Below, piece by piece: positions 1 through 64,000 of a stretch of DNA of 64,000 nt. This stretch comes from Salinibacterium xinjiangense. Its GTDB lineage: Bacteria; Actinomycetota; Actinomycetes; Actinomycetales; Microbacteriaceae. Numbering within the stretch: position 1 is the first letter of the stretch; each line of letters opens with the position of its first letter. The notes below the pieces were generated by a model that saw nothing but the letters and a program-made list of their open reading frames with translations, made no database searches and was not told the origin of the DNA. The position numbers were made by a program, and so were the translations under genes. The DNA is taken from positions 434,001 to 498,000 of the forward strand of contig NZ_BMLC01000002.1 in NCBI RefSeq assembly GCF_014645015.1. Reading direction: 5' to 3'.

Positions 1-176
1 AGCTCGGCCATGGGCGCCGAGCCGAAGCCGAACGCGGCCGAACCTGGCGGCGAGCCAGCAGAGATTGCGCGACCATTGCGTCGACGAAACAGGGCGGCAA
101 AACCGATGACGAGGCCGCCGCCTACTATCACCAGGGTGGTCACGCCGGCCACTACGATGCCTGTGACAACATCCAT
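1..176 (-). CDS. Partial small membrane protein, N-terminus only
   Basis: The reverse strand reads from an ATG at 174-176 with no stop to the window edge, giving the first 58 or so residues. They begin MDVVTGIVVAGVTTLVIVGG and form one hydrophobic helix (about residues 5-30), then an arginine-rich stretch (FRRRNGR) and a Gly/Ser/Pro-rich tail. This is what a single-pass protein with a cytoplasmic tail looks like. It is divergent from the large helicase-like gene, and the 84 bp between the two starts must hold both promoters. No family is recognised and the C-terminus lies outside the window. Confidence 0.55.
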   Translation of the reverse strand, partial: MDVVTGIVVAGVTTLVIVGGGLVIGFAALFRRRNGRAISAGSPPGSAAFGFGSAPMAE

Positions 177-260
177 GTTTCGTATTCTACGGTGCCGCGA
201 GTATGCGAAACCCGGCCGTATCACCCGGCTTTCTCCGCACTGTCGTCTTAGGGTTGCGGT

Positions 261-3200
261 GTGTGGCGTGCCAACAAACCTTCCGAAGATTTCACTGTTG
301 ACCCTGATGAGCAGCAGGCGGGCTCCAGCGACCCCGCAGCACATCACGTGAGTGCACAGCCGCAGGTGACGGCCCCGCATGTGATCAGTTTCGGTGATCC
401 GACAGTCTCTGCCGGAAACGTGGCGGAGCCGGTGTGGGCCCAATGGCGCGAAGAACTGGCGGGGCTCGGTGGCGCCAGCCCGTTGTTGCACTTCAATGAC
501 TCGCCTCGCACCCACATAGAACTGTCGACGACCCACCCCGGTGGGCTTGCGCAATTCATCACCGGTAAGACCACCCTGCTGTCGAACCTGATCAGGGATG
601 ACGTCGCACTGCGTGCCGCAAAAATCGCGGCCGGCGCGATCGCCTCCAAGGGCCTTGAACTCCAGAGTGCTCGCGGCATCGATTCTGTTCACCTCGGCAT
701 CGGCATCGCCGAGTGGCGTCACGGGGTCACAGATTTCCGTGCGCCAGTGCTGCTGCGCCCGCTCGCCATCCGCCGCCATGGTCGCGACTTCGAGGTGAGG
801 CTGCGCGGCTCGGCCTTCCTGAACCCTGCGCTTGCACGCGCCCTCGACGAGCAGTTCAACCTCCGGCTTGACGCGCACGCTTTTGTCGCTCTCACGGACG
901 ACGACGGCACCTTCAAGCCGAACCCCGTCATCGACCGGCTGCGTGGCCTGACCTCTCACCTCGAGTGGTTCACCGTCAGCCCGAGGCTCATCGTCTCGTC
1001 GTTCGCCGAGGTGTCGAGCGGACTGCTCTCCGATGCCGCAAGCCTGGAGCATCCGGTGCTCGACGCGCTGGCTGGTAACACGTCGGCCCGGTGGACCATC
1101 GAAGAGGGCTACGCGCCGGTAACGGCTGTCGCGGCCGACGAGCGCGCCCCCTCGACCGACAGCCTGCTGCTGGATGCCGACTCCGAGCAGGAGAACGTGA
1201 TCGCGCAGATCACCGCGGGTAACTCCATCGTCGTGAAGACGCTGCCCGGCACCGGTGGAACCCAGACGATCGTGAATGTGATCGGCACACTGGTTGGCCA
1301 GAACAAACGCATTCTCGTGTCGAGCGCTCGCCGTGCCTCCCTCCTGTCGATCTCTGACAGGCTCTCTGACATCGGAATGCCCGGTATCGCGGTGTCGCCG
1401 CGAACGCTTCGTCGCGACATCATCCGATCGATCTCCCGCAGCGAGAAGGCCACGCAGCCCTCCGTCGGCGAAGTGGATGAGGCACTCGTCAGGCTGCGCA
1501 AAGTGCTGCTGGATTACCGGCTCGGCCTGTCGAAAACAGACCAGGCGCTCGACATCTCGGTGCTCGAGTGTGTCACCGAGTTGAGCAGGCTCGCTCTGCT
1601 GCCGAATCCGCCCGCCACTACCGCGAGATTGTCGCGACGCACGGTGGAACTGCTGGCGAAAGACCGTTCGCGGGCAGCCGAGATCATGGTCGCCGCAGCA
1701 CGGCTCGGGGAGTTCCGCTACGGTCCGGGAGACTCTCCCTGGTACGGCGCGCAGTTCGCCAGCGGTGAAGAGGCGCTCCGCGCGCACGAGACCGCCAAGC
1801 GACTCAATCAGAGCGTGTCTGCGCTCGTGGACTCCGGGATGCGACTCATCTCCGGGACTCACATGCGTCCGTTCCAGAGCGTGACGGAGCTCGGGATATA
1901 CCTGCGGCTGCTGATCGATCTTCGCGACAGTCTGGACCGTTTCCTGCCCAGGGTGTTCGACCGCTCGATTACCGAACTCATCGCCGCCACTGCTCCCCGC
2001 AAAGACTTCCCTGACATGTCCGGTGGAAATCGTCGGAGGCTCAAGAAACTCGCGGTGGAGTATGTCCGGCCCGGCGTCAAGGTCACCGACCTGCACCAGG
2101 CGCTCGTGCGCATCCAGCAGCAGAGAGTGCTGTGGCACAGGTTTGTGGCCGAGGGTGCGACTCCGGAGGTGCCCGTCGGCATCGGACAGGTGCAGGCTGC
2201 GTTCAACGAGGTAGCGCAGGACCTGTCAGAACTCGACCAGCCCCTCGGGCTCACCACGCGCGAGACCCAGCTCGGGATGCTCGCCGTCCCGTTTTTGCTC
2301 GAGAAGCTGTCGAGCCTCGCGGCCGAGTCCGATGTGCTGCACAACCTCCAGGAACGCACCACACTGATGGCGTCGTTGCGCGAACTCGAACTCGATCCCC
2401 TCATCGACGACCTCGCCCGCAGGCACGTGCCCGAAAGTGATGTCGCCGCCGAGCTCGAACTGTCGTGGTGGAAGTCTGCACTCGAGTCGATGCTCGAATC
2501 CGAGAAGTCCCTGCTCGGGGCGAATACCTCGGTGCTCGACAGGCTCGAGGCCGATTTCAGGCTCGTCGACGAGGCGCACGCCCAGGGAAATGCCCAGCAG
2601 CTGAGCTGGCAGCTGGCCGAAAACTGGAAGATCGGGCTGGTCGACTGGCCGGATGAGGCGAAGCTGCTCAAGCGCATGCTCGGACGAGACTCGGTGTCAG
2701 CATTCGACCTGCAGACCACCGCTCCTCACCTGTCGCGCACCGTCGCGCCCGTGTGGCTGTCGTCGCCATACGAGATCGACTCGATCGTCGAGACCATGCC
2801 GTTCGATGTGGTCATCCTGGTCGATGCCGGTGCCACGACGATCGCGGAGAACGCCGGCGCCATCCGCCGTGCGAAGCAGGTCATCGCGTTCGGTGACCCC
2901 GTCACGCAGACTCCCGCCCCGTTCGAGATCGGCATCGTCGACCGCGCTGGGGACGACGTCGACGGCCCGGCCGAAACCGATGAGTCCCGCGATGAACTGC
3001 ACTCCAATTCGGCCCTCGCCCGACTCGGTGGATTGTTGCCGACACTGTCACTCACGCGCAGTTACCGTCCCGGAGGTGAAGACCTCGCCGAACTGGTAAA
3101 CCGTCGCTTCTATGGCGGCAGGATCGTCTCACTGCCCTGGGCGGGGACGTTCCTCGGCCACGGCAGCCTCGCGCTGGACTATGTGGTCAAGGGCCACGGC

Positions 3201-4061
3201 ATGCCCGACCCCGATTCCGGAGCTGTCGAAAGCCCCGATGCCGAGGTCGAGCGTGTCGTCGACCTCGTGCTCGACCACGCCGTCAAACGTCCGCACGAAT
3301 CGCTCATGGTCATCACGGCAAGCCAGAAGCACGCCGTCAGGGTCATGCAGGCGGTGCTCGATGCCGCTGGCACGCGAGCCGGTCTCGTCGACTTCGTGGT
3401 CAGTGACCGACCAGAGCCATTCGCTGTCTCGACGATCGACCAGGCCGTCGCACAGAGCCGCGACCGGGTGATCTTCTCCATCGGCTACGGTCGCACCCCG
3501 CACGGCAGGGTGTTGTCAGACTTCGGTGCTCTCGGCGAACCCGGCGGCGAACGCCTGCTGGCCGTCGCCATGACGCGCGCACGCCGCTCGATGGTCATCG
3601 TCAGTTCCTTCAAGCCGGAAGACCTGGATGACGGTCGCATGAGGCACGGTGCCGTCGCGCTGGCCGAGATTCTCGGGGAAATCGGTGCACGACAGGCGGC
3701 AGTGCCCCTGCCGGATGACAGCGAGCCGATGCTGGTCGACCTTGCCCAGAGGCTGAGGTCACGCGGGCTGAACGTCGCGCTGGGTCACCGCGGAAAGCTC
3801 GGCCTCGTGGCATCCAGAGGTGGCATGTGTGTCGCTATCGAGACTGACACGGTGCTGCACAAGTCGAGTTTGCGAGAGTCGCTCAGGCTTCGCCCGGAGC
3901 TGCTGAGGCGACTCGGATGGCACTACCTGCGGGTACACGCCTTCGAGCTGTTCAGCGATCCGGAAGCCGTGGCATCCAAGGTCGCGGTCATGCTTGGAGC
4001 AGACCCGTCACCGGTGACAGAGCCGATCACCGTGATCGGTCCCGCGGTTCCGCGAATCTGA
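261..4061 (+). CDS. DUF4011-type helicase/nuclease-like protein with eroded catalytic motifs
   Basis: A protein of 1266 residues laid out like the DUF4011 superfamily I helicases that end in a Vsr-like nuclease fold. The N-terminal part (about 60-220) has the DUF4011 pattern WREELAGLGG..SPLLHF. The Walker A region (328-336) reads LPGTGGTQT, so the usual GK[ST] lysine is missing. The Walker B region (848-857) reads FDVVILVDAG, with Ala856 where DEAD-like helicases have Glu. The motif that is normally GDPKQLPP reads GDPVTQTPAPF. The late helicase motif AMTRARRSMVIV is intact. The last 100 residues resemble the MTES_1575/DUF559-like nuclease fold, with AIETD (1192-1196), but the preceding acidic residue is replaced (KLGLVAS). 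A scaffold or DNA-binding role without catalysis is therefore possible. The GTG start at 261 has no clear Shine-Dalgarno; a GTG at 351 is an alternative. Family is fairly sure, loss of catalysis is inference. Confidence 0.75.
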   Translation: MWRANKPSEDFTVDPDEQQAGSSDPAAHHVSAQPQVTAPHVISFGDPTVSAGNVAEPVWAQWREELAGLGGASPLLHFNDSPRTHIELSTTHPGGLAQFITGKTTLLSNLIRDDVALRAAKIAAGAIASKGLELQSARGIDSVHLGIGIAEWRHGVTDFRAPVLLRPLAIRRHGRDFEVRLRGSAFLNPALARALDEQFNLRLDAHAFVALTDDDGTFKPNPVIDRLRGLTSHLEWFTVSPRLIVSSFAEVSSGLLSDAASLEHPVLDALAGNTSARWTIEEGYAPVTAVAADERAPSTDSLLLDADSEQENVIAQITAGNSIVVKTLPGTGGTQTIVNVIGTLVGQNKRILVSSARRASLLSISDRLSDIGMPGIAVSPRTLRRDIIRSISRSEKATQPSVGEVDEALVRLRKVLLDYRLGLSKTDQALDISVLECVTELSRLALLPNPPATTARLSRRTVELLAKDRSRAAEIMVAAARLGEFRYGPGDSPWYGAQFASGEEALRAHETAKRLNQSVSALVDSGMRLISGTHMRPFQSVTELGIYLRLLIDLRDSLDRFLPRVFDRSITELIAATAPRKDFPDMSGGNRRRLKKLAVEYVRPGVKVTDLHQALVRIQQQRVLWHRFVAEGATPEVPVGIGQVQAAFNEVAQDLSELDQPLGLTTRETQLGMLAVPFLLEKLSSLAAESDVLHNLQERTTLMASLRELELDPLIDDLARRHVPESDVAAELELSWWKSALESMLESEKSLLGANTSVLDRLEADFRLVDEAHAQGNAQQLSWQLAENWKIGLVDWPDEAKLLKRMLGRDSVSAFDLQTTAPHLSRTVAPVWLSSPYEIDSIVETMPFDVVILVDAGATTIAENAGAIRRAKQVIAFGDPVTQTPAPFEIGIVDRAGDDVDGPAETDESRDELHSNSALARLGGLLPTLSLTRSYRPGGEDLAELVNRRFYGGRIVSLPWAGTFLGHGSLALDYVVKGHGMPDPDSGAVESPDAEVERVVDLVLDHAVKRPHESLMVITASQKHAVRVMQAVLDAAGTRAGLVDFVVSDRPEPFAVSTIDQAVAQSRDRVIFSIGYGRTPHGRVLSDFGALGEPGGERLLAVAMTRARRSMVIVSSFKPEDLDDGRMRHGAVALAEILGEIGARQAAVPLPDDSEPMLVDLAQRLRSRGLNVALGHRGKLGLVASRGGMCVAIETDTVLHKSSLRESLRLRPELLRRLGWHYLRVHAFELFSDPEAVASKVAVMLGADPSPVTEPITVIGPAVPRI

Positions 4062-4252
4062 TGCCTGGCGACGCTGAATCCGGCCAGGAGGCAGCGCCAG
4101 CGCCAGTGCCAGCGCCGCGCATCCGACGGCGCCGAGCGAGTACGCCGCCGCCCCCGGGTTCAGACCCGTCCCCGTTGCCGGAACCTCCGCGGCACTCGTC
4201 TACGGAGAATGACGAGCAACTGCGCAGGGATAAGCCCCCACACTGGGGCTGA
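4061..4252 (+). CDS. Small proline- and arginine-rich protein, 63 aa
   Basis: The ATG overlaps the stop of the helicase-like gene by one base (TGATG), so it is probably translationally coupled to it. The 63 residues are Pro/Ala/Arg-rich in the middle and end NDEQLRRDKPPHWG. A charged stretch followed by a terminal PPHWG resembles the C-terminus of several small uncharacterised actinobacterial proteins (from memory, not searched). No membrane segment or signal peptide is seen. Function unknown. The low-complexity centre means part of its apparent coding potential may be compositional. Confidence 0.5.
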   Translation: MPGDAESGQEAAPAPVPAPRIRRRRASTPPPPGSDPSPLPEPPRHSSTENDEQLRRDKPPHWG

Positions 4253-4305
4253 GCCCCTGAACCCCTGAGCGTCCGAGTGCGATAGAGCCCCGGGGGTCGA
4301 CGGCC

Positions 4306-4749
4306 TCAGGAGTCGGCGTGCTTGCCGGTCTCGATGGCAGGTTTGGCCAGTAGGTCACGAATCTCGACGAGCAGGTCGATTTCGGTGATGATCGGCTCCT
4401 GTACGACGACCTGGCCGGCGTTCTTACGCGCTGCCGCGCGTTTCTTCAACACATTCACGGGCACGATCAACGCGAAGTAGACCACGAGAGCCACCAGCAG
4501 GAAGTTGATGACCGCTGCGAGTACTGCGCCGAAAGAGATGATCGCGTTGCCGCCCGATACGGTCGGGATGGCGAGGGGAAGCGCCTCGGCCAGGTCCGAT
4601 GCATCGAAGAGCGCGCCGATGGCGGGATTGATTACTCCCTGGACGATCGAGTTCACGATCGATGTGAACGCGGCGCCGATGACCACGGCGACCGCAAGGT
4701 CGATGACGTTGCCACGGAGAATGAACTCCTTGAATCCGTTGAGCATCAT
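4306..4749 (-). CDS. mscL: Large-conductance mechanosensitive channel MscL
   Basis: MscL is a homopentameric inner-membrane channel that opens under membrane tension and releases solutes during osmotic downshock. The 147 residues fit the family. An N-terminal amphipathic start (GFKEFILRGNVIDLAVAVVI) runs into TM1, which has the Gly/Ala packing pattern of the pore. A periplasmic loop follows (about 50-75), then TM2 (about 76-100, LAAVINFLLVALVVYFALIV), a basic cluster (KKRAAARK) and a C-terminal helix (EIDLLVEIRDLLAK). It is the last gene of a reverse-strand group and its start overlaps the stop of the FmdB-like gene by 4 bp (ATGA), so the two are co-translated. Identification is secure. Confidence 0.95.
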   Translation of the reverse strand: MMLNGFKEFILRGNVIDLAVAVVIGAAFTSIVNSIVQGVINPAIGALFDASDLAEALPLAIPTVSGGNAIISFGAVLAAVINFLLVALVVYFALIVPVNVLKKRAAARKNAGQVVVQEPIITEIDLLVEIRDLLAKPAIETGKHADS

Positions 4750-5093
4750 GCTCCTTGACCTGTTGTGCTCCCAGAGGAAGCAGGGGGGGATGCGGTGGGG
4801 GGAGCCGCGGTTTTCTCGGGTGATGCTTTTCCCCCCGCCGCGGGCGAGGATTCGGATGCCGAACTGGATGATTCGGTCTTGGAGTTCGACGAGCCCGATC
4901 CGCCGCCTGAGGATCCAGATCGGGAATCAGTGCGATAAAAACCCGAGCCGTTGAAAGAGACGCCCACGGGAGAGAACACCTTGCGCAGCTTTCCGCCGCA
5001 TGTCGGGCACACCGTGAGCGTGTCGTCGGTGAAGGCCTGCACGATGTCGAACGCGCGGTCGCACTCGGTGCAACGGTAAGAGTATGTGGGCAC
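4746..5093 (-). CDS. FmdB-family zinc-ribbon protein
   Basis: A small protein of 115 residues with the FmdB/CxxC_CxxC_SSSS regulatory domain: PTYSYRCTECDRAFDI at the start, a second CPTCGG near residue 30, and LRKVFSPVGVSFNGSGFYRTD. The two CxxC knuckles should bind one zinc. The last 55 residues are a Ser/Gly/Ala-rich disordered tail, as is common in actinobacterial members. It starts at GTG (5091-5093) behind AAGGAC. It lies between the cyclo-ligase gene and mscL in one reverse-strand unit. The family was named from a proposed regulator of formamidase genes; the function of most members is unproven. Confidence 0.88.
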   Translation of the reverse strand: MPTYSYRCTECDRAFDIVQAFTDDTLTVCPTCGGKLRKVFSPVGVSFNGSGFYRTDSRSGSSGGGSGSSNSKTESSSSASESSPAAGGKASPEKTAAPPTASPPASSGSTTGQGA

Positions 5094-5110
5094 GTTCAGT
5101 CCTTAGAAAT

Positions 5111-5689
5111 TCAGAGGGCAACGATGCCGGAGGGGGTCACCACGCCGTCGACTCGCTGGTCATGTCGTTCGCTGGGAACGGCATCCACGAGTTCATCGTC
5201 GAAGATCACAGCATAGACCGGAGGGCGCTGCTGCATTGATCCGAGGGTCTTATCAAAGTAGCCGCGGCCCCACCCCATGCGCATGCCGGTGCGATCCACG
5301 GATGCGGCGGGCACGATGATCAGGTCCACGTCGTCGAGCGCGTTGGGGCTGAGCGGTTCGCTCGTAGGGGCGGGCATTCCGAGCTCGTCCTCGAACTCCT
5401 CCTCGCCGTCGTACAGGGCCCAGTCGAGCAGGCCGTCAGGACGCGAGACGGGCAACAGCACAGTGATTCCTTCGGCGCAGGCCCACGCCAGGAAATCCCT
5501 GGTGCCCGGTTCATCCGGAATCGACAGGTAAGCGGAGAGGGTGCGCGCCTCAAACTGCGTCGCCAGCGCTCTCAGATTGGTGGTGATGGCGGCGTTGGCT
5601 TCGGCCCGTCCGGTTGCCGTGGTGATGCGGCGGCGCTCTCGCAATTCGGCCCTCAGAGCACGCTTCTCGAGTCCTACCTCATCAGACAT
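5111..5689 (-). CDS. 5-formyltetrahydrofolate cyclo-ligase
   Basis: This enzyme converts 5-formyltetrahydrofolate plus ATP to 5,10-methenyltetrahydrofolate and returns a storage folate to one-carbon metabolism. The 192-residue length is typical. The family signature is present: R..R..... near the N-terminus for ATP phosphate binding, LIIVPAASVDRTGMRMGWGRGYFDK (about 125-150) with the G.G.G.YD-like loop, and a conserved HDQRVDGVVTP near the end. It is the first gene of the reverse-strand unit that continues into the FmdB-like gene and mscL, and is divergent from galU across 40 bp. The substrate assignment follows the family. Confidence 0.9.
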   Translation of the reverse strand: MSDEVGLEKRALRAELRERRRITTATGRAEANAAITTNLRALATQFEARTLSAYLSIPDEPGTRDFLAWACAEGITVLLPVSRPDGLLDWALYDGEEEFEDELGMPAPTSEPLSPNALDDVDLIIVPAASVDRTGMRMGWGRGYFDKTLGSMQQRPPVYAVIFDDELVDAVPSERHDQRVDGVVTPSGIVAL

Positions 5690-5729
5690 GGCACCAATAC
5701 TATGAGCAGACTGCCGCTAGCCTGTGTTC

Positions 5730-6620
5730 ATGGCCTTCCGGATTACAAAAGCAGTCGTCCCCGCCGCGGGCCTTGGTACCAGGTTCCTGCCTGCGACCAA
5801 GGCCATGCCCAAAGAGATGCTCCCGGTGGTGGATAAGCCCGCGATCCAGTACGTCGTCGAGGAAGCCGTGGCAGCCGGTCTGACCGACGTGCTGATGATT
5901 ACCGGTCGCAATAAGAACGCACTCGAGAATCATTTCGACAGGATGACCGAGCTCGAGGCCACTCTCGAGCAAAAGGGTGACACCGACCGCCTCAAGAAGG
6001 TCGAGTTCTCCAATGACCTGGCCGACATGCACTACGTGCGCCAGGGGGATCCGCGCGGGCTCGGCCACGCAGTACTCAGGTCGAAGATGCACGTCGGCCG
6101 CGAGCCTTTCGCCGTACTGCTCGGTGATGACCTGATCGATAGCCGGGACGTGCTGCTGTCTCGCATGATCGAGGAGCAGAACAACCGTAACGCGAGCGTG
6201 ATCGCCCTCATGGAGGTCGACCCGGCCTCTACCCACATGTACGGCATCGCTACGGTCGAGAAGACCGGGACCCCCGATGTCGTCAAGATCACCGGGCTGG
6301 TCGAGAAGCCGGCGGCTGGCGAGGCGCTGTCCAATTACGCGATCATCGGCCGTTACGTGCTTCAGCCCGACGTATTCGACGTGCTCGAGCACACGGCTCC
6401 CGGCAAGGGCAACGAGATCCAGTTGACGGACGCCCTGCAGACCATGGCCTCAGAGAACATCGCGGGCGGGGTCTACGGCGTCGTGTTCCGCGGTCGTCGA
6501 TACGATACGGGTGACCGGGTGGACTACATCAAGGCGATCGTGCAGCTCGCCGTGGAACGTGACGACCTCGGCCCCGAACTGCGGCCCTGGCTCAAGCAGT
6601 TCTCAGCCGACCTCGACTGA
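5730..6620 (+). CDS. galU: UTP-glucose-1-phosphate uridylyltransferase
   Basis: GalU makes UDP-glucose from UTP and glucose-1-phosphate, a precursor for cell-wall glycans and for the exopolysaccharide locus at 31-64 kb. The 296 residues carry the nucleotidyltransferase signature near the start (VVPAAGLGTRFLPATKAMPK), the EMLPVVDKPAIQYVVEEA stretch, a metal-binding region with LLGDDLI (about 130), GLVEKP and NYAIIGRYVL. The ATG at 5730 is preferred over a GTG two codons earlier because homologues begin close to this point; neither has a strong ribosome site. It is followed one base later by the acetyltransferase gene, so the two are probably co-transcribed. Confidence 0.93.
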   Translation: MAFRITKAVVPAAGLGTRFLPATKAMPKEMLPVVDKPAIQYVVEEAVAAGLTDVLMITGRNKNALENHFDRMTELEATLEQKGDTDRLKKVEFSNDLADMHYVRQGDPRGLGHAVLRSKMHVGREPFAVLLGDDLIDSRDVLLSRMIEEQNNRNASVIALMEVDPASTHMYGIATVEKTGTPDVVKITGLVEKPAAGEALSNYAIIGRYVLQPDVFDVLEHTAPGKGNEIQLTDALQTMASENIAGGVYGVVFRGRRYDTGDRVDYIKAIVQLAVERDDLGPELRPWLKQFSADLD

Positions 6621-6621
6621 C

Positions 6622-7272
6622 GTGGCCACAGCGATCCCCACCCTCTCTGAGGGACGCACGACGATTCGTCCGATCCGAGTACGTGATGCTCGGGCACTTG
6701 AGCGGGAGCTTGCAGAGAATCGTGGCTGGCTACGCAAGTGGGAAGCTACCAACCCGCACGGGCCCATGTCGTTCGACGTGCGATCGAGCATCCGGAGCCT
6801 GCAGCAGAATGCACGGGCTGGGTTCGGTTTGCCGTTCATCATCGAGTGCGACGGAGAACTCGCCGGGCAGTTGAACGTGTCATCGATTGCGTACGGGTCA
6901 CTGTCGTCAGCGACCATCGGATACTGGGTGTCAGAGCGGTTCGCCGGCAAGGGGCTCACCCCGACGGCTGTGGCTCTCGCGACCGACCACTGTTTCTTTG
7001 GCGTGGGGCTGCACCGCATGGAGATCTGCATCCGGCCGGAGAATGAGCCGAGCCTGCGCGTGGTCGAGAAGCTCGGCTTCCGCTACGAGGGTCTTCGGCG
7101 TCGCTACATCCACATCAATGGGGACTGGCGTGATCATTTCTGTTTCGCGCTGACCGTGGACGAACTGCCAACCGGGGTGCTCCGACGCTGGCGCGATGGC
7201 AAGGCCGTCACGGCAGATGCGGAAGTCCCTCCAGCAGACAGGGCCAGGGCCGCGCGACCACTCGTACCCTGA
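6622..7272 (+). CDS. RimJ/RimL-type GNAT N-acetyltransferase
   Basis: A 216-residue GNAT protein of the RimJ/RimL/SSAT group, which acetylates protein N-termini or small amines with acetyl-CoA. The fold is readable: TIRPIRVRDARALERELAEN at the start, strand 4 with ATIGYWVSERFAGKGLTPTAV, where the pyrophosphate-binding loop (R..GKG.T) is near residue 113, then HRMEICIRPENEPSLRVVEKLGFRYEG, the classic motif B. The GTG at 6622 follows the galU stop by one base, consistent with coupling. The tail past residue 195 (basic, Ala-rich) is probably disordered. The substrate is unknown. Confidence 0.85.
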   Translation: MATAIPTLSEGRTTIRPIRVRDARALERELAENRGWLRKWEATNPHGPMSFDVRSSIRSLQQNARAGFGLPFIIECDGELAGQLNVSSIAYGSLSSATIGYWVSERFAGKGLTPTAVALATDHCFFGVGLHRMEICIRPENEPSLRVVEKLGFRYEGLRRRYIHINGDWRDHFCFALTVDELPTGVLRRWRDGKAVTADAEVPPADRARAARPLVP

Positions 7273-7355
7273 CGCGTTCTTTCGGGGACTTCCGTACGAA
7301 GGTGTGATTCGCGTCCGCGTGGTGTCGCGCCAAGTGGCCGCCCGGCTCGTACCGT

Positions 7356-8225
7356 ATGCCTATGGAACTTACGGGAGCGGGTGGCGGGCTCATGCTCGCG
7401 ATCGCCGCCGCCCTGTGGCTCGCATACCTCGTGCCGAACTGGTTCAAGCGCCGCGAATATCTGGCCACCGAGCGCAATGCGGTGCGACTGCAGCAGACGA
7501 TTCGGGTGCTTGCCGAGAGCGCCGAAATTCCGGATGCCGTCAGGGCAGACCTCGCTGCGAAGCAGCTTGCGCAGGCCCAGCGCGCCGAGTTGAGGCAGGG
7601 CCCCGTTGCCGTCGGACCTGTTCGTCCACCCACGGTACCCCGCGAGGATGCACGGACCCTCGCTGCGCGCCGACTGCGCCGCGGTCGTGCCATCGTCGCG
7701 GTCGCGCTGCTCGCGTCGGTGATCGTGACCGTTGTGCAGCTCGCGCTGATGGTTACCGCGGGGGCAGTTGTCGCATCGTGGGTCGTCCTCGCGGCAGGTT
7801 CCGCGGTCGCGGTCGGCTCGTTATCCCTACTGACGACAATCGCCGGCGCGTCACGAGTTCGTAAGAATGTCAGCGCTCCAGTCGCACGCCGCACCTCGAT
7901 GAGCCGCGTTCCTGAGCGCATCAGGATTGTCGAGGAGCGCGGGTCGAGCTGGACTCCGGTGCCTGTTCCCCAGCCGCTGTACCTGTCCCGATCGCTCGCT
8001 CCGGCCAGTTCAGGGACAGACATGGGCGCGGGGCTCCGGCTCGCGTCAGCCAGCGCTGAACAGGCCGTGCGGGCCTCCCAGCAGGACGTCGTGGCGATCC
8101 AGACGTTGCGGGCAGCCCCCGTCGCGGCTCCAAGTCGCTTCGCACGCATGGGAATCGTGGATGACGCTGCCACCGCAGCACCGGATCTCGACGCCGTGCT
8201 CGCCCGCCGTCGCGCCGTCGGCTGA
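7356..8225 (+). CDS. Conserved membrane protein with VPNWFKRREYL motif
   Basis: A 289-residue protein. Helix 1 (about 10-28, GLMLAIAAALWLAYLVP) is followed at once by NWFKRREYLATERNAVRLQQT, then a long cytoplasmic-type region, two or three hydrophobic helices (about 110-165), and a C-terminal region rich in Arg/Ser/Pro. This layout is common in Microbacteriaceae and has no known function (family memory, not searched). An ATG at 7362 is an equally good start. The last 16 codons lie in the first copy of a 62-bp tandem duplication, which also duplicates the stop codon downstream but does not change the protein. Confidence 0.75.
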   Translation: MPMELTGAGGGLMLAIAAALWLAYLVPNWFKRREYLATERNAVRLQQTIRVLAESAEIPDAVRADLAAKQLAQAQRAELRQGPVAVGPVRPPTVPREDARTLAARRLRRGRAIVAVALLASVIVTVVQLALMVTAGAVVASWVVLAAGSAVAVGSLSLLTTIAGASRVRKNVSAPVARRTSMSRVPERIRIVEERGSSWTPVPVPQPLYLSRSLAPASSGTDMGAGLRLASASAEQAVRASQQDVVAIQTLRAAPVAAPSRFARMGIVDDAATAAPDLDAVLARRRAVG

Positions 8226-8302
8226 GCGGACCTGCCGCCCCACCGGATCTCGACGCCGTGCTCGCCCGCCGTCGCGCCGTCGGCTGAGCGAACCTGCCGC
8301 CC
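8179..8302. repeat. 62-bp tandem duplication across a gene end
   Basis: Copy 1 (8179-8240) and copy 2 (8241-8302) differ at one base (G8229 versus A8291) and a further 6 bases of a third copy follow. The unit covers the last codons and stop of the membrane-protein gene plus 15 bp downstream. The low divergence suggests a recent slippage or unequal-exchange event. Confidence 0.95.
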
Positions 8303-8348
8303 CACCGGCTAGTGATAACCTACCTATGAACTGAGTCGCAAGGCGCAG

Positions 8349-8421
8349 GGGCCCTTGGCGCAGTTGGTAGCGCGCCTCGTTCGCATCGAGGAGGTCAGGA
8401 GTTCAAATCTCCTAGGGTCCA
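8349..8421 (+). tRNA. tRNA-Ala (CGC anticodon)
   Basis: A full cloverleaf of 73 nt. The acceptor stem pairs GGGCCCT with AGGGTCC and contains the G3-U70 wobble that marks alanine tRNAs. The D-arm has GCGC...GCGC around AGTTGGTA. The anticodon stem CCTCG/CGAGG encloses TTCGCAT, giving anticodon CGC. The T-arm pairs AGGAG with CTCCT around TTCAAAT. Discriminator base A8421; no CCA is encoded. A perfect intrinsic terminator follows. The 3' part of this gene recurs in degraded form at 18834-18868. Confidence 0.96.
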
Positions 8422-8428
8422 CACCGAG

Positions 8429-8466
8429 GCCCCGGAATCATCGAGATTCCGGGGCTCTCTTTTTTT
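8429..8466 (+). terminator. Intrinsic terminator of tRNA-Ala
   Basis: An 11-bp perfect stem (GCCCCGGAATC / GATTCCGGGGC), a 5-nt loop (8440-8444) and a run TCTCTTTTTTT directly after it. It starts 7 nt beyond the mature 3' end of the tRNA. Confidence 0.93.
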
Positions 8467-8985
8467 CCCGACGGGTTGGGATCACGTTGATACGTCACGT
8501 GGTGATTCGGATGCTGCGTCCGCCCGCACGATGGCCCGGCGCTGGCTGCGTGGGCGTCGCGGTGATATGAGCCCGTTCTCGGATGGCAATGCTGTCGATG
8601 TGGAGGCGCCAGAGGCTCGGAGCTGCGGCACCCGAGCCTTAGTGTGACGTCGGCGATGTCGAGGAGCCGCCGCATTGCTTTGGAGCCCGATTTTCGGGCC
8701 TTATGGCCAGGACCTACGGCTAGCGCGCGTACCTGCTTGACTTCGGTGGCGCTGACCGGCGCGGCGCCATGAAGGTTCACTGCGGCCACGCCAGAGCCGT
8801 GAACCCGATACGCCTTGGCGCGGCCACCGGCCTCGGAAGTCCGCGCGCTGCCCGGACCGTTTTGAATCGAAAAGTTGGCCGGCCACCCTCTCTCGACAGG
8901 ACAGCAGCCAAAATTAACTGCGTTACCGAAAGTTGGCTTCAATCGCCTTCACAAATTCTGGGCGTCGCGGCGCAACCCTGGCCCT
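8467..8985. other. 519-bp stretch with no supported gene
   Basis: No reading frame here shows a recognisable domain, a start with a ribosome site, or homology by eye. A long reverse frame (8412-8942) crosses the tRNA and terminator and is not credible. The last 80 bp are noticeably AT-richer (AAAATTAACTGCG). The position, just inside the putative island next to tRNA-Ala, suggests decayed insertion material. Confidence 0.5.
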
Positions 8986-10503
8986 TCAGGCGCCGCGCAG
9001 CGCGATCGCCGTCCATGACACGGCGGGTAGCTCAATTGTGAGCGTTCCATCGACAAGAACTGCCGAGCTGACTGGCTTGGGCGTGACACGGTAAGGCTGA
9101 TCGAGCGTGTTCGCCGCATAGACGTCATCGTCGGAGATTATGTGGCTTTCGACGATCACGACATCGCCGAGGCTGCTCACGTCGATGGTGACCGTCGTCA
9201 CGGCATCTGGCGACCGGTTCACGATGAAGACGGCAGTCGCACCGTTTTCGGCATCGTGGGTTGCGACGGCATCGACAACGTTGACCGTGCCGTACTGCAC
9301 CGTGTCATAGCTGTCGGAGTTCAGCCGTACGTTGAGCGCTTCGCCCCGCGCGAGCCGCGACGTCAACGCGAACGGGTAAAAAATCGTTTGACGCCAAGCC
9401 TCGCCGTTTGGTTCGGTCATGATGGGCGCGATCACGTTGACAAGTTGGGCGAGGCTCGCAGAAGTGACCCGCTCGGCGTGTTTGAGCAGGGAAATCAAGA
9501 GGCTGCCGAACACGACCGCGTCTGCAACCGAATAGCAGTCTTCAAGCAGGCGCGGAGCAACGGGCCAGTCGTCGACCTCGGTGATTTTGTCAATCTGGTG
9601 GTAGCGCTCGATGTACCAGACGTTCCACTCGTCGAACGAAATGTTCATGGTCTTGCTGCTGCCCTTGGCCGCCTTCACATAATCGGCTGTTGCGATAACC
9701 GTTTCGATGAAGCGGTCCATGTTGACACCCGACGCGAGGAAGCTTGCGAGGTCGCCGTCCTTCTCCTCGTAGTAGGCATGGCAGGAGATGTAGTCGACAT
9801 CGTCATAGGTGTGCTCGAGTACGGTGCGCTCCCACGAGATGAAGGTTGGCATTTGCGCACTCGAACTCCCGCACACCACCAGCTCCAGGTCGGGATCGAC
9901 CTGGCGCATGGCCTTAGCGGTCTGCGCGGCTAGCTTGCCGTAGTCTTCCGCTGTGGAGTGGCCGAGTTGCCAGGGGCCGTCCATTTCATTGCCGAGGCAC
10001 CACATACGAACGTTGTGCGGTTCGTGCGTGCCATTGGCGATGCGTGCATCGGCGAACGCCGAGCCGGACCTGATATTGGCATATTCCAACACATCGAGGG
10101 CGTCCAGCACGCCGCGTGTGCCGAGGTTCACGGCATACATGAGCTCGCTGCCGACACTTGTGGTCCAACGAGCGAACTCGTCTATTCCGACCTCATTGGT
10201 TTCGGTCGAGTGCCACGCGAGATCGAGGCGAGTCGGCCGATTTTCTCGCGGGCCGACGCCGTCTTCCCAGCGGTAGCCAGAAACGAAGTTGCCGCCGGGG
10301 TAACGAATAGCAGACACGCCCAGTTCTCGGACCAGATCCTTGACGTCTTCACGAAAACCGTCGATGTCGGCTGTCGGATGGCTGGGCTCGTAGATTCCGT
10401 CGTAGACGCAGCGGCCCAGGTGCTCGACAAAGGAACCGAAAAGGCGACGGTTGATGACACCCGCACCAGAGCGCGGATCGATGGTGAAGTTCGCAGAAGG
10501 CAT
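8986..10503 (-). CDS. abfA: GH51 alpha-L-arabinofuranosidase
   Basis: It cleaves terminal alpha-L-arabinofuranosyl residues from arabinan or arabinoxylan oligosaccharides. The 505 residues match GH51 along their length. The N-terminus has GVINRRLFGSFVEHLGRCVYDGIYEP. The acid/base glutamate is Glu173 in CLGNEMDGPW and the nucleophile is Glu292 in SFDEWNVWY, at nearly the same numbers as E175/E294 of the Geobacillus enzyme. There is no signal peptide, so it acts on oligosaccharides imported by the ABC transporter encoded upstream in the same operon. ATG at 10501-10503 behind AGGAAAG. Last gene of the operon. Confidence 0.94.
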   Translation of the reverse strand: MPSANFTIDPRSGAGVINRRLFGSFVEHLGRCVYDGIYEPSHPTADIDGFREDVKDLVRELGVSAIRYPGGNFVSGYRWEDGVGPRENRPTRLDLAWHSTETNEVGIDEFARWTTSVGSELMYAVNLGTRGVLDALDVLEYANIRSGSAFADARIANGTHEPHNVRMWCLGNEMDGPWQLGHSTAEDYGKLAAQTAKAMRQVDPDLELVVCGSSSAQMPTFISWERTVLEHTYDDVDYISCHAYYEEKDGDLASFLASGVNMDRFIETVIATADYVKAAKGSSKTMNISFDEWNVWYIERYHQIDKITEVDDWPVAPRLLEDCYSVADAVVFGSLLISLLKHAERVTSASLAQLVNVIAPIMTEPNGEAWRQTIFYPFALTSRLARGEALNVRLNSDSYDTVQYGTVNVVDAVATHDAENGATAVFIVNRSPDAVTTVTIDVSSLGDVVIVESHIISDDDVYAANTLDQPYRVTPKPVSSAVLVDGTLTIELPAVSWTAIALRGA

Positions 10504-10539
10504 AGGTATCTTTCCTTGTCGATAGGGATGAGAAGAGGG

Positions 10540-11433
10540 CTACTTGAGGCTGCCGAGCGAGAGACCGCCCTGCCAGTACTTCTGGAGCGAGAGAAACGCG
10601 ACGATGAGCGGGATGATGGAAACGAGCGAGCCCATGACGATGATGCTCCACAGCGAGAACCCGCCCCCGTTGTTGCCCGAGGCCAGCCCCTGCCAGAGAT
10701 CGAGTCCGACCGTGACGGGGTACAAGTTGTTGTCGTTGAGCATTGCCAGCGGCAGAAAGTAGTTGTTCCAGGTCGCCACGATCGACAGCAGTAGTACCGT
10801 CACGATCGCCGGGCGCATCAGCGGCAGCGCGACCTGCACGAAGGTGCGGAACTCTCCGGCACCGTCAACGCGAGCGGCATCAAGCAACTCGTCTGGCACA
10901 GCATCGGCGATGTAAACCCGCATGAGGTAGACGCCGAAAGGGCTCAGCATCGAAGGCAAGATGACCGCCCAGATGGTGTTGGTCAGTTGTAGTCCCGCCA
11001 TCATGATGAAGGTCGGGATGACGAGCGCCGTGACGGGCACCATGACCGCGCCAAGCAACAGCGCGAAGGCGAAGCTTCGGCCTCGAAACTTGAACTTGGC
11101 GAAACCGTAGCCCGCGAGCACGGCCAGGACGGTCGCGCCCAGCCCGCCCGAGAGCGAGTAGAGCAGCGAGTTGCCCATCCAGCGCAGATAGATGCCACCG
11201 TTGAACGTGAACAGGTCGCGGAAGTTGCCGATGAAGTCGATGTTCTTGTCGAACCAGAGCGCACCATTTGTGCCGGCGAAGAGGCCCGTGGCGTCTTTGG
11301 AGCTGGCGACGATCAACCACCAGACCGGAATAAGGAAGTAGACGATGAGCGCCCCGAGGAACAGGTGCGCGGTGATGTTCCTGGGAGCACGGCGGGCTCC
11401 TGAGGGCCGGCGAGAGGTGAGGAGTGAGGTCAT
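10540..11433 (-). CDS. ABC sugar transporter permease (MalG/AraQ type)
   Basis: The second membrane subunit of a carbohydrate-uptake ABC importer, 297 residues with about six helices. The cytoplasmic coupling loop EAA motif is readable in DELLDAARVDGAGEFRTFVQVALPLMRPAI (about 187-216), which docks on the ATPase. The start overlaps the stop of the partner permease by 4 bp (ATGA). No ATP-binding subunit is encoded in the window, so the importer probably shares an MsiK-like multitask ATPase encoded elsewhere, as is usual in actinobacterial sugar importers. The substrate is inferred from the adjacent arabinofuranosidase: arabino-oligosaccharides. Confidence 0.9.
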   Translation of the reverse strand: MTSLLTSRRPSGARRAPRNITAHLFLGALIVYFLIPVWWLIVASSKDATGLFAGTNGALWFDKNIDFIGNFRDLFTFNGGIYLRWMGNSLLYSLSGGLGATVLAVLAGYGFAKFKFRGRSFAFALLLGAVMVPVTALVIPTFIMMAGLQLTNTIWAVILPSMLSPFGVYLMRVYIADAVPDELLDAARVDGAGEFRTFVQVALPLMRPAIVTVLLLSIVATWNNYFLPLAMLNDNNLYPVTVGLDLWQGLASGNNGGGFSLWSIIVMGSLVSIIPLIVAFLSLQKYWQGGLSLGSLK

Positions 11434-12392
11434 TGGAGGAAGCTCCCGCGCTTACGAGTGAGGAATAGGAAGATGTAGACGCACACAAAGACAACGAAGC
11501 CCAGCGAGAACGAGATCGCTGATGCGTAGTTGAACTGTGCGTAGGAAAAGGCCTGGGTATACGCGTACATGTTCGGCGTGAAACCCGGTGTGATTGTGCC
11601 GTTGGCAATCGGCCGGAGGATCTGCGGTTCGCTGAAGAACTGCAGAGTGCCGATGAGCGCAAATACCAGGATCAGAAGCAGAGCGTTGGTGACAAGCGGG
11701 ATCTTGATCCGAAGCGCAATCTGCCAAGCATTTGCCCCGTCGAGTCGGGCCGCTTCGTACAGGGAGGGATCGATTCCCTGCAGTGCCGCGTAGATGATGA
11801 TCATGTAATAGCCGGCCCATTGCCAGACAACGACATTCATGAGGGACTGGAAGATCAACCCGGAGCCGAGCATTTCCGGTGCGTCCGCGCCGAATGGCGC
11901 GAAAATTTGATCGAGGGGGCCGAAGTTGGGGCTGTAGAGGAAGCCCCACATGAGCGCGCCGATTACCCCAGGAATCGCGTAGGGCAGGAAAATCATGAGC
12001 CTGGCGATGCGGGAGAACCGCGTCGTGATCGCATCAAGGATGAGGGCGACGGTCAGCGACAGCGCCATTTGTAAGGGGATGAGGGTGAGCGAGAAGCGCA
12101 CCACGAACCAGACTCCCTCGAGGAACTGAGGGTCCCTGAACGCCTTCGCATACTGCGCGAAGAACGTGAACCGCGTTCCGGTTGCCAGGCCCTTCGTGAA
12201 GAGGCTCAAGTAGAACGCGTACGCAAGCGGAGCGACCAGGAACGTGACAAAAACAACTGCAAATGGTGCGATGAAGAGCCAGCCCATACGGCCGTGGCGC
12301 CGCTGGCGAGCGCCGATTCCGACTCTCTTCGGAGCCTTGAAAGCATGAGATCCCGGGGGCGCTGAGCCCACAATTCTTGTCGTCACGGCCAT
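11430..12392 (-). CDS. ABC sugar transporter permease (MalF/UgpA type)
   Basis: The first membrane subunit of the same importer, 320 residues. A basic N-terminus (GIGARQRRHGRMG) precedes the first helix (WLFIAPFAVVFVTFLVAPLAYAFYLSLF). A periplasmic loop and five further helices follow, with the EAA loop at IDPSLYEAARLDGANAWQIALRIKIPL (about 211-237). It sits between the binding-protein gene, across a 156-bp gap that holds a strong stem-loop, and the second permease, overlapping by 4 bp. The gap and hairpin fit the usual pattern in which the binding protein is made in excess over the permeases. Confidence 0.9.
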   Translation of the reverse strand: MAVTTRIVGSAPPGSHAFKAPKRVGIGARQRRHGRMGWLFIAPFAVVFVTFLVAPLAYAFYLSLFTKGLATGTRFTFFAQYAKAFRDPQFLEGVWFVVRFSLTLIPLQMALSLTVALILDAITTRFSRIARLMIFLPYAIPGVIGALMWGFLYSPNFGPLDQIFAPFGADAPEMLGSGLIFQSLMNVVVWQWAGYYMIIIYAALQGIDPSLYEAARLDGANAWQIALRIKIPLVTNALLLILVFALIGTLQFFSEPQILRPIANGTITPGFTPNMYAYTQAFSYAQFNYASAISFSLGFVVFVCVYIFLFLTRKRGSFLQ

Positions 12393-12445
12393 GGTCCAAC
12401 TTCTTCGTTAGGGGGTTTGCGCAGCGGGGCGCGAGAGAGGGGGTG

Positions 12446-12479
12446 GTGGTCCCGCACGATTCACATCGTGCGGGACCAC
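12446..12479 (-). promoter_or_regulatory. Intercistronic stem-loop between binding protein and permease genes
   Basis: A perfect 15-bp stem (GTGGTCCCGCACGAT / ATCGTGCGGGACCAC) with a TCAC loop. On the transcribed strand it is followed by C-rich sequence, not a T-run, so it is unlikely to be a simple terminator. A 3' stabiliser of the binding-protein mRNA is the likelier role. Confidence 0.75.
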
Positions 12480-12548
12480 TGTGGGCGGCGCTGCCGACCG
12501 GGGTGCTGCTGGAACTGCCAGTGCTATCGGGTAGCGCCTGGTGTGGTG

Positions 12549-13907
12549 CTATTTGAGGGTGAAGCCCTGTTCCTGGGCGTACGCAACGAGTCGCTCTTGC
12601 ACCTGGTCTGCCGCAGCTGAGCCCGTGAGCTCGCCCGCGTTGACTGCGGTGAGAGCTTCCTGCAGTTGTGCGTAGTAATAGACCTGGAACGGGCTGTACA
12701 CGTAACCCTCATAGGAGGCCGCCGCCGGCACGTAGATGTCCTTGTTCACGGTCTGGCCTCCGAAGAACGCCACTTCGGCGTTCATGAACTCGTCTGAGGT
12801 CAGTACGTTTTGGTTGAGCGGGAAGATGACCTGGTTGGACCAGCCGTCCTTGAGTGATGCGTCATCGGCGTAGAGGCCGAGGGCGACCTTCGCCGCCAGC
12901 TCCTTATTCGACGCCTGAGCGGTCACGGCGAGAGCCGAGCCCCCCCAGTTGGCGGCGACCGGGTTCGCCGGGTCCCACTGGGGCAGTGGAGCGGAAGCCC
13001 AGGTTCCCTGGTCGGTGCCGCCGCCGACGCCGACGCCAGCGCCGGTCAGGTAGCCGGGTGCCCACGCTGCGGAGATATAGGTGGCGTAGTCGCCGTTCAC
13101 AACACCGGCAATGTACTCGGGGGTGAACTGATCGACTGTGCCGACGAGGCCGTCCTTGACGAGGTCTGCCCAGTAGTCGAGAACGTCTTTGGAGTCCCGG
13201 TCGTCAAGGTTGACTTCGATCTCAGTGGGGTTGGCCGGGTCGAACTCGAACGGCTGAGCGCCCTTCTGCTGTACGAGCGCGAAGTACACCGCGGGGGTGT
13301 TTGCACCGAGATCGCCGAAGAGAGGTCCGCCTGCATCCTTGACCTTCTGTGCAGCTGCGCGGTACTCGTCCCACGTGGTTGGCGGGGTGATGTCGTACTT
13401 CTCGAAGACGTCCGTGCGGTAGATCATGGCCATAGGGCCGCCGTCGATGGGGACAGCGTAGACGGCGTCACCGACGGAAACGTCCTTCCACGCACCCTCG
13501 CTGAAGTTACCGCGAACCGCCGCAACGCCGAGGTCGCTGATGTCGACGAGCGAGTCCTGAATCTGGAAGTTCGGAACGCGGTCGGCCTCGAGCATGACGA
13601 CATCCGGAGCCCCGGTTCCCGCGACGATTGCCGTCTGGAACTTGTCGTATTCATCGGCACCGGCGCCAGCGTTGGTCCAGCAGACCTGAACGTCGTCGTT
13701 CAGTGCGTTGAAGTTGTCAACGACCTTGTCCATATTGGGGTACCACGCCCAGACCGACACCACGGGTGCGTCGGTCTTCGTGATGGTGTTCGTGCAGCCC
13801 TCAGCCTTGGTTCCGGTTTCGGATCCGTTGGGAGAGGGGGCGCATGCTGCGAGGAGCGCGGCTACCGCAAGAGCGGTCGCGGCGACCGAAACAGTCCTTC
13901 GATTCAC
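12549..13907 (-). CDS. Extracellular sugar-binding lipoprotein of the ABC importer
   Basis: The solute receptor of the importer, 452 residues. The start chosen is GTG at 13905-13907, with AGGAAGG spaced 8 nt upstream; longer in-frame extensions run through the promoter and operator and are rejected. The signal peptide NRRTVSVAATALAVAALLAAC ends in a lipobox with Cys22, so the protein is lipid-anchored to the outside of the membrane. The mature part is a family 1 binding protein (VVSVWAWYPNMDKVVDNFN..., EADRVPNFQ..., AVPIDGGPMAMIYRTDVFEKY). First structural gene after the LacI-type regulator gene. Arabinoside specificity is inferred from the operon. Confidence 0.92.
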   Translation of the reverse strand: MNRRTVSVAATALAVAALLAACAPSPNGSETGTKAEGCTNTITKTDAPVVSVWAWYPNMDKVVDNFNALNDDVQVCWTNAGAGADEYDKFQTAIVAGTGAPDVVMLEADRVPNFQIQDSLVDISDLGVAAVRGNFSEGAWKDVSVGDAVYAVPIDGGPMAMIYRTDVFEKYDITPPTTWDEYRAAAQKVKDAGGPLFGDLGANTPAVYFALVQQKGAQPFEFDPANPTEIEVNLDDRDSKDVLDYWADLVKDGLVGTVDQFTPEYIAGVVNGDYATYISAAWAPGYLTGAGVGVGGGTDQGTWASAPLPQWDPANPVAANWGGSALAVTAQASNKELAAKVALGLYADDASLKDGWSNQVIFPLNQNVLTSDEFMNAEVAFFGGQTVNKDIYVPAAASYEGYVYSPFQVYYYAQLQEALTAVNAGELTGSAAADQVQERLVAYAQEQGFTLK

Positions 13908-13957
13908 TGTGTGCCTTCCTGGTGACGTCTTTGTCTGTGTTGATTCGGAGAGGTTTC

Positions 13958-13977
13958 CAACGTTGTATATAACGTTG
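13958..13977. promoter_or_regulatory. LacI-type operator palindrome
   Basis: The arms CAACGTT and AACGTTG are perfect inverted repeats around a GTATAT centre. The site begins at about +1 of the promoter at 13984-14012 and lies between the regulator gene and its target operon, as expected for a repressor of the LacI family. No second copy is seen upstream of the regulator gene. Confidence 0.85.
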
Positions 13978-13983
13978 TAATGA

Positions 13984-14012
13984 ATAATGGCCTCCCGACC
14001 AGACGCTGTCAA
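13984..14012 (-). promoter_or_regulatory. Promoter of the arabinoside transport operon
   Basis: On the reverse strand TTGACA (14007-14012) is a perfect -35 box, with a 17-bp spacer and CATTAT (13984-13989) as -10. Transcription should start close to 13977, which places the palindromic operator at about +1 to +20. The promoter lies just downstream of the stop of the LacI-type gene. Confidence 0.8.
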
Positions 14013-14028
14013 TACCGATTTGACGTGG

Positions 14029-15090
14029 TTAGAGAAGCACGGGTGAAGGCAGCGATTCCGGCGCAGTAGCGGGTCGGTTCGGGGCGCTCGACTCCCTCTC
14101 AATCAGGCGGAAAGCGGTCAGATGCTCCCTCGGTGGCAGCGGGGTGTCAGCACTGGCGATTCGTTCGATCAGGTATTCCACCGCGACTTCGGCAATCTCC
14201 TCCCGGCCGGGATCGATCGACGACAGCGACGGGAGGGTGTACTTCGTCTCGTCGATGTTGTCGAAGCCGACGACGGCAACGTCGTGCGGAATGCGAATCC
14301 CAGCCTCCTGCATCACCCGCATGGCCCCGAGAGCAAGCAGATCATTGAATGCCACGACCCCGTCGAAAGGAATGTTGCGTGCCAGATAGTCGCGCATGGC
14401 TTTTGCACCGTCAGCCCGAAGCCACAATTCCACTGGGCACACGAGAGTTTCGTCGAACTCGACCCCGGCATTGGCGAGTGCCCGCTTGTATCCGACCAAT
14501 CGCAGCCCGGCAGATCCGATTTCTTCCCCGGGATGGCTTCCGAACGCCAGCACTCGACGGCGGCCCTGGCCCAGGAGGTGTTCGGTAGCTGCCTGCACAC
14601 CCTCCACATTCTGCATCGTCACATGGTCTGTGGGGCCATTGAAGATTCGCTCACCCAGCAGTACAACCGGAGTATTGACGCTGTCGAGCACGCCGGCGTC
14701 CTCCTCGCCGAGGGCGAGGGCGCTGTACAGGATGCCGTCGACGAGCTGCGTGCGCGGGCCGCGCAGGAGAAGGAGTTCCCGATTGCGGTCATATCCGGCC
14801 TGTTCAATGATCACGGAAAGCCCGCGGGCCTCGGCGGCCCACATGACCGCGTCGGCGAGCTCGGAGAAGTAGGCATTCCGGATGTCGGGGACGATCAGGC
14901 TTATGACACCGGTGCGGCCCGAACGCAGGCCGCGGGCGCTCAGGTTCGGAAGGTATTCGAGTTCTTCGATCGCTTTCCTGACCCGTGCACGCGTTTCGGC
15001 GCGAACGTGGGGAAAATCGTTGATGACATTCGAAACCGTCTTTATCGAAACTCCCGCGATGCGGGCGACGTCATGCATCGTGGCGGCCAC
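14029..15090 (-). CDS. LacI-family transcriptional regulator of the arabinoside operon
   Basis: A 353-residue LacI/GalR repressor. The DNA-binding helix-turn-helix and hinge are at residues 5-62 (MHDVARIAGVSIKTVSNVIN and then YLPNLSARGLRSGRTG). The periplasmic-binding-like effector domain follows (ISLIVPDIRNAYFSELADAV, FDGVVAFNDLLALGAMRVM, VVGFDNIDE). The GTG start at 15088-15090 has AGGGG upstream; an ATG four codons later is possible. It lies on the same strand directly upstream of the operon, whose operator is at 13958-13977. Relief of repression by arabinose or an arabino-oligosaccharide is inferred from context. Confidence 0.93.
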   Translation of the reverse strand: MAATMHDVARIAGVSIKTVSNVINDFPHVRAETRARVRKAIEELEYLPNLSARGLRSGRTGVISLIVPDIRNAYFSELADAVMWAAEARGLSVIIEQAGYDRNRELLLLRGPRTQLVDGILYSALALGEEDAGVLDSVNTPVVLLGERIFNGPTDHVTMQNVEGVQAATEHLLGQGRRRVLAFGSHPGEEIGSAGLRLVGYKRALANAGVEFDETLVCPVELWLRADGAKAMRDYLARNIPFDGVVAFNDLLALGAMRVMQEAGIRIPHDVAVVGFDNIDETKYTLPSLSSIDPGREEIAEVAVEYLIERIASADTPLPPREHLTAFRLIERESSAPNRPATAPESLPSPVLL

Positions 15091-15258
15091 AGTGGTGCCC
15101 CTGCCTGCTCTGGGTTGGATGGTTGCAAGTGGCAGATTACAACTATCTACCGCCTCGATGCCCCTGTTCAGTGAGCGGCACCGCGTGCGAGCCCGGATTC
15201 AGGCGCCACACACTCTGCGGTCCACTGAGTTGCTGCGGACATTTCGGACAGTGGGCCC

Positions 15259-15366
15259 TTCAACGACGTCGCCATTGCGTACGACGTCGGCCCCGAGACG
15301 CTCCGGAACTGGCCGGGCAAATTTGGCGAGCCCAGCGGGGGTACGGAGGGTCTGCTGCACGAGTAG
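15259..15366 (+). pseudogene. Fragment of an IS3-type transposase OrfA
   Basis: The frame reads FNDVAIAYDVGPETLRNW, then GGTEGLLHE and a stop. This is the helix-turn-helix portion of IS3-group OrfA proteins (pattern VA..Y.VGPETLRNWV...R...GGTE). There is no start and no downstream OrfB of the same type. It abuts the second IS3 relic, which may have inserted into it. Confidence 0.65.
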
Positions 15367-15403
15367 GTGACATCTGACCAGGTTGGCCCGGGAGGATGGC
15401 ATC

Positions 15404-16286
15404 GTGCCTCAGTCCTATCCGGATGAGTTCGGTGGCGACGTCGTTCGTGTTGCTCCCGGTCGTGAGCCTGATGACCATCGAGCGCATCGCAAAGGACTTC
15501 GGTGGTCACGTGATGACGTTCCAGAAGTGATTGCAGCGTGCTGCGGTGGGCGACGGCGCCGGGCCCGGCCAAACGCGCGCGGACGAAGCCCGCGATGCTG
15601 GCCAGGAAATGGCGGATGGCAGTCCGTGGTGCAGCTGTCGTGACAACTCCTGGTGTGGCGCGTTCGGCAAGAAACGAGGAAGGAACGGTGAGAAGTCCGG
15701 ACCTGTGGTCTACGACGACCTCTGTACGGTGATCGATAGCACCGGGCGCACCCGGCATGAGTTCACCGCCGGGAAGCCGAACCAGTCCTGGCTGGCTGAA
15801 ATCACCGAACACCGAACCATCACGGAGGGTGAGCTCTATCTCAGCGCGGTTGAAGACGGGTTCTCGAACCGAGATCGTTGGCTACTAGATCGACTCCAGA
15901 ATGAAGTGCGGTCTGGCCGCCAATGTGTGAGAGAACCCTGTCGCGATGCGGGGTGACGTTGCCGGCTGCGCAGCTCACAGGGATCGAGGATCACAATTTC
16001 GAAGCCGGAAGTTCCTGCGCGCTCTTCCCCGCTGCCGGATGCTCGGCTCGGCGGGCAGGGTCACCTCGTGCGCTGGCAATGCGGCGATACAGTCGTCCTT
16101 CAGCCTGCCGAAGAAGAACGTCCCCGATCGCCGCTTCTGGGCCACCCGTGAGTACCTGCGCATCGCGATCGTGACCTGGATCGAACGCACCCGCCACGGC
16201 CGCTGGCGCAGACAGTCCCGCCTCGGACGTTTGGCCCCGTCGAATTCGAGGCCACCATGAACATGCCAGCCGCACTGGCTGCGTGA
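15404..16286 (+). pseudogene. Decayed IS3-family transposase (OrfA and OrfB remnants)
   Basis: OrfA begins with a GTG and PQSYPDEFGGDVVRV, then continues in another frame as IERIAKDFGGHVMTFQK before a stop. OrfB is recognisable from 15704: VYDDLCTV, EFTAGKPNQSWLAEITEH, GELYLSAVEDGFSNR, then after a frameshift DVAGCAAHRDRGSQFRSRKFLRAL, GNAAIQSSF, FWATREYLRIAIVTWIERTRH, RLGRLAP and, after another shift, EFEATMNMPAALAA with a stop at 16284-16286. The catalytic DDE core is broken: the first Asp region reads AEITEH where TDITEH is usual, the second Asp survives in HRDRGSQF, and the final Glu is replaced in GNAAIQSSF (usually NAAMESF). At least two frameshifts and one stop make it non-functional. 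Confidence 0.88.
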
Positions 16287-16832
16287 CAGGAAACTGTCAC
16301 CCAACCGTGCGGCACACCCATGGACCCGCCCGAACGTGCCGCAGGGAATGTCATGAGCTGAGGCAGCGTCGGGCGATAGGAGTGGTTCCAAAGGGATACC
16401 GCGCAGGGGTCTCGCATGAAACAAATCAGGCACAGGAGCTCGAAAGATTTCGAGGCATGTCCCAGCATCTGATGGTCGAATTCAACCCGGATGCCTTGGT
16501 TGAATTCACACGCTTAGGCCAGCGTCGAGTGATGCGCGTCGTCTCAGCAGGGAATCCCAGGCCCGGGAGTTGACGTCTGTATCCCGCCGTCACAGGAACC
16601 GGGGAACAGGGCCAGCCCCGACATTCACAGGGAGACGATGGATGGTGAGGGCACTGTTTGCGGGGTTCTGCTGTGGTTCTGCTGTCAGGAGGAGGCTTCT
16701 CACGTTTTTCTTCCTCATGCTCCGTTAGCCTTTTGGCATGGAGAAAACAGCCGAAAGTTCCTCTGTCGACGGTCACCATCCCGGCGCCCGGATCACGCCG
16801 GGCGCGACCCGCTCCATGGTTGCCGAAGTGTC
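16287..16832. other. 546-bp gap with no gene; hairpin before the CBS-protein gene
   Basis: No credible coding frame is present. The only structure noted is an 8-bp perfect hairpin at 16784-16805 (GCGCCCGG / CCGGGCGC, 6-nt loop), 27 nt upstream of the next start codon. It has no T-run, so it may affect translation of the downstream mRNA. No known metal riboswitch could be recognised. Confidence 0.5.
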
Positions 16833-18119
16833 ATGAACGGCGACCTTGCTGTAAATATTGTGCTTGTCATTGTGTTCGTTCTGGTCGGTGGTGTCTTCGC
16901 CGGAACCGAAATGGCTCTCGTCACTCTTCGCGAAAGCCAAGTCAACGCGATTGCCGCTCGCGGAAAGCGCGGCGAGAAGGTCGCGTCTCTTGCGCGAAAT
17001 CCAAATAGATTCCTCGCTGCGGTTCAGATCGGAGTGACCGTGGCGGGATTCGCGTCGGCCGCTTTTGGAGCCGCCTCGATAGCCCCTTCCGTCGTGCCGC
17101 TCTTTGTTTCGTTGGGCCTGACTGAGCAGGTATCGGCCACCCTGGCAACACTCATCCTCACTCTGCTGATCGCATATCTTTCTCTTGTTCTCGGTGAACT
17201 CGTCCCGAAACGCCTGGCCCTGCAACGAAACGCGGCGTTCGCTTACGCGGTTGCGCCGATTCTCAACGGGTTTGCGGTGCTGATGCGGCCGGTGATCTGG
17301 CTGTTGTCGGTATCGACGAATGTGATTGTCCGCGTTCTTGGTGGGGATCCACACAAGGCCGGCGAGGAGATGTCTGAAGAAGAGTTGCGGGACATCGTGT
17401 CAAGCCATGAGGGTTTGCCCGAAGACGAACGACGTATCCTCGACGACGTTCTCTCTCTGCGCCACCGTCAGCTCAGCCAGGTCATGCGCCCCCGGCCCGA
17501 GGTGGCAGCATTGGATGGCGCCGGGACGGTGCGCGAGGTCTCTGTGATGGCGCGTGAGCAACCATATTCGCGCTACCCAGTGCTTGACAGCTCCATCGAT
17601 GACATCGTCGGCTTCGTGCACGTGCGTGATCTTTATCAAGCGATTGCGGAGAACCCGGACAGGGCTGTGCGGGAAATTGTTCGCCCGATCTCTTACTTGC
17701 CGGCCACAGCGCGAGTGCTTCCGACCCTGACGATGATGCGGGCGGAAGGCCAGCACATTGCCGTCATCGTTGACGAGTACGGCGGAACAGATGGCATTGT
17801 CACCCTTGAAGACCTCGTTGAAGAGGTCGTGGGTGAAATTTTCGACGAGTACGACACGGACACTGCACCCCTCGACCTTGCCTCGGAAGGTGGCACCGTA
17901 GACGGCCGTCTTAACTTCCAGGACTTCGAGGAGACGACCGGGGTGCGCCTGCCGCTCAGTGCCTCTGATACTGTCGCCGGCTTCGTGATTGAACAGCTCG
18001 GCCGATTAGCGCAGGTCGGAGATGTCGTCGAGCTTGATGAGGTCACGCTGCAGGTAACCGCGATGGATCGGCGACGTATCTCCGAATTGCTCATCACCCC
18101 GCGCGCCGAAGCGCTCTAA
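16833..18119 (+). CDS. HlyC/CorC-family membrane protein with CBS domains
   Basis: A 428-residue DUF21/CBS/CorC protein of the family linked to Mg2+ or Co2+ efflux and formerly called hemolysin-like. The DUF21 membrane domain (1-about 185) has a first helix NIVLVIVFVLVGGVFAGTEMALVTLRESQ and three more, including LILTLLIAYLSLVLGELVPKRLALQ. Two CBS motifs follow (VMRPRPEVAALD... and ...YPVLDSSIDDIVGFVHVRDL; REIVRPISYLP...IAVIVDEYGGTDGIVTLEDLVEEVVGEIFDE), then the C-terminal CorC_HlyC domain. The ATG at 16833 is chosen because it begins just before helix 1; a longer frame from 16638 adds a non-conserved stretch. It lies alone inside the putative tRNA-Ala island. Confidence 0.9.
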   Translation: MNGDLAVNIVLVIVFVLVGGVFAGTEMALVTLRESQVNAIAARGKRGEKVASLARNPNRFLAAVQIGVTVAGFASAAFGAASIAPSVVPLFVSLGLTEQVSATLATLILTLLIAYLSLVLGELVPKRLALQRNAAFAYAVAPILNGFAVLMRPVIWLLSVSTNVIVRVLGGDPHKAGEEMSEEELRDIVSSHEGLPEDERRILDDVLSLRHRQLSQVMRPRPEVAALDGAGTVREVSVMAREQPYSRYPVLDSSIDDIVGFVHVRDLYQAIAENPDRAVREIVRPISYLPATARVLPTLTMMRAEGQHIAVIVDEYGGTDGIVTLEDLVEEVVGEIFDEYDTDTAPLDLASEGGTVDGRLNFQDFEETTGVRLPLSASDTVAGFVIEQLGRLAQVGDVVELDEVTLQVTAMDRRRISELLITPRAEAL

Positions 18120-18497
18120 CCGCGGCGGACGGCGGCCCGGCGTCGCACCCCTCCAGGTCCACGCAGCTCGCTGCGGCGTCGGGGGCCGTTTGCGTTACGC
18201 CGATGTCCCTAATAGTTCGGACCTTTCCCGAGTCTTTCTTATAGTGACTTCGTGGACCCACGCGGTGTCGCAGTGCGCACTGAACCGTCCCGGGATGGTG
18301 TTTGAGAAACGAGTGTAAAGAAGGATCGGCTTTTTGCAACGTCCAGCTTTCTGTAACACGATGCCGTCATGCCGAGGCCCGCTCATCTGAACCGACCAGG
18401 AGCCGTACCGTGAGCAAGGAGTGGTTGTGGCAGGACTGGCCGGGCTGTGATCGCAAGGCCAACTCAGGAATAGACCTGGCCGACAAAACCGAGTGCG

Positions 18498-18545
18498 CGT
18501 TTCTGCGGGTGTACGACAAGACGTTTCTGCGGGTGTGGGACAAGA
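18498..18545. repeat. 24-bp tandem repeat pair
   Basis: Copy 1 (18498-18521) and copy 2 (18522-18545) share CGTTTCTGCGGGTGT..GACAAGA and differ at two bases. Short multiple repeats like this occur at the ends of IS21-type elements, but no transposase is left to confirm it. Confidence 0.85.
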
Positions 18546-18780
18546 CAGCGATCCGCGCTGATCGCCGTCTCTCCATGACCGCAACCCCGAAGATCTCTGC
18601 CGAATCCGTTCGCACGCAAACGGCCGAGAAAGCGGCGGTGCTGGTGAGCGCTGCGGCTGTCTGGTCGTGTCACCTTTGGCTCACGCATTGAATGCGAAGA
18701 GTGCCGATTAGCGCGAAAACTCCGTCGTAAGAACCGCCTCTGACGCCCCTGTCACGCAACGTTTACGCGGATCAACCCTG

Positions 18781-18820
18781 TTTTATGGCGACAATCGGGG
18801 CTTTATGGCGACAATTGGAG
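18781..18820. repeat. 20-bp tandem repeat pair
   Basis: Two adjacent copies of [TC]TTTATGGCGACAAT[CT]GG (18781-18800 and 18801-18820) with three differences. They lie 235 bp from the 24-bp repeat pair and 13 bp from the tRNA relic. An origin as terminal repeats of a decayed insertion sequence is plausible and unproven. Confidence 0.8.
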
Positions 18821-18833
18821 CGCGGGCGACGAA

Positions 18834-18868
18834 GAGGAGGTGGAGCGTTCACGACTCCTGGGGTCCAC
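18834..18868 (+). repeat. Degraded copy of the tRNA-Ala 3' third (possible attR)
   Basis: Aligned without gaps to 8388-8422 of the tRNA-Ala gene and its flank, 27 of 35 bases agree. The identical blocks are GAGGAGGT at the left, GTTCA and CTCCT in the T-arm region and GGGTCCAC at the right. The left limit corresponds to the 3' strand of the anticodon stem. The T-stem no longer pairs, so this is not a functional tRNA. It fits an old attachment site at the far end of an island inserted in tRNA-Ala. Confidence 0.6.
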
Positions 18869-18918
18869 CACCATTAGTGGCCCCGTTCGCGGTCGCTCGA
18901 CTGCCCTACTGTTAGGCC

Positions 18919-19314
18919 ATGACTTCTCGAGTCATCCCGGCCATCGCTGCCGCCACCCTCGCGATCGAAGCCGTTGTGGTGGGCGTCACCGTCGCGAATG
19001 CGCGACCGCTGCTGTTGCCTGTCACGGTCGACCTCGACGATGGCATCACGCTGGCAACGGTGAACCTGGGTGTGGCTGCCATCGTGCTGCTCGCATTCTC
19101 GGCGCTGTGCCGAGGGGTTTCAGCACTGTGGCCGGCTCAGGTGATCAGGTGGATCGAGTGGTCGCAGGTATCGGCTGTCACGGTGTTTCTCATCGCGCAA
19201 CTGAACGGGATACGGGATCTCGCTGCCCTCGTCGTGCTCTATTCACTCACGGCAGCAGCCCGCCTGTTTCTCCTGCTGCACGATCGTTCGGGCGGGCGGT
19301 GGCCGTTCGCTTAG
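18919..19314 (+). CDS. Heliorhodopsin-like protein, N-terminal half (helices 1-4)
   Basis: 131 residues with about four membrane helices, ending at an in-frame TAG (19312-19314). The pattern matches heliorhodopsins as remembered from the actinobacterial protein 48C12: NLGVAAIVLLAFSALCRGVSAL, then RWIEWS (78-82 region) where 48C12 has RWVEYS, then FLIAQLNGIRDLAALVVLYSLTAAA, where 48C12 has VLIAQICGIADIVALLAIFGVNAS. Glu80 corresponds to the Schiff-base counterion of heliorhodopsin. There is no lysine in this half. The same frame continues after the TAG with GAAVGIVPW, so either the gene is broken by a nonsense codon or it is made as two pieces. Start ATG has only a weak AGG upstream. Confidence 0.65.
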   Translation: MTSRVIPAIAAATLAIEAVVVGVTVANARPLLLPVTVDLDDGITLATVNLGVAAIVLLAFSALCRGVSALWPAQVIRWIEWSQVSAVTVFLIAQLNGIRDLAALVVLYSLTAAARLFLLLHDRSGGRWPFA

Positions 19315-19323
19315 GGAGCCGCC

Positions 19324-19560
19324 GTGGGCATAGTTCCCTGGGGTGTCATTGCCTTCTATCAGATCGGTGCGATCGTGGCGGGTGACGATCCTGCCCCGAT
19401 CGTCCGGGTGATAACGATCGCCATGCTCGCGATTGCGGCCGGATATTGGTTCGTCGCGTTCCACTACAGGGTCACCGGGCTGGCTCAGACGGTCTTTGTC
19501 ACCGCGCACGTCAGTCTTTTCGCCTGGCTCGCTATGGCTTCTCTTCAGCAGTCTGTGTAA
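19324..19560 (+). CDS. Heliorhodopsin-like protein, C-terminal half (helices 5-7)
   Basis: 78 residues with three helices, in the same frame as the preceding piece. It starts GIVPWGVIAFYQIGA, matching the heliorhodopsin stretch GIVPWIGLLIYVIA. The last helix reads TAHVSLFAWLAMASL where heliorhodopsin has LVAKSALAWQIFSG: the retinal-binding lysine is absent and the whole 78 residues contain no lysine. GGAG (19315-19318) lies 5 nt before the GTG at 19324, a workable ribosome site immediately after the TAG, so separate translation of this half is possible. If translated, it cannot bind retinal by a Schiff base. Identity rests on motif recognition, not a profile search. Confidence 0.6.
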   Translation: MGIVPWGVIAFYQIGAIVAGDDPAPIVRVITIAMLAIAAGYWFVAFHYRVTGLAQTVFVTAHVSLFAWLAMASLQQSV

Positions 19561-19695
19561 GACTGCTCCCACAGCGGCGCCTCTCACTCGGTGCGTCGAT
19601 CTCGCGCCACCCACCGGTTGCCGAAAATCTGTCCAGGCCTTCGCCATGATCTTGGTTGAGCCGCAGCCGATCCGTACGAGTGAGAGAAGAATTCC

Positions 19696-20982
19696 ATGCC
19701 GTCATTTCGTGTCAGAGACTTCCATCCTGAAGATGTGGAAGGCATTCTGCACCTCTGGGAAGAGATGCGCGATTCGCCCGCAGAGCCCGTGTACGGGCTC
19801 TCGGAGGTGCTGGCGTCGTGCCAGGAAGATCATGCTGTCGTCGCCATCCATGATGAGAAGGTGATTGGGGCGGCCGTTGGTCGCGCCGCCCACGCCCAGG
19901 GTTGGATCGTCTTCCTCTCGACCACCCTGGCGTGGCAGGAGAAGGGCGTGGGCCGCGCGATGCTCGGGGCGCTGGAGCGCAAGATGGCGCCATATGGCCT
20001 CTCGAAGCTCTCGGCTCTGCTGCCCGATACCGCCATGCGAGTCGATGCGTTCGTCGACCAGGGCTTTCAGGTCAAGAAGAATCTGCGGTACTTCGAGCGC
20101 GAGATTCCTGTGCAGCGCAAAGAACTCAGCGTGCTGTCGGAGGTCGGCGGGCGCTTGATGGCCCGTGGGCTTTGGGACGAGATCGGTGGCATGGCTGCCG
20201 AGAAGGAGCTGCTCGAGCGGCGACTCGTGATGCCACTCTCCAAACCCGATCTCGCCGAGAGCTACGGAGTGGTGCCGCCTCGCGCCGTCATGCTCTTCGG
20301 CCCTCCCGGAACCGGCAAGACGACGTTTGCCAGGGCGATCGCCTCCAGGTTGGAGTGGTCGTTCATCGAGGTGTTCCCGTCGCGGCTGGCCGTCGACCCC
20401 AAGGGGCTCGCGGGTGCCCTGCGGGAGACGTTCCTCAAGATCGCCGACCTCGAGCATGCCGTCGTCTTCATCGACGAAGTCGAGGAGATCGCCGCACAGC
20501 GCAGTGGTGAGCCGCCATCGCCGCTGCAGGGTGTCACCAACGAGCTGCTGAAGATCATCCCCGCCTTCCGGGAACAGCCGGATCGCCTGCTCGTGTGTGC
20601 AACCAACTTCATCAGGGCGCTAGATTCGGCGTTCCTGCGTCACGGTAGATTCGACTACGTGATCCCGATCGGGTTGCCGGATGAGGATGCCCGACGCTCG
20701 ATCTGGGAGAGATACATCCCCGCCACAGCCGCCGGTGACATCGATCTCGGCGAACTCGTCAAGCGCACGGACGGATTCTCGCCGGCGGACATCGAGTTCG
20801 CGGCGCGAAAGGCTTCCCAGAGTGCGTTGGAGAAGACCTTTTACCCGGATGATCCGGCGACGATCGCGACGGGTCCGGTCACTCTCGACTACCTCGAGGC
20901 GATCTCGGCGACGCGGGCCACAGTCTCGCGGGATGTTGCAGCGGAATTCCTTCAGGACATCGAGCTGCTCGCCCGGCTCTGA
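19696..20982 (+). CDS. GNAT acetyltransferase fused to a Cdc48-type AAA+ ATPase
   Basis: 428 residues in two domains. Residues 1-140 form a GNAT fold (FRVRDFHPEDVEGILHLWEEM, WIVFLSTTLAWQEKGVGRAMLGALE with the acetyl-CoA loop, DAFVDQGFQVKKNLRYFER). Residues 160-400 are an AAA+ module of the Cdc48/FtsH type: DEIGGM near 171, Walker A GPPGTGKTT with Lys208, Walker B VVFIDEVEE with Asp260/Glu261, sensor-1 CATN, and arginine finger Arg318 in RHGRFDY, then the small helical domain FSPADIEFAARKA. All catalytic AAA+ residues are present. How ATP-driven remodelling and acetyl transfer work together is unknown. Stands alone, convergent with glpK. Confidence 0.85.
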   Translation: MPSFRVRDFHPEDVEGILHLWEEMRDSPAEPVYGLSEVLASCQEDHAVVAIHDEKVIGAAVGRAAHAQGWIVFLSTTLAWQEKGVGRAMLGALERKMAPYGLSKLSALLPDTAMRVDAFVDQGFQVKKNLRYFEREIPVQRKELSVLSEVGGRLMARGLWDEIGGMAAEKELLERRLVMPLSKPDLAESYGVVPPRAVMLFGPPGTGKTTFARAIASRLEWSFIEVFPSRLAVDPKGLAGALRETFLKIADLEHAVVFIDEVEEIAAQRSGEPPSPLQGVTNELLKIIPAFREQPDRLLVCATNFIRALDSAFLRHGRFDYVIPIGLPDEDARRSIWERYIPATAAGDIDLGELVKRTDGFSPADIEFAARKASQSALEKTFYPDDPATIATGPVTLDYLEAISATRATVSRDVAAEFLQDIELLARL

Positions 20983-21005
20983 GGCGCTGCAGGCCCCTCT
21001 AACGC

Positions 21006-21046
21006 CAAAACCGGTCATCCACCACTGTGGTGGATGACCGGTTTTG
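21006..21046. terminator. Bidirectional terminator between convergent genes
   Basis: A perfect inverted repeat with 20-nt arms around a single central base (21026). The outer ends are CAAAA and TTTTG, which place a short A-run before and a T-run after the GC-rich core on either strand. It lies between the stops of the AAA+ fusion gene and glpK and should terminate both. Confidence 0.9.
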
Positions 21047-21059
21047 GACGTTGCAGGTT

Positions 21060-22574
21060 TTACTGGACGTCGTCGTCGACCCAGTCGAAGGTCTTGGTGA
21101 CGGCCTTCTTCCAGTTGCGCAGCAGGCGCTCGCTCTCGTCCGAATCCATGCTCGGGGTCCAGCGGCTGTCTTCCTGCCAGTTCTTACGCAGGTCGTCCAT
21201 GTCACTCCAGAACCCGGTGGCGAGCCCAGCGGCATACGCGGCGCCGAGCGCGGTCGTCTCCGCGACGACCGGCCGTACGACGGGTACGCCCAGGATGTCC
21301 GCCTGGAACTGCATGAGCAGGTTGTTGGCGATCATTCCACCGTCGACCTTCAGCTCGGTGAGCGGCACGCCCGAGTCGGCGTTGACCGCATCCAGCACTT
21401 CGCGCGTCTGGTAGGCGGTCGCCTCGAGTACGGCGCGAGCGATGTGCCCCTTGTTGACGTAGCGCGTGAGACCGACGAGCGCACCGCGCGCGTCTGCCCG
21501 CCAGTACGGGGCGAACAGCCCCGAGAAGGCCGGAACGAAGTAGGCGCCGCCGTTGTCGTCGACGGTTGCGGCGAGCGACTCGATCTCGTCGGCCGACTTG
21601 ATCAGGCCCAGGTTGTCACGCATCCACTGCACAAGCGACCCGGTCACAGCGATCGAGCCCTCGAGCGCGTAGTGCGGCTTCTCATTGCCGATCTTGTAGC
21701 CGAGGGTGGTGAGAAGACCGTTCTGCGAGTGGATGATCTCCTCGCCCGTGTTGAAGATGAGGAAGTTACCCGTGCCGTAGGTGTTCTTCGCCTCGCCGGC
21801 GTCGAACGCGGCCTGGCCGAACGTGGCTGCCTGCTGGTCTCCCAGGATGCCGGCGATGGGCACCTCGCGCAGCAGGCTGTTGGGCTCGGCAACTCCATAG
21901 ACCTCGGACGAGCTGCGGATCTCCGGCATCATCGACAGGGGCACGCCGAAGAGGTCGAGAATATCCTGGCGCCACGAGAGGGTCACGAGATCCATGAACA
22001 GGGTGCGGCTGGCGTTGGTGACGTCGGTTGCGTGAACGCCACCGTCGACGCCACCCGTCAGGTTCCACAGCACCCAGCTGTCGGTGGTGCCGAACAGCAG
22101 GTCGCCAGCGTCAGCCTTCTCGCGCGCACCTTCGACGTTTTCCAGGATCCACACGATCTTCGTGCCGGAAAAGTACGTGGCCAGTGGAAGCCCGACGATG
22201 GGCTTGAATCGTTCGACGCCGCCATCTGCGGCAAATCGGTCGACGATCGACTGCGTGCGGGTGTCCTGCCACACGATGGCGTTGTAGACGGGCTCTCCGG
22301 TGTTCTTGTCCCACACCACGGCAGTCTCGCGCTGATTGGTGATGCCGATTGCCTTGATGTTGTGTCGCGTCAGGTTGGCGGCAGAGAGCGCCTTGCCGAT
22401 GACTTCGCGCGTATTGTTCCAGATCTCATTCGGGTCGTGCTCGACCCAGCCCGGCTTCGGGAAGATCTGCTCGTGTTCGAGCTGGCCCGACGAGACGATC
22501 GATCCCGAATTGTCGAAGATGATGGCCCGGGTCGATGTCGTACCCTGGTCGATAGCGATGACGTATTCACTCAT
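21060..22574 (-). CDS. glpK: Glycerol kinase
   Basis: Phosphorylates glycerol to sn-glycerol 3-phosphate with ATP, trapping it after entry through GlpF. The 504 residues match the FGGY kinase family throughout: [18 protein letters not shown] at the N-terminus, [18 protein letters not shown], the FGGY-type signature in [21 protein letters not shown], and [14 protein letters not shown]. Downstream of glpF on the same strand with a 55-bp gap. The product is then oxidised by GlpD, encoded nearby and sharing a putative operator. Confidence 0.96.
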
Positions 22575-22629
22575 GAGGATAAACTCCGTTGTTTTTTCGT
22601 TGGGTTGGATGGTCGCTACTGGGGTGGGA

Positions 22630-23406
22630 CTAGGCGCCGGCTGCAGCGGTCAGGATGGGCAGGAGAGCAAGCGCTGCCCAGCCCGCCAGCACCCCGCCTA
22701 CGATCGGGCCGAAGATGGGAACCCAGGAGTAGCTCCAGTCGCTTCCGCCCTTGCCCTTGATGGGAAGGAGTGCGTGGGCGATTCGCGGGCCGAGGTCGCG
22801 CGCGGGGTTGATCGCGTAGCCGGTGGGCCCACCGAGTGAGACGCCGATTACGATCACGAGCAGCGCGACGGGTAGGGCGCCGAGGGCTGCGAGACCGCCG
22901 TCTCCCTGGCGTCCACCGCCGAACGCGATCACAACGAACACGAGCACGAACGTGCCGATGGCCTCAGTCACGAAGTTCCAGCCGTAGCTGCGGATGGCCG
23001 GTCCCGTTGCGAAAACGCCGAGCTTGTTGGCCGGGTCGGGCTCATCGTCGAAGTGCTTCTTGTATGCGAGCCAGCAGAAGACGGCCCCGAGGATCGCTCC
23101 GACCAGCTGCGCGCCGATGTAGGCGAGGATTGAGAGGAGGTTGACGGGAACGCCCGATCCGAATTCGGTCACGCCGTTGGCGACGAGCCCGAGCGTCACG
23201 GCCGGGTTGAGGTGAGCTCCCGAGTTGTAGGCGACGATGACACCAGCGAAGACCGCAAGTCCCCATCCGATGGTGACCATCAGGAATCCGCCGTTGAAGC
23301 CCTTGTTCTTCGCGAGGGCGACGTTGGCCACCACTCCCGTTCCCAGGAGGACAAGCAAGGCCGTCCCCACTATTTCTGAAAGAATTACCACACCGAGATT
23401 GTCCAC
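22630..23406 (-). CDS. glpF: Glycerol uptake facilitator (aquaglyceroporin)
   Basis: A 258-residue MIP channel for glycerol diffusion across the membrane. Six helices and both half-helix NPA motifs are seen, in [11 protein letters not shown] and [13 protein letters not shown]; the Asp after the second NPAR is typical of glycerol channels rather than water channels. The GTG at 23404-23406 is chosen because AGGA lies 8 nt upstream and the protein then begins just before helix 1 ([21 protein letters not shown]). First gene of the glpF-glpK unit, divergent from the SorC-type regulator. The operator copy at 23524-23537 lies in the shared upstream region. Confidence 0.93.
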
Positions 23407-23523
23407 GTTGACTGTCCTATTCTGCGCCGATGCTGGCCTGGGGTCAGGCTCCACGACATTGGGGTTTGAATGTTGCCCCCCGACGCTATCCGCGTCAGTG
23501 AGGCTTCAACAAGAGAACCACGG

Positions 23524-23537
23524 TGCACGTTCGTGCA
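23524..23537. promoter_or_regulatory. Putative glycerol-regulon operator, copy 1
   Basis: TGCACGTTCGTGCA, a palindrome broken only at the centre, in the intergenic region between glpF and the SorC-type regulator gene. It differs from the copy upstream of glpD at one base. Confidence 0.75.
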
Positions 23538-23588
23538 TCATCCCGAGCGCAAGCGTGTCCTCACCCGGTCAGGCTGGGTACATTTGTC

Positions 23589-23602
23589 ACAGGTAAACCT
23601 GT
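23589..23602. promoter_or_regulatory. Second inverted repeat upstream of the SorC-type regulator
   Basis: ACAGGT and ACCTGT are perfect 6-bp arms around two central bases. It is unrelated in sequence to the TGCACG palindrome and could be a site for another regulator. Confidence 0.45.
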
Positions 23603-23611
23603 CAGCGATCG

Positions 23612-23625
23612 CGCACATACGTGCA
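23612..23625. promoter_or_regulatory. Putative glycerol-regulon operator, copy 2
   Basis: CGCACATACGTGCA, two mismatches from the glpD copy. It ends just before the GGGAG ribosome site of the regulator gene, so protein bound here could block the regulator's own expression. Confidence 0.6.
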
Positions 23626-23635
23626 AGGGAGAATG

Positions 23636-24652
23636 ATGCCGAACCGAATCGATGCCGATCAGCCGGAGAAGGTTCGCGAAGCACTGCGAGCTGCCCACCT
23701 CTATTACCTGCAGGATCTGACGATGGATGCGATTGCTCGGGAGATGCACACCTCCCGCTCATCCATCTCCCGGCTTCTCGGGTTCGCCCGGTCGACCGGC
23801 CTCGTCGACATACAGATCCGCTCACCGTATCGAGGGTCGTCCAGTCTCGAAGACGCTATCCAGAAGCGCTTCCAGATCGCTACCCACATCGTTCCCGTAC
23901 CCGACCATGCGAGCAACGTCGATCGACTCGAGAGGGTGTGCATGTCGGCCGCAAGGATGCTCGACCGCTACCTCGATTCGAATATGGTGGTCGGTCTCGC
24001 CTGGGGTTCGACCCTCACGGCGATCAGCCGACACCTCGTGCCGAAAGAGTTGCACAACGTCCAGTTCGTTCAACTGAACGGGGCGGGCAACAACCAGACG
24101 ACCGGCATTGTCTATGCGAGCGAGATGCTCCGTCGTTTCGGTGACGCGTATTCCGGGACCAGCCAGCAGTTCCCGGTGCCGGCATTCTTCGACGATCCTC
24201 GTACGAAGGAGGCACTGTGGCGCGAGCGCAGCACCCGACGTGTGCTCGACATGCAGGCACGCATGGACGTGGCGCTGTTCGGTCTCGGATCTCCCTTCGC
24301 CGACGTGCCCAGTCACGTTTACATAGGGGGTTACCTGGAACCCAGGGATTTCGAGATGCTCGACGAGGCACAGGTCGTCGGCGATTGTGCCACGGTCTTC
24401 TACCGTGCGGATGGAAGTTACCGCGACATTCATCTCAATGATCGAGCGAGCGGCCCTGACCTCGACCAGTTGCGTCGCACGCCGCGACGCATCTGTGTGG
24501 TCTCGGGTGCATCGAAGGTCGCGAGTCTCCGGGGGGCACTCGCCGCCAAGCTCGTGACCGACCTGGTCATCGATGAGGGCTCGGCGAGGGCCCTTCTCGA
24601 GAGCGCAATGAGCGACATCGAGCATGCCTCTGCACACATGGTCAAGCCATAG
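23636..24652 (+). CDS. SorC-family regulator, probable glycerol-regulon control
   Basis: 338 residues. The N-terminal helix-turn-helix (28-50, LTMDAIAREMHTSRSSISRLL) is followed by a sugar-phosphate-binding domain of the SorC/DeoR type (VGLAWGSTLTAISRHLVP, FGLGSPFADVPSHVYIGGYL, FYRADGSYRDIHLNDRASG, ICVVSGASKVASLRGALAAKLVTDLVIDEGSARALL). This domain normally binds a phosphorylated sugar or polyol. ATG 23636 is chosen over 23633 and an upstream GTG for its spacing from AAGGGAG. It lies between glpF-glpK and glpD, and palindromes beside all three transcription units make it the likely regulator, with glycerol 3-phosphate or dihydroxyacetone phosphate as a plausible effector (inference). Confidence 0.88.
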   Translation: MPNRIDADQPEKVREALRAAHLYYLQDLTMDAIAREMHTSRSSISRLLGFARSTGLVDIQIRSPYRGSSSLEDAIQKRFQIATHIVPVPDHASNVDRLERVCMSAARMLDRYLDSNMVVGLAWGSTLTAISRHLVPKELHNVQFVQLNGAGNNQTTGIVYASEMLRRFGDAYSGTSQQFPVPAFFDDPRTKEALWRERSTRRVLDMQARMDVALFGLGSPFADVPSHVYIGGYLEPRDFEMLDEAQVVGDCATVFYRADGSYRDIHLNDRASGPDLDQLRRTPRRICVVSGASKVASLRGALAAKLVTDLVIDEGSARALLESAMSDIEHASAHMVKP

Positions 24653-24736
24653 CGCTCGCGACAGAAGCCGGGTTAGCGTCAGAAGCAACGCGGACGTCGT
24701 AGTCGCGCACATGATCACCGAGCGAAGGAGCTCCTC

Positions 24737-24985
24737 ATGACCGAACAGAATAATCACGATAAGAAAAGTGAATCGCCCGACGTCGAGGGTCGTTACACCG
24801 AGGTCGATGGGCAGGCTCCCGACGCCGTGGCAGTGCACGGCGATTACACGGCGGAGGAAGGCCACCCCGCCTCTGACAGCCTCATCGAGGGCGAATACAC
24901 CGACGTCGAGTCCGATCCGGATGCCCACGATCGCGACGGAATCGAGGGCCAGTACACGGACTCGGACGAAAAAGACGAAAAATAG
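24737..24985 (+). CDS. Small acidic protein with four GxYT repeats
   Basis: 82 residues, strongly acidic and without hydrophobic segments. Four copies of a short motif [EH]G.YT occur at residues 17-21, 34-38, 51-55 and 70-74, spaced 17, 17 and 19 residues, each followed by acidic residues (EGRYTEVDG, HGDYTAEEG, EGEYTDVES, EGQYTDSDE). It has a very good ribosome site (AAGGAG, 6 nt from the ATG). Probably cytoplasmic and intrinsically disordered. The family is not recognised. It lies between the SorC-type regulator and the operator of glpD and may be part of the same unit. Confidence 0.75.
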   Translation: MTEQNNHDKKSESPDVEGRYTEVDGQAPDAVAVHGDYTAEEGHPASDSLIEGEYTDVESDPDAHDRDGIEGQYTDSDEKDEK

Positions 24986-24990
24986 CGCCC

Positions 24991-25004
24991 TGCACGTACG
25001 TGCA
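24991..25004. promoter_or_regulatory. Putative glycerol-regulon operator, copy 3 (glpD)
   Basis: TGCACGTACGTGCA, a perfect 14-bp palindrome, 98 bp upstream of the glpD start codon. It is the best-conserved of the three copies. Confidence 0.78.
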
Positions 25005-25102
25005 AGTTGGTTGGCCTTTCGGTCACCGCCCCGCGACCCCGTAATACTCTGACTGAACCGCCGGACACGGCGCGAAGCGAATCGACGTGCAGGAATAATC
25101 CC

Positions 25103-26854
25103 ATGACAGATAGCCGCCTTACCGCCCAAACCCGCGACAGCGCGCTGGCCAGACTTGCTGCCAGCGTGAAGCCCGGCCAAGAACTCGACATCCTCGTCAT
25201 CGGCGGGGGAGTGACGGGAGCAGGCATCGCTCTCGATGCCGTCAGCCGCGGGCTGTCTGCCGCGGTCGTCGAGGCCCAGGACTGGGCCTCAGGTACCTCG
25301 AGCCGCTCGAGCAAACTCATGCATGGCGGGTTGCGATACCTGCAGATGCTCGACTTCAAGCTCGTGCTCGAGGCTCTGAAGGAGCGAGACCTGCTACTGA
25401 CCGAGATCGCGCCGCATCTGGTGCGGCCGATCCCCTTCCTATACCCACTGCGTCACCGCGTCTTCGAACGACTGTTCGTGGGCGCGGGAATCATGCTCTA
25501 TGACCTGCTGGCGAGCGCCAGAACGGGGAAAAGGGCACTGCCCTTCCACCGCCACCTGTCACGCAAGGCCCTCAACGAGACGTTCCCGGATTTCGCGAAG
25601 GATGCTGCGGTGGGTGCAATCGAGTACTGGGATGCGAACGTCGACGACGCTCGATTCGTGCTCACGGTATTGCGAACCGCCGTCGAGCGTGGCGCCCACG
25701 CTGCCGCCCGGACCCAGGTCGTCGAGCTCACCAAGAATGCGGCGGGAGCCGTCGACGGTGCAGTGCTGATGGACCTCGAGACCGGGTCGACCTTCACGGT
25801 CAAGGCGAAAACGGTCATCAGTTCGACCGGCGTCTGGACGGAGGAGTCCCAGTCGCTGGCCGGCAATGACGGTGGGCTGCGCGTACTCGCATCCAAGGGC
25901 ATCCACATCGTCGTACCCCGCGACCGTATCGAAGGTAGCGCGGGCCTCATCCTGCAAACGTCCAAGAGTGTGCTCTTCGTCATCCCGTGGTCGCGCTATT
26001 GGGTGATCGGCACGACCGATACCCCGTGGACCGAAGACCTGATGAATCCGGTCGCCACCGCCACCGATATCGATTACGTCATCGCCGAGGCCAATAAGGT
26101 GCTCGCACGCCCGATCAGCCATGCCGATGTCGTCGGAACCTGGGCGGGACTCCGCCCGCTCCTGCAGCCGGGGACGAAGACCGGTACGCAGTCTGCGAAG
26201 GTTTCACGCGAGCACACCGTCGCATCCTCCGTTCCCGGGTTGGTCTCGATCGCCGGGGGCAAGTTCACCACCTACCGAGTGATGGCCAAGGATGCTGTCG
26301 ACTTTTCCCTCGGGGCAGCCGCGAAGGGCCGCCCCTCGGTGACCGAGCACATCCCGCTTATCGGCGCAGACGGCTTCAAGGCGGCGGAGCGGGAGCTGCG
26401 CTCCATCATCGACGGCCTCGGCTGGTCGTCGAGCATGACCGATCACCTGTTCCACCGATACGGAGCGAACGTCCGCGATATCGCAGAGATCGCGCAAAAC
26501 GACCCCAGCCTCGCGATGCCGCTGGAGCATGCACCGGCTTATCTGCGGGCCGAGATCGTGTACGCGATCACTCACGAGGGTGCGCTGCATCTCGACGACC
26601 TCATGATGCGCCGCACCCGCATGGTGTACGAATACCTCGATGAGGCGATGGATGCCCTTCCTGAGGTTGCGGAGCTGGCGAAGTCCGTGCTCGGCTGGAG
26701 TGACGAGCAGGCCGCGCGCGAGACCGAGCTCTATCGCAAGAGGGCAGCCGCGGATGCGGACGCCGCAGACCAGCCGGACGACGCGAGCGCCGCTCGCGTT
26801 CGAGCGGCCGCCGTCGAGATCGTTCCGATGGTTGCCCTCGGGGCATCATCGTAA
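25103..26854 (+). CDS. glpD: Glycerol-3-phosphate dehydrogenase (FAD)
   Basis: Oxidises sn-glycerol 3-phosphate to dihydroxyacetone phosphate and passes electrons to the respiratory quinone pool at the membrane. The 583 residues show the FAD dinucleotide motif IGGGVTGAGIALDAVSRG (33-50), the DAO signature SGTSSRSSKLMHGGLRYL, FHRHLSRKALNETFP, VIGTTDTPW and GGKFTTYRVMA, and the C-terminal helical domain ending in RRTRMVYE and GWSDEQAARETELY. ATG 25103 follows AGGA by 8 nt; the longer frame from 25007 overlaps the promoter region. The operator at 24991-25004 lies upstream. Confidence 0.95.
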   Translation: MTDSRLTAQTRDSALARLAASVKPGQELDILVIGGGVTGAGIALDAVSRGLSAAVVEAQDWASGTSSRSSKLMHGGLRYLQMLDFKLVLEALKERDLLLTEIAPHLVRPIPFLYPLRHRVFERLFVGAGIMLYDLLASARTGKRALPFHRHLSRKALNETFPDFAKDAAVGAIEYWDANVDDARFVLTVLRTAVERGAHAAARTQVVELTKNAAGAVDGAVLMDLETGSTFTVKAKTVISSTGVWTEESQSLAGNDGGLRVLASKGIHIVVPRDRIEGSAGLILQTSKSVLFVIPWSRYWVIGTTDTPWTEDLMNPVATATDIDYVIAEANKVLARPISHADVVGTWAGLRPLLQPGTKTGTQSAKVSREHTVASSVPGLVSIAGGKFTTYRVMAKDAVDFSLGAAAKGRPSVTEHIPLIGADGFKAAERELRSIIDGLGWSSSMTDHLFHRYGANVRDIAEIAQNDPSLAMPLEHAPAYLRAEIVYAITHEGALHLDDLMMRRTRMVYEYLDEAMDALPEVAELAKSVLGWSDEQAARETELYRKRAAADADAADQPDDASAARVRAAAVEIVPMVALGASS

Positions 26855-26934
26855 CGAAACCACGTCGGCCGGTTTCGGCCTGATCGCCGTATCATAGCCC
26901 TCGACCGGTCGTGGTGGTCGGTCGTCGACAGGAG

Positions 26935-26967
26935 GCCCTGACCCGCTACATGCGGGTTGGGGCTTTT
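26935..26967 (+). terminator. Probable terminator downstream of glpD
   Basis: GCCC, a TG mismatch, ACCCGC, a 5-nt loop TACAT, GCGGGT, TG and GGGC form an interrupted 10-bp stem, followed by TTTT. It lies 80 bp after the glpD stop and before the oxidoreductase gene on the same strand. Confidence 0.75.
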
Positions 26968-27020
26968 CTGTGTCACCGTGGAATACAGATGCTGCAACGA
27001 TGGTTTATCGAAGCATGCGT

Positions 27021-27039
27021 TTGCATTGATATGGTGCAA
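27021..27039. promoter_or_regulatory. Inverted repeat upstream of the LLM oxidoreductase
   Basis: TTGCA and TGCAA are perfect arms separated by nine bases, ending 18 bp before the GTG start and overlapping an AT-richer stretch likely to hold the promoter. It is a candidate operator; no regulator is encoded next to it. Confidence 0.45.
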
Positions 27040-27057
27040 TGATACGAAGGAGCCACC

Positions 27058-28089
27058 GTGGCACAGCAGGTCGAGTTCGGTCTGGACACGTTTGGGGACG
27101 TCACGGTCGACGCCGACGGTTCGGCGATCAGCCAGGCGCAGGTGATTCGCAACCTCGTCGCGGAAGCCGTGCTGGCCGATGAGATCGGCATTGACTTCAT
27201 CGGGGTCGGCGAGCATCATCGCCAGGATTTTGCGGTGTCTGCCCCGGAGGTCGTCCTCGCTGGCATCGCCACTGCCACGAAGAACATCCATCTCGGTTCT
27301 GCCGTGACGGTTCTGAGTTCGGATGACCCGATCCGGGTGTTCCAGCGATTCGCCACCGTCGATGCACTCTCGAACGGTCGGGCCGAAGTCATCCTGGGGC
27401 GGGGATCTTTCACGGAGTCGTTTCCCCTGTTCGGATTCGACCTCGGCCGGTACGAGCAGCTCTTCGAGGAGAAACTCGCGCTCTTTTCCGAACTGCTCAA
27501 AGAGCAGCCGGTCACCTGGAGTGGGGAACTCCGGCCGCCACTGGCCGAGCAGAGCGTGTACCCGCACACCGAGGGCGGCCGTATCAAAACCTGGGTCGGC
27601 GTGGGCGGCAGCCCGGAATCCGTTGTGCGGGCCGCCCGCTACGGCATGCCTCTCGTGCTGGCGATCATCGGCGGCGACCCCGCTCGCTTTGCGCCGTATG
27701 TCGACCTGTTCCATCGCGCACTCGCGCAGCTCGAGAAGCCGGACCTCCCGATTGCCGTGCATTCACCCGGATTCATCGCCGACACCGACGCCGAGGCCGC
27801 AGAACAGTACTGGCTGCACCACAGGGCGATGCGCGACCGCATTGGTGCCGAGAGGGGCTGGCCCGAGACGAGCAGGGCTGAGTACTCGAACGAGATCGAG
27901 CACGGATCCCTCTACCTCGGCTCGCCAGAGACCGTGGCCCGCAAACTCGCGAGCACGATCTCGACCCTCGGCATCCAGCGATTCGACCTCAAGTACAGCG
28001 CCGGAACGCTGCCACACGAACTCATGATGCATTCGATCGAGCTCTACGGATCGACGGTCATCCCGATGGTGAAAGACATGCTCGCCTAA
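27058..28089 (+). CDS. LLM-class flavin-dependent oxidoreductase
   Basis: 343 residues of the luciferase-like monooxygenase superfamily, TIM-barrel flavoproteins that use FMN or F420. Family stretches are clear: FGLDTFGD at the start, AVLADEIGIDFIGVGEHHRQDFAVSAPEVVLAGIATATKNIHLGSAVTVLSSDDPIRVFQ, LGRGSFTESFPLFGFDL, and YLGSPETVARKLASTISTLGIQRFDLKYSAGTLPH near the end. The GTG at 27058 has AAGGAG 5 nt upstream. The physiological substrate and cofactor cannot be told from sequence. Its stop overlaps the stop of the convergent DUF4349 gene by 4 bp. Confidence 0.9.
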   Translation: MAQQVEFGLDTFGDVTVDADGSAISQAQVIRNLVAEAVLADEIGIDFIGVGEHHRQDFAVSAPEVVLAGIATATKNIHLGSAVTVLSSDDPIRVFQRFATVDALSNGRAEVILGRGSFTESFPLFGFDLGRYEQLFEEKLALFSELLKEQPVTWSGELRPPLAEQSVYPHTEGGRIKTWVGVGGSPESVVRAARYGMPLVLAIIGGDPARFAPYVDLFHRALAQLEKPDLPIAVHSPGFIADTDAEAAEQYWLHHRAMRDRIGAERGWPETSRAEYSNEIEHGSLYLGSPETVARKLASTISTLGIQRFDLKYSAGTLPHELMMHSIELYGSTVIPMVKDMLA

Positions 28090-28997
28090 TCGGTTGCGGG
28101 CGTATTGGCCGGTTGCTCTGCCGCGGGCCGGGGCGCCCTCGCCGAGCGACGTCTCAGGATCACGACGACGACCAGCGCGGTGATGCCGATGAAGGTGAGC
28201 CACGGCAGCAGCACCCCGAACACGACGAGAAGTCCAGCGAAGAACGCAATGAACGAGGCCCAGCCCGCCGTGATCCCGTCGAAGAAATTGTCGGGCTGCA
28301 GGGGCGGGGCGGTGAAGTCCGACACCAGGTTCAGGGTGACCGTCGACAGGCTGACCTGGTCAGCGAGGTAGCGCCGCTGGCTTTCGAGGCTCTCCAGCTG
28401 GGCCTGGCGGTCTGAGATCGCCGTCTCGAGGGTGATGAGATTCTCGGTGTCAGCGGCTGTCGACAACAGCGTGAGTAACCGGTCGACGGATGCGCTCAGC
28501 GCCGTGATCCTGGCATCCAGATCCTGGGTCTCCATCGTCACATCCGCGGAGTTCAGCGACACCTCCTGCACCGCTCCGAGCTTCCTGAGCTTGTCGAGGG
28601 TGGCCGTCAGCGTGTCCGACGGGACGCGGATGGTCAGGGTCGCGCTGCCGTCGTTGCCGTTGACGGGAGCGGTTTCGGAGCGGCCGTCGACCCGGCCTCC
28701 CGACTGTTCGACGATGCGGACGGCGTCTGCTGCGGCATCCACCGGCTTATCGACAGTGATGGTGACGTAACCGGTGACGATGACCTGGCGACCCGAGTCT
28801 GCTGTCGAGTCTGCAGCGATCGAGTCGCCGCCTGTCAGTTCGCCGCCGTCGCGAGAGAGGAAGGGAGCCTGCTCGGTGGTGATGCCAGGACTGTCGATGG
28901 CTGGGCTGTCGCTGCTCGCACCCGAGCTAGCCGAACACCCGGCCAGGGCCAGCGTGACCCATACTGCCGCTGTGGAAAAGATCAGGATTCGCCTCAT
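28086..28997 (-). CDS. DUF4349-containing lipoprotein
   Basis: 303 residues. The signal peptide RRILIFSTAAVWVTLALAGC has a lipobox with Cys21, so the N-terminus is lipid-anchored outside the cell. Residues about 70-270 match DUF4349: VIVTGYVTITVDKPVDAAADAVRIVEQSGGRVDGRSE, RVPSDTLTATLDKLRKLGAVQEVSLNSADVTMETQDLDARI, a coiled coil (ALSASVDRLLTLL...AISDRQAQLESLESQRRYLADQ) and LSTVTLNL. One C-terminal membrane segment (about 250-285) is followed by a basic tail, as usual in the family. Function unknown; an envelope role is likely. The start at 28997 is chosen by the signal peptide. Confidence 0.88.
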   Translation of the reverse strand: MRRILIFSTAAVWVTLALAGCSASSGASSDSPAIDSPGITTEQAPFLSRDGGELTGGDSIAADSTADSGRQVIVTGYVTITVDKPVDAAADAVRIVEQSGGRVDGRSETAPVNGNDGSATLTIRVPSDTLTATLDKLRKLGAVQEVSLNSADVTMETQDLDARITALSASVDRLLTLLSTAADTENLITLETAISDRQAQLESLESQRRYLADQVSLSTVTLNLVSDFTAPPLQPDNFFDGITAGWASFIAFFAGLLVVFGVLLPWLTFIGITALVVVVILRRRSARAPRPAAEQPANTPATD

Positions 28998-29177
28998 GGC
29001 AACACGGTAGCCCTCCGGCCGAGAAGGCAATACCCAACGTTTCTGTGCGAGCGCGCCGAGGCTGAACTTGGTGCCACCGCGGCGGAGAACGGCGTCAAGC
29101 AAGAGCTGCGTAACTAGCCCGGTTCAGCGCAAGGGGGCGACCGGCGGTGCCTCCCGCTTCGACGTTAAGCTGTGCCC

Positions 29178-29975
29178 ATGGGTTGGTGGAGCACGGTAGT
29201 CGAGAAAATTCGACCGGTGACAACACCGCTGCTCAACATCGCCGACGATGCGGGGGATGGCCCCGTCATCATCCTGATCCACGGTATCGCGTCGTCCGCG
29301 GCCACGTTCAAGCGGCTTGTGCCGCTGTTGACAGACCGCTATCGGTGCATCTCGATCGAACTGCTCGGGTTCGGGGACTCCCCGGCACCCGCCCACTCCA
29401 CCTACACGATCGAAGCGCACGTGGCGGCGATCCATCACACGATCCGCTCACTCCATCTGACGGCACCGTTCGTGCTGGTCGGGCACTCGCTCGGCAGCCT
29501 GCTGTCTGCCCGTTACGCGGCTGTGCATCCGGCGCACGTGTCGCGGCTTGTGTTGGTGAGCCCGCCCGTGTATCTCTCGCCTACCGAGATGGGGGATCCG
29601 CGCGCCCGGTGGCGACTCGGTGCTTATATGCGCGCCTACGAATTCATGCGGGAGAACAAGGAGTTCACGATCGGAAATGTGGAACGGATCGCGAGCCTTT
29701 TCCAGTTGAACGACGTGCTCGAGGTCTCGGAGCGAAACTGGACCCCGTTCATCCTGAGCCTCCAGAATTGCATCGAATCCCAGACCACCGTCAGCGATAT
29801 CGCCTCGATCAGGGTGCCGATCGACGTGATCTATGGCACGCTCGACCAATTTCTCACCCCTGGCACGATGAGCATCATCGAGCAGATGAGGCACGTCACC
29901 ACCCACAGGGTAGAGCTGAGCGATCACCTGATCCGCAAACGGCTCGCGAAGGCCGTGGCCGGCGTCATCAACTAG
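29178..29975 (+). CDS. Alpha/beta-fold hydrolase
   Basis: 265 residues of the alpha/beta hydrolase fold. The oxyanion motif is VIILIHGIASSAATFKRL, the nucleophile elbow GHSLGSL has Ser104, the acid is in VIYGTLDQFL and the histidine in ELSDHLIRKR near the C-terminus. The lid region (about 140-200) is rich in charged residues. No signal peptide. The ATG at 29178 is preferred to a GTG two codons earlier. The substrate is not predictable; an esterase or C-C hydrolase is possible. Confidence 0.85.
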   Translation: MGWWSTVVEKIRPVTTPLLNIADDAGDGPVIILIHGIASSAATFKRLVPLLTDRYRCISIELLGFGDSPAPAHSTYTIEAHVAAIHHTIRSLHLTAPFVLVGHSLGSLLSARYAAVHPAHVSRLVLVSPPVYLSPTEMGDPRARWRLGAYMRAYEFMRENKEFTIGNVERIASLFQLNDVLEVSERNWTPFILSLQNCIESQTTVSDIASIRVPIDVIYGTLDQFLTPGTMSIIEQMRHVTTHRVELSDHLIRKRLAKAVAGVIN

Positions 29976-30196
29976 CCCTCGGATTCCCGCGCGGGAAGGG
30001 AGAGTCGCGGCCGCCGCACTCCACGAGTCCGGCCCATGCGCCGCCGCGTTTGGCGAGGATGTCGACGTATGGTCGCACCAGGGGCTGCGCCACGAGTTCG
30101 AATCCATTCCTGCCCCCGCAACGACGGCGAGGCCCGCCGGCTGCTCTCCCGACCCGGCAATTCTACGGGCGAGCCGCAGCCCCCTAGGGTGGAGGG

Positions 30197-31171
30197 ATGC
30201 GCACAACACCCATGACCAGGCTCGGCCGTTCAGTCTCAGCGATCGGGCTCGGCACGTGGCAACTCGGTGCCGACTGGGGAGATGTCAGCGAGACGGATGC
30301 CACGGCGATCCTTGAGGCGTCGGTCGAGTCTGGTGTGACGATCTTCGACACCGCCGACGTCTACGGTGACGGGCGCAGCGAGCAGATCATCGGTCGCTTT
30401 GCGGCGTCGCATCCCGAGGTTTTCATCGCCACCAAGATAGGTCGGCGGCTCGAGCAGGTGCCCGAGAACTACTCGATGGAGAATTTCCGGGCCTGGACCG
30501 ACCGTTCCCGCGCCAACCTCGGCACGGACACCCTCGACCTGGTGCAGCTGCATTGTCCGCCGAGCGCCGTTATCGAGAGCGACGCCGTCTTCGACAACCT
30601 CGACTCCCTCGTAGAAGAGGGAGCGATTGCCCATTACGGGGTGAGCGTCGAGACCGCAGACCAGGCACTCACCGCGATTGCGCGACCCGGGGTCGCCAGC
30701 GTACAGATCATCCTGAACGCTTTCAGGCTGAAGCCCCTCGATGCCGTACTGCCTGCTGCGATCGACGCAGGCGTTGCGATCATCGCGAGGGTGCCACTCG
30801 CCTCCGGCCTGCTGAGTGGAAAATACACGAAAGACACCACGTTCGCGGCCGACGATCACCGCAACTACAACCGCCACGGGGCGGCGTTCGACGTGGGAGA
30901 GACGTTCTCGGGCGTCGACTACGACGAGGGCGTTGCCGCAGCACAGGAGTTCGCGGCGCTCGCGGAACAGATCGGATTGACGGCCCCCGTCGCAGCGCTC
31001 GCGTGGCTCTCCCAGCTCCCCGGCGTCACCACGGTGATCCCGGGCGCTCGGAATGTCGCCCAGGCCGAATCGAACGCATCAGCGGGTGCGGTGAAATTGC
31101 TCGACCTCACCCCGCAGATCCGTGAGCTGTACGACCGTCGGTTCCGCGCCGAGATCCACCACCGCTGGTAG
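30197..31171 (+). CDS. Aldo/keto reductase
   Basis: 324 residues of the AKR superfamily (voltage-gated channel beta-subunit or YajO-like branch), NADPH-dependent carbonyl reductases. The catalytic tetrad is visible: Asp and Tyr in FDTADVYGDG, Lys in FIATKIGRR, His in LVQLHCPP. The cofactor-binding end reads VTTVIPGARNVAQAESNASA. GGAGGG sits directly before the ATG. It stands alone after a 221-bp gap in which I see no gene, and before the promoter of the exopolysaccharide operon. Confidence 0.9.
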   Translation: MRTTPMTRLGRSVSAIGLGTWQLGADWGDVSETDATAILEASVESGVTIFDTADVYGDGRSEQIIGRFAASHPEVFIATKIGRRLEQVPENYSMENFRAWTDRSRANLGTDTLDLVQLHCPPSAVIESDAVFDNLDSLVEEGAIAHYGVSVETADQALTAIARPGVASVQIILNAFRLKPLDAVLPAAIDAGVAIIARVPLASGLLSGKYTKDTTFAADDHRNYNRHGAAFDVGETFSGVDYDEGVAAAQEFAALAEQIGLTAPVAALAWLSQLPGVTTVIPGARNVAQAESNASAGAVKLLDLTPQIRELYDRRFRAEIHHRW

Positions 31172-31542
31172 TACAGGGAGTGTTCCGTCAGTGGGGCCTG
31201 TCCCCTCAGCGTTGTGTAACCAACGCGCAAACAGTGCTGGTCTAATCTCGGACCAATAATGCTGCTGCACGGCGTGTCGACTTGCGCTCCGGCTCTCACT
31301 CAAAATTTTCTTGACGCAGTGGGCGCTCAGCACTAACCTGACTTTACTTCGGAAACCCGACCGAAGCGTCAGCAATTACCCGAAAAATCCGCTGGCTCGT
31401 GCACCACCTGTACCCAGCAGGCAAAATCCATGAACGCTCCTCCCGAGGTGTTTTTCGCGCGCCCAATCCAGCCCGAACAGCACAGAATTTTTCTCGCCCC
31501 TCTCGCGTCAGTCACGTCTGACTCCCAGGCACGGAGCACGCA
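31172..31542 (+). other. Gap with promoter and long leader of the exopolysaccharide operon
   Basis: 371 bp without a gene. It holds the promoter at 31311-31339 and a leader of roughly 197 nt. The leader has two small hairpins: CTTCGG/CCGAAG starting at about 31347, close to the predicted transcript start, and AGTCA/TGACT with a CGTC loop at about 31509-31522, close to the ribosome site GGAG. No known riboswitch class is recognised. Confidence 0.6.
31311..31339 (+). promoter_or_regulatory. Sigma70-like promoter of the exopolysaccharide operon
   Basis: TTGACG (31311-31316), a 17-bp spacer, and TAACCT (31334-31339). The predicted start near 31346 is about 197 nt before the GTG of the phosphoglycosyl transferase gene. 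Confidence 0.72.
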
Positions 31543-33063
31543 GTGAGCGGCATCCTGCGCCTCGGCCTGGCGTCGTCGCGGTCCCGCGCGATCGACATGC
31601 CGGCGGCCGCCCCCTCGCGCACGGCCTCAGCTACTCGCGCTCCGAAAGCAGCTTCTGCCTCCTGGGCCCACCGCCAGGTGCACGCTCGCCGACTGACCGA
31701 TCTGGTCGTCGTTCTCGTCGCGGTCGTGGCGTCCGTCGCCACTGGGATCTGGACCGGGCTCAACTCCTGGGGCCCAGCGGGGCACCAGGTCGAGATCGCC
31801 GCAGCGTTCACCCTGATCTGGTTCGGAGCCCTGCGTGTCCGTCGTACGTCTGAGCTTCGGTCTGTGGGTCGCAGCAGCGAACTCGGACGGGTGGTCGGCG
31901 CAACCCTCGCGGCATTCGGGGTGCTCGCCGCTGTCAACGGATTTGTCGGCGTCGACGGGCTGCGAGCGTATCTGTTGGTCGGCCTTCCCATCGGACTTCT
32001 GCTTCTCGTCGCGGGCCGCACGTTCTGGCGACGTCGGCTGGACGCGGATCGAGCGCTCGGGCTGAGCCTGCCTCGGGTCGTCGTCGTCGGTGCAGCTGCT
32101 GACATCGATTTCGTGGTCGAGCAACTCGCACGCTCGACAACCCCCCGGTATGTGGTCGCGGGTGCGGTTCTGTCTGAGGGTCTCCTGGCAACTGGCGCCG
32201 CGGCGTCGGCCGGATTGTCCCCCGTCGACAGGACGAGTGCCGTGACTGACGCGATCGCCGTCGCGAACGCTGACCTCGTCATTCTCGCCAGCCACCCGGG
32301 GGACGGGGGCGAGTTCGTGCGCGCGCTGTCCTGGCGGCTGGAATCCAGTCAGGCAGAGCTGGTGCTCGCGTGGTGCCTCGATTCGGTCGACCGATCTCGG
32401 GTGCGCTTCGACACGATAGATGGACTTCCTCTCATGCATGTCGCCACTCCGACATTCTCCGGTGGCAAGCACCGCACGAAGCGGGCGATGGATGTGGTGG
32501 CCTCCGGGCTGGCGCTGCTCTTCCTCGCGCCGCTTTTCGGAGTGATCGCCCTTTTTATCCGCCGTGACACCGCCGGTCCGGTGTTTTTCCGGCAGGAGCG
32601 CGTCGGTGTGGACGGCACCAGGTTCTCGATGGTCAAATTCCGTTCGATGACCACGACCGCCGAGGCGGATCTTGCCGCGCTGCTCGAGCAGAACGAGGGC
32701 AACGGTCTGCTCTTCAAGCTGCGCTCCGACCCGCGCGTAACCCGAGTGGGCTCCGTGCTGCGCCGCTACTCGCTGGACGAGCTTCCCCAACTGTGGAACA
32801 TCTTCGTGGGGCACATGAGCATCGTTGGCCCGCGCCCTCCACTCGTGCGCGAGGCCGAGCAGTATGACGATCGAGTACAGCGTCGGCTCTACATCAAGCC
32901 CGGTCTCACCGGAGCCTGGCAGGTAGGCGGCCGGTCAGATCTGAGCTGGGAAGAGAGCATCCGCCTCGATCTGAACTATGTGGAGAACTGGTCGCTGCTC
33001 GGTGACCTTCTCATTATGTGGCGCACAGTCGGTGTCGTCATCGGACCGGTAGGGGCGTACTGA
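31543..33063 (+). CDS. Exopolysaccharide phosphoglycosyl transferase (WbaP/CpsE type)
   Basis: 506 residues. It transfers a sugar-1-phosphate from a UDP-sugar to undecaprenyl phosphate and starts the repeat unit of the polysaccharide. Four N-terminal helices (about 45-165) precede a Rossmann-like domain (RVVVVGAAADIDFVVEQLAR...). The catalytic domain begins at KRAMDVVASGLALLFLAPLFG with its re-entrant helix, followed by PVFFRQERVGVDGTRFSMVKFRSM, RRYSLDELPQLWNIFVGHMSIVGPRPPL and YIKPGLTGAWQVGGRSDLSW, the canonical signature. GTG start 8 nt after GGAG. It heads the locus. Confidence 0.94.
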   Translation: MSGILRLGLASSRSRAIDMPAAAPSRTASATRAPKAASASWAHRQVHARRLTDLVVVLVAVVASVATGIWTGLNSWGPAGHQVEIAAAFTLIWFGALRVRRTSELRSVGRSSELGRVVGATLAAFGVLAAVNGFVGVDGLRAYLLVGLPIGLLLLVAGRTFWRRRLDADRALGLSLPRVVVVGAAADIDFVVEQLARSTTPRYVVAGAVLSEGLLATGAAASAGLSPVDRTSAVTDAIAVANADLVILASHPGDGGEFVRALSWRLESSQAELVLAWCLDSVDRSRVRFDTIDGLPLMHVATPTFSGGKHRTKRAMDVVASGLALLFLAPLFGVIALFIRRDTAGPVFFRQERVGVDGTRFSMVKFRSMTTTAEADLAALLEQNEGNGLLFKLRSDPRVTRVGSVLRRYSLDELPQLWNIFVGHMSIVGPRPPLVREAEQYDDRVQRRLYIKPGLTGAWQVGGRSDLSWEESIRLDLNYVENWSLLGDLLIMWRTVGVVIGPVGAY

Positions 33064-33065
33064 CC

Positions 33066-36000
33066 ATGGCGAGTTTCCCGGCTCGACGCCCACTGTCGAT
33101 GATCCGCCAGCCCGCCGCGAGCGTTTCGCCAGCCCCGCGATCCCGCGTGGCCCGCTTTGCTGTCGCGACGGCAGCGATCTTCGGACTCGTCGCCAGTCTG
33201 CTCATCGGAGTAACAGCCGAGCCTGCGGACGCGGCGGTCGACCCCTGCGGCCTCGCTTCGAACAGGATCGTCTGCGAGAACAGCAAGCCGGGAACCGATC
33301 CGGTGATCTGGGACATCCGCGGCGCCGGCGATCCGACGATCCAGGGCTTCGGAACGGATATCAGCGTCAATGTGGGCGCGACGATCGGATTCAAGGTCTC
33401 CACGCCTGCCCCGAGCTACCGACTCGACATCTACCGCACCGGCTACTACCAGGGACTGGGCGCGAGATTTATCACCACTGTCAGCCCCTCCGCAACTCTC
33501 CCGCAGAGCCAGCCGCCGTGTGCCTCCGAGGCCGCGACCGGCCTGACCGATTGTGGTAACTGGGGTATCTCCGCGTCGTGGGCCGTCCCCTCGACAGCCG
33601 TATCCGGTGTTTACATTGCTGTGCTCCACCGCAACGATACGGGTGGTGAGAGCCACATCATCTTCGTCGTGCGCGACGACGCCAGTCGCTCCGATGTGCT
33701 GTTCCAGACCTCGGATCCGACGTGGCAGGCCTACAACACCTACGGCGGATCGAGCTTCTATCAGGGCGGTGCCGCCAGCCGAGCATACAAACTCAGCTAT
33801 AACCGCCCGTTTGCGACCAGGGAGGGCGTGACGGCTCGCGACTTCTACTTCAGTTCTGAGTTCGCCCAGGTGCAGTTCCTGGAGCAGAACGGCTACGACC
33901 TGACCTATGCCGCCGGAGTCGATACCGATCGGAACGGCTCGCTGCTGCTCAATCACAGGGTGTTCCTCTCCGTCGGTCATGACGAATACTGGTCGACTGG
34001 CCAGCGCGCGAACGTCGAGACGGCTCGCGACGCGGGAGTCAACCTCCAATTTCTGTCCGGCAATGAGGTCTACTGGCACACCCGTTACGAGGCGTCGACC
34101 GTCGACCCAACGTCCAACGGTTACCGCACGCTGGTCTCGTATAAGGAGACGTGGAGCAACGCGAAGCTCGATCCGAGTTCTACCTGGACGGGAACGTGGC
34201 GCGATCCAAGATTCGCCTCGCCGAGCGCGGGAGCAGGGAGGCCGGAAAACGCCCTCACCGGCAGTATGTACAGATCGAACGATGATGACCTTCCGATTAC
34301 GGTGACGGCCGATCAGGGAAAGACCAGGCTATGGCGCGGTACGTCGTTGACGTCTCTGGCTGCAGGGGCGAGCCAGCCTCTTGCCCCTCATACCGTCGGT
34401 TACGAATCGAACGAAGTCGTCGACAACGGGTTCAGCCCGGCCGGGCTTGTCACGCTGTCGACGACGGTGGGCCCATCGCCGCAGATTCTGCAGGATTTCG
34501 GCTCGACCGTGGCTCCCGGCACCACTACTCATAACCTCACGCTGTACCGCGCACCGAGCGGCGCGCTGGTCTTCGGGGCCGGCACGATCCAGTGGGCGTG
34601 GGGACTCACGCAGAATCACGATGGTGCTGGTGCCCCTGCCGACCCTCGGATGCAGCAGGCGCAGGTCAACATTCTCGCCGACATGTCGGCACAGCCGCTG
34701 ACCCTGATGAGCGGCCTCGTTGCGGCGCTCAGGAGCTCAGACGTTACAGCGCCCACCGTCACCATCGTTGCTCCGGCGTCGAACACCACCCCGGTCAATG
34801 GCGAGGTCGTGACCGTCTCCGGAACCGCGCAGGATGTGGGCGGAGTCGTCGCCGGCGTGGAGGTTTCGACGGACGGCGGGACGGCCTGGCACCGGGCGAC
34901 CGGTACGTCGATGTGGAGCTACTCGTACAGCCAGAGCGGCTTGGGCGCTCAGGCGACAAAGGTGCGTGCCACCGATGACAGCGCTAACACCTCCTTGCCG
35001 ACGACGCTGCCGCTGGCAGTCACAGGACCAGCAAGCGTCTTCGGCGCGGAGACGCCGTTGGTCATTGACTCTGCCGATCCGAGTCCGACCGAACTCGGAC
35101 TGACTTTCACCCCCGATGTGAACGGCTTCGTTACCGGAGTGCGCTTCTACAAAAGCGCGGCAAACGGCGGGAATCACAGCGGGTCGTTGTGGAGCGCAAC
35201 GGGCGCCCTGCTGGCACGGGTCACCTTCACGAATGAGACGGCAAGCGGATGGCAGACCGCCCAGTTCTCGAACGCGGTCAGTGCGACCGCAGGGCAGAAG
35301 TACACAGTGTCCTACACCGCACCGTCCGGGCGCTACTCGTCGGGCTCCTACTACTGGACGTACTGGTCGAGACTGTCGCCGCCGTTATCGGTGCCGCACG
35401 CCTATGGCGCGGCGTCTCCCGGCGTCTTTGGTAACCCCGGCACTTACCCGACGTCGAGCTACCGTGACACCAACTATTACGTGGACGTGCTCTTCTCGAC
35501 GCAGAATGTGACCCCGCTGTCTGTCTCATCGCGTTACCCGCTCGCCGACTCCACCTGCGCCGGCACCGCAACCGCGGTGACGGCGTGGCTGGCGGGTACG
35601 GTGACGCCCTCGACCGTCTCCCTGTCACTCAGGACGGCCTCCGGATCCTCCGTCGCCGGATCCAGTACCTTCGATGCCGGGACGGCAAAAGTCACACTCA
35701 CGCCGACCACGGCCCTCGCCCCGGGCACCGCTTACACCGCGACGATCACCGCGACCGGTGCGGCAGGAGGTCTTACTACCGGGCAGACCTGGACCTTCAC
35801 AACCGCAGCAGCGGGGAACGCTGCATCCTGCCCGACGTCGATCTTTTCGACCTCGACAGTGCCGGTCGTACCGCTGGTTTCGGACAGCCCGGTGACCCTC
35901 GGGGTTACCTTCAACTCAAGCTCCGACGGTTCTATAGTGGGCATGCGCTTCTTCAAGGGTTCCAAGAACACGGCGACGCACACCGGGACGCTCTGGTCGT

Positions 36001-38708
36001 CGACGGGAACGTCACTGGCGACCGCCACTTTCGTGGGGGAAAGTGCCAGCGGGTGGCAGAGTGTCTATTTCAGTCAGCCGGTAGCCATCACCGCTGGCAC
36101 GAAGTACGTCGCGTCATACCGCTCGACGAGCGGCAACTACTCCACGACCACTGCCATCTTCGGTCAGGCCTACCAGAGCGGATTCCTGACGGTTCCGGCC
36201 AGCGGTGCCGTCTACGGCTACAGCGATGGCTTCCCCTCGTCACCGTCGTCCACCAACTATTTCGTGGACGTGTTGTTCGCCCCTCCTGGCGGCAGCGGCA
36301 CGCCGCTTCCGATGGTTACGTCGAGCATCCCGGCAGCGGGTGCCGCGGGAGTCGCCACGTCGACCACGATCAGTGCCGTCCTCTCGACCTCTCCAGTGAC
36401 GGTGCCGTCCATTGCCGTCTCGGCTGGCACTGTTGCGGTCGCCGGAGCGACGACGTACACCGCCAGCACGAGCACGCTGACGTTCACTCCGACTGCACCA
36501 CTGGCCGCAGGAACGACATACTCGGCCGTCGTCGCATCCGGATCAATTCCGCTCGCCGGGGGCTCCTGGTCGTTCACGACGGCTGGATCGGCACCCACGG
36601 GAACGTCGTACAGTCTGATCTCGGGCCTCCCGGTGACCGAGTCATCCACCGATGCCAGCGCGGTCGAGCTCGGAATGGCTTTCACTGCGTCCCAGGCCGG
36701 CACGGTCACCCAGATCCGGTTCTTCAAGGGCGCCGGCAACACCGGCACGCACCGCGGATCGGTCTGGTCGTCGACCGGTACGCGGCTCGCTAGCGTGACC
36801 TTCACGGGTGAAACCGCGACCGGATGGCAGACCGCGACGTTGGCGAGTCCTCTCGCGCTCACAGCGGGAACGACGTACATCGTCTCCTACTTTGCGCCGG
36901 TCGGGCGCTACTCAGTTACGGCCAATTACTTCAGCGTCGCAAAAACCAGCGGCCCCCTGACCGCGACCGCCACGACCAATGGCAGATATGTTTACGGCTC
37001 AACTGGTGGATTCCCGACAGCGAGCTACCAGGCGACGAACTATTTCGTGGATGTGACGTTCGTCACCTCCACGCCGGTTCCCGTGAGCGTGGTGTCGATG
37101 ACTCCCACGCCCGCTGCGGTCGGAGTCCCGACCTCGACTTCGGTGACCGCCGTTATGTCGGGGGACAGCACCACCGGAACGCCGGCCATCACCCTCACCG
37201 GTCCGGGCGGGGCGGTGGCCGGAACCTCAGCCTATTCTTCCGCCACGAAGACCGTCTCATTCGTCCCGAGTGTGGTGCTGGCTGAATCCACCGCGTACGC
37301 GGCGACGGTGTCTGTGGGCGCGACAGTTGTCAACGGCGGAACATGGACGTTCACCACCGGGGTGACCACTGCGCCGAGTTCCCAGTATTCGTTGATCTCG
37401 GGCACACCGACCATCGCAGCGAACAGTGACACGAGCGCCGTCGAACTCGGCATGGCATTTAGTGCCTCCCAGGCAGGTTCGGTTACGGCGATCCGCTTTT
37501 ACAAGGGCACGGGTAACACCGGAACCCACACCGGGTCGCTCTGGTCGACCTCCGGAGCAAGGCTTGCCAGTGTTACCTTCAGCGGGGAGACGGCGAGCGG
37601 ATGGCAGACCGCGACTCTCTCGACGCCGTACGGACTTTCGGCCGGAACGACGTACATCGTGTCGTACCTCGCGCCGAACGGCGGGTATTCGAGCACCCCG
37701 TCCTACTTCACCGCTGCGCGCACCAGCGGTCCTCTCACCGCAGACACCAGCAATGGACGATATCTCTACGGCGCGGCTGGTGGCATGCCGGCATCCGTGT
37801 GGAACTCGACGAACTACTTCGTGGACATCGTCTTTGCTCCTGCAACGACCTCGACCCTTGCAACGATGCCGGCTCCTGTATCGGCAACGACCTCGACGCT
37901 TGCAACGATGCCGGCTCCTGCAACGACCCCAGTGCCGACCGCTTCTGATGTCACCGTCGGGGTAGTGTCGCCAGCGGCGGGGGCCACCGATGTCGCGCCG
38001 ACAATCTCCATCGCGGCGGCGGTCAGCGGAGCGGATGCCGCAACCGCATCGATCGCGGTGACATCCTCCACGAGTGCGGTGCCAGGGACGAGCACGTATT
38101 CCGTCGATTCCGGCCGTGTCACCTTCACGCCAACTGTGCCTCTTGGCTGGTTGACGGGGTACACCGCAACCGTAAGCTCCGGGTCGACGCAGATCGGATC
38201 ATCCTGGTCGTTCACGACGACGACGGTGCCGGTCACCGTGACAGCCCAGTCGATCTTCGCTGCTGATGCAATGCCAGCGAACGTGAACTGGAACGACACG
38301 GCCACGATACAGGTGGGCACTCGGTTCTCGACGTCGGTCGTCGGCACGGTGACGACCATCCGGTTCTACAAGGGGCCGACGAATACCGGCACCCACACCG
38401 GATACCTGTGGTCTGCCACAGGCATGCTGCTCGCGACGGTCTCGTTCTCAGGTGAGTCGGCCAGCGGATGGCAGCAAGCCTCCCTGAGCACGCCGGTAAT
38501 CCTGGAGCCGGGTCTCGAATACCGCGTCGGATTGCTCAGCACCACAGGAATGTACTCGGTCGACCTCAATGGTCTCGGGACGGCGATGACGCGCGGCTCG
38601 CTGAGCACACCAGCAAACGGCGGCGCCTATGTCTCCGGAAACGCGTTCCTGAGCACTACGTCTGCCCACAACTACTGGGTCGATGTGGCTTTCGTTCCGA
38701 TGTCGTGA
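33066..38708 (+). CDS. Giant secreted protein with five DUF4082 and four Ig-like domains
   Basis: 1880 residues, two bases after the phosphoglycosyl transferase stop. A signal peptide (VARFAVATAAIFGLVASLLIGVTAEPADA) is followed by a domain at about 60-555 resembling the large subunit of N,N-dimethylformamidase (TGYYQGLGARFITTVSPS, SVGHDEYWSTGQRANVETARDAGVNLQFLSGNEVYWHTR). Then come a bacterial Ig-like domain (about 560-650) and five DUF4082 domains starting near 657, 925, 1180, 1438 and 1728, each with the core F.KG..NTGTH.G.LWS..G..LA..TF.GE.ASGWQ. Four Big_5-type Ig domains alternate with them, each ending SWSFTT-like. No sortase signal or membrane anchor is seen. A cell-surface or matrix protein that binds the polysaccharide is likely; any enzymatic role of the first domain is unproven. 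Confidence 0.85.
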   Translation: MASFPARRPLSMIRQPAASVSPAPRSRVARFAVATAAIFGLVASLLIGVTAEPADAAVDPCGLASNRIVCENSKPGTDPVIWDIRGAGDPTIQGFGTDISVNVGATIGFKVSTPAPSYRLDIYRTGYYQGLGARFITTVSPSATLPQSQPPCASEAATGLTDCGNWGISASWAVPSTAVSGVYIAVLHRNDTGGESHIIFVVRDDASRSDVLFQTSDPTWQAYNTYGGSSFYQGGAASRAYKLSYNRPFATREGVTARDFYFSSEFAQVQFLEQNGYDLTYAAGVDTDRNGSLLLNHRVFLSVGHDEYWSTGQRANVETARDAGVNLQFLSGNEVYWHTRYEASTVDPTSNGYRTLVSYKETWSNAKLDPSSTWTGTWRDPRFASPSAGAGRPENALTGSMYRSNDDDLPITVTADQGKTRLWRGTSLTSLAAGASQPLAPHTVGYESNEVVDNGFSPAGLVTLSTTVGPSPQILQDFGSTVAPGTTTHNLTLYRAPSGALVFGAGTIQWAWGLTQNHDGAGAPADPRMQQAQVNILADMSAQPLTLMSGLVAALRSSDVTAPTVTIVAPASNTTPVNGEVVTVSGTAQDVGGVVAGVEVSTDGGTAWHRATGTSMWSYSYSQSGLGAQATKVRATDDSANTSLPTTLPLAVTGPASVFGAETPLVIDSADPSPTELGLTFTPDVNGFVTGVRFYKSAANGGNHSGSLWSATGALLARVTFTNETASGWQTAQFSNAVSATAGQKYTVSYTAPSGRYSSGSYYWTYWSRLSPPLSVPHAYGAASPGVFGNPGTYPTSSYRDTNYYVDVLFSTQNVTPLSVSSRYPLADSTCAGTATAVTAWLAGTVTPSTVSLSLRTASGSSVAGSSTFDAGTAKVTLTPTTALAPGTAYTATITATGAAGGLTTGQTWTFTTAAAGNAASCPTSIFSTSTVPVVPLVSDSPVTLGVTFNSSSDGSIVGMRFFKGSKNTATHTGTLWSSTGTSLATATFVGESASGWQSVYFSQPVAITAGTKYVASYRSTSGNYSTTTAIFGQAYQSGFLTVPASGAVYGYSDGFPSSPSSTNYFVDVLFAPPGGSGTPLPMVTSSIPAAGAAGVATSTTISAVLSTSPVTVPSIAVSAGTVAVAGATTYTASTSTLTFTPTAPLAAGTTYSAVVASGSIPLAGGSWSFTTAGSAPTGTSYSLISGLPVTESSTDASAVELGMAFTASQAGTVTQIRFFKGAGNTGTHRGSVWSSTGTRLASVTFTGETATGWQTATLASPLALTAGTTYIVSYFAPVGRYSVTANYFSVAKTSGPLTATATTNGRYVYGSTGGFPTASYQATNYFVDVTFVTSTPVPVSVVSMTPTPAAVGVPTSTSVTAVMSGDSTTGTPAITLTGPGGAVAGTSAYSSATKTVSFVPSVVLAESTAYAATVSVGATVVNGGTWTFTTGVTTAPSSQYSLISGTPTIAANSDTSAVELGMAFSASQAGSVTAIRFYKGTGNTGTHTGSLWSTSGARLASVTFSGETASGWQTATLSTPYGLSAGTTYIVSYLAPNGGYSSTPSYFTAARTSGPLTADTSNGRYLYGAAGGMPASVWNSTNYFVDIVFAPATTSTLATMPAPVSATTSTLATMPAPATTPVPTASDVTVGVVSPAAGATDVAPTISIAAAVSGADAATASIAVTSSTSAVPGTSTYSVDSGRVTFTPTVPLGWLTGYTATVSSGSTQIGSSWSFTTTTVPVTVTAQSIFAADAMPANVNWNDTATIQVGTRFSTSVVGTVTTIRFYKGPTNTGTHTGYLWSATGMLLATVSFSGESASGWQQASLSTPVILEPGLEYRVGLLSTTGMYSVDLNGLGTAMTRGSLSTPANGGAYVSGNAFLSTTSAHNYWVDVAFVPMS
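37842..37925 (+). repeat. 42-bp in-frame tandem repeat in a linker
   Basis: Two copies (37842-37883 and 37884-37925) encode ATTSTLATMPAPVS and ATTSTLATMPAPAT in the linker between the fourth DUF4082 domain and the last Ig-like domain. They lengthen the linker without disturbing either domain. Confidence 0.85.
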
Positions 38709-38759
38709 CCACGGATCGCAGGTCATCACCGGTGCCTGCAGAACAGATTGGGGAAGCAG

Positions 38760-39824
38760 ATGAACCGTCCGCTGCGTGTGGCCGTGATCGGGGCCGGATA
38801 TTGGGGTCCCAACCTCGCGAGAAACTTCCGCGCGAGCACCGATTGGGAGCTCGCGGCGATCTGCGACCTCGATCGCGGGCGCGCCGAGAAGCTGGCTGAC
38901 TCTCTCGGCGGCATCCCGGTTGTGACCGACCTCGACCAGCTGCTCGCCGATCCTGAACTCGACGCCGTCGCCGTTGCCACCCCCGCACGCACCCATCACT
39001 CCGTGGTCATCAGCGCGCTGCATGCCGGTAAGCATGTCGTCGTCGAAAAGCCGTTGGCCGACAGTCGCGAGCATGCACTCGAAATGGTGCGCGAGGCAGA
39101 TGAACGCGGTCTGATCCTGATGGCGGACCATACCTACTGCTACACCCCGGCTGTGATGAAGATCAGGGAACTGATCGAGGATGGCGCGCTCGGCGACATA
39201 CTGTTCATCGATTCCGTGCGCATCAACCTCGGGCTCATCCAGCCCGATGTCGACGTCTTTTGGGACCTTGCCCCGCACGATCTCTCGATCATGGATTTCA
39301 TCCTGCCGGGCGGCCTGAACGCGACCACGGCGGCGGCGCAGGGTGCCGACCCGCTCGGAGCCGGAAAGTCCTGCGTTGGCTATCTCAGCCTCCCGCTTGA
39401 GGGCGGCGCGATCGCGCACGTGCACGTCAACTGGCTCAGCCCGACCAAGATCCGCCAGATGGTTGTCGGCGGCACCAAGCGCACGCTGGTGTGGGACGAC
39501 CTCAATCCGCAGCAGCGCCTTAGCGTGTACGACAGGGGGGTCGATCTCACCCAGGTCTCGACGACGGCAGCCGACCGCGCGGCCGCCACCGTGTCATACC
39601 GGTTGGGCGATACCTGGTCGCCGGCGCTGCCCGAACGCGAGGCGCTCTCTGCGATGGCGACGGAATTCGCTGACAGCATCCGCCTTGCGAGAGCGCCGCG
39701 CACCGACGGTCATGCGGCACTTCGCGTGCTCTCCGTGCTCGAAGCCGCCACTCGGAGTCTTGCCCTGTCGGGCGCCCCCAGCCCTATCGAATTCATCCCC
39801 ATTCCCATGGAGCTCGCATCATGA
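38760..39824 (+). CDS. Gfo/Idh/MocA-family sugar dehydrogenase
   Basis: 354 residues of the NAD-dependent sugar dehydrogenase family that includes WlbA/WbpB. The Rossmann motif VAVIGAGYWGPNLARNF is at the N-terminus, the EKPLA catalytic lysine motif near residue 98, and FWDLAPHDLSIMDF near 170 holds the conserved Asp/His. ATG 38760 follows GGGGAAG. Together with the two aminotransferases and the acetyltransferase that follow, it probably oxidises a nucleotide-sugar to the keto form that is then aminated. Its exact substrate is not determined. It overlaps the next gene by 4 bp. Confidence 0.9.
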   Translation: MNRPLRVAVIGAGYWGPNLARNFRASTDWELAAICDLDRGRAEKLADSLGGIPVVTDLDQLLADPELDAVAVATPARTHHSVVISALHAGKHVVVEKPLADSREHALEMVREADERGLILMADHTYCYTPAVMKIRELIEDGALGDILFIDSVRINLGLIQPDVDVFWDLAPHDLSIMDFILPGGLNATTAAAQGADPLGAGKSCVGYLSLPLEGGAIAHVHVNWLSPTKIRQMVVGGTKRTLVWDDLNPQQRLSVYDRGVDLTQVSTTAADRAAATVSYRLGDTWSPALPEREALSAMATEFADSIRLARAPRTDGHAALRVLSVLEAATRSLALSGAPSPIEFIPIPMELAS

Positions 39825-40816
39825 CCACCATCATGGGTTCGTCAGTTTTTGTCACCGGCGGCGCAGGCACGATCGGATCACACATCGTCGACCAGCTGCT
39901 CGACGCGGGTGCGGCCCACATCGACGTGCTCGATAACCTCGTGCGCGGCCGCCGCGCCAACCTCGAGGAGGCGCTCGCCAGTGGCAGGGTGATGCTGCAC
40001 GACGGCGACATCCGCGACAGGGACCTCGTTCGCGACCTCACGGCCGGTAAGGACCTCGTGTTCCACGAGGCGGCCATCCGCATCACGCAATGCGCCGAAG
40101 ACCCACGCCTCGCCCTCGAGGTCCTTGTGGATGGCACTTTCAATGTTGTGGAGGCGGCGTCGGAGCTCGGCGTCGGAAAGCTGGTCTCCGCGTCCAGTGC
40201 CTCGGTATACGGGCTGGCCGAAGAGTTCCCCACGACCGAGCGCCATCATCACCATAACAACGACACCTTCTACGGCGCGGCCAAGTCTTTCAACGAGGGC
40301 ATGATCCGCAGCTTCCGCGCCATGAGCGGACTCGATTTCGTCATCCTGCGCTACTTCAACGTCTACGGCCCGCGCATGGACGTGCACGGCCTCTACACCG
40401 AGGTGCTGGTGCGCTGGATGGAGCGCATCGCCGACGGAAAGCCTCCGTTGATTTTCGGGGATGGCCAGCAGACTATGGACTTCGTCGTCACCCAGGACAT
40501 CGCCCGCGCCAATATCCTCGCCGCCCAGAGCGATGTAGTCGACGGCGTGTACAACGTGGCGAGCGGCCAGGAGACAAGCCTGCTTGAGCTCGCGCAGGCG
40601 CTGCTGCGAGCGATGGACTCAGAGCTCAGCGTCGAGCACGGTCCCGAACGCGCGGTCAACGGCGTGACACGTCGGCTCGCAGACACGATGGCGGCCCACG
40701 TCGATCTCGGCTTCACCGCCAGGATCTCGCTGGAAGACGGCCTCCGCTCGCTCGTCGAATGGTGGAGCCCACTGCGCGACGAAATCTCGGCCGGAAAGTC
40801 GGAGGCCGTCGCATGA
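39821..40816 (+). CDS. NAD-dependent nucleotide-sugar epimerase/dehydratase
   Basis: 331 residues of the extended short-chain dehydrogenase family. The NAD motif is VTGGAGTIGSHIVDQLL, the catalytic Ser/Tyr/Lys are in SASSASVYG and FYGAAKSFNEG (YxxxK), and RYFNVYGPRM and VVTQDIARANILAA follow. This pattern fits UDP-glucose 4-epimerase-like or dehydratase enzymes. An odd run of four histidines (ERHHHHNN) precedes the catalytic tyrosine. It overlaps both neighbours through ATGA, so is co-translated in the amino-sugar cassette. Confidence 0.9.
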   Translation: MTTIMGSSVFVTGGAGTIGSHIVDQLLDAGAAHIDVLDNLVRGRRANLEEALASGRVMLHDGDIRDRDLVRDLTAGKDLVFHEAAIRITQCAEDPRLALEVLVDGTFNVVEAASELGVGKLVSASSASVYGLAEEFPTTERHHHHNNDTFYGAAKSFNEGMIRSFRAMSGLDFVILRYFNVYGPRMDVHGLYTEVLVRWMERIADGKPPLIFGDGQQTMDFVVTQDIARANILAAQSDVVDGVYNVASGQETSLLELAQALLRAMDSELSVEHGPERAVNGVTRRLADTMAAHVDLGFTARISLEDGLRSLVEWWSPLRDEISAGKSEAVA

Positions 40817-41970
40817 GCCGGGTCAATGTCATGAAGCCGTGGCTCGGCACCGAAGAGGCGGAGGCCGTGGCCGAGGTCATCGCTTCCGGCTGGGTAGCGC
40901 AGGGCCCGAGGGTAGCGGCGTTCGAGGCTGCCTTCGCGGAGACTATGCGGGCGGAGTACGCGGTTGCGACATCCAACTGCACGACAGCCCTTCATCTTGC
41001 GTTGGTGGTCGGTGGTGTCAGTCAAGGGGACGACGTGGTCGTCCCCTCGTTCTCGTTCATCGCCACAGCCAACGCCCCCACGTATGTCGGCGCACGGCCG
41101 GTATTCGCAGATGTCGATCGGCTCACCGGCAACGTCACAGCCGACAGTGTGGTCGCTGCACTCACCGACAGAACGCGCGCCGTAATCGTGGTCGACCAGG
41201 GCGGGATGCCCGTGGACCTGGACGCGATCCGTGCGGTCACCGAACCCCGTGGCATCCTGCTCATCGAGGATGCCGCGTGCGGAGCGGGTTCCACCTACAA
41301 GGGCCGGCCGGTCGGAACGGGCGCCGACATCGCGACCTGGTCGTTTCACCCGCGCAAGTTACTCACCACGGGGGAGGGTGGCATGCTCACGACCTCGAAC
41401 GGTGAGTGGGCGGGGCGCGCGCGCCGGCTGCGCGAGCACGCGATGAGTGTCTCGGCCGCCGATCGTGCCGCAAGCGTCATCGCGCCGCCCGAGGAATACG
41501 GCGAGGTCGGATTCAACTATCGGATGACCGACCTCCAGGCCGCCGTCGGGATCGTGCAGCTCGGCCGGCTGCCTGCGATCGTTGCCAGGCGCCGGGAGAT
41601 CGCGGCGGAATACCGGGCACGCATCGCCGGGATTCCGGGACTGAGGCTCGTCGCTGATCCCGAGTTCGGCACCTCCAACTTCCAGTCGCTGTGGGTTGAG
41701 GTCGACCAGAGCTTTCCTCTGACCCGGGAGCAATTGATCGAAGCGCTCGCCGTGGCCGACGTTTCGGCCAGACGCGGCATCATGGCGGCACACCGCCAGC
41801 CCGCCTACGCGCACCGGGACACCGGATCCGTGCCGCTGCCGATCACCGAGCACTTGAGCGACAACACGCTCATCCTCCCGGTGTTTCACCAGCTGACCGA
41901 CGCTGAACTGCGGCAGGTCGTCGACGTGCTGTCCGGCGCGGCGACGGGCTCGGCCGGGGTGGCGGCATGA
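40813..41970 (+). CDS. DegT/DnrJ/EryC1-family sugar aminotransferase 1
   Basis: 385 residues of the PLP-dependent sugar aminotransferase family. The PLP lysine is Lys182 in WSFHPRKLLTTGEGGML. LIEDAACGAGSTYKGRPVGTG supplies the Asp that contacts the PLP nitrogen, and GFNYRMTDLQAAVGIVQL is the conserved substrate region. It transfers an amino group, usually from glutamate, to a keto nucleotide-sugar. Start chosen at 40813 (ATGA overlap with the epimerase gene). It overlaps the acetyltransferase gene at its end. Confidence 0.92.
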   Translation: MSRVNVMKPWLGTEEAEAVAEVIASGWVAQGPRVAAFEAAFAETMRAEYAVATSNCTTALHLALVVGGVSQGDDVVVPSFSFIATANAPTYVGARPVFADVDRLTGNVTADSVVAALTDRTRAVIVVDQGGMPVDLDAIRAVTEPRGILLIEDAACGAGSTYKGRPVGTGADIATWSFHPRKLLTTGEGGMLTTSNGEWAGRARRLREHAMSVSAADRAASVIAPPEEYGEVGFNYRMTDLQAAVGIVQLGRLPAIVARRREIAAEYRARIAGIPGLRLVADPEFGTSNFQSLWVEVDQSFPLTREQLIEALAVADVSARRGIMAAHRQPAYAHRDTGSVPLPITEHLSDNTLILPVFHQLTDAELRQVVDVLSGAATGSAGVAA

Positions 41971-42605
41971 ACCGACCGCTGCTGCTCATTGCCGCGAGTG
42001 GTCTCGCGCGTGAGGTACTGCCAGTGCTGCACGAGTCCGGCCGGGCCGTGCTCGGATTCCTCGACGACCGGCACGGCGAGTTACCGCGAACGATCGGCGG
42101 TGCACCAGTGCTCGGAAGTCTCGACAGCATCCGGCTCTATCCGGATGCCGATGTGCTCGTCTGCATCGGTTCCGGAACCGGTCGCGAGCGGGTCGTCGCG
42201 ATGCTCAGCGGGCTCGGCGTCGACGCCACGAGGTACGCAACGATCGTCGATCCGTCGGTGCGAAACGTCGGCGCGAGTCCGGTCGGGGTAGGGTCCATCC
42301 TGCTCCCTGGCGTCGTCATCACCGCGGATGCCGTCATCGGTGCGCATGTTGTCGCGATGCCGCACGTGACCATCACCCACGACTGCCTCGTCGACGATTT
42401 CGTCACCCTCGCTGCCGGTGTCGTGCTCGGCGGGGGCGTACACATCGGGCGCGGCGCCTACCTGGGGATGAACGCCTCGGTTCGCCAGGGTGTCTCGATC
42501 GGCCCGGGAGCCACGATCGGCATGGGTGCCGTCGTGCTCACCGACATCCACGATTCGGGCATCTGGGCGGGCGTCCCGGCCCGGCCGTTGGGGGTGACGG
42601 CATGA
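41967..42605 (+). CDS. Hexapeptide sugar O/N-acetyltransferase (NeuD type)
   Basis: 212 residues. The N-terminal Rossmann-like part (LLLIAASGLAREVLPVLHESG, VLGFLDD) and a C-terminal left-handed beta-helix with hexapeptide repeats (GVGSILLPGVVITADAVIGAHVVAMPHVTITHDCLVDDFVTLAAGVVLGGGVHIGRGAYLGMNASVRQ) match the NeuD/PglD/WbpD group. The catalytic His is probably in TITHDC. It acetylates an amino-sugar made by one of the flanking aminotransferases. Overlaps both neighbours by 4 bp. Confidence 0.9.
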   Translation: MNRPLLLIAASGLAREVLPVLHESGRAVLGFLDDRHGELPRTIGGAPVLGSLDSIRLYPDADVLVCIGSGTGRERVVAMLSGLGVDATRYATIVDPSVRNVGASPVGVGSILLPGVVITADAVIGAHVVAMPHVTITHDCLVDDFVTLAAGVVLGGGVHIGRGAYLGMNASVRQGVSIGPGATIGMGAVVLTDIHDSGIWAGVPARPLGVTA

Positions 42606-43717
42606 CCGTGCCATTCCTCGACCTGGCCGCGCAGAGCGCAGAGATCGCCGAGGAGGTACTGCCCGCCTGGCAGCGACTGTTCGATTCCGCTGGATTCATC
42701 GGGGGCAGCGAGATTGACGCTTTCGAGCGCGAGTATGCGGACTACCTCGGTGTCGGCCACGTGATCGGCGTCTCCAACGGGACGGATGCCCTCGAGCTCG
42801 CCTGTCGTGCGGTCGGTGTCGGCCCCGGTGACGAGGTCATCATGCCGGCCAACACCTTTATAGCCACCGCGGAGGCCGTCTCGCGCATCGGCGCCATACC
42901 TGTCTTCGTGGATGTCGACGACGAGCACCTGCTCATCGACCCCGATGCCGTCGAGGCCGCTGTCACGAGCCGCACACGGGTCATCCTGCCGGTGCACCTG
43001 TTCGGCCAGACTGCTCCAGTCGAGCGTGTCCTGCCGATCGCTCACAGGCACGGAATCGCCGTCGTCGAGGATGCCGCACAGTCGCAGGGCGCGTCGTCGG
43101 CGGCCGGGCGGGCGGGTGCCATGGCGCATATCTCCGCCACGAGCTTCTACCCGGGCAAGAACCTGGGAGCCGCGGGAGACGCTGGAGCCGTGATGACCGA
43201 TGATGCGGACGCCGCTGCGCTGGTTCGCAAGCTCGCCGCTCACGGCAGTTCTACGAAGTATGTACATGAACACATCGGTATGAACGCGAGGATGGATGCG
43301 ATCCAGGCGCCGGTGCTGCGCGCGAAACTGCGCAGGCTCGACGGCTGGAACGCCGCGCGTCGCGAGGCAGCGGACCGCTACTCCACCCTGCTTGCCGACC
43401 TCGACAATGTGCGTACGCCGACGGTGCGTCCCGGCAACATCGATGCCTGGCACCTGTACGTGGTGCGCCTGCCTGACCGTGAGCGGGTCATGGCGGAACT
43501 CACCGCGGCGGGCATCGGCGTCGGCATCCACTATCCGACGCCTGTACATCTGACCGAAGCATATTCCGGGCTCGGATACCAGCGCGGCCAGTTCCCGGTA
43601 GCCGAGGCGGCGGCCGACGCGATCCTGTCGCTGCCGATGCACCCGCACCTGAACGCTGGGCAGCAGGAGCGGGTCGTCTCTGCGCTGCGCGCCGCGGTGA
43701 ACCCGTTCAGGGCATGA
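42602..43717 (+). CDS. DegT/DnrJ/EryC1-family sugar aminotransferase 2
   Basis: 371 residues, a second PLP sugar aminotransferase, closer to the FdtB/QdtB branch. The PLP lysine is Lys186 in SFYPGKNLGAAGDAGAV, with VVEDAAQSQGA, GMNARMDAIQAPVLRAKL and the C-terminal VGIHYPTPVHL. Two different DegT enzymes in one cassette imply either a diamino sugar or two separate amino sugars in the repeat unit. Last gene of the tightly overlapping amino-sugar block; the next start is 16 bp further on. Confidence 0.92.
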   Translation: MTVPFLDLAAQSAEIAEEVLPAWQRLFDSAGFIGGSEIDAFEREYADYLGVGHVIGVSNGTDALELACRAVGVGPGDEVIMPANTFIATAEAVSRIGAIPVFVDVDDEHLLIDPDAVEAAVTSRTRVILPVHLFGQTAPVERVLPIAHRHGIAVVEDAAQSQGASSAAGRAGAMAHISATSFYPGKNLGAAGDAGAVMTDDADAAALVRKLAAHGSSTKYVHEHIGMNARMDAIQAPVLRAKLRRLDGWNAARREAADRYSTLLADLDNVRTPTVRPGNIDAWHLYVVRLPDRERVMAELTAAGIGVGIHYPTPVHLTEAYSGLGYQRGQFPVAEAAADAILSLPMHPHLNAGQQERVVSALRAAVNPFRA

Positions 43718-43732
43718 CCGAGCGCTGACGAC

Positions 43733-44812
43733 ATGCAAATCCTCAAACCTGGTGCGCTCGACACCCGTCCCCTCGTGACGGTGGTGATCCCGTGCTACAA
43801 CTACGGGCATTTCCTGCCTGCTGCCGTCGCATCCGCACTAGACCAGGACGGTGTGGATGTCGAGGTGATCATCGTCGACGATGCATCGCCGGATGGTAGC
43901 GCCGAAGTTGCTCGCGGGCTAACCGATCGCGATCCGCGAGTGCGCCTCATAGCGCATTCGACCAATAAACGGCACATCCTGACCTACAACGACGGTCTCG
44001 CCGAGGCGGCCGGCGACTACGTCGTGCTTCTCTCCGCTGACGACCTGCTCGCGCAGAATTCCATCACGCGGGCGGTCGCTCTGATGGAGCGTCATCCCGA
44101 GGTCGGACTCGTCTACGGGCGCGTCATCGTGTTCGACGAGATCGTGCCGGGACTTGCGGCTTCTGACGAGACATCCTGGGTGCTTTGGGATGGCCGGGAC
44201 TGGGCCAGCCGTCTATTCGAATACGGCGTTAATGTCATCAAGTCGCCGGAGGCCATCGTGCGTGGCAGCGTGCTGCGGGAGGTCGGGTTGTACGATCCCC
44301 AGCACCCGCACGCGGGAGATCTCCAGATGTGGCTCCGCGTCGCGGCAGTCTCAGACGTTGGCTATCTCGCGGGCTCCGTGCAGGCGTTCTATCGGCAGCA
44401 CGACCAGAACATGCACAGCTCTGTTTTCGCCACCGATCAGGCTCAAGGCATGATGACTGACCTGCAACATAGATTCGACGCCTTCACCACCGCGGCCATG
44501 TCGTTCCAGAATGCCGAGCAACTTGTCGTGACCATCCGGCGGGTCGAGGCGATCGAAGCCATGGATCTCGCATCGCGCGCCTACGTCTGGGGCTTGACCG
44601 AGTCGTGGCCCGTGGCTGCGCTGCTCGATTTTGCGCGCCGCTGCGATCCTGCGATCGACGACACCGTCGGAGGGCGCGCCTTCCGTCGCAGGCTGCGGCT
44701 CGGTGTGCGGCTGTCGCACCGAAACCCTCTCTTCGTCGCGCGCGAGAAGATGCTCGGCATCCGGAGCGCCGCCTCACAGCGGCGCACCCTCAAGGTCGGG
44801 TTGCCGGGATGA
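43733..44812 (+). CDS. Family 2 glycosyltransferase
   Basis: 359 residues with a GT-A fold. PLVTVVIPCYNYGHFLPAAVASAL and VDVEVIIVDDASPDGS form the nucleotide-sugar site, and the metal-binding DXD-like motif is in YVVLLSADDLL. A C-terminal helical part of 110 residues follows. No membrane helix. It adds one sugar to the lipid-linked repeat unit on the cytoplasmic side; donor and linkage unknown. Overlaps the next glycosyltransferase gene by 4 bp. Confidence 0.9.
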   Translation: MQILKPGALDTRPLVTVVIPCYNYGHFLPAAVASALDQDGVDVEVIIVDDASPDGSAEVARGLTDRDPRVRLIAHSTNKRHILTYNDGLAEAAGDYVVLLSADDLLAQNSITRAVALMERHPEVGLVYGRVIVFDEIVPGLAASDETSWVLWDGRDWASRLFEYGVNVIKSPEAIVRGSVLREVGLYDPQHPHAGDLQMWLRVAAVSDVGYLAGSVQAFYRQHDQNMHSSVFATDQAQGMMTDLQHRFDAFTTAAMSFQNAEQLVVTIRRVEAIEAMDLASRAYVWGLTESWPVAALLDFARRCDPAIDDTVGGRAFRRRLRLGVRLSHRNPLFVAREKMLGIRSAASQRRTLKVGLPG

Positions 44813-46236
44813 TGCGGCGAGAGGTTTCGCGCTGGGCTCGACTGGGCGCACGCCTGCAGATGCTGGTGTTCCAAGCCGTGACAGTCGTGGTCGACGCGGG
44901 CTCTCCGGCGGTGCGATTCGGGATCGGACACGCGGTGCGGCGGCGGCTACTGGAGCGTCAACTGGTCACGTTCACCGCCGCTCCGGACCCCGATTCCGCA
45001 GCATCCGTCCCGCGGCCGCGGCAGAAGCGTCACACCACGCGACCGCTTGTCGCCCTTGTTACTCGAACTCTGGGCACCGGGGGTGTCGAGGCCATCGTCG
45101 CGACTCTCGCCCAGGGGCTGCCCGGGCACGGGCTCGATTGCGTGGTGCTGTGTGAGCGGGGCGGGCCGACGGCTGATGTGCTGCGAGACCGCGGCGTCAT
45201 CGTCGTCGAAGCACGTGATCTGGGGTCGGCGAACTCTGCCCTCGCGGAGATGGGGCACATCATGGTCGCCCAATTGCACAACGCACCGGATCACCTCATT
45301 GCCGCCTGCATGGAGCGCCGCATCCCGATCGTCCCAGTCATTCACACAACCGACATCAATCTCACCGCCGCCGACTGGGAGGGGCAGGGTGACCTGTTTG
45401 ATCGATCTGCGTCCGTCATCGCGGTCAGCGAAACGGTCAGAGCGTTCTCTGAGCACTGCCTTTCGCGTCGTCCGCAGCGGGCGGTGACGGTTGTGCCCAA
45501 CGGCGTCGCTGTCGGGGCTACCCGCAATGCAGAAGCCGCCCGCGCGCACCTGGGCGATGCGCTTGGCACCGAGATCGGCGAGACGACGGTCATTGCCTGT
45601 CTTGCCCGCTACGACATCCAAAAAAACATCCCGGGACTAGTTGGCGCGTTTCTCGACATGGCGGCTGCGGGGCATGATGCGCTGCTGGTCGTCGCCGGTC
45701 CGGTCGAAGACTGGCTCGAATACGCGCACGCCGATGCGATCCGCCGGGCGCACCCACTTTCCGGTCGCGTGCATCTGCTCGGGTCGAGCTCTTCCCCACA
45801 CATCCTCGATGCGGCGGACGCATTCGTGCTGGATTCCTTTTTCGAGGGATGGCCCGTCGCGGCATCCGAGGCGGCGATGGCCGGGTTGCCGCTCGTCCTC
45901 TCCGATGTCGGTGGAGCGTTGGAGCTTGTGGGTGACAGGGGCGATCGAGGCCTGATGTGCCGAAACCCTGCGGCGGATCCGGCCGCGACCACCCTCGCTC
46001 AGATCCGGGCAGCCCGACGGCGGGCTGTGCAGTCGAACCGTATCGAACTCGCGACTGCCCTCGGGGTCATCTGCCAGAACATCTCAGTGTGGCGGGCCCG
46101 TCGCGAGCAACTCGCAGCCGATGCCTCGGTCTGGCTGGGAGCAGACACCATGGTCGCCCGTCACGCGAGCCTCCTGCAGGGTGTTGGAGCTGCAGCAACA
46201 CAATCCCTCCGGACCCCCCGGGGGACCCACCGATGA
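44809..46236 (+). CDS. Family 4 glycosyltransferase
   Basis: 475 residues, GT-B fold. The N-terminal domain has VALVTRTLGTGGVEAIVATLAQGL, and the C-terminal donor domain has IGETTVIACLARYDIQKNIPGLVGAFLDM and the GT4 E-x7-E region in FVLDSFFEGWPVAASEAAMAGLPLVLSDVGGALELV. It is a clear paralogue of the reverse-strand gene at 54649-56022: the same N-terminal extension, an HNAPDHL/HSAPDYL motif and SVIAVSETVR/GVAVSDTVR. The start at 44809 overlaps the previous stop; a second ATG at 44812 is adjacent. Confidence 0.9.
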   Translation: MMRREVSRWARLGARLQMLVFQAVTVVVDAGSPAVRFGIGHAVRRRLLERQLVTFTAAPDPDSAASVPRPRQKRHTTRPLVALVTRTLGTGGVEAIVATLAQGLPGHGLDCVVLCERGGPTADVLRDRGVIVVEARDLGSANSALAEMGHIMVAQLHNAPDHLIAACMERRIPIVPVIHTTDINLTAADWEGQGDLFDRSASVIAVSETVRAFSEHCLSRRPQRAVTVVPNGVAVGATRNAEAARAHLGDALGTEIGETTVIACLARYDIQKNIPGLVGAFLDMAAAGHDALLVVAGPVEDWLEYAHADAIRRAHPLSGRVHLLGSSSSPHILDAADAFVLDSFFEGWPVAASEAAMAGLPLVLSDVGGALELVGDRGDRGLMCRNPAADPAATTLAQIRAARRRAVQSNRIELATALGVICQNISVWRARREQLAADASVWLGADTMVARHASLLQGVGAAATQSLRTPRGTHR

Positions 46237-47837
46237 ACGGTCGGCGCGGGGACGCTGATCTCGAGCGATCCGCGGAGAACGAGTGGGCACCACCCAGCGC
46301 TATCCCGAGTGCAACGCCCGGATCGACGGACGCGGTGGAAGAGGCGGCTGTCGGGCGGCAGGCGGCCTCCGGCGTGCTGTGGCTCACAGCGCAGAAGTGG
46401 ACGATACGCCTTCTCGGCTTCGTGACCATTGCTGTGCTTACCCGACTGTTGAGCCCAGAAGATTTCGGCACGGTTGCTGCGGCATCCACGATTCTGCCGT
46501 TCTTCTACCTTCTGGCCGATCTGGGGTTCGCCGCATACATCGTGCAGGCAGCGAAAGTTAACCAGCGGATGCTCAGCACGGCTTTCTGGTTCTCGGTGAG
46601 TGCTGGCGCGGTGCTGTGCGCCGTGCTGTTCGTCATCGCGCCGCTGATGGGAGCCCTGTTCGGAGATCCCGGAGTCGTACCAGTGCTGCAGGCCCTGTCG
46701 TTCTGGGTGATCCTCACCGCGTTCGGTTCCGTCCCCATGGCTATGCTCCGGCGCAGCATGCGTTTCGCCGTGCTCGCGGGGCAGGGCGCGATCGCTGCGG
46801 TCATCGCCCAGGTGGTCGCGATGGTGATGGCGTTCAGCGGCATGGGGGTGTGGGCCCTCGTCGGGCAGAGCCTCGTGGCGCCGACGATCACGACGATCCT
46901 GGCCTGGATCAGCACACGCTGGCATCCCAACCTCATGTTCTCGCGGCGCGAGTTCGCGACCCTAACCCGCTTCGGTGGGCAGGTTCTCGGAGTCGAGTTC
47001 GTTGCGATGGTGAGGGCCTCCGGTGAGGCCGCGGTCATCTCGTCGACGCTCGGGCTCGCGGCCCTCGGTTACATGAACATCGCGCAACGCCTCGTGCAGG
47101 TCGTCCAGGACCTCACGGGGGGCGCGATTGTGCCGGTGACGACTGTCGCGTTCGCTCGAATCCGGGAGAACCAGGATCGCCTGCTCAGCGCTTACCTGCG
47201 TGCCCTGCGCATGTCGTATGCCGCGCTGTCTCTTCCCCTCACGATCGTCGCGGTGGCCGCACCGATGATCGTCCCGATTCTGTTCGGTGCGGCTTGGGAA
47301 ACGAGTTACCCGGTCGCTCAGATCCTGGCCATGGCGGGTGCTCTCACCGTTGGCGCGTGGCTCGACCATGGCTTGTTCTATGGTGTGGGGAAGCCGGGAA
47401 AGTGGTTCGTGTACGCCCTCGTCATCGATGGAATCACGTTCGGTATGACCGCGATACTCGTGCACAGTGGACTGATCGCCGTGGCCTGGGGGTTCCTCGG
47501 AGTGTGTGTGGTCGCCACGATCAGCCGATGGTTCCTCGTCGCGCGGATCCTGTCGGCGCCTGTTCGTCGGATTGTCGGTCCTTTCCTGTTCATGATCACC
47601 GCGGTCGTGACCTCCGGTGCTGCTGGATGGGGGGTCATGCTGATCACCACCAGCCTGCCCGACGTGGTATCGATCGTGCTGGTCGGAGCGGCCGTGACCC
47701 TGGTCCACGTGACGGTGACCAGGATGCTCGCGCCACAGGTGATCTCAGAGGGGCTCATATTTATCGCTCGCTCCCGGTGGGGGCGACGCATCCCGATCCT
47801 TCGAAACAGACGGGTCACCAGTGATGCGACGAGCTGA
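46233..47837 (+). CDS. Polysaccharide flippase (Wzx-like, MOP superfamily)
   Basis: 534 residues with about 12-14 helices. After a 50-residue acidic cytoplasmic start it reads GRQAASGVLWLTAQKWTIRLLGFVTIAVLTRLLSPEDFGTVAAAS, the typical first two helices of the PST/Wzx group, and continues with GYMNIAQRLVQVVQDLTGGAIVPV. It should flip the lipid-linked repeat unit to the outside for polymerisation. ATG overlaps the previous stop (ATGA); the end overlaps the next gene by 17 bp. Confidence 0.92.
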   Translation: MNGRRGDADLERSAENEWAPPSAIPSATPGSTDAVEEAAVGRQAASGVLWLTAQKWTIRLLGFVTIAVLTRLLSPEDFGTVAAASTILPFFYLLADLGFAAYIVQAAKVNQRMLSTAFWFSVSAGAVLCAVLFVIAPLMGALFGDPGVVPVLQALSFWVILTAFGSVPMAMLRRSMRFAVLAGQGAIAAVIAQVVAMVMAFSGMGVWALVGQSLVAPTITTILAWISTRWHPNLMFSRREFATLTRFGGQVLGVEFVAMVRASGEAAVISSTLGLAALGYMNIAQRLVQVVQDLTGGAIVPVTTVAFARIRENQDRLLSAYLRALRMSYAALSLPLTIVAVAAPMIVPILFGAAWETSYPVAQILAMAGALTVGAWLDHGLFYGVGKPGKWFVYALVIDGITFGMTAILVHSGLIAVAWGFLGVCVVATISRWFLVARILSAPVRRIVGPFLFMITAVVTSGAAGWGVMLITTSLPDVVSIVLVGAAVTLVHVTVTRMLAPQVISEGLIFIARSRWGRRIPILRNRRVTSDATS

Positions 47838-49158
47838 CATCACACCTCACGTGCTCATCATCGTGCAGAACCTCCCGGTGCCCCTGGATCGGCGGGTGTG
47901 GTTGGAGTGCCAGGCGCTCATCGCGCGTGGGTATACCGTGAGCGTGATCTGTCCCAAGGGTCCAGGGGATCCCGCGCGCCAGCGCATTGATGGCGTCGAC
48001 ATCTACAAGTACATGCCGGCTCCGGAAGCGCGGGGGCTGCGTGGATACGTCTGGGAATTCGCGTACAGCTGGGTGTGCACGGCATGGCTCTCGCTGGCGG
48101 TATGGCGTCGCCAACCGTTCGAGGTCATCCAGGCGTGCAACCCGCCGGACACGTTCTGGCTCCTGGCGCTCATCTGGCGCAGTCGTGGAGTCCGGTTCAT
48201 TTTTGACCATCACGACCTCAACCCCGAGCTGTTCCTCTCCCGGTTCGGCGCGCCGAAGAGCATCGGGCAGAGGCTCCAGTACGCGGGGCTGAAGTGGCTG
48301 GAGCGGCGATCCTTCCGCACCGCGGACCGCATCACGTCGACGAACGAGTCGTACAAGGCGATCGCCATCCGTCGGGGCGGGCGCCGTCCGGACCATGTGA
48401 CCGTCGTTCGCAGCGGGCCGGACACGAAGCAGATGCGCCCGATCTATCCGGCGAACCCTCGCCCCGTGGACGGGATCAACCTCGCGTACCTCGGCATCAT
48501 GGGGCCGCAGGACGGCGTCGATCAGGTCCTCCTGGTCATGGATGAGCTCGTGCACCATCGCGGCCTCACGCAGGTGAGCGCGACCCTGCTTGGATTCGGC
48601 GACTGCCTCGAGGATCTCAAGCGGCAGTCGACGGCGTTGGGGCTCGACGATCACGTCACCTTCACCGGGCGGGTCGATCGGGTCGCGATAGCCGAGCATC
48701 TCAGCCGCACCGACATCGGCCTCTGCCCTGACCTCAAGACACCACTCAACGACCTGTCCACCATGAACAAGACGATGGAGTACATGGCGTACGGCTTGCC
48801 CGCCGTCTCGTTCGACCTGGTGGAGACGCGGGTGTCCGGCGCGGACACGCTGCTCTATGTGCCGAGCGGCGACATCGGCGCCTTCGCCGACGCCGTCGAG
48901 AAGCTGATCGCCGATCCGGTGCTGCGCGTTCAATTGGGAGAGAAGGCGCGCGAGCGGGTGTCGTCGCAGCTCGACTGGCGTCCGCAGGCGGAGGCCTACG
49001 TCGGGGTCTTCGACCTCGTCTCCGGATTCAGCCAGCCGGGGCCGGCCGTTCCGGACGACGGGACGAAGCCGCAATCCGACGCGCAGGGACGACGGTACGT
49101 CGACCTCGACGATCCCGCCGAGTTCGCTCGCTTCCTTCGCGAGCGGAGGGCACAGTGA
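47821..49158 (+). CDS. Family 4 glycosyltransferase (WbuB-like)
   Basis: 445 residues, GT-B fold. The N-terminal half has VLIIVQNLPVPLDRRVWLECQALIARGYTVSVICPKG and RGVRFIFDHHDLNPEL; the donor half has NLAYLGIMGPQDGVDQVLLVMDEL, FTGRVDRVAIAEHLSRTDIGLCPD and NKTMEYMAYGLPAVSFDLVETR. This is the pattern of GT4 enzymes such as WbuB/CapM. A GTG at 47821 precedes an ATG at 47824; both start inside the flippase gene. Overlaps the following ligase gene by 4 bp. Confidence 0.92.
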   Translation: MMRRADITPHVLIIVQNLPVPLDRRVWLECQALIARGYTVSVICPKGPGDPARQRIDGVDIYKYMPAPEARGLRGYVWEFAYSWVCTAWLSLAVWRRQPFEVIQACNPPDTFWLLALIWRSRGVRFIFDHHDLNPELFLSRFGAPKSIGQRLQYAGLKWLERRSFRTADRITSTNESYKAIAIRRGGRRPDHVTVVRSGPDTKQMRPIYPANPRPVDGINLAYLGIMGPQDGVDQVLLVMDELVHHRGLTQVSATLLGFGDCLEDLKRQSTALGLDDHVTFTGRVDRVAIAEHLSRTDIGLCPDLKTPLNDLSTMNKTMEYMAYGLPAVSFDLVETRVSGADTLLYVPSGDIGAFADAVEKLIADPVLRVQLGEKARERVSSQLDWRPQAEAYVGVFDLVSGFSQPGPAVPDDGTKPQSDAQGRRYVDLDDPAEFARFLRERRAQ

Positions 49159-50738
49159 GCCGGATCCGAACGAACCTCCACCATCTGCTGGCGCAGGCGG
49201 CCGAACAGGCGCCGGGCTCGGCGGCGCTCACGTACAAGAAAAACACCTTCACCTACGGTGACCTCTGGGACACGGTGCGCGCCGCCGCCGGACAGTTGCA
49301 AGAGCTCGGGCTCCAGCCGGGCGACCGCGTGGCGATCTACCTCGAGAAGCGCCTCGAGCTGGTTGTTGCGATGTTCGCGACATCGGTGGCAGGCGGCGTA
49401 TTCGTCCCGATCAATCACGTCCTCAAGCCCGCGCAGGTCGGGCACATCGTCGCGGACAGCGGCGCGCGATTCCTGGTGACCTCGGCCGATCGGCTCGCCC
49501 AACTGTCCGCCGTGCTCGAGGACGGCTCGGTGGAGCACGTCGTGGTGGTCGGCCCTGCGGCGGAGGCGGCTTCCTCGCACTATCGCGTCTCGCTGCTGCG
49601 CGACCGCATCGACCGCGGGAGCGTCGACGGCGAGGCCGAGCCGCGCGAGTCTGCGGCAATCGACCTCGACCCGGCAGCGATCCTCTACACCTCGGGAAGC
49701 ACGGGCAAGCCCAAGGGGGTCGTGCTCAGCCACCGCAACCTCGTCGTCGGGGCGGAGAGCGTGAGCACGTATCTCCGCAACACCGCTGACGACGTGATTC
49801 TGAGCATCCTGCCGCTGAGTTTTGACGCGGGGCTCAGCCAGGTGACGACCGCATTCTCGGTCGGTGCGCATTGCATCCTCATGAACTACCTGCTGCCGCG
49901 GGACGTGCCCAGGCTGTGCGCGCAGCACGGCGTGACCGGCATCACCGGGGTGCCTCCGCTCTGGCTGCAGATCGCCGACGCGGCGTGGCCCGAGGAGGTC
50001 GCCCTGCGCGTGCGCTACTGGGCCAACACGGGTGGTCGGATGCCGCGCGCCGTCCTCGATCGGCTCCGCGGCATCTTCACGAATGCCGACCCGTACCTGA
50101 TGTACGGGCTGACCGAGGCCTTCCGCTCGACGTATCTCGACCCGAGGGAGGTCGACCGCCGTCCGGACTCGATCGGGAAAGCGATCCCCAACGCGGAGAT
50201 CCTCGTGTTGCGACCCGACGGCACGCGGTGCGAACCCGGCGAAGAGGGCGAACTGGTGCACCGTGGAGCACTCGTCGCGCTGGGGTACTGGAACGATCCC
50301 GAACGGACGGCCGAGCGGTACCGTCCTGTGCACCACACCGGTCAGCCGTGGCGCGCGCCGGAGCTGGCCGTCTGGTCGGGCGACACCGTGGTTGCCGATG
50401 ACGAGGGATTCCTGTACTTCGTCGGCCGGACCGACGACATGATCAAGACCTCGGGGTACCGAGTGAGCCCCAGCGAGATCGAGGAGGCGGCGTATGCGAC
50501 CGGTGTGGTGCGGGATGCCGTCGCACTCGGAATCGAAGAGGTCGGGATCGGACATCGGATCGTCCTCATCGCGACGGCCGTGGACGGGGTCCTGGACACG
50601 ACAGCCCTGCTCACCGCGCTCCGGCAGGCGTTGCCGCTGTACATGGTGCCGTCGCTGATCGATGTCCGCGACGAGCTGCCGCGCTCACCGAACGGTAAGT
50701 TCGACCGCAATCTCTTGAAAGCACAGGTGTCCGCATGA
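49155..50738 (+). CDS. AMP-forming acyl/aminoacyl ligase of the exosortase-locus type
   Basis: 527 residues of the ANL adenylating superfamily. It activates a carboxylate with ATP and loads it on a thiol. The phosphate loop is ILYTSGSTGKPKGVVLSHRNL, the A5 motif YGLTEAFRSTYL, the hinge GRTDDMIKTSGYRVSP, and the C-terminal catalytic lysine region RSPNGKFDRNLL. The order ligase, PLP decarboxylase and carrier protein resembles the TIGR03098/TIGR03099 pair of Gram-negative exopolysaccharide loci, and BtrJ/BtrK/BtrI of butirosin synthesis. A likely job is to load an amino acid or other acid on the carrier protein at 51979. GTG start overlapping the previous stop. Confidence 0.88.
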   Translation: MSRIRTNLHHLLAQAAEQAPGSAALTYKKNTFTYGDLWDTVRAAAGQLQELGLQPGDRVAIYLEKRLELVVAMFATSVAGGVFVPINHVLKPAQVGHIVADSGARFLVTSADRLAQLSAVLEDGSVEHVVVVGPAAEAASSHYRVSLLRDRIDRGSVDGEAEPRESAAIDLDPAAILYTSGSTGKPKGVVLSHRNLVVGAESVSTYLRNTADDVILSILPLSFDAGLSQVTTAFSVGAHCILMNYLLPRDVPRLCAQHGVTGITGVPPLWLQIADAAWPEEVALRVRYWANTGGRMPRAVLDRLRGIFTNADPYLMYGLTEAFRSTYLDPREVDRRPDSIGKAIPNAEILVLRPDGTRCEPGEEGELVHRGALVALGYWNDPERTAERYRPVHHTGQPWRAPELAVWSGDTVVADDEGFLYFVGRTDDMIKTSGYRVSPSEIEEAAYATGVVRDAVALGIEEVGIGHRIVLIATAVDGVLDTTALLTALRQALPLYMVPSLIDVRDELPRSPNGKFDRNLLKAQVSA

Positions 50739-51961
50739 AGCCCCACGAGCACATGGCCACGTTCGGCACCCTGGACGGCGAGCTTCGCGTGGGTGGGATG
50801 CCGCTGTCGCGACTGGCGGCGCGCGTCGGGTCGACCCCCTTCTTCGCCTACGATCGCGACATCCTGGATGACCGTGTCGCGAGACTCCGTGGGGCGTTGC
50901 CGCCCCGCGTCGAGCTCAGCTATGCGATGAAGGCCAACCCGATGCCAGCGGTGGTGCAGCACCTCGCCACCCGGGTCGACCGCATCGACGTGGCATCCGC
51001 GGGGGAGATGCAGGTAGCGCTCGACTCGACGATCCACGCCGACCGGGTCAGCTTCGCGGGGCCGGGGAAGTCGCCAGCGGAGATTCGTCAGGCCGTCGCG
51101 GCGGGGATCATCGTCGAAGTGGAATCCACCACCGAGATCGAGCGGGTGATCAAGGCTGCTGAGGAGCTCGGACTGACACCCAGGATCGCCATCAGGGTCA
51201 ATCCGGACTTCGCGGTGAAAGGGTCGGGCATGCGCATGGGCGGTGGCCCGCAGCAGTTCGGCATCGATGCTGAGCTCGTGCCGGCTGTTCTGCGTAGGTA
51301 CTCCACGGCAGGGCTCGACATCATCGGGTTCCACATTTTCGCCGGATCGCAGAATCTCAACGCTGCCATCATCGCCGAGGCGCAACGCAGTACGGTCGAC
51401 CTCGTGAGCCAGCTCGCCGAGCACCTCGCCGCACCGGTGCGGTACCTGAACCTGGGAGGCGGTTTCGGCATCCCCTACACAGCGAAGGATCAGCCCCTTG
51501 ATCTCGATGCGGTAGCTGCCGGCCTCCACGCTCTGGTCGACGGGCCGATCACCGAGCGGATGCCCGAGGCGACGCCGGTCATCGAGCTCGGCCGCTACCT
51601 CGTCGGCGAGTGCGGGGTGTACGTCACCCGCGTGCTCGATCGCAAGGTCTCTCGCGGCAAGACCTACCTCGTCGTCGACGGGGGCATGCACCACCAGCTG
51701 GCGACGACCGGCAACTTCGGGCAGGCGATTCGGCGCAACTATCCTGTGATCGTGGGAAACCGTACAGACACTCCCGCCGACGAGAATGCCACTGTCGTGG
51801 GCTGTCTCTGCACTCCCCTCGACCTGCTCGCAGACGATATCGAGCTGCCGCTCGCGGGGATCGACGACCTCATCGTCATCTTCCAACAGGGCGCCTACGG
51901 CCTGACCGCCAGCCCGACCGCATTCCTGGGGCACCCTGCACCTGCAGAAGTGCTTGTCTGA
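50735..51961 (+). CDS. Fold-III PLP-dependent decarboxylase, exosortase-locus type
   Basis: 408 residues of the alanine racemase-like barrel family that includes DAP, ornithine and arginine decarboxylases and BtrK. The PLP lysine is Lys66 in ELSYAMKANPMPAVV, with VASAGEMQVAL, FHIFAGSQNLN, the phosphate-binding LGGGFGIPY, and ELGRYLVGECGVYVTRVL; CTPLDLLADDIELP supplies the catalytic Cys/Asp. Sequence alone does not tell free amino acids from ACP-bound substrates. Its position between the ligase and the carrier protein argues for an ACP-bound aminoacyl substrate, as for BtrK. ATGA overlap with the ligase gene. Confidence 0.88.
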   Translation: MKPHEHMATFGTLDGELRVGGMPLSRLAARVGSTPFFAYDRDILDDRVARLRGALPPRVELSYAMKANPMPAVVQHLATRVDRIDVASAGEMQVALDSTIHADRVSFAGPGKSPAEIRQAVAAGIIVEVESTTEIERVIKAAEELGLTPRIAIRVNPDFAVKGSGMRMGGGPQQFGIDAELVPAVLRRYSTAGLDIIGFHIFAGSQNLNAAIIAEAQRSTVDLVSQLAEHLAAPVRYLNLGGGFGIPYTAKDQPLDLDAVAAGLHALVDGPITERMPEATPVIELGRYLVGECGVYVTRVLDRKVSRGKTYLVVDGGMHHQLATTGNFGQAIRRNYPVIVGNRTDTPADENATVVGCLCTPLDLLADDIELPLAGIDDLIVIFQQGAYGLTASPTAFLGHPAPAEVLV

Positions 51962-51978
51962 CATTGAACGGAGCAGCC

Positions 51979-52236
51979 ATGACCGATACTCTCGACGCCG
52001 TACGAAGCGTGCTGATCGACACGCTCGAGCTTGCGCATCAGCCGTCCGACCTTCAGCGCGATACCGTGCTCTTCGGTGCACTCCCCGAACTCGATTCCTT
52101 CGGTGTCGTGCAGCTGGTCGCCGAGCTCGAGCAGCGCTTCGATATCACGATCGACGATGACGAGTTCGGTGCCGATCTGTTCGAAACGGTAGGAAGCCTT
52201 ACCGACTTCGTCGATGGCAAGCGCGCGAGGGGATAA
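51979..52236 (+). CDS. Acyl carrier protein
   Basis: 85 residues. Ser40 in ELDSFGVVQLV is the predicted 4'-phosphopantetheine site (the common motif is DSL; here DSF). The acidic four-helix pattern and FDITIDDDEF after it fit the family. GGAG lies 5 nt before the ATG. It follows the decarboxylase gene by 17 bp. As a stand-alone carrier in a polysaccharide locus it probably tethers the substrate of the ligase and decarboxylase rather than serving fatty-acid synthesis. Confidence 0.88.
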   Translation: MTDTLDAVRSVLIDTLELAHQPSDLQRDTVLFGALPELDSFGVVQLVAELEQRFDITIDDDEFGADLFETVGSLTDFVDGKRARG

Positions 52237-52252
52237 CGGCCTCGTGCTGCTC

Positions 52253-53113
52253 TCACCACGCGACGAGTGTGAGTTCGCTATACAGGTAATCGATGTCCCG
52301 GGCGTCGATGCCATCCCCGCGGAACATTTTGGGTCGCGGGTTGCGCAGCGCGGTGCCTGGACCGCGAGAGAAGCCGAGCACCCGATGTTCGGCGAGGGTG
52401 AAGAGCAGCCCCTTTCCCAGCAGGTGAGACCGGATAGCCCCCCACGCGCCCTCGATGTACTCCGTGCTGCCGCCCGCGTACAACGGTGTGGCGAACAGCC
52501 GAAGCCCTTTGCGGCGATCGCGACGGAACATCAGGTATCCGTACTCACCGTCACCCTCGACGAGCAGATGTTCCACGGCCGCAGCATGGAGATGGTCTCG
52601 GTAGACGAGCGAATCCCGTCCGACGAGAACGCGTTCGAGAGTCGCCGGATCGCTTGTCAGTTGACGATGACGAGGTGGCAGGTGCGGGAGGTTCACCACG
52701 AGTCGTGTCGAGGTGTCGAGGCGCTTAAAGCCGAGTCGCTCGTTCATGGCGACGACATTCCCGCTGGGGGAGAGGTCGACGAAGACGAACCCGGGTTGTT
52801 TGAGAATTGCCCGGATGAGCTTGAGACTGTGCGCCCGGAAGCCCTCGAGCACACAGAATGCCGCCAGGTTGCAGACGTCGATCGTGGTCCCGTCCACCTC
52901 CCGTTGCGAGTAGACCGCAACATAGGCGCCGACGACAGCGCCGTCATCACTGGTGAGCTGGAATCCGCGATTGGGGCCGGTGTCTTCCCACGGCGGCATC
53001 AGGAGTTTCTGCCACGCCTCGGACGACACCCTGCTGTTGAGGTTCTGGTGCAGGAATGCGCTCACGCGGCCGGCATCCGCCGAGGTTATCGGATGCACGC
53101 CGGGGTTCGCCAT
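52253..53113 (-). CDS. GNAT-like acyltransferase beside the carrier-protein module
   Basis: 286 residues, the only gene on the reverse strand in this part of the locus. The GNAT pattern is visible: ITSADAGRVSAFLHQNL, GFQLTSDDGAVVGAYVAVYS, VCNLAAFCVLEGFRAHSLKLIRAIL and NVVAMNERLGFKRLDTSTRL (motif B). The C-terminal half (about 150-286) is unusual for a single GNAT and may be a second, divergent copy. Because it sits against the carrier-protein gene, transfer of the carrier-bound group to a sugar amine is an attractive role, not proven. Stops and starts face its neighbours, so it has its own promoter. Confidence 0.7.
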   Translation of the reverse strand: MANPGVHPITSADAGRVSAFLHQNLNSRVSSEAWQKLLMPPWEDTGPNRGFQLTSDDGAVVGAYVAVYSQREVDGTTIDVCNLAAFCVLEGFRAHSLKLIRAILKQPGFVFVDLSPSGNVVAMNERLGFKRLDTSTRLVVNLPHLPPRHRQLTSDPATLERVLVGRDSLVYRDHLHAAAVEHLLVEGDGEYGYLMFRRDRRKGLRLFATPLYAGGSTEYIEGAWGAIRSHLLGKGLLFTLAEHRVLGFSRGPGTALRNPRPKMFRGDGIDARDIDYLYSELTLVAW

Positions 53114-53163
53114 GCCGCCAGCCTAGGGGGAGCACGGGTCGGCGCCGAGGAGGGTGGCGCCGG

Positions 53164-54030
53164 ATGACGAGCGTCATCATCGCGGCCCATAATGAGGAAG
53201 CCGTGATCGGAGCGTGTCTCGATGCGCTGCTTCACCAGACTGCCTCCGATCAGCTGCACATCGTCGTCAGCGCCAACGCCTGTTCGGATGCCACGGTCGA
53301 CATCGCTCGGGCTCGAAAGGTGACGGTCGTAGACCGGCCGGAGCCCGGGAAAGCCGCAGCCCTCAATGCCGGCGAGCTCGTCACCTCCGGATTTCCCCGC
53401 ATCTATCTCGACGCCGATATCGTCGTCCCGCCGAACGCAGTGACGGACTTCGCGGCGGTTCTGGCCGAAACGCCCGGCATCCTCGCGGCCGTGCCGCGCC
53501 GACGGCTGAATATGGCCGGGCGACCCTGGCTCGTGCGCGCCTACTTCTCTATCAACGGGTGTCTTCCGGCTTTCACCGAAGGGCTCTTCGGCCGGGGGAT
53601 GATCGCTTTGTCTGCCGAGGGGCGAGCCAGATTCGCCGCGTTTCCTGAGATGGTTGCCGACGATCTCTTTCTGGACTCACTGTTCCTGGCAGACGAGAAA
53701 GTAATCGTCACCGCGGTGGAGGTCGTCGTCGAAGCGCCGTTCACCCTCCGCGACCTGATGAATCGGCTCGTCCGGGTTCGCCGCGGCAATCGCCAGTTGC
53801 GCGACGCGGCACGAACAGGCCAGGTTGGCCTTCCGGTGCGGCAATCTGACAAGCGTGCCTGGCTGCAGGTCGTTGCCCGCGAGCCGCACCTGGTTCTCGC
53901 GATCATCCCCTACGTGGCGATCACGCTCGTCGCAGCGCGACGCGCCCGCAGAACGATGTCGAGTTCAGACTGGGGTCGGGATGAAAGCACGCGGGTGGGC
54001 CCAGTAATTCGGGAAGGTGACAATCGATGA
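53164..54030 (+). CDS. Family 2 glycosyltransferase
   Basis: 288 residues, GT-A fold: SVIIAAHNEEAVIGACLDALLHQ, IVVSANACSDATVDIA, GKAAALNAGE and the DXD motif in IYLDADIVV. A single hydrophobic helix near residue 250 (LVLAIIPYVAITLVAARRARR) could tether it to the membrane. Overlaps the deacetylase gene by 4 bp, so the pair may act on the same unit. Confidence 0.88.
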   Translation: MTSVIIAAHNEEAVIGACLDALLHQTASDQLHIVVSANACSDATVDIARARKVTVVDRPEPGKAAALNAGELVTSGFPRIYLDADIVVPPNAVTDFAAVLAETPGILAAVPRRRLNMAGRPWLVRAYFSINGCLPAFTEGLFGRGMIALSAEGRARFAAFPEMVADDLFLDSLFLADEKVIVTAVEVVVEAPFTLRDLMNRLVRVRRGNRQLRDAARTGQVGLPVRQSDKRAWLQVVAREPHLVLAIIPYVAITLVAARRARRTMSSSDWGRDESTRVGPVIREGDNR

Positions 54031-54680
54031 TCACCAATCTCTGCTTCCACGGGGTGGGCGTGTGCGCACAGGAACGTGAGCCGGGGGAGGCCAGGTACTG
54101 GGTTTCCGAGCCGGCGTTCCTGCGCATTCTCGATCTCGTGCTCGATCGGCCGGATGTCTCGATCAGTTTCGACGACGGCAATCGTTCCGATCTGGACATC
54201 GCCTATCCTGCGCTCAAGGAACGAAACCTGCCGGCCACCTTCTTTGCGCTGGCAGGGCGACTGGAGGATTCCGCGAGCCTCAACCCCGTCGACCTCCGGG
54301 AGCTTCGAGCCCAGGGAATGGATGTCGGCACGCACGGCTGGTCGCACATTCCGTGGACGAGGCTCTCGCCAGCCGATGTGGTCCGGGAGTTTAGCGACGC
54401 TCGTGAGTTGCTGGCCGAAGCGAGCGGAGGAGAGATCCTCGATGCCGCACTGCCGCTCGGCCGGTACGACCGACGAGCTCTCTCGCAATTGCGTGATGCG
54501 CGCTATCGCACGGTGTTCACGAGCGATCGTTTCCGGGCTAACGCCGGATCCTGGCTGCAGGCTCGCTACAGCGTCACTGCCACGGACACCGTTGACTCGA
54601 TGCGAACACTGCTCAGTCGCCGGGCGACGCTGTTGGAGGCACGAAACGTCACGGCAAGCCTGGTGAAGAGGATTCGTTAG
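54027..54680 (+). CDS. Polysaccharide deacetylase-like protein (NodB fold)
   Basis: 217 residues of carbohydrate esterase family 4. The metal and catalytic motif is VSISFDDGNRSDLDIAYP, the zinc histidines are in VGTHGWSHIPW (H-x3-H), and LPLGRYDRRAL replaces the usual RPPYG motif. There is no signal peptide, so it would act on a cytoplasmic nucleotide- or lipid-linked sugar. It may remove an N-acetyl group to free the amine that the carrier-protein module could then acylate (inference). Its last 32 bp overlap the end of the convergent glycosyltransferase gene. Confidence 0.85.
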   Translation: MITNLCFHGVGVCAQEREPGEARYWVSEPAFLRILDLVLDRPDVSISFDDGNRSDLDIAYPALKERNLPATFFALAGRLEDSASLNPVDLRELRAQGMDVGTHGWSHIPWTRLSPADVVREFSDARELLAEASGGEILDAALPLGRYDRRALSQLRDARYRTVFTSDRFRANAGSWLQARYSVTATDTVDSMRTLLSRRATLLEARNVTASLVKRIR

Positions 54681-56022
54681 CTCGCGCCTCGATGGCCCCC
54701 CGCAGGACCTGCGCGTGCAAGCGCAGCATGTCGGCTGCTCCCGCGGCTGAGCGCGGCACTGGCGGCCCGGTCGCCCTTCGTGACTGCTCAGCGACAGCGA
54801 GCACCGCGGCCTCGAGGGCGTGCGTTCCCGGCTGATTGCGGGTTCGCCTGCGCGCCTTCCTGACGAGCGCATCACTGATTCCGGCGGCATCACCGGCGGG
54901 GTTCGGGACCATGACCGAGAACGCAGAATCGCGGGATTGGAGCTCCATCGCTCCGCCCGTTTCGCTCAGGATGAGGGGAAGTCCCGCCGCCGATGCTTCG
55001 GTCGCAGCAACCGGCCAGCCCTCGAAGAACGAATTCAGCAAGAACGCATCACCCGCAGTGAGCAGTGTCACGGCATCTGAGTTGCCGAGGAAGTGGATGC
55101 GGCGGGGCTCACCGGTCACATCGCGCAGCGACTGGGCGCGACGCAGTTCCGCCCAGTCGGACGGATCGCCCGCGAAGACGAGGTGGATGTCATCGGCCTG
55201 CCGAGCCGCGCGAGCGAACGCCACGGCGGTGCCAGCGATGTTTTTCTGCGAGTCGTATCGCGCAAGGCAGACGAACAGCACCTCGTGGTCGATATTCACA
55301 CCGATGACCTGGGATACCGCAGCTCTCGCCCTGTGCCGGTCGTCGGCCGATGCAACGGGGAGCGTCAGGGCCCCATTGGCAACGACGGTGATCCGTTTCC
55401 CGAGTTCGGGCGACAGGCGGCGAACGTGGTATTCGCGAACGGTATCGCTGACTGCGACACCGGCCGCTGAGCGTTCCATGAGTGCTGAAAACGACGACCA
55501 CCTGGCCGCGGTGTAATGGATCTCCGTGTTATGCATGACCGTGATCACCGGCAGGCTGGTCGCCATTCCGGCGTGCTCGAGATAATCCGGTGCACTGTGA
55601 AGCTGGAGGACGTCAGCGCCGGAACTGGCCAGCGCCTCGAGCGCGGACGTGCTGTCAGTGACACTGCGCACGTCGATGCCGAGTCGTCGAAGCCTCCGCG
55701 CGCGATCGCCGTCGCCGTGGCAGACGATGACAACTCGCACACGCTCGCTCGCGAAGCCGGTGGCCAGCATCTCGACCACGGCACCGATTCCGCCGACATC
55801 GAGGTGGTCGGCGAGGATCGCGCAGGTGAGATTCGGGGTTCGGGCGACGCGGGCGTCACCCGAGGCGGCACTCCGCGAGATGGCATTGTTGACGACCGGG
55901 AGCGCAGCGGAGAACATCATCCTGGTCAGCCGATGCGCGTATCCGTATCGCAGCCGTGGTGGCAGGAGGTCGGTCAGCGTAACAACGGTGCCGAAGAACA
56001 ATGCTCGGAGTCGAGGCGTCAC
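54649..56022 (-). CDS. Family 4 glycosyltransferase, paralogue of the one at 44809-46236
   Basis: 457 residues, GT-B. CAILADHLDVGGIGAVVEMLATGF, VLQLHSAPDYLEHAGM, VITVMHNTEIHYTAARW, ARYDSQKNIAGTAVAFARAA and FLLNSFFEGWPVAATEASAAGLPLILSETGGAMEL line up segment by segment with the plus-strand enzyme at 44809-46236, including the ARYD.QKNI donor-site motif. The two probably arose by duplication and add related sugars. Followed 31 bp upstream by another reverse-strand glycosyltransferase gene, with which it forms an operon. Confidence 0.9.
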   Translation of the reverse strand: MTPRLRALFFGTVVTLTDLLPPRLRYGYAHRLTRMMFSAALPVVNNAISRSAASGDARVARTPNLTCAILADHLDVGGIGAVVEMLATGFASERVRVVIVCHGDGDRARRLRRLGIDVRSVTDSTSALEALASSGADVLQLHSAPDYLEHAGMATSLPVITVMHNTEIHYTAARWSSFSALMERSAAGVAVSDTVREYHVRRLSPELGKRITVVANGALTLPVASADDRHRARAAVSQVIGVNIDHEVLFVCLARYDSQKNIAGTAVAFARAARQADDIHLVFAGDPSDWAELRRAQSLRDVTGEPRRIHFLGNSDAVTLLTAGDAFLLNSFFEGWPVAATEASAAGLPLILSETGGAMELQSRDSAFSVMVPNPAGDAAGISDALVRKARRRTRNQPGTHALEAAVLAVAEQSRRATGPPVPRSAAGAADMLRLHAQVLRGAIEARANESSSPGLP

Positions 56023-56053
56023 GAGTGCGCACCTCCCATCACTCTGCGACCGC

Positions 56054-57238
56054 TCATGGCCTGCGCTCGGGCACGATGCCGGCGAATGGTCGATTCCGAG
56101 CTGTCGACCACAGCGGTGCCAGCGTGGCGGAATCGATTCCCACGAGCATCCACAGTCCGGTGGCGCGCCAGAACCCGATGATGTGCGTCCGTTCGCCGGG
56201 CAGGTGCAGGCTCGAGAGATCGGCGCGTTGCATACCCGTCAGGAGGATCGCCTGGTCGACGGGATGATCGTTGACGATCTTCTGCGCATTGGTGAGCGAT
56301 ACGGCACTCACGTCGTAGTCCCGGTCGAATCGAGCGAGTCGATCCACCGACGTTCCAGGCGTGGACGCGAGGTCAAGCACCCGAAGGCCGCTCATTTCGC
56401 CACGACGCAGGGCCTCGTCGATGATGAGCCGGATGTCGGCCAGCACGACCGGGGCGTGCGACTCACGCGTGATTGCCCGCGCCTCCCATGACTCCCCCCA
56501 CCAAATAGCAGCACCTCGCACGCGCCGCAGTGTGTGGACGAGCTGACCGAGCCTGCTCCGTTTGTGCACGGTGCCGCATGTGGTGTGGATCGGAAGCAGT
56601 TCGGGATAGTCGACGCCGACTTTGCGGTGGGCGAGATCCAGCCGGTCGAGATTGGTGGTGAGGCTGTTGTGCGTGATCGCAAGATCCATCGCTGTCGCTC
56701 TCATGCCCGCTCGGCGGACGCGCGCCGAATACTCGACCCCGTAGGCATGCCAGGCCAGCAGGGGATCTTCGCTCAGAGGACTTGCCAGCACGAGCTCGCG
56801 ACGCACCATGAAAAGCACCTCATCCAGGCTGTCGACATCGCGGGGAACCGGGGTGGACTCACCGATCTGCACCACGCGGTCACGCATACGTCCGACGATG
56901 CGACGGCGACCATCGATTCCGACGGCGCCAATGACGCCGATAGTGGTCTCGCTCATGAGGATGTGGGCAGCGCGCTCTAGTTCGGCCAACGAATGCAGCA
57001 CCACGTCCTGGTGCACGAAGACGACGACGTCGTTGCGCGCGGTGCGCGCAGCATGGTTCAGCGCAGCTCCCGCACTGGGGTAATCGCCTTCGCGATTGTC
57101 CACCGGTAGGAATTCGGTATCCGGGGCATCGCTCAGCCCCGCGGCCACGGAGCGCGAAAGGCATTGCTCGAACACGACAGAGTCGTTGTAGACACACACG
57201 ATCGAGACCGGAGTTCGCAACCTGACTGGTGCGCTCAT
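56054..57238 (-). CDS. Family 2 glycosyltransferase with extra C-terminal domain
   Basis: 394 residues. The N-terminal 230 residues are GT-A like: VSIVCVYNDSVVFEQCLSRSV, FLPVDNREGDYPSAGAALNHAARTARNDVVVFVHQDVVL, and WHAYGVEYSARVRRAGM. The last 120 residues read MSGLRVLDLASTPGTSVDRLARFDRDYDVSAVSL, a Rossmann-like pattern in which the glycine motif of a methyltransferase is not well kept, so its role is open. The ATG at 57236-57238 is used rather than an upstream frame because it lies just before the first strand. First gene of a two-gene reverse-strand operon divergent from the beta-helix protein gene. Confidence 0.82.
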   Translation of the reverse strand: MSAPVRLRTPVSIVCVYNDSVVFEQCLSRSVAAGLSDAPDTEFLPVDNREGDYPSAGAALNHAARTARNDVVVFVHQDVVLHSLAELERAAHILMSETTIGVIGAVGIDGRRRIVGRMRDRVVQIGESTPVPRDVDSLDEVLFMVRRELVLASPLSEDPLLAWHAYGVEYSARVRRAGMRATAMDLAITHNSLTTNLDRLDLAHRKVGVDYPELLPIHTTCGTVHKRSRLGQLVHTLRRVRGAAIWWGESWEARAITRESHAPVVLADIRLIIDEALRRGEMSGLRVLDLASTPGTSVDRLARFDRDYDVSAVSLTNAQKIVNDHPVDQAILLTGMQRADLSSLHLPGERTHIIGFWRATGLWMLVGIDSATLAPLWSTARNRPFAGIVPERRP

Positions 57239-57479
57239 TGCCCCACACTCCCGTGCGACGATCCGGATTTCGCGGGCGGATGAACCGCCATTCGAGACCA
57301 CGAAAAGCGCACTGCGGTGCAGCCCGCCGAGCCGAGTCTACCGAGGCGAGTCCGCTGGGCAGTAGCGGGCCGGCCGAGGCGGATTTTCCGACGCTCGGAA
57401 GATGAAAGATTGTGTAGTACGCGCGCAGGTGCGGCGATGGCCTTGAATTCCCCTATATTATGTGCCACCATCGCTTCAC

Positions 57480-58964
57480 ATGACCTTCTCTCGGCCACGT
57501 TCCATAGTCGCGCTTATCGTTGCGCTGTCAGTCTTCTCTACCGGAGCAGTCGCATCCGCCGCCATCGCGGCCCCCTCCGGGCCTGAGCTTCGGCCCGCCG
57601 CGTCCGCCGCGACCATCTGGGGAAACTCGAAGCCGACCGGTGTCTCCCTGGATAAAGATACGAGCGCTGCTGAGCTCGGTACCAGGTTCACTCCCAGCGT
57701 CAGTGGCCAGGTGACATCGATCCGCTTCTTCAAGCCAGCCGGTGCAACCGGGGTGCACACAGGCTCGATCTGGGCGCCAGACGGTACCCGGATGGCGAAC
57801 GTGACCTTCAGAAACGAAACCGCATCGGGATGGCAAACTGCGGCGCTGGCGAAGCCTGTGGCGCTCAAGTCCGGAACACCGTATGTCGTCTCGTACCGGG
57901 TTCCCGCCGGGGGCTATTACGCCTCGACGGAGAACTTCACGGGAGGATCCGCTTCGTCGCTGGTTTCGGTCTCACAGCGAAACTCGGGCGTCTACACCTA
58001 CTCCGCGCCGGGAACTCAGCCCCGCTCACAGTGGCGCTCGAGCCAGTACTGGGCTGACGTCGTGTTCAGTGCGGAGGGAACGCGGAGCTTCAGCGGCCCC
58101 CTGAAGCCCATGCCGCTGCCGGTGCCCACCGTGACGCCCACACCGCCATCCGCCCCGGCCCCCACAAAGGGGTTCCCGACTCGGGACAGCGCAGGGTTGC
58201 CCAATGGTTGGCAACCGACCCAACAGGTCAGCGGCAACTACTATGTGCGCCAGGCTGGCGCAGTCGTACAGGATCTCCGCATCACCGACGGCACGATCAT
58301 CATCGAGGCAGCGAATGTGACGCTGCGTCGCATCGACTACGTAGGCTCCACCGTGATCAATGGGATGGGGTCGACGTGTTACCCAAATCTTCTCATCGAA
58401 GACTCGGACTTCACCGCCAACGGCAGGACGAGTGACACCGACAACCCCGTCATCCAGTTCGGAGGCTACACGGCGCGCAACATCGTCGTCGATGGGGTTC
58501 CCGAAGGGCTTCGAGTCGGTGGATCTGACATCAATTGCGGGCCAGTGTCGGTCATCGACTCCTTCATCCGGGTGAAGTCCCCTGACGCGTGCACAGATTG
58601 GCACGGAGACGGCATCCAGGGGTACGGCGGAAGCAAAGTCACTGTACGCAACACCACCCTAATCATGCAGGTCGTCAACGAGTGCTATGGCACATCGCCG
58701 TTCTTCTACCCCAAGAACCAGGGCAACACCGAGGTGGATATTGACGGTTTGCTCGTGGGCGGGTCGAGTGGATATCCATTCCGAAGTGGCATGCCGGGAC
58801 CGGTCAAGAATCTGAACGTCATCGACGGTAGTTGGGTCTACGGGCCGGTTGACGTGAACTGTTCTGTGGTTACCGCATTCCAGGCCCAGGTCGTCAAGCT
58901 GGATGCCGCAGGGCAGCCTGTCAGCACCGGCAAAGCAATCGATTGCACGGGGCAGGGAAACTAA
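57480..58964 (+). CDS. Secreted DUF4082 protein with a beta-helix domain
   Basis: 494 residues. Signal peptide SIVALIVALSVFSTGAVASAAIAA, then one DUF4082 domain (about 45-195: ELGTRFTPSVSGQVTSIRFFKPAGATGVHTGSIWA...ASGWQTAAL), a Pro-rich linker (PVPTVTPTPPSAPAPTKG) and a C-terminal domain with repeated short strands and Asn/Asp ladders (VTLRRIDYVGSTVINGMG, NLLIEDSDF, VSVIDSFIRVKSPDAC, KVTVRNTTLIM), typical of a right-handed parallel beta-helix of the pectate-lyase kind. It may bind or cleave the polysaccharide. The ATG at 57480 is chosen by the signal peptide; a GTG at 57462 is in frame. No clear ribosome site. The 241 bp before it hold divergent promoters. Confidence 0.82.
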   Translation: MTFSRPRSIVALIVALSVFSTGAVASAAIAAPSGPELRPAASAATIWGNSKPTGVSLDKDTSAAELGTRFTPSVSGQVTSIRFFKPAGATGVHTGSIWAPDGTRMANVTFRNETASGWQTAALAKPVALKSGTPYVVSYRVPAGGYYASTENFTGGSASSLVSVSQRNSGVYTYSAPGTQPRSQWRSSQYWADVVFSAEGTRSFSGPLKPMPLPVPTVTPTPPSAPAPTKGFPTRDSAGLPNGWQPTQQVSGNYYVRQAGAVVQDLRITDGTIIIEAANVTLRRIDYVGSTVINGMGSTCYPNLLIEDSDFTANGRTSDTDNPVIQFGGYTARNIVVDGVPEGLRVGGSDINCGPVSVIDSFIRVKSPDACTDWHGDGIQGYGGSKVTVRNTTLIMQVVNECYGTSPFFYPKNQGNTEVDIDGLLVGGSSGYPFRSGMPGPVKNLNVIDGSWVYGPVDVNCSVVTAFQAQVVKLDAAGQPVSTGKAIDCTGQGN

Positions 58965-59048
58965 ACAGTTCGACGTCCATCTCAGGAGGGTGCCTACCTA
59001 GCCCGTACCGCCTCCGGCTCGCTATTCTTGCGGGGTGGGGGTGAGTCG

Positions 59049-59744
59049 ATGACCGTACGTGACCTGGGCTGGGCCATGCTGCGCCGTTGGTACGTTATCG
59101 CTGCCGCCCTGATCCTTTCTGTTGTCGGTGGCTTCCTTCTCCAGCGCGGTGGTGGCCTTTATGCCACCGAGACTGTGGTGTCGTTTCTTCTTCCCGACAA
59201 GACCAGCCTGTCGCTCAACAGTGGGCTCGATGACGCGAGCGTGATTGCGTTCGCCGGAGTGGTTGCCCGCGAGGTCAACGACGGCGGAGCGCCAGCGAGC
59301 TATTCGACCGATGACGCGCCGCTCTACGGTGCCGGGCTCCGGGAGGGGTCGTTCGTGTCCCTGCCGAACGCCGGTAACCAATGGAGTACGAGTTACTTGC
59401 GCGCCGAACTCGTGCTGCAGATCATCGGCCCATCTGAACAGTGGGTGTCACAGCGACAAGAGGACCTGCTGGCAAAAGTAGTCGAGGTCTCCGACGCACA
59501 ACAATCTTCCGTTACCGCTCAGGATGCCCGCATCAAGGTAGCCTCAGTTCCCCTGACCAAGCAGATCTTTCACGTTCTCCCGTCTCGGACTGCCGTTATT
59601 TCCGCGTACGTTGCACTGGTGATTGCCGCCCTCATGGTCGGCGGTTGGGCGGCGGTCGCACTGGACCGCGTCTCGAGCACGCGAGATAAGGTGCCGAGAG
59701 AGCAGATGCTCGCGCGGGTTTCCCACGAAGGGGTGGAACAGTGA
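59049..59744 (+). CDS. Wzz/Wzc-like polysaccharide chain-length membrane protein 1
   Basis: 231 residues with two membrane helices: near the N-terminus (RRWYVIAAALILSVVGGFLL) and near the C-terminus (AVISAYVALVIAALMVGGWAAVAL). The extracellular region lies between, as in Wzz and CapA co-polymerases. There is no tyrosine-kinase domain or Walker motif, and the proline motif before the second helix is weak. ATG 59049 follows GGGTGAG. Its end overlaps a second protein of the same layout, suggesting a hetero-oligomer that sets chain length for the adjacent polymerase-like protein. Confidence 0.78.
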   Translation: MTVRDLGWAMLRRWYVIAAALILSVVGGFLLQRGGGLYATETVVSFLLPDKTSLSLNSGLDDASVIAFAGVVAREVNDGGAPASYSTDDAPLYGAGLREGSFVSLPNAGNQWSTSYLRAELVLQIIGPSEQWVSQRQEDLLAKVVEVSDAQQSSVTAQDARIKVASVPLTKQIFHVLPSRTAVISAYVALVIAALMVGGWAAVALDRVSSTRDKVPREQMLARVSHEGVEQ

Positions 59745-60496
59745 ATCTTGCGGACACGCTACGGGGTCTGTGGCGGCGATGGTACATCGTCATCCCGGGA
59801 CTCGTCCTTACCATCATCGTCGCCATCGCGGCATGGCAGGTCATCAAGCCCGACTACGAGCGGGCGGGAACCCAGCTCCTGCTTCCAGGATTGGCGAGCA
59901 TCCCGGAAGCAGGCAATCCGTACCTCTACCTGGGTGGGCTATCGCAGGCTGCCGACGTTCTCGTCACCGCTATGTCGTCAGAGCGCGAGCTCGGTCCTAT
60001 CCTGGAGGACCATCCCGGGGCTGAGATCCTCATCCACCGGGATCCCCTCACCTCGGGTCCGCAGATTCTCACCACCGTTACGGCGAGCAGCAACGCCGAG
60101 GCAGGTGAGACCCTCGATGCCGCCATGGCGAGGACGACTCGTGTGCTCGGCGGTCTTCAGGATGTTGATGGGATCACCCAGGGAAATCGGATCGGGATTA
60201 AGTCGATCACCGTGGACAACCAAAGCACCCTCATCCAGAGAAACAGGGTGCTGGGTGCGGGTGGGGCGACATTGGGGATGCTGTTGATTACGCTTCTCAC
60301 AGCTGGCCTCGTGGAGGGACTGAGCACCCGCAGGCATCGCCGTGATTTCCACGATTTTCGTATCCTCGAACTGAATGACGACGACCTCCCCATTCCGGAT
60401 GACATGCTTCCATCGGCGCTGGCGCCAAGTACGGGCCGGAGAGTTCGGCAGCCTAAGCTCACGAGGCGCTGGCGACCTCTTCGACGAATGCGCTGA
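59741..60496 (+). CDS. Wzz/Wzc-like polysaccharide chain-length membrane protein 2
   Basis: 251 residues, same layout as its neighbour: helix 1 RRWYIVIPGLVLTIIVAIAAWQVI, an outside region of about 145 residues, helix 2 (VLGAGGATLGMLLITLLTAGLVEGL), and a basic cytoplasmic tail (STRRHRRDF...GRRVRQPKLTRRWRPLRRMR). No kinase motif. The RRWY.VI motif before helix 1 is shared with the preceding protein. Starts at GTG overlapping the previous stop, and is followed by the polymerase-like gene two bases after its stop. Confidence 0.78.
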   Translation: MNLADTLRGLWRRWYIVIPGLVLTIIVAIAAWQVIKPDYERAGTQLLLPGLASIPEAGNPYLYLGGLSQAADVLVTAMSSERELGPILEDHPGAEILIHRDPLTSGPQILTTVTASSNAEAGETLDAAMARTTRVLGGLQDVDGITQGNRIGIKSITVDNQSTLIQRNRVLGAGGATLGMLLITLLTAGLVEGLSTRRHRRDFHDFRILELNDDDLPIPDDMLPSALAPSTGRRVRQPKLTRRWRPLRRMR

Positions 60497-60498
60497 TC

Positions 60499-61869
60499 GT
60501 GGCGACGGGGATCAGGGCGCCAGGGCCACCACCGGCGTCGCCGCAACAGCAACAGCAATCGCGTTCGTCGCGCGGCACGGGTGCGGTCTCGATGCTCACG
60601 GTGTACCTCGTGCTGCTGCTGGGGATGCCGTCGGGCGCAGCCATCGGCGCACTCGGATCCCTTGGTCGACCTGCCATGCTGTGGGGTGTCGTCATGCTGG
60701 CGTGGTGGGTCATCGCAAAACTTCAGGTGCGTGTGGGCGAGCTGCATCCCGTGCGCCAGCCGGTCCGGTTCGCGTTCCTGTTGTTCTTTATCGTCGCGTT
60801 GGTCAGCTTTGCCGTGGCGATGTTGCGCGGCCAGCCAGACGACCAGGTCAGTCCGGCGTTCACCGCCCTCATCCGATTGTTGTCGTGGGCGGGTGTGCTC
60901 CTGATCACGATCGACGGCATTCGCACCAGGGGTGATCTCGAGCGAATTGTGAGTCGCATCGGCGTCGCTGCCGGTCTGCTGGCAGCATTGGGCATCGTAC
61001 AGTTCATCACGAAGAGTTCCCTCCTCGACTTCTTCGGTCTGATCCCCGGCATCACTGTGCCGATCATGGATGTCGCCGAGCGCGGCGGAGTTGCTCGTGT
61101 TCCCGGGACGGCAGTCCACCCGCTCGAATATGCGACGGTACTCAACGCGGCCCTTCCGCTGGTGATTGCCGCGGCGGTGTCCCACGGCTTCAAGTGGCAA
61201 CTCACCAAAAGCAGGATCGGCTGGTGGGTTCCGGTCGCGCTCATCTCCCTGTCGGCACTGATCGCCGTGTCCCGGTCAGCGATCATCGGATTCGGGGTCG
61301 CTGCAGTGACGATGATCCCCGTGCTACCGCGTCGCTATCGAGGCGTTGTCATCGTCGGCGGGATCGTGCTGGCGGCTGCCGCCGTCGTTGTGATTCCTGG
61401 CTTGCTCACGACAACCCTGAACCTCTTTGCGGGAGCATCGAACGACCCAAGTACCCAGTCCCGCACCGGTGGTCTTGCCCGCGCCCCAGGATTCATCGCC
61501 GCTTCGCCCCTCGTGGGCGCAGGATTCGGCACCTTCCTGCCGAGGTACTACATCTTCGACAACGAGTGGGTGCTGGTCGCCATCGAATTGGGAATCGTGG
61601 GCGTCATAGCGTTCGGCGGCATATTCGTGACCGCGATCTGGAGCGGCATCACTGCCCGGAGACGCTCGACTGATCCTGCAACCCGGCTCCTCGCTTACGC
61701 TCTCGCCGCGTCGGTGGTGAACATTGCCGTGCTGTTTGCCTTCTTCGATGGACTGTCATTTCCGCAATCGAGCGGGATGTTCATCCTGATCGCAGGATTG
61801 TGCGGTGCCATCGAGGTGATCAGTGCAGCTGAGGCGACGAAGGTAACGTTGCTGGAACCCGGGACTTAG
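60499..61869 (+). CDS. O-antigen ligase/polymerase-like membrane protein (Wzy-like)
   Basis: 456 residues with about 11-12 helices. The N-terminus has a run of five glutamines in a disordered stretch, then TVYLVLLLGMPSGAAIGALG as helix 1. The Wzy_C/WaaL signature is a large outer loop with VARVPGTAVHPLEYATVLNAALPLVI and, further on, RTGGLARAPGFIAASPLVGAGFGTFLPRYY. It should polymerise flipped repeat units or ligate them to an acceptor. Directly downstream of the two chain-length proteins, a common grouping. Confidence 0.85.
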   Translation: MATGIRAPGPPPASPQQQQQSRSSRGTGAVSMLTVYLVLLLGMPSGAAIGALGSLGRPAMLWGVVMLAWWVIAKLQVRVGELHPVRQPVRFAFLLFFIVALVSFAVAMLRGQPDDQVSPAFTALIRLLSWAGVLLITIDGIRTRGDLERIVSRIGVAAGLLAALGIVQFITKSSLLDFFGLIPGITVPIMDVAERGGVARVPGTAVHPLEYATVLNAALPLVIAAAVSHGFKWQLTKSRIGWWVPVALISLSALIAVSRSAIIGFGVAAVTMIPVLPRRYRGVVIVGGIVLAAAAVVVIPGLLTTTLNLFAGASNDPSTQSRTGGLARAPGFIAASPLVGAGFGTFLPRYYIFDNEWVLVAIELGIVGVIAFGGIFVTAIWSGITARRRSTDPATRLLAYALAASVVNIAVLFAFFDGLSFPQSSGMFILIAGLCGAIEVISAAEATKVTLLEPGT

Positions 61870-61892
61870 GAGCCGGGCGCACCCGCGAGGGC

Positions 61893-62822
61893 TCAGGCCT
61901 TGACGTGGGCAAGCCAGTCAGGGCCGCGGCGTTCACGGAGTCGGGCCGGGCTGATGAGGTCACGAACGGCAGCCCGACTGGTCTGCTTGCCGATCAGTGA
62001 TCGGCTGGCTTCCCGAAGCACTACGGCGCACCAGAACGCGGCCGTCGAGACCCTACCGTGCATCGATCGGAAGAGCTTGATGCGGTTAGCGACGAGCAGG
62101 GACCACTGTCGGGGGTTGTCGGCCGATCCTCCCTCAAGATGTTGGGCCGTCGCCCGAGGCTGGTACCACGCGACCATACCGAAATCCCGGACCCTGAGGT
62201 CGTACTCCGTTTCCTCCGAGTAGAGGAAGTATGACTCGTCCCACTCACCGCACGCCTGCCAGCATGCTGCACTGATCAGCTGGGTCGATCCTTCTGCCCA
62301 GTCTGTCGAGTGCTCGGTGTCATAGGCATTCGGATCGGTGACGATCTCTCCGAGCCAAGGAAAACGACCGACGCGCTCGGCGCCGAGCAACGCGTCCCCC
62401 CAGGCGCGAAGCACGGTCGGTGCACGACGCAGCGACGAGATTCGCACCCCGCGGGCATCCCTCAGCTGGGGGACGACGATGCCGATCTCCGGCGTCAGGG
62501 TCTCGAACAGTGCGCGCACACACCCTGGATCGAGCCGGACATCTGCATTGAGGATCAGGTAGGCATCCTGCGGCCCTGCGGCTCTCACCGCAGCGTTGAC
62601 TCCGGCGGCGTACCCGAGATTTCCTGGATTACGCACCACTGTCGCCCGAGGGGCGTGGCGCTCTATCTCTGACACCGTGTCATCGCCGGAGGCGTTGTCG
62701 GCCACGACGAGGGTGAACGTGACTCCTGCCGTTCCCCGCTCGAGCGAGCTGGCAAGATCCGCGATGAGCGGAGCGCTGTTGTAGGTAACAACGCAGATAG
62801 CGACCCTCGGTGCGGTCATCAT
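61893..62822 (-). CDS. Family 2 glycosyltransferase (rhamnosyltransferase-like)
   Basis: 309 residues, GT-A fold: VAICVVTYNSAPLIADLASSLERG, VVADNASGDDTVSEIERHAP, NPGNLGYAAGVNAAV and the DXD motif in YLILNADVRLDPG; then WAEGSTQLISAACWQACGEWDESYFLYSEETEYDLRVRDFG, which is the second signature of the WbbL/rhamnosyltransferase group. The C-terminal region is helical and basic. Reverse strand, 23 bp from the convergent polymerase-like gene. Confidence 0.9.
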   Translation of the reverse strand: MMTAPRVAICVVTYNSAPLIADLASSLERGTAGVTFTLVVADNASGDDTVSEIERHAPRATVVRNPGNLGYAAGVNAAVRAAGPQDAYLILNADVRLDPGCVRALFETLTPEIGIVVPQLRDARGVRISSLRRAPTVLRAWGDALLGAERVGRFPWLGEIVTDPNAYDTEHSTDWAEGSTQLISAACWQACGEWDESYFLYSEETEYDLRVRDFGMVAWYQPRATAQHLEGGSADNPRQWSLLVANRIKLFRSMHGRVSTAAFWCAVVLREASRSLIGKQTSRAAVRDLISPARLRERRGPDWLAHVKA

Positions 62823-62850
62823 GCCTGCCCGGGGCAGCGCTGGAGATTAT

Positions 62851-63855
62851 TCATGGCCGCACTACCGAGGGCGACCACGCGTGTTGGATGAGCACAGTGG
62901 GAGGGGCAGATCCATCGGCGGGCACACTCCAGATGTCGCTGTCGCCGACGACGTCGGCGCGCGGGAGTCCATAGAGCAGCGTGGAATCGTCGAGCCACTC
63001 GACCTGGTCGTCGACGCTGTGCTTGTCCGAGACGACCGTCTCGGACATGGTCTGCAGGTCGAGCACCGCGATGTGCCAGTCAGGTGCGCTGAAGGAGCCA
63101 CCGTTCTTCTTGAACGCGATCCGGGTGCCATCGGGCGACAGCGACGGGCACTCCACGTCGTCGTGCACCGACGTGAGAGTCCGGTCGACGAGGTCTCCGC
63201 GCACGAGCCAGGTCGAGCCTCCGGTCGCCGCGGTCGCGTAGAAGTGGCGGTCGTCATCCGTGAACGTCACACCCCAGATATTGCGATCGGCCGCGGTCAT
63301 CTGCACGCCATCCACCAGCAGTGTGAACCGCTCGATGTTGCCGTAACTCTCGCCAGCGGCGGTCGCAATGATCGTCTCGGTGGCGAAGCCCACTGCCGCA
63401 TACGAGACGCCCGTGACGAACGAGGTTTCGGCGACGAGTTGCGAATCCGCCGAAATCCTCGTGCGACTCGGCACACCGGGCAGCGACCAGTTCTGCTCCT
63501 GCGACCCGGTCTGCAGCGCGCTCCAGGTGGTGACGATGCCGGCGTCCGTTTTCAGGCACATCGTGAGCTTCGACGTGGAGTAAACCCGGTCGCAGACCTG
63601 CCGGGAGACGGAGCGTTCACCCGCCGGATCGTCGAGCGAGACGCTCGCCACTCTGCCGAAGTCTGCTCCGAAGGCCGTATTGCGGAACTCGATCCGCGCC
63701 CCGGCAAAACTCGTCACGGGCGTCACGGCCACTGCACTGGGAGCGTTTCTCTCCGCCTGCGATTGCAGGTAGGCGACGCCACCGAACGCCACCACGACGA
63801 TGAGTGCTACCACCGAGATCGCCGTCAGTAGAAGGATGCGCTGTCGCGGGGTCAT
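62851..63855 (-). CDS. Membrane-anchored TolB-like beta-propeller protein
   Basis: 334 residues. One N-terminal helix (RILLLTAISVVALIVVVAFGGVAYL) anchors an extracytoplasmic domain with PD40-like repeats, the clearest being CPSLSPDGTRIAFKKNGG; others read SADSQLVAETSF and DDDRHFYATAA, and WLDDSTLLYGLP. Such propellers usually bind proteins or glycans. The ATG at 63853-63855 overlaps the stop of the upstream gene by 4 bp. Role in the exopolysaccharide locus unknown. Confidence 0.82.
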   Translation of the reverse strand: MTPRQRILLLTAISVVALIVVVAFGGVAYLQSQAERNAPSAVAVTPVTSFAGARIEFRNTAFGADFGRVASVSLDDPAGERSVSRQVCDRVYSTSKLTMCLKTDAGIVTTWSALQTGSQEQNWSLPGVPSRTRISADSQLVAETSFVTGVSYAAVGFATETIIATAAGESYGNIERFTLLVDGVQMTAADRNIWGVTFTDDDRHFYATAATGGSTWLVRGDLVDRTLTSVHDDVECPSLSPDGTRIAFKKNGGSFSAPDWHIAVLDLQTMSETVVSDKHSVDDQVEWLDDSTLLYGLPRADVVGDSDIWSVPADGSAPPTVLIQHAWSPSVVRP

Positions 63856-64000
63856 ACGTCGGCCCGGTATCGTCGGGCACCGCGCAGGATGACCGCGACG
63901 ATCGGGATCGCGATGGCGATGCCGATCGAGACGACGGTCATCGACCACTCGCGACCGATCGCGAACCACAGGATGCCGAATCCTGCCGCCGAGATGAAGC
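63852..64000 (-). CDS. Partial membrane protein, C-terminus only
   Basis: The reverse frame is open from the window edge to a TGA at 63852-63854. The last 48 residues contain two short hydrophobic stretches (FISAAGFGILWFAIG and MTVVSIGIAIAIPIVAVIL) and end RGARRYRADV. The stop overlaps the start of the beta-propeller gene (ATGA), so the two are one operon. Too little is present to name the protein. Confidence 0.6.
   Translation of the reverse strand, partial: FISAAGFGILWFAIGREWSMTVVSIGIAIAIPIVAVILRGARRYRADV

Follow-up and report, generated by a model that had tools for sequence, protein, structure and literature searches.

A five-gene cassette of actinobacteria and rhizobia with a probable role in exosortase-independent decoration of surface polysaccharides

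INTRODUCTION

What do an AMP-forming ligase, a PLP-dependent decarboxylase, and a stand-alone carrier protein do among the glycosyltransferase genes of an actinobacterium? The question is raised by a 64,000-nucleotide stretch of Salinibacterium xinjiangense DNA (here called the window), in which these three genes lie next to a gene for a GNAT-like protein. The NCBI names of the two enzyme families concerned, TIGR03098 and TIGR03099, give an association and no chemistry, and our literature search found neither family named. A preliminary description of the window proposed that a decarboxylated amino acid is built on the carrier and moved by the GNAT-like protein to an amino sugar, giving an aminoacylated polysaccharide, and that a nearby deacetylase-like enzyme and two aminotransferases supply the free amine. 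Here, we analyze the families of these proteins, their predicted structures, and their distribution, and ask which genes form a unit and what that unit may make.

RESULTS

Layout of the locus. The ligase, decarboxylase, carrier, and GNAT-like genes are all where the preliminary description had placed them and match the families it had given, and the HMM comparison puts the ligase and the decarboxylase above the cut-offs of TIGR03098 and TIGR03099, respectively (Table 1). The decarboxylase frame overlaps the end of the ligase frame, while the GNAT gene is convergent with the ligase-decarboxylase-carrier trio and is not cotranscribed with it in the window. The family-2 glycosyltransferase gene adjoins the GNAT and deacetylase genes in related loci and also has weaker homologues in loci without the cassette. 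The family-4 glycosyltransferase lies directly upstream of the ligase in five further loci (L031 to L035; 77 to 88% identity), and since two cassette-free loci also have homologues (66 to 68% identity), we do not regard it as cassette specific. Scans for repeats, promoters, and terminators yielded nothing useful.

TABLE 1 Features of the locus, with coordinates counted from position 1 of the window
Feature	Coordinates	Strand	Basis or remark
Amino-sugar backbone genes (SDR dehydratase/epimerase, DegT aminotransferase, NeuD-type acetyltransferase, second DegT aminotransferase)	39821..43717	+	Outside the cassette
Family-4 glycosyltransferase, directly upstream of ligase	47821..49158	+	PF13692/PF13579
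AMP-forming ligase, TIGR03098 family; proposed amino acid--carrier protein ligase	49155..50738	+	721 bits vs NCBI cut-off of 592
Fold-III PLP decarboxylase (Lys66), TIGR03099; proposed aminoacyl-carrier decarboxylase	50735..51961	+	565.5 bits vs NCBI cut-off of 478
Stand-alone phosphopantetheinyl carrier protein (Ser40)	51979..52236	+	PF00550
GNAT-fold protein (predicted), no named family; proposed carrier-dependent N-acyltransferase	52253..53113	-	Fold model and co-occurrence with trio
Family-2 glycosyltransferase, flanked by GNAT and deacetylase genes	53164..54030	+	PF00535; start codon chosen by eye
Polysaccharide deacetylase-type enzyme, cassette member; proposed free-amine source	54027..54680	+	PF01522

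The ligase and the carrier. The best PDB matches of the ligase are amino acid adenylation domains of NRPSs. Asp224 and Arg324 are conserved in all 86 aligned ligases; the Asp maps firmly to PheA position 235, the residue that binds the amino group in NRPS adenylation domains. The Arg would correspond to PheA position 330 and is a hint, no more, of an acidic substrate, because the placement of a two-residue gap after YGxTE decides the mapping. The carrier scores 32 bits on PF00550 (gathering score, 20.8), and an Asp39-Ser40 pair is present in 82/82 aligned carriers (83 were found, and L138 was omitted for length).

The decarboxylase is not of the LysA type. On the LysA model TIGR01048, the decarboxylase scores 249 bits, under the cut-off of 298. 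Lys66 stands in a KAN context in 92 and a KSN context in 1 of 93 aligned decarboxylases, all of which have CTPLD where the four LysA proteins compared have CE[S/A/T], and the genome holds a separate LysA-type gene with CESGD. BtrK is the best phmmer match (271 bits, against 154 for SbnH and 147.5 for the best diaminopimelate [DAP] decarboxylase). On the strength of the TIGR01048 score, the CTPLD motif, and the separate LysA-type gene, we rejected a LysA-type identity; the preliminary description had named such an identity as refuting its proposal, which thus withstood this check. The structural comparison with BtrK was mixed: BtrK comes first by Foldseek E value (8.8e-38, with SbnH at 5.4e-35 and the first DAP decarboxylase at 7.6e-32), but the TM-scores of several DAP and D-ornithine decarboxylases (0.82 to 0.85) equal or exceed those of BtrK (0.80 to 0.82). 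The enzyme is thus nearest to BtrK in sequence and fold and has the CTPxD motif of the BtrK type, with some LysA proteins matching or exceeding BtrK by TM-score. In a tree with long branches and unsettled bootstrap values, the window decarboxylase does not join BtrK, and a LysA clade stands nearer to the window-type enzymes than BtrK does (support, 92/80).

The GNAT protein. The product of the minus-strand gene has no Pfam match at an E value of 0.01, and hence none to FemAB (PF02388), and no NCBIfam match near any cut-off. Its structure model (mean pLDDT, 94.5) retrieves GNAT-fold structures with Foldseek (best E value, 9.6e-09); the similarity is moderate among the 50 matches listed (TM-score, 0.46 to 0.60; rmsd, 5.3 to 10), and the model is equally close to N-myristoyltransferase and to acetyltransferases such as Eis. 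The protein is therefore predicted to have a GNAT fold, and the label "GNAT-like" was right in that its model matches structures of that fold. The usual GNAT loop motif is R/Q-x-x-G-x-G/A. In this family, Arg93 is found in 67/67 sequences, position 96 is G in 33, S in 32, and T in 2, and position 98, the third small residue of the usual motif, is R or K in 64/67. Cys81, Asn82, Asp113, Asp173, His174, Glu242, and Tyr278 to Glu280 are invariant. Members of the family are now annotated "hypothetical protein."

Five genes travel together. Of 249 genomes in the window organism's family, 6 have the decarboxylase, and the GNAT gene is found in exactly these 6. The deacetylase is present in all 6 as well, with a single distant match besides. 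The profile used for GNAT (A1) derives from trio-bearing loci, and remote trio-less GNAT relatives could escape at the limits used. We also surveyed GNAT loci: two peptide patterns retrieved 126 relatives, of which we took the best 80, a choice that makes the sample lean to close relatives. Among these best 80 of 126, the decarboxylase and carrier lie within ~10 kb in 72, the GNAT gene is directly upstream of the ligase or decarboxylase in 50, and a deacetylase is in the flank of 68, with none seen in 12. The 8 loci outside the 72 lie in genomes that carry a TIGR03099-type gene elsewhere, and in 7 of those 8 a deacetylase is still beside the GNAT gene. The GNAT gene thus accompanies the trio far more often than chance would allow; the preliminary description had named a lack of such co-occurrence as refuting its proposal, which withstood this check too. 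Four genomes without TIGR03098 at an E value of 1e-110 have another AMP-binding gene beside the GNAT-decarboxylase-carrier set. One genome (G278) keeps the GNAT-carrier pair in the absence of ligase and decarboxylase, and so it is the carrier with which the GNAT protein seems to be partnered.

For comparison, we took 12 loci from the 20 genomes of the same family that have DUF4082 and no cassette. None of the 12 loci fetched matched the ligase, decarboxylase, carrier, GNAT, or deacetylase, and the 11 that covered the locus (L177 did not) are comparable polysaccharide loci without all five genes, 10 of which keep the aminotransferase pair. Thus, the five genes are an exchangeable cassette that enters and leaves a common polysaccharide locus as a set, and the aminotransferases belong to the backbone; we rejected the latter as cassette members. 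The amine supply first suggested is accordingly retained for the deacetylase, which travels with the cassette and so strengthens the idea of an amine acceptor, but not for the two aminotransferases.

The contexts of related genes vary. Rhizobial and actinobacterial cassettes are surrounded by glycosyltransferases, and in many Sinorhizobium meliloti strains the cassette is on the pSymB megaplasmid. In another actinobacterial family, 12 loci combine the trio with other GNAT-fold genes and give no deacetylase match; among f18 genomes with a sub-cut-off decarboxylase, 12 of 22 were inspected. A Burkholderia plasmid (L141) has a ligase-decarboxylase pair, 50 and 55% identical, near an acyl-CoA dehydrogenase and a KAS III gene, in surroundings where no glycosyltransferase, carrier, GNAT, or deacetylase was seen, and so polysaccharide is not an obligatory context of the pair.

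No exosortase is detectable. The preliminary description saw no exosortase in the window, and we can extend this to the whole genome, in which PF09721 had 0 matches at E values up to 0.1 (the control matched in M. jannaschii only). We therefore rejected a hidden exosortase system.

DISCUSSION

We think it reasonably likely that the five genes form an exosortase-independent cassette for polysaccharide decoration that acts in four steps. The TIGR03098 ligase would adenylate the side-chain carboxyl of an amino dicarboxylic acid, with glutamate and aspartate as the likeliest substrates, and load the acid onto the carrier via the phosphopantetheine arm at Ser40. The TIGR03099 enzyme, by its similarity to BtrK, would then remove the alpha-carboxyl from the carrier-bound acid, leaving an omega-aminoacyl thioester (4-aminobutyryl from glutamate or beta-alanyl from aspartate). 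The deacetylase would expose an amine on one of the sugars as the saccharide grows, and the GNAT protein would transfer the carrier-bound acyl group to this amine, so that the product would be a polysaccharide with an amide-linked, positively charged side group. Soil actinobacteria and rhizobia share a gene set that probably serves to build a small, amine-bearing acid on a carrier and to link it to a sugar of a surface polysaccharide; here, we infer the reactions on the carrier, the transfer, and the resulting polysaccharide. Of the aminoacylated-polysaccharide idea first proposed, the non-LysA decarboxylase, the co-occurring GNAT gene, and the linked deacetylase stand, whereas the aminotransferases drop out. 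Among the entries listed by our literature searches, we found no polysaccharides with 4-aminobutyryl groups, no exosortase with a decarboxylase or carrier, and no carrier-bound glutamate with polysaccharide.

Other readings assign the GNAT protein or the decarboxylase a different task. Butirosin synthesis protects its intermediate, and by that parallel the GNAT protein could cap the omega-amine of the aminoacyl carrier, for example with acetyl from acetyl-CoA, which GNAT enzymes commonly use, and leave the transfer to the sugar to another enzyme; the predicted model, being as close to acetyltransferases such as Eis as to N-myristoyltransferase, would suit this. We nevertheless consider capping fairly unlikely, because the survey shows no other transferase traveling with the cassette, a deacetylase stays beside the GNAT gene in nearly all the loci whose flank lacks the decarboxylase, the GNAT protein of G278 keeps its carrier without ligase or decarboxylase, and the basic residue at loop position 98 departs from the usual motif. 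That the decarboxylase instead yields a free diamine or amine, with an amino acid or its sugar-linked form as substrate, and that the ligase and carrier serve a different acyl group, strikes us as very improbable: the CTPLD motif replaces that of LysA throughout the alignment, BtrK is the best match, the ligase frame runs into that of the decarboxylase in the window, and in most loci the carrier comes next. The tree is compatible with LysA kinship, however, and fold-III decarboxylases are reported to take mostly free amino acids as substrates (PMC8503589).

A further reading concerns the product. The trio could make a free or lipid-linked small molecule and be a mere neighbor in polysaccharide loci, much as related trios or pairs lie near NRPS, KAS III, P450, or acyl-CoA dehydrogenase genes in Streptomyces, in Paenibacillus, and on Burkholderia plasmids. 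In the family of the window organism, however, one conserved polysaccharide locus either contains the cassette or lacks it, glycosyltransferases surround the rhizobial and actinobacterial cassettes alike, and the deacetylase is found in most of the best 80 of 126 GNAT loci, and so we hold this reading to be unlikely.

If our preferred reading, decoration of a polysaccharide from the carrier, is true, the cassette assigns a reaction to both TIGR03098 and TIGR03099, defines a new GNAT family, predicts that the polysaccharides of soil and symbiotic bacteria carry cationic side groups, and provides a testable hypothesis for the TIGR03098 and TIGR03099 enzymes of exosortase systems. More tentatively, and with somewhat less than an even chance of being right, one may see here a general exosortase-independent pathway in which actinobacteria and rhizobia amidate deacetylated surface-polysaccharide sugars with a carrier-made omega-amino acid via a new GNAT family. 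Such chemistry, if carried out there with FemAB or with GNAT-fold transferases of other kinds, would explain the orphan ligase and decarboxylase of exosortase A loci.

Several known systems share parts of this logic. Like exosortase A (XrtA) loci, the window has a ligase and a decarboxylase above the TIGR03098 and TIGR03099 cut-offs, and a Sphingomonas XrtA locus (L140) combines the pair with a carrier, a deacetylase, and a FemAB-type gene. Unlike XrtA systems, the S. xinjiangense genome has no PF09721 match, and the transferases differ: hhalign gives a probability of 0.2% for the GNAT protein against the L140 protein, and we rejected homology of the GNAT protein to the XrtA FemAB. The butirosin side-chain pathway differs in that the window ligase is AMP forming, the acceptor is probably a polysaccharide sugar, and the transferase is predicted to be of the GNAT fold; since BtrJ is an ATP-grasp ligase, the ligase step is analogous and not homologous. 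The likeness lies in the carrier, in BtrK as the closest solved structure, and in decarboxylation on the carrier, proposed here and, for BtrK acting on BtrI, described in excerpted text on butirosin (PMC7857480). In Nod factor synthesis, as outlined in the excerpted text, NodA uses an acyl carrier protein after deacetylation by NodB (PMC5080398), which is the same logic of deacetylase, acyltransferase, and carrier, except that the acyl group in the window system would be an omega-amino acid and not a fatty acid; moreover, the window deacetylase scores 20.8 bits on the NodB model (cut-off, 240), and the GNAT protein has no NCBIfam counterpart. Finally, in the Caulobacter holdfast system, excerpted text proposes that HfsK acylates amines exposed by HfsH (PMC5362036). 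This again pairs a deacetylase with a GNAT/Fem-type protein, but the excerpted text describes no ligase-decarboxylase-carrier set and places HfsK nearest to Fem proteins, whereas the window GNAT family has no FemAB match.

Results

The ligase, decarboxylase and carrier genes of the window run in the same direction, with ends that overlap or nearly touch (Table). The ligase is a full member of TIGR03098 and the decarboxylase of TIGR03099, two NCBI models whose names reflect only position in exosortase A loci; no exosortase was found in the window's genome. Judged by gene content, which includes amino-sugar genes, glycosyltransferases, a Wzx-type flippase and a Wzy_C-domain protein, the surroundings of this trio are a polysaccharide locus. 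The 3.0-Mb genome holds one decarboxylase above the TIGR03099 cut-off and, elsewhere, a separate LysA-type gene. The trio and a GNAT-like gene within a polysaccharide locus, as given in the preliminary description, are thus present, on the evidence of both family memberships and of a model of the GNAT protein, which has no named family and shows a GNAT fold.

Table. Coordinates of the cassette and of features around it
Feature	Coordinates	Strand	Remarks
Priming glycosylphosphotransferase	31543-33063		TIGR03025 above cut-off
ORF of 1896 aa	33018-38708		Five DUF4082 domains, Big_5 repeats, N,N-dimethylformamidase-like C-terminal domain
Ligase	49155-50738	+	
Decarboxylase	50735-51961	+	
Carrier	51979-52236	+	
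GNAT protein	52253-53113	-	
Deacetylase	54027-54680	+	
Second DUF4082 protein	57462-58964		With the 1896-aa ORF, brackets the cassette locus
Two ORFs	59028-60496		No Pfam/NCBIfam match; many loci of this type, with or without the module, have homologues

Among solved structures the ligase best matches amino-acid adenylation domains (linear gramicidin synthase). Across 86 aligned ligases an Asp is invariant at a site which we take to match the amino-group-binding Asp of those domains, as is an Arg three residues past the YGLTE motif; both residues would agree with, and do not prove, an amino dicarboxylic acid substrate. For the decarboxylase, phmmer against PDB sequences placed the butirosin carrier decarboxylase BtrK on top (271 bits), followed by SbnH (154) and the Aquifex DAP decarboxylase (147.5). 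Foldseek with a predicted model (mean pLDDT 86.6; residues 321-333 and 391-398 below 50) ranked BtrK first by E-value, with several LysA and D-ornithine decarboxylases reaching TM-scores equal to or above that of BtrK. The motif CTPLD occurs in 93/93 aligned decarboxylases, the window's included, and CTPxD is common to BtrK, SbnH and two trio-type enzymes (Paenibacillus, Streptomyces); the trio-type enzyme of Paracoccus has CTSID in its place, a Geobacillus plasmid enzyme annotated as DAP decarboxylase has CTPAD, and the four LysA compared have CE[S/A/T]. These four form a single clade in the tree (100/100) with no TIGR03099-type enzyme inside; branches are long, BtrK has no firm position, and it is the LysA clade, rather than BtrK, that falls closer to the enzymes of the window's type (92/80). 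Motif and tree together support the reading that the window's decarboxylase is not LysA; the tree does not show it as a sister of BtrK.

The top Foldseek matches of the GNAT model are two-lobed members (Eis, N-myristoyltransferase, MAB_4324), with moderate TM-scores, and 21 columns are invariant among 67 aligned sequences, including Asp113, Asp173-His174, Glu242 and Tyr278-Glu280. In Shinella (hhalign E 4.7e-18) and Devosia crocina (E 2.4e-12), distant relatives of this protein adjoin the three genes of the trio. Within the window's family, TIGR03099 above cut-off and the GNAT profile match the identical 6 of 249 genomes, from 6 genera (hypergeometric 3e-12, kinship uncorrected). A deacetylase protein search returned those six at 56-100% identity, plus one more (G022) at 33%; G130, one of the six, has its trio on one contig and GNAT and deacetylase on another.

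DUF4082 proteins, which mark this locus type, occur in 26 of the 249 genomes, including all 6 with the module. In 12 of the 20 others, taken as a module-free comparison, ligase, decarboxylase, carrier, GNAT and deacetylase gave no match at E 1e-4. The common backbone was visible in 11 of the 12, and 10 of these 11 kept both aminotransferases. Because the module-free loci lack all five genes and keep the aminotransferases, the five behave as one exchangeable unit, with the aminotransferases outside it.

Flanks of the best 80 of 126 GNAT relatives, scored by tblastn with the window's proteins, contained decarboxylase and carrier in 72/80, ligase in 67/80 and deacetylase in 68/80. The GNAT gene lies directly upstream on the same strand in 50 (of ligase in 46, of decarboxylase in 4). 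Rhizobial loci number 19, with the trio in 18 and the deacetylase in 17; on S. meliloti pSymB the GNAT gene (annotated hypothetical) comes first, followed in turn by ligase, decarboxylase, carrier, glycosyltransferase and deacetylase, and 27 Sinorhizobium plasmid records carry a decarboxylase match. Eight loci have no decarboxylase in the flank, some being truncated by contig ends, and the deacetylase is next to or near the GNAT gene in seven of them; genomes were searched for seven of the eight (L098 and L097 share one record set), and all contain a TIGR03099-type gene, above cut-off in six. Four Nocardioides loci (L087, L093, L097, L098) pair GNAT and deacetylase with no flanking decarboxylase. 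Four others (L120, L121, L122, L134) have GNAT-decarboxylase-carrier and no TIGR03098, with a divergent AMP-binding gene nearby in 4/4 genomes. One locus (L073), on a contig labelled Stenotrophomonas maltophilia, is close to the Microbacteriaceae loci (decarboxylase 77%, GNAT 51%), reflecting either contamination or transfer.

Discussion

Related genes recur in other settings. Among 396 genomes surveyed across the phylum, two exceed the TIGR03099 cut-off, and each of these has GNAT as well. A weaker match, unaccompanied by GNAT, occurs in a further 22, which all belong to another actinobacterial family (f18). The 12 f18 loci examined contain carrier-ligase-decarboxylase and yielded no deacetylase; in 11 of them the sequence extends beyond the carrier on its upstream side, where the neighbour is a tandem-GNAT gene in 10 and a FemAB-type gene comes first in one. 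Another surveyed genome (G278), which gave no TIGR03098 match at E 1e-110, has a GNAT relative adjoining a carrier, E1/E2-type genes and an alpha/beta hydrolase. There (locus L158, 3331-6504) the GNAT relative is followed by the carrier, alongside alpha/beta hydrolase, second carrier, lipoyl E2 and TPP E1; this set is perhaps an alternative route for loading an acyl group on the carrier for the same transferase.

Streptomyces and Paenibacillus have trios with NRPS, KAS III or P450 genes. On a Burkholderia plasmid (L141), ligase and decarboxylase stand alongside acyl-CoA dehydrogenase and KAS III genes and the other cassette parts were not seen; this is likely a small-molecule cluster. In plasmid matches from Gemmobacter and Tritonibacter (H66, H67, H70, H71) the decarboxylase match falls within a gene whose annotation reads acyl-CoA dehydrogenase, which may point to a fusion. 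Given trios and pairs beside NRPS, KAS III, P450 and acyl-CoA dehydrogenase genes, the ligase-decarboxylase chemistry is not bound to polysaccharide. Its recurrence near thioester-acting enzymes would fit decarboxylation on a carrier. The polysaccharide, exchangeable form is the one accompanied by GNAT and deacetylase.

As to the aminoacylated-polysaccharide module proposed earlier, the carrier cassette with GNAT and deacetylase stands, well supported as one set by gene linkage, and the aminotransferases drop out. The chemistry is predicted: an amino dicarboxylic acid would be loaded on the carrier, decarboxylated there and moved by the GNAT protein to a sugar amine freed by the deacetylase. 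Among the papers searched, none names TIGR03098, TIGR03099 or "exosortase A system-associated", and no title or abstract listed describes such a cassette. The XrtA (exosortase A) locus of Sphingomonas has trio and deacetylase with a FemAB protein. What appears new here is the predicted combination of butirosin-type carrier decarboxylation with deacetylation and N-acylation of the Nod-factor or holdfast type.
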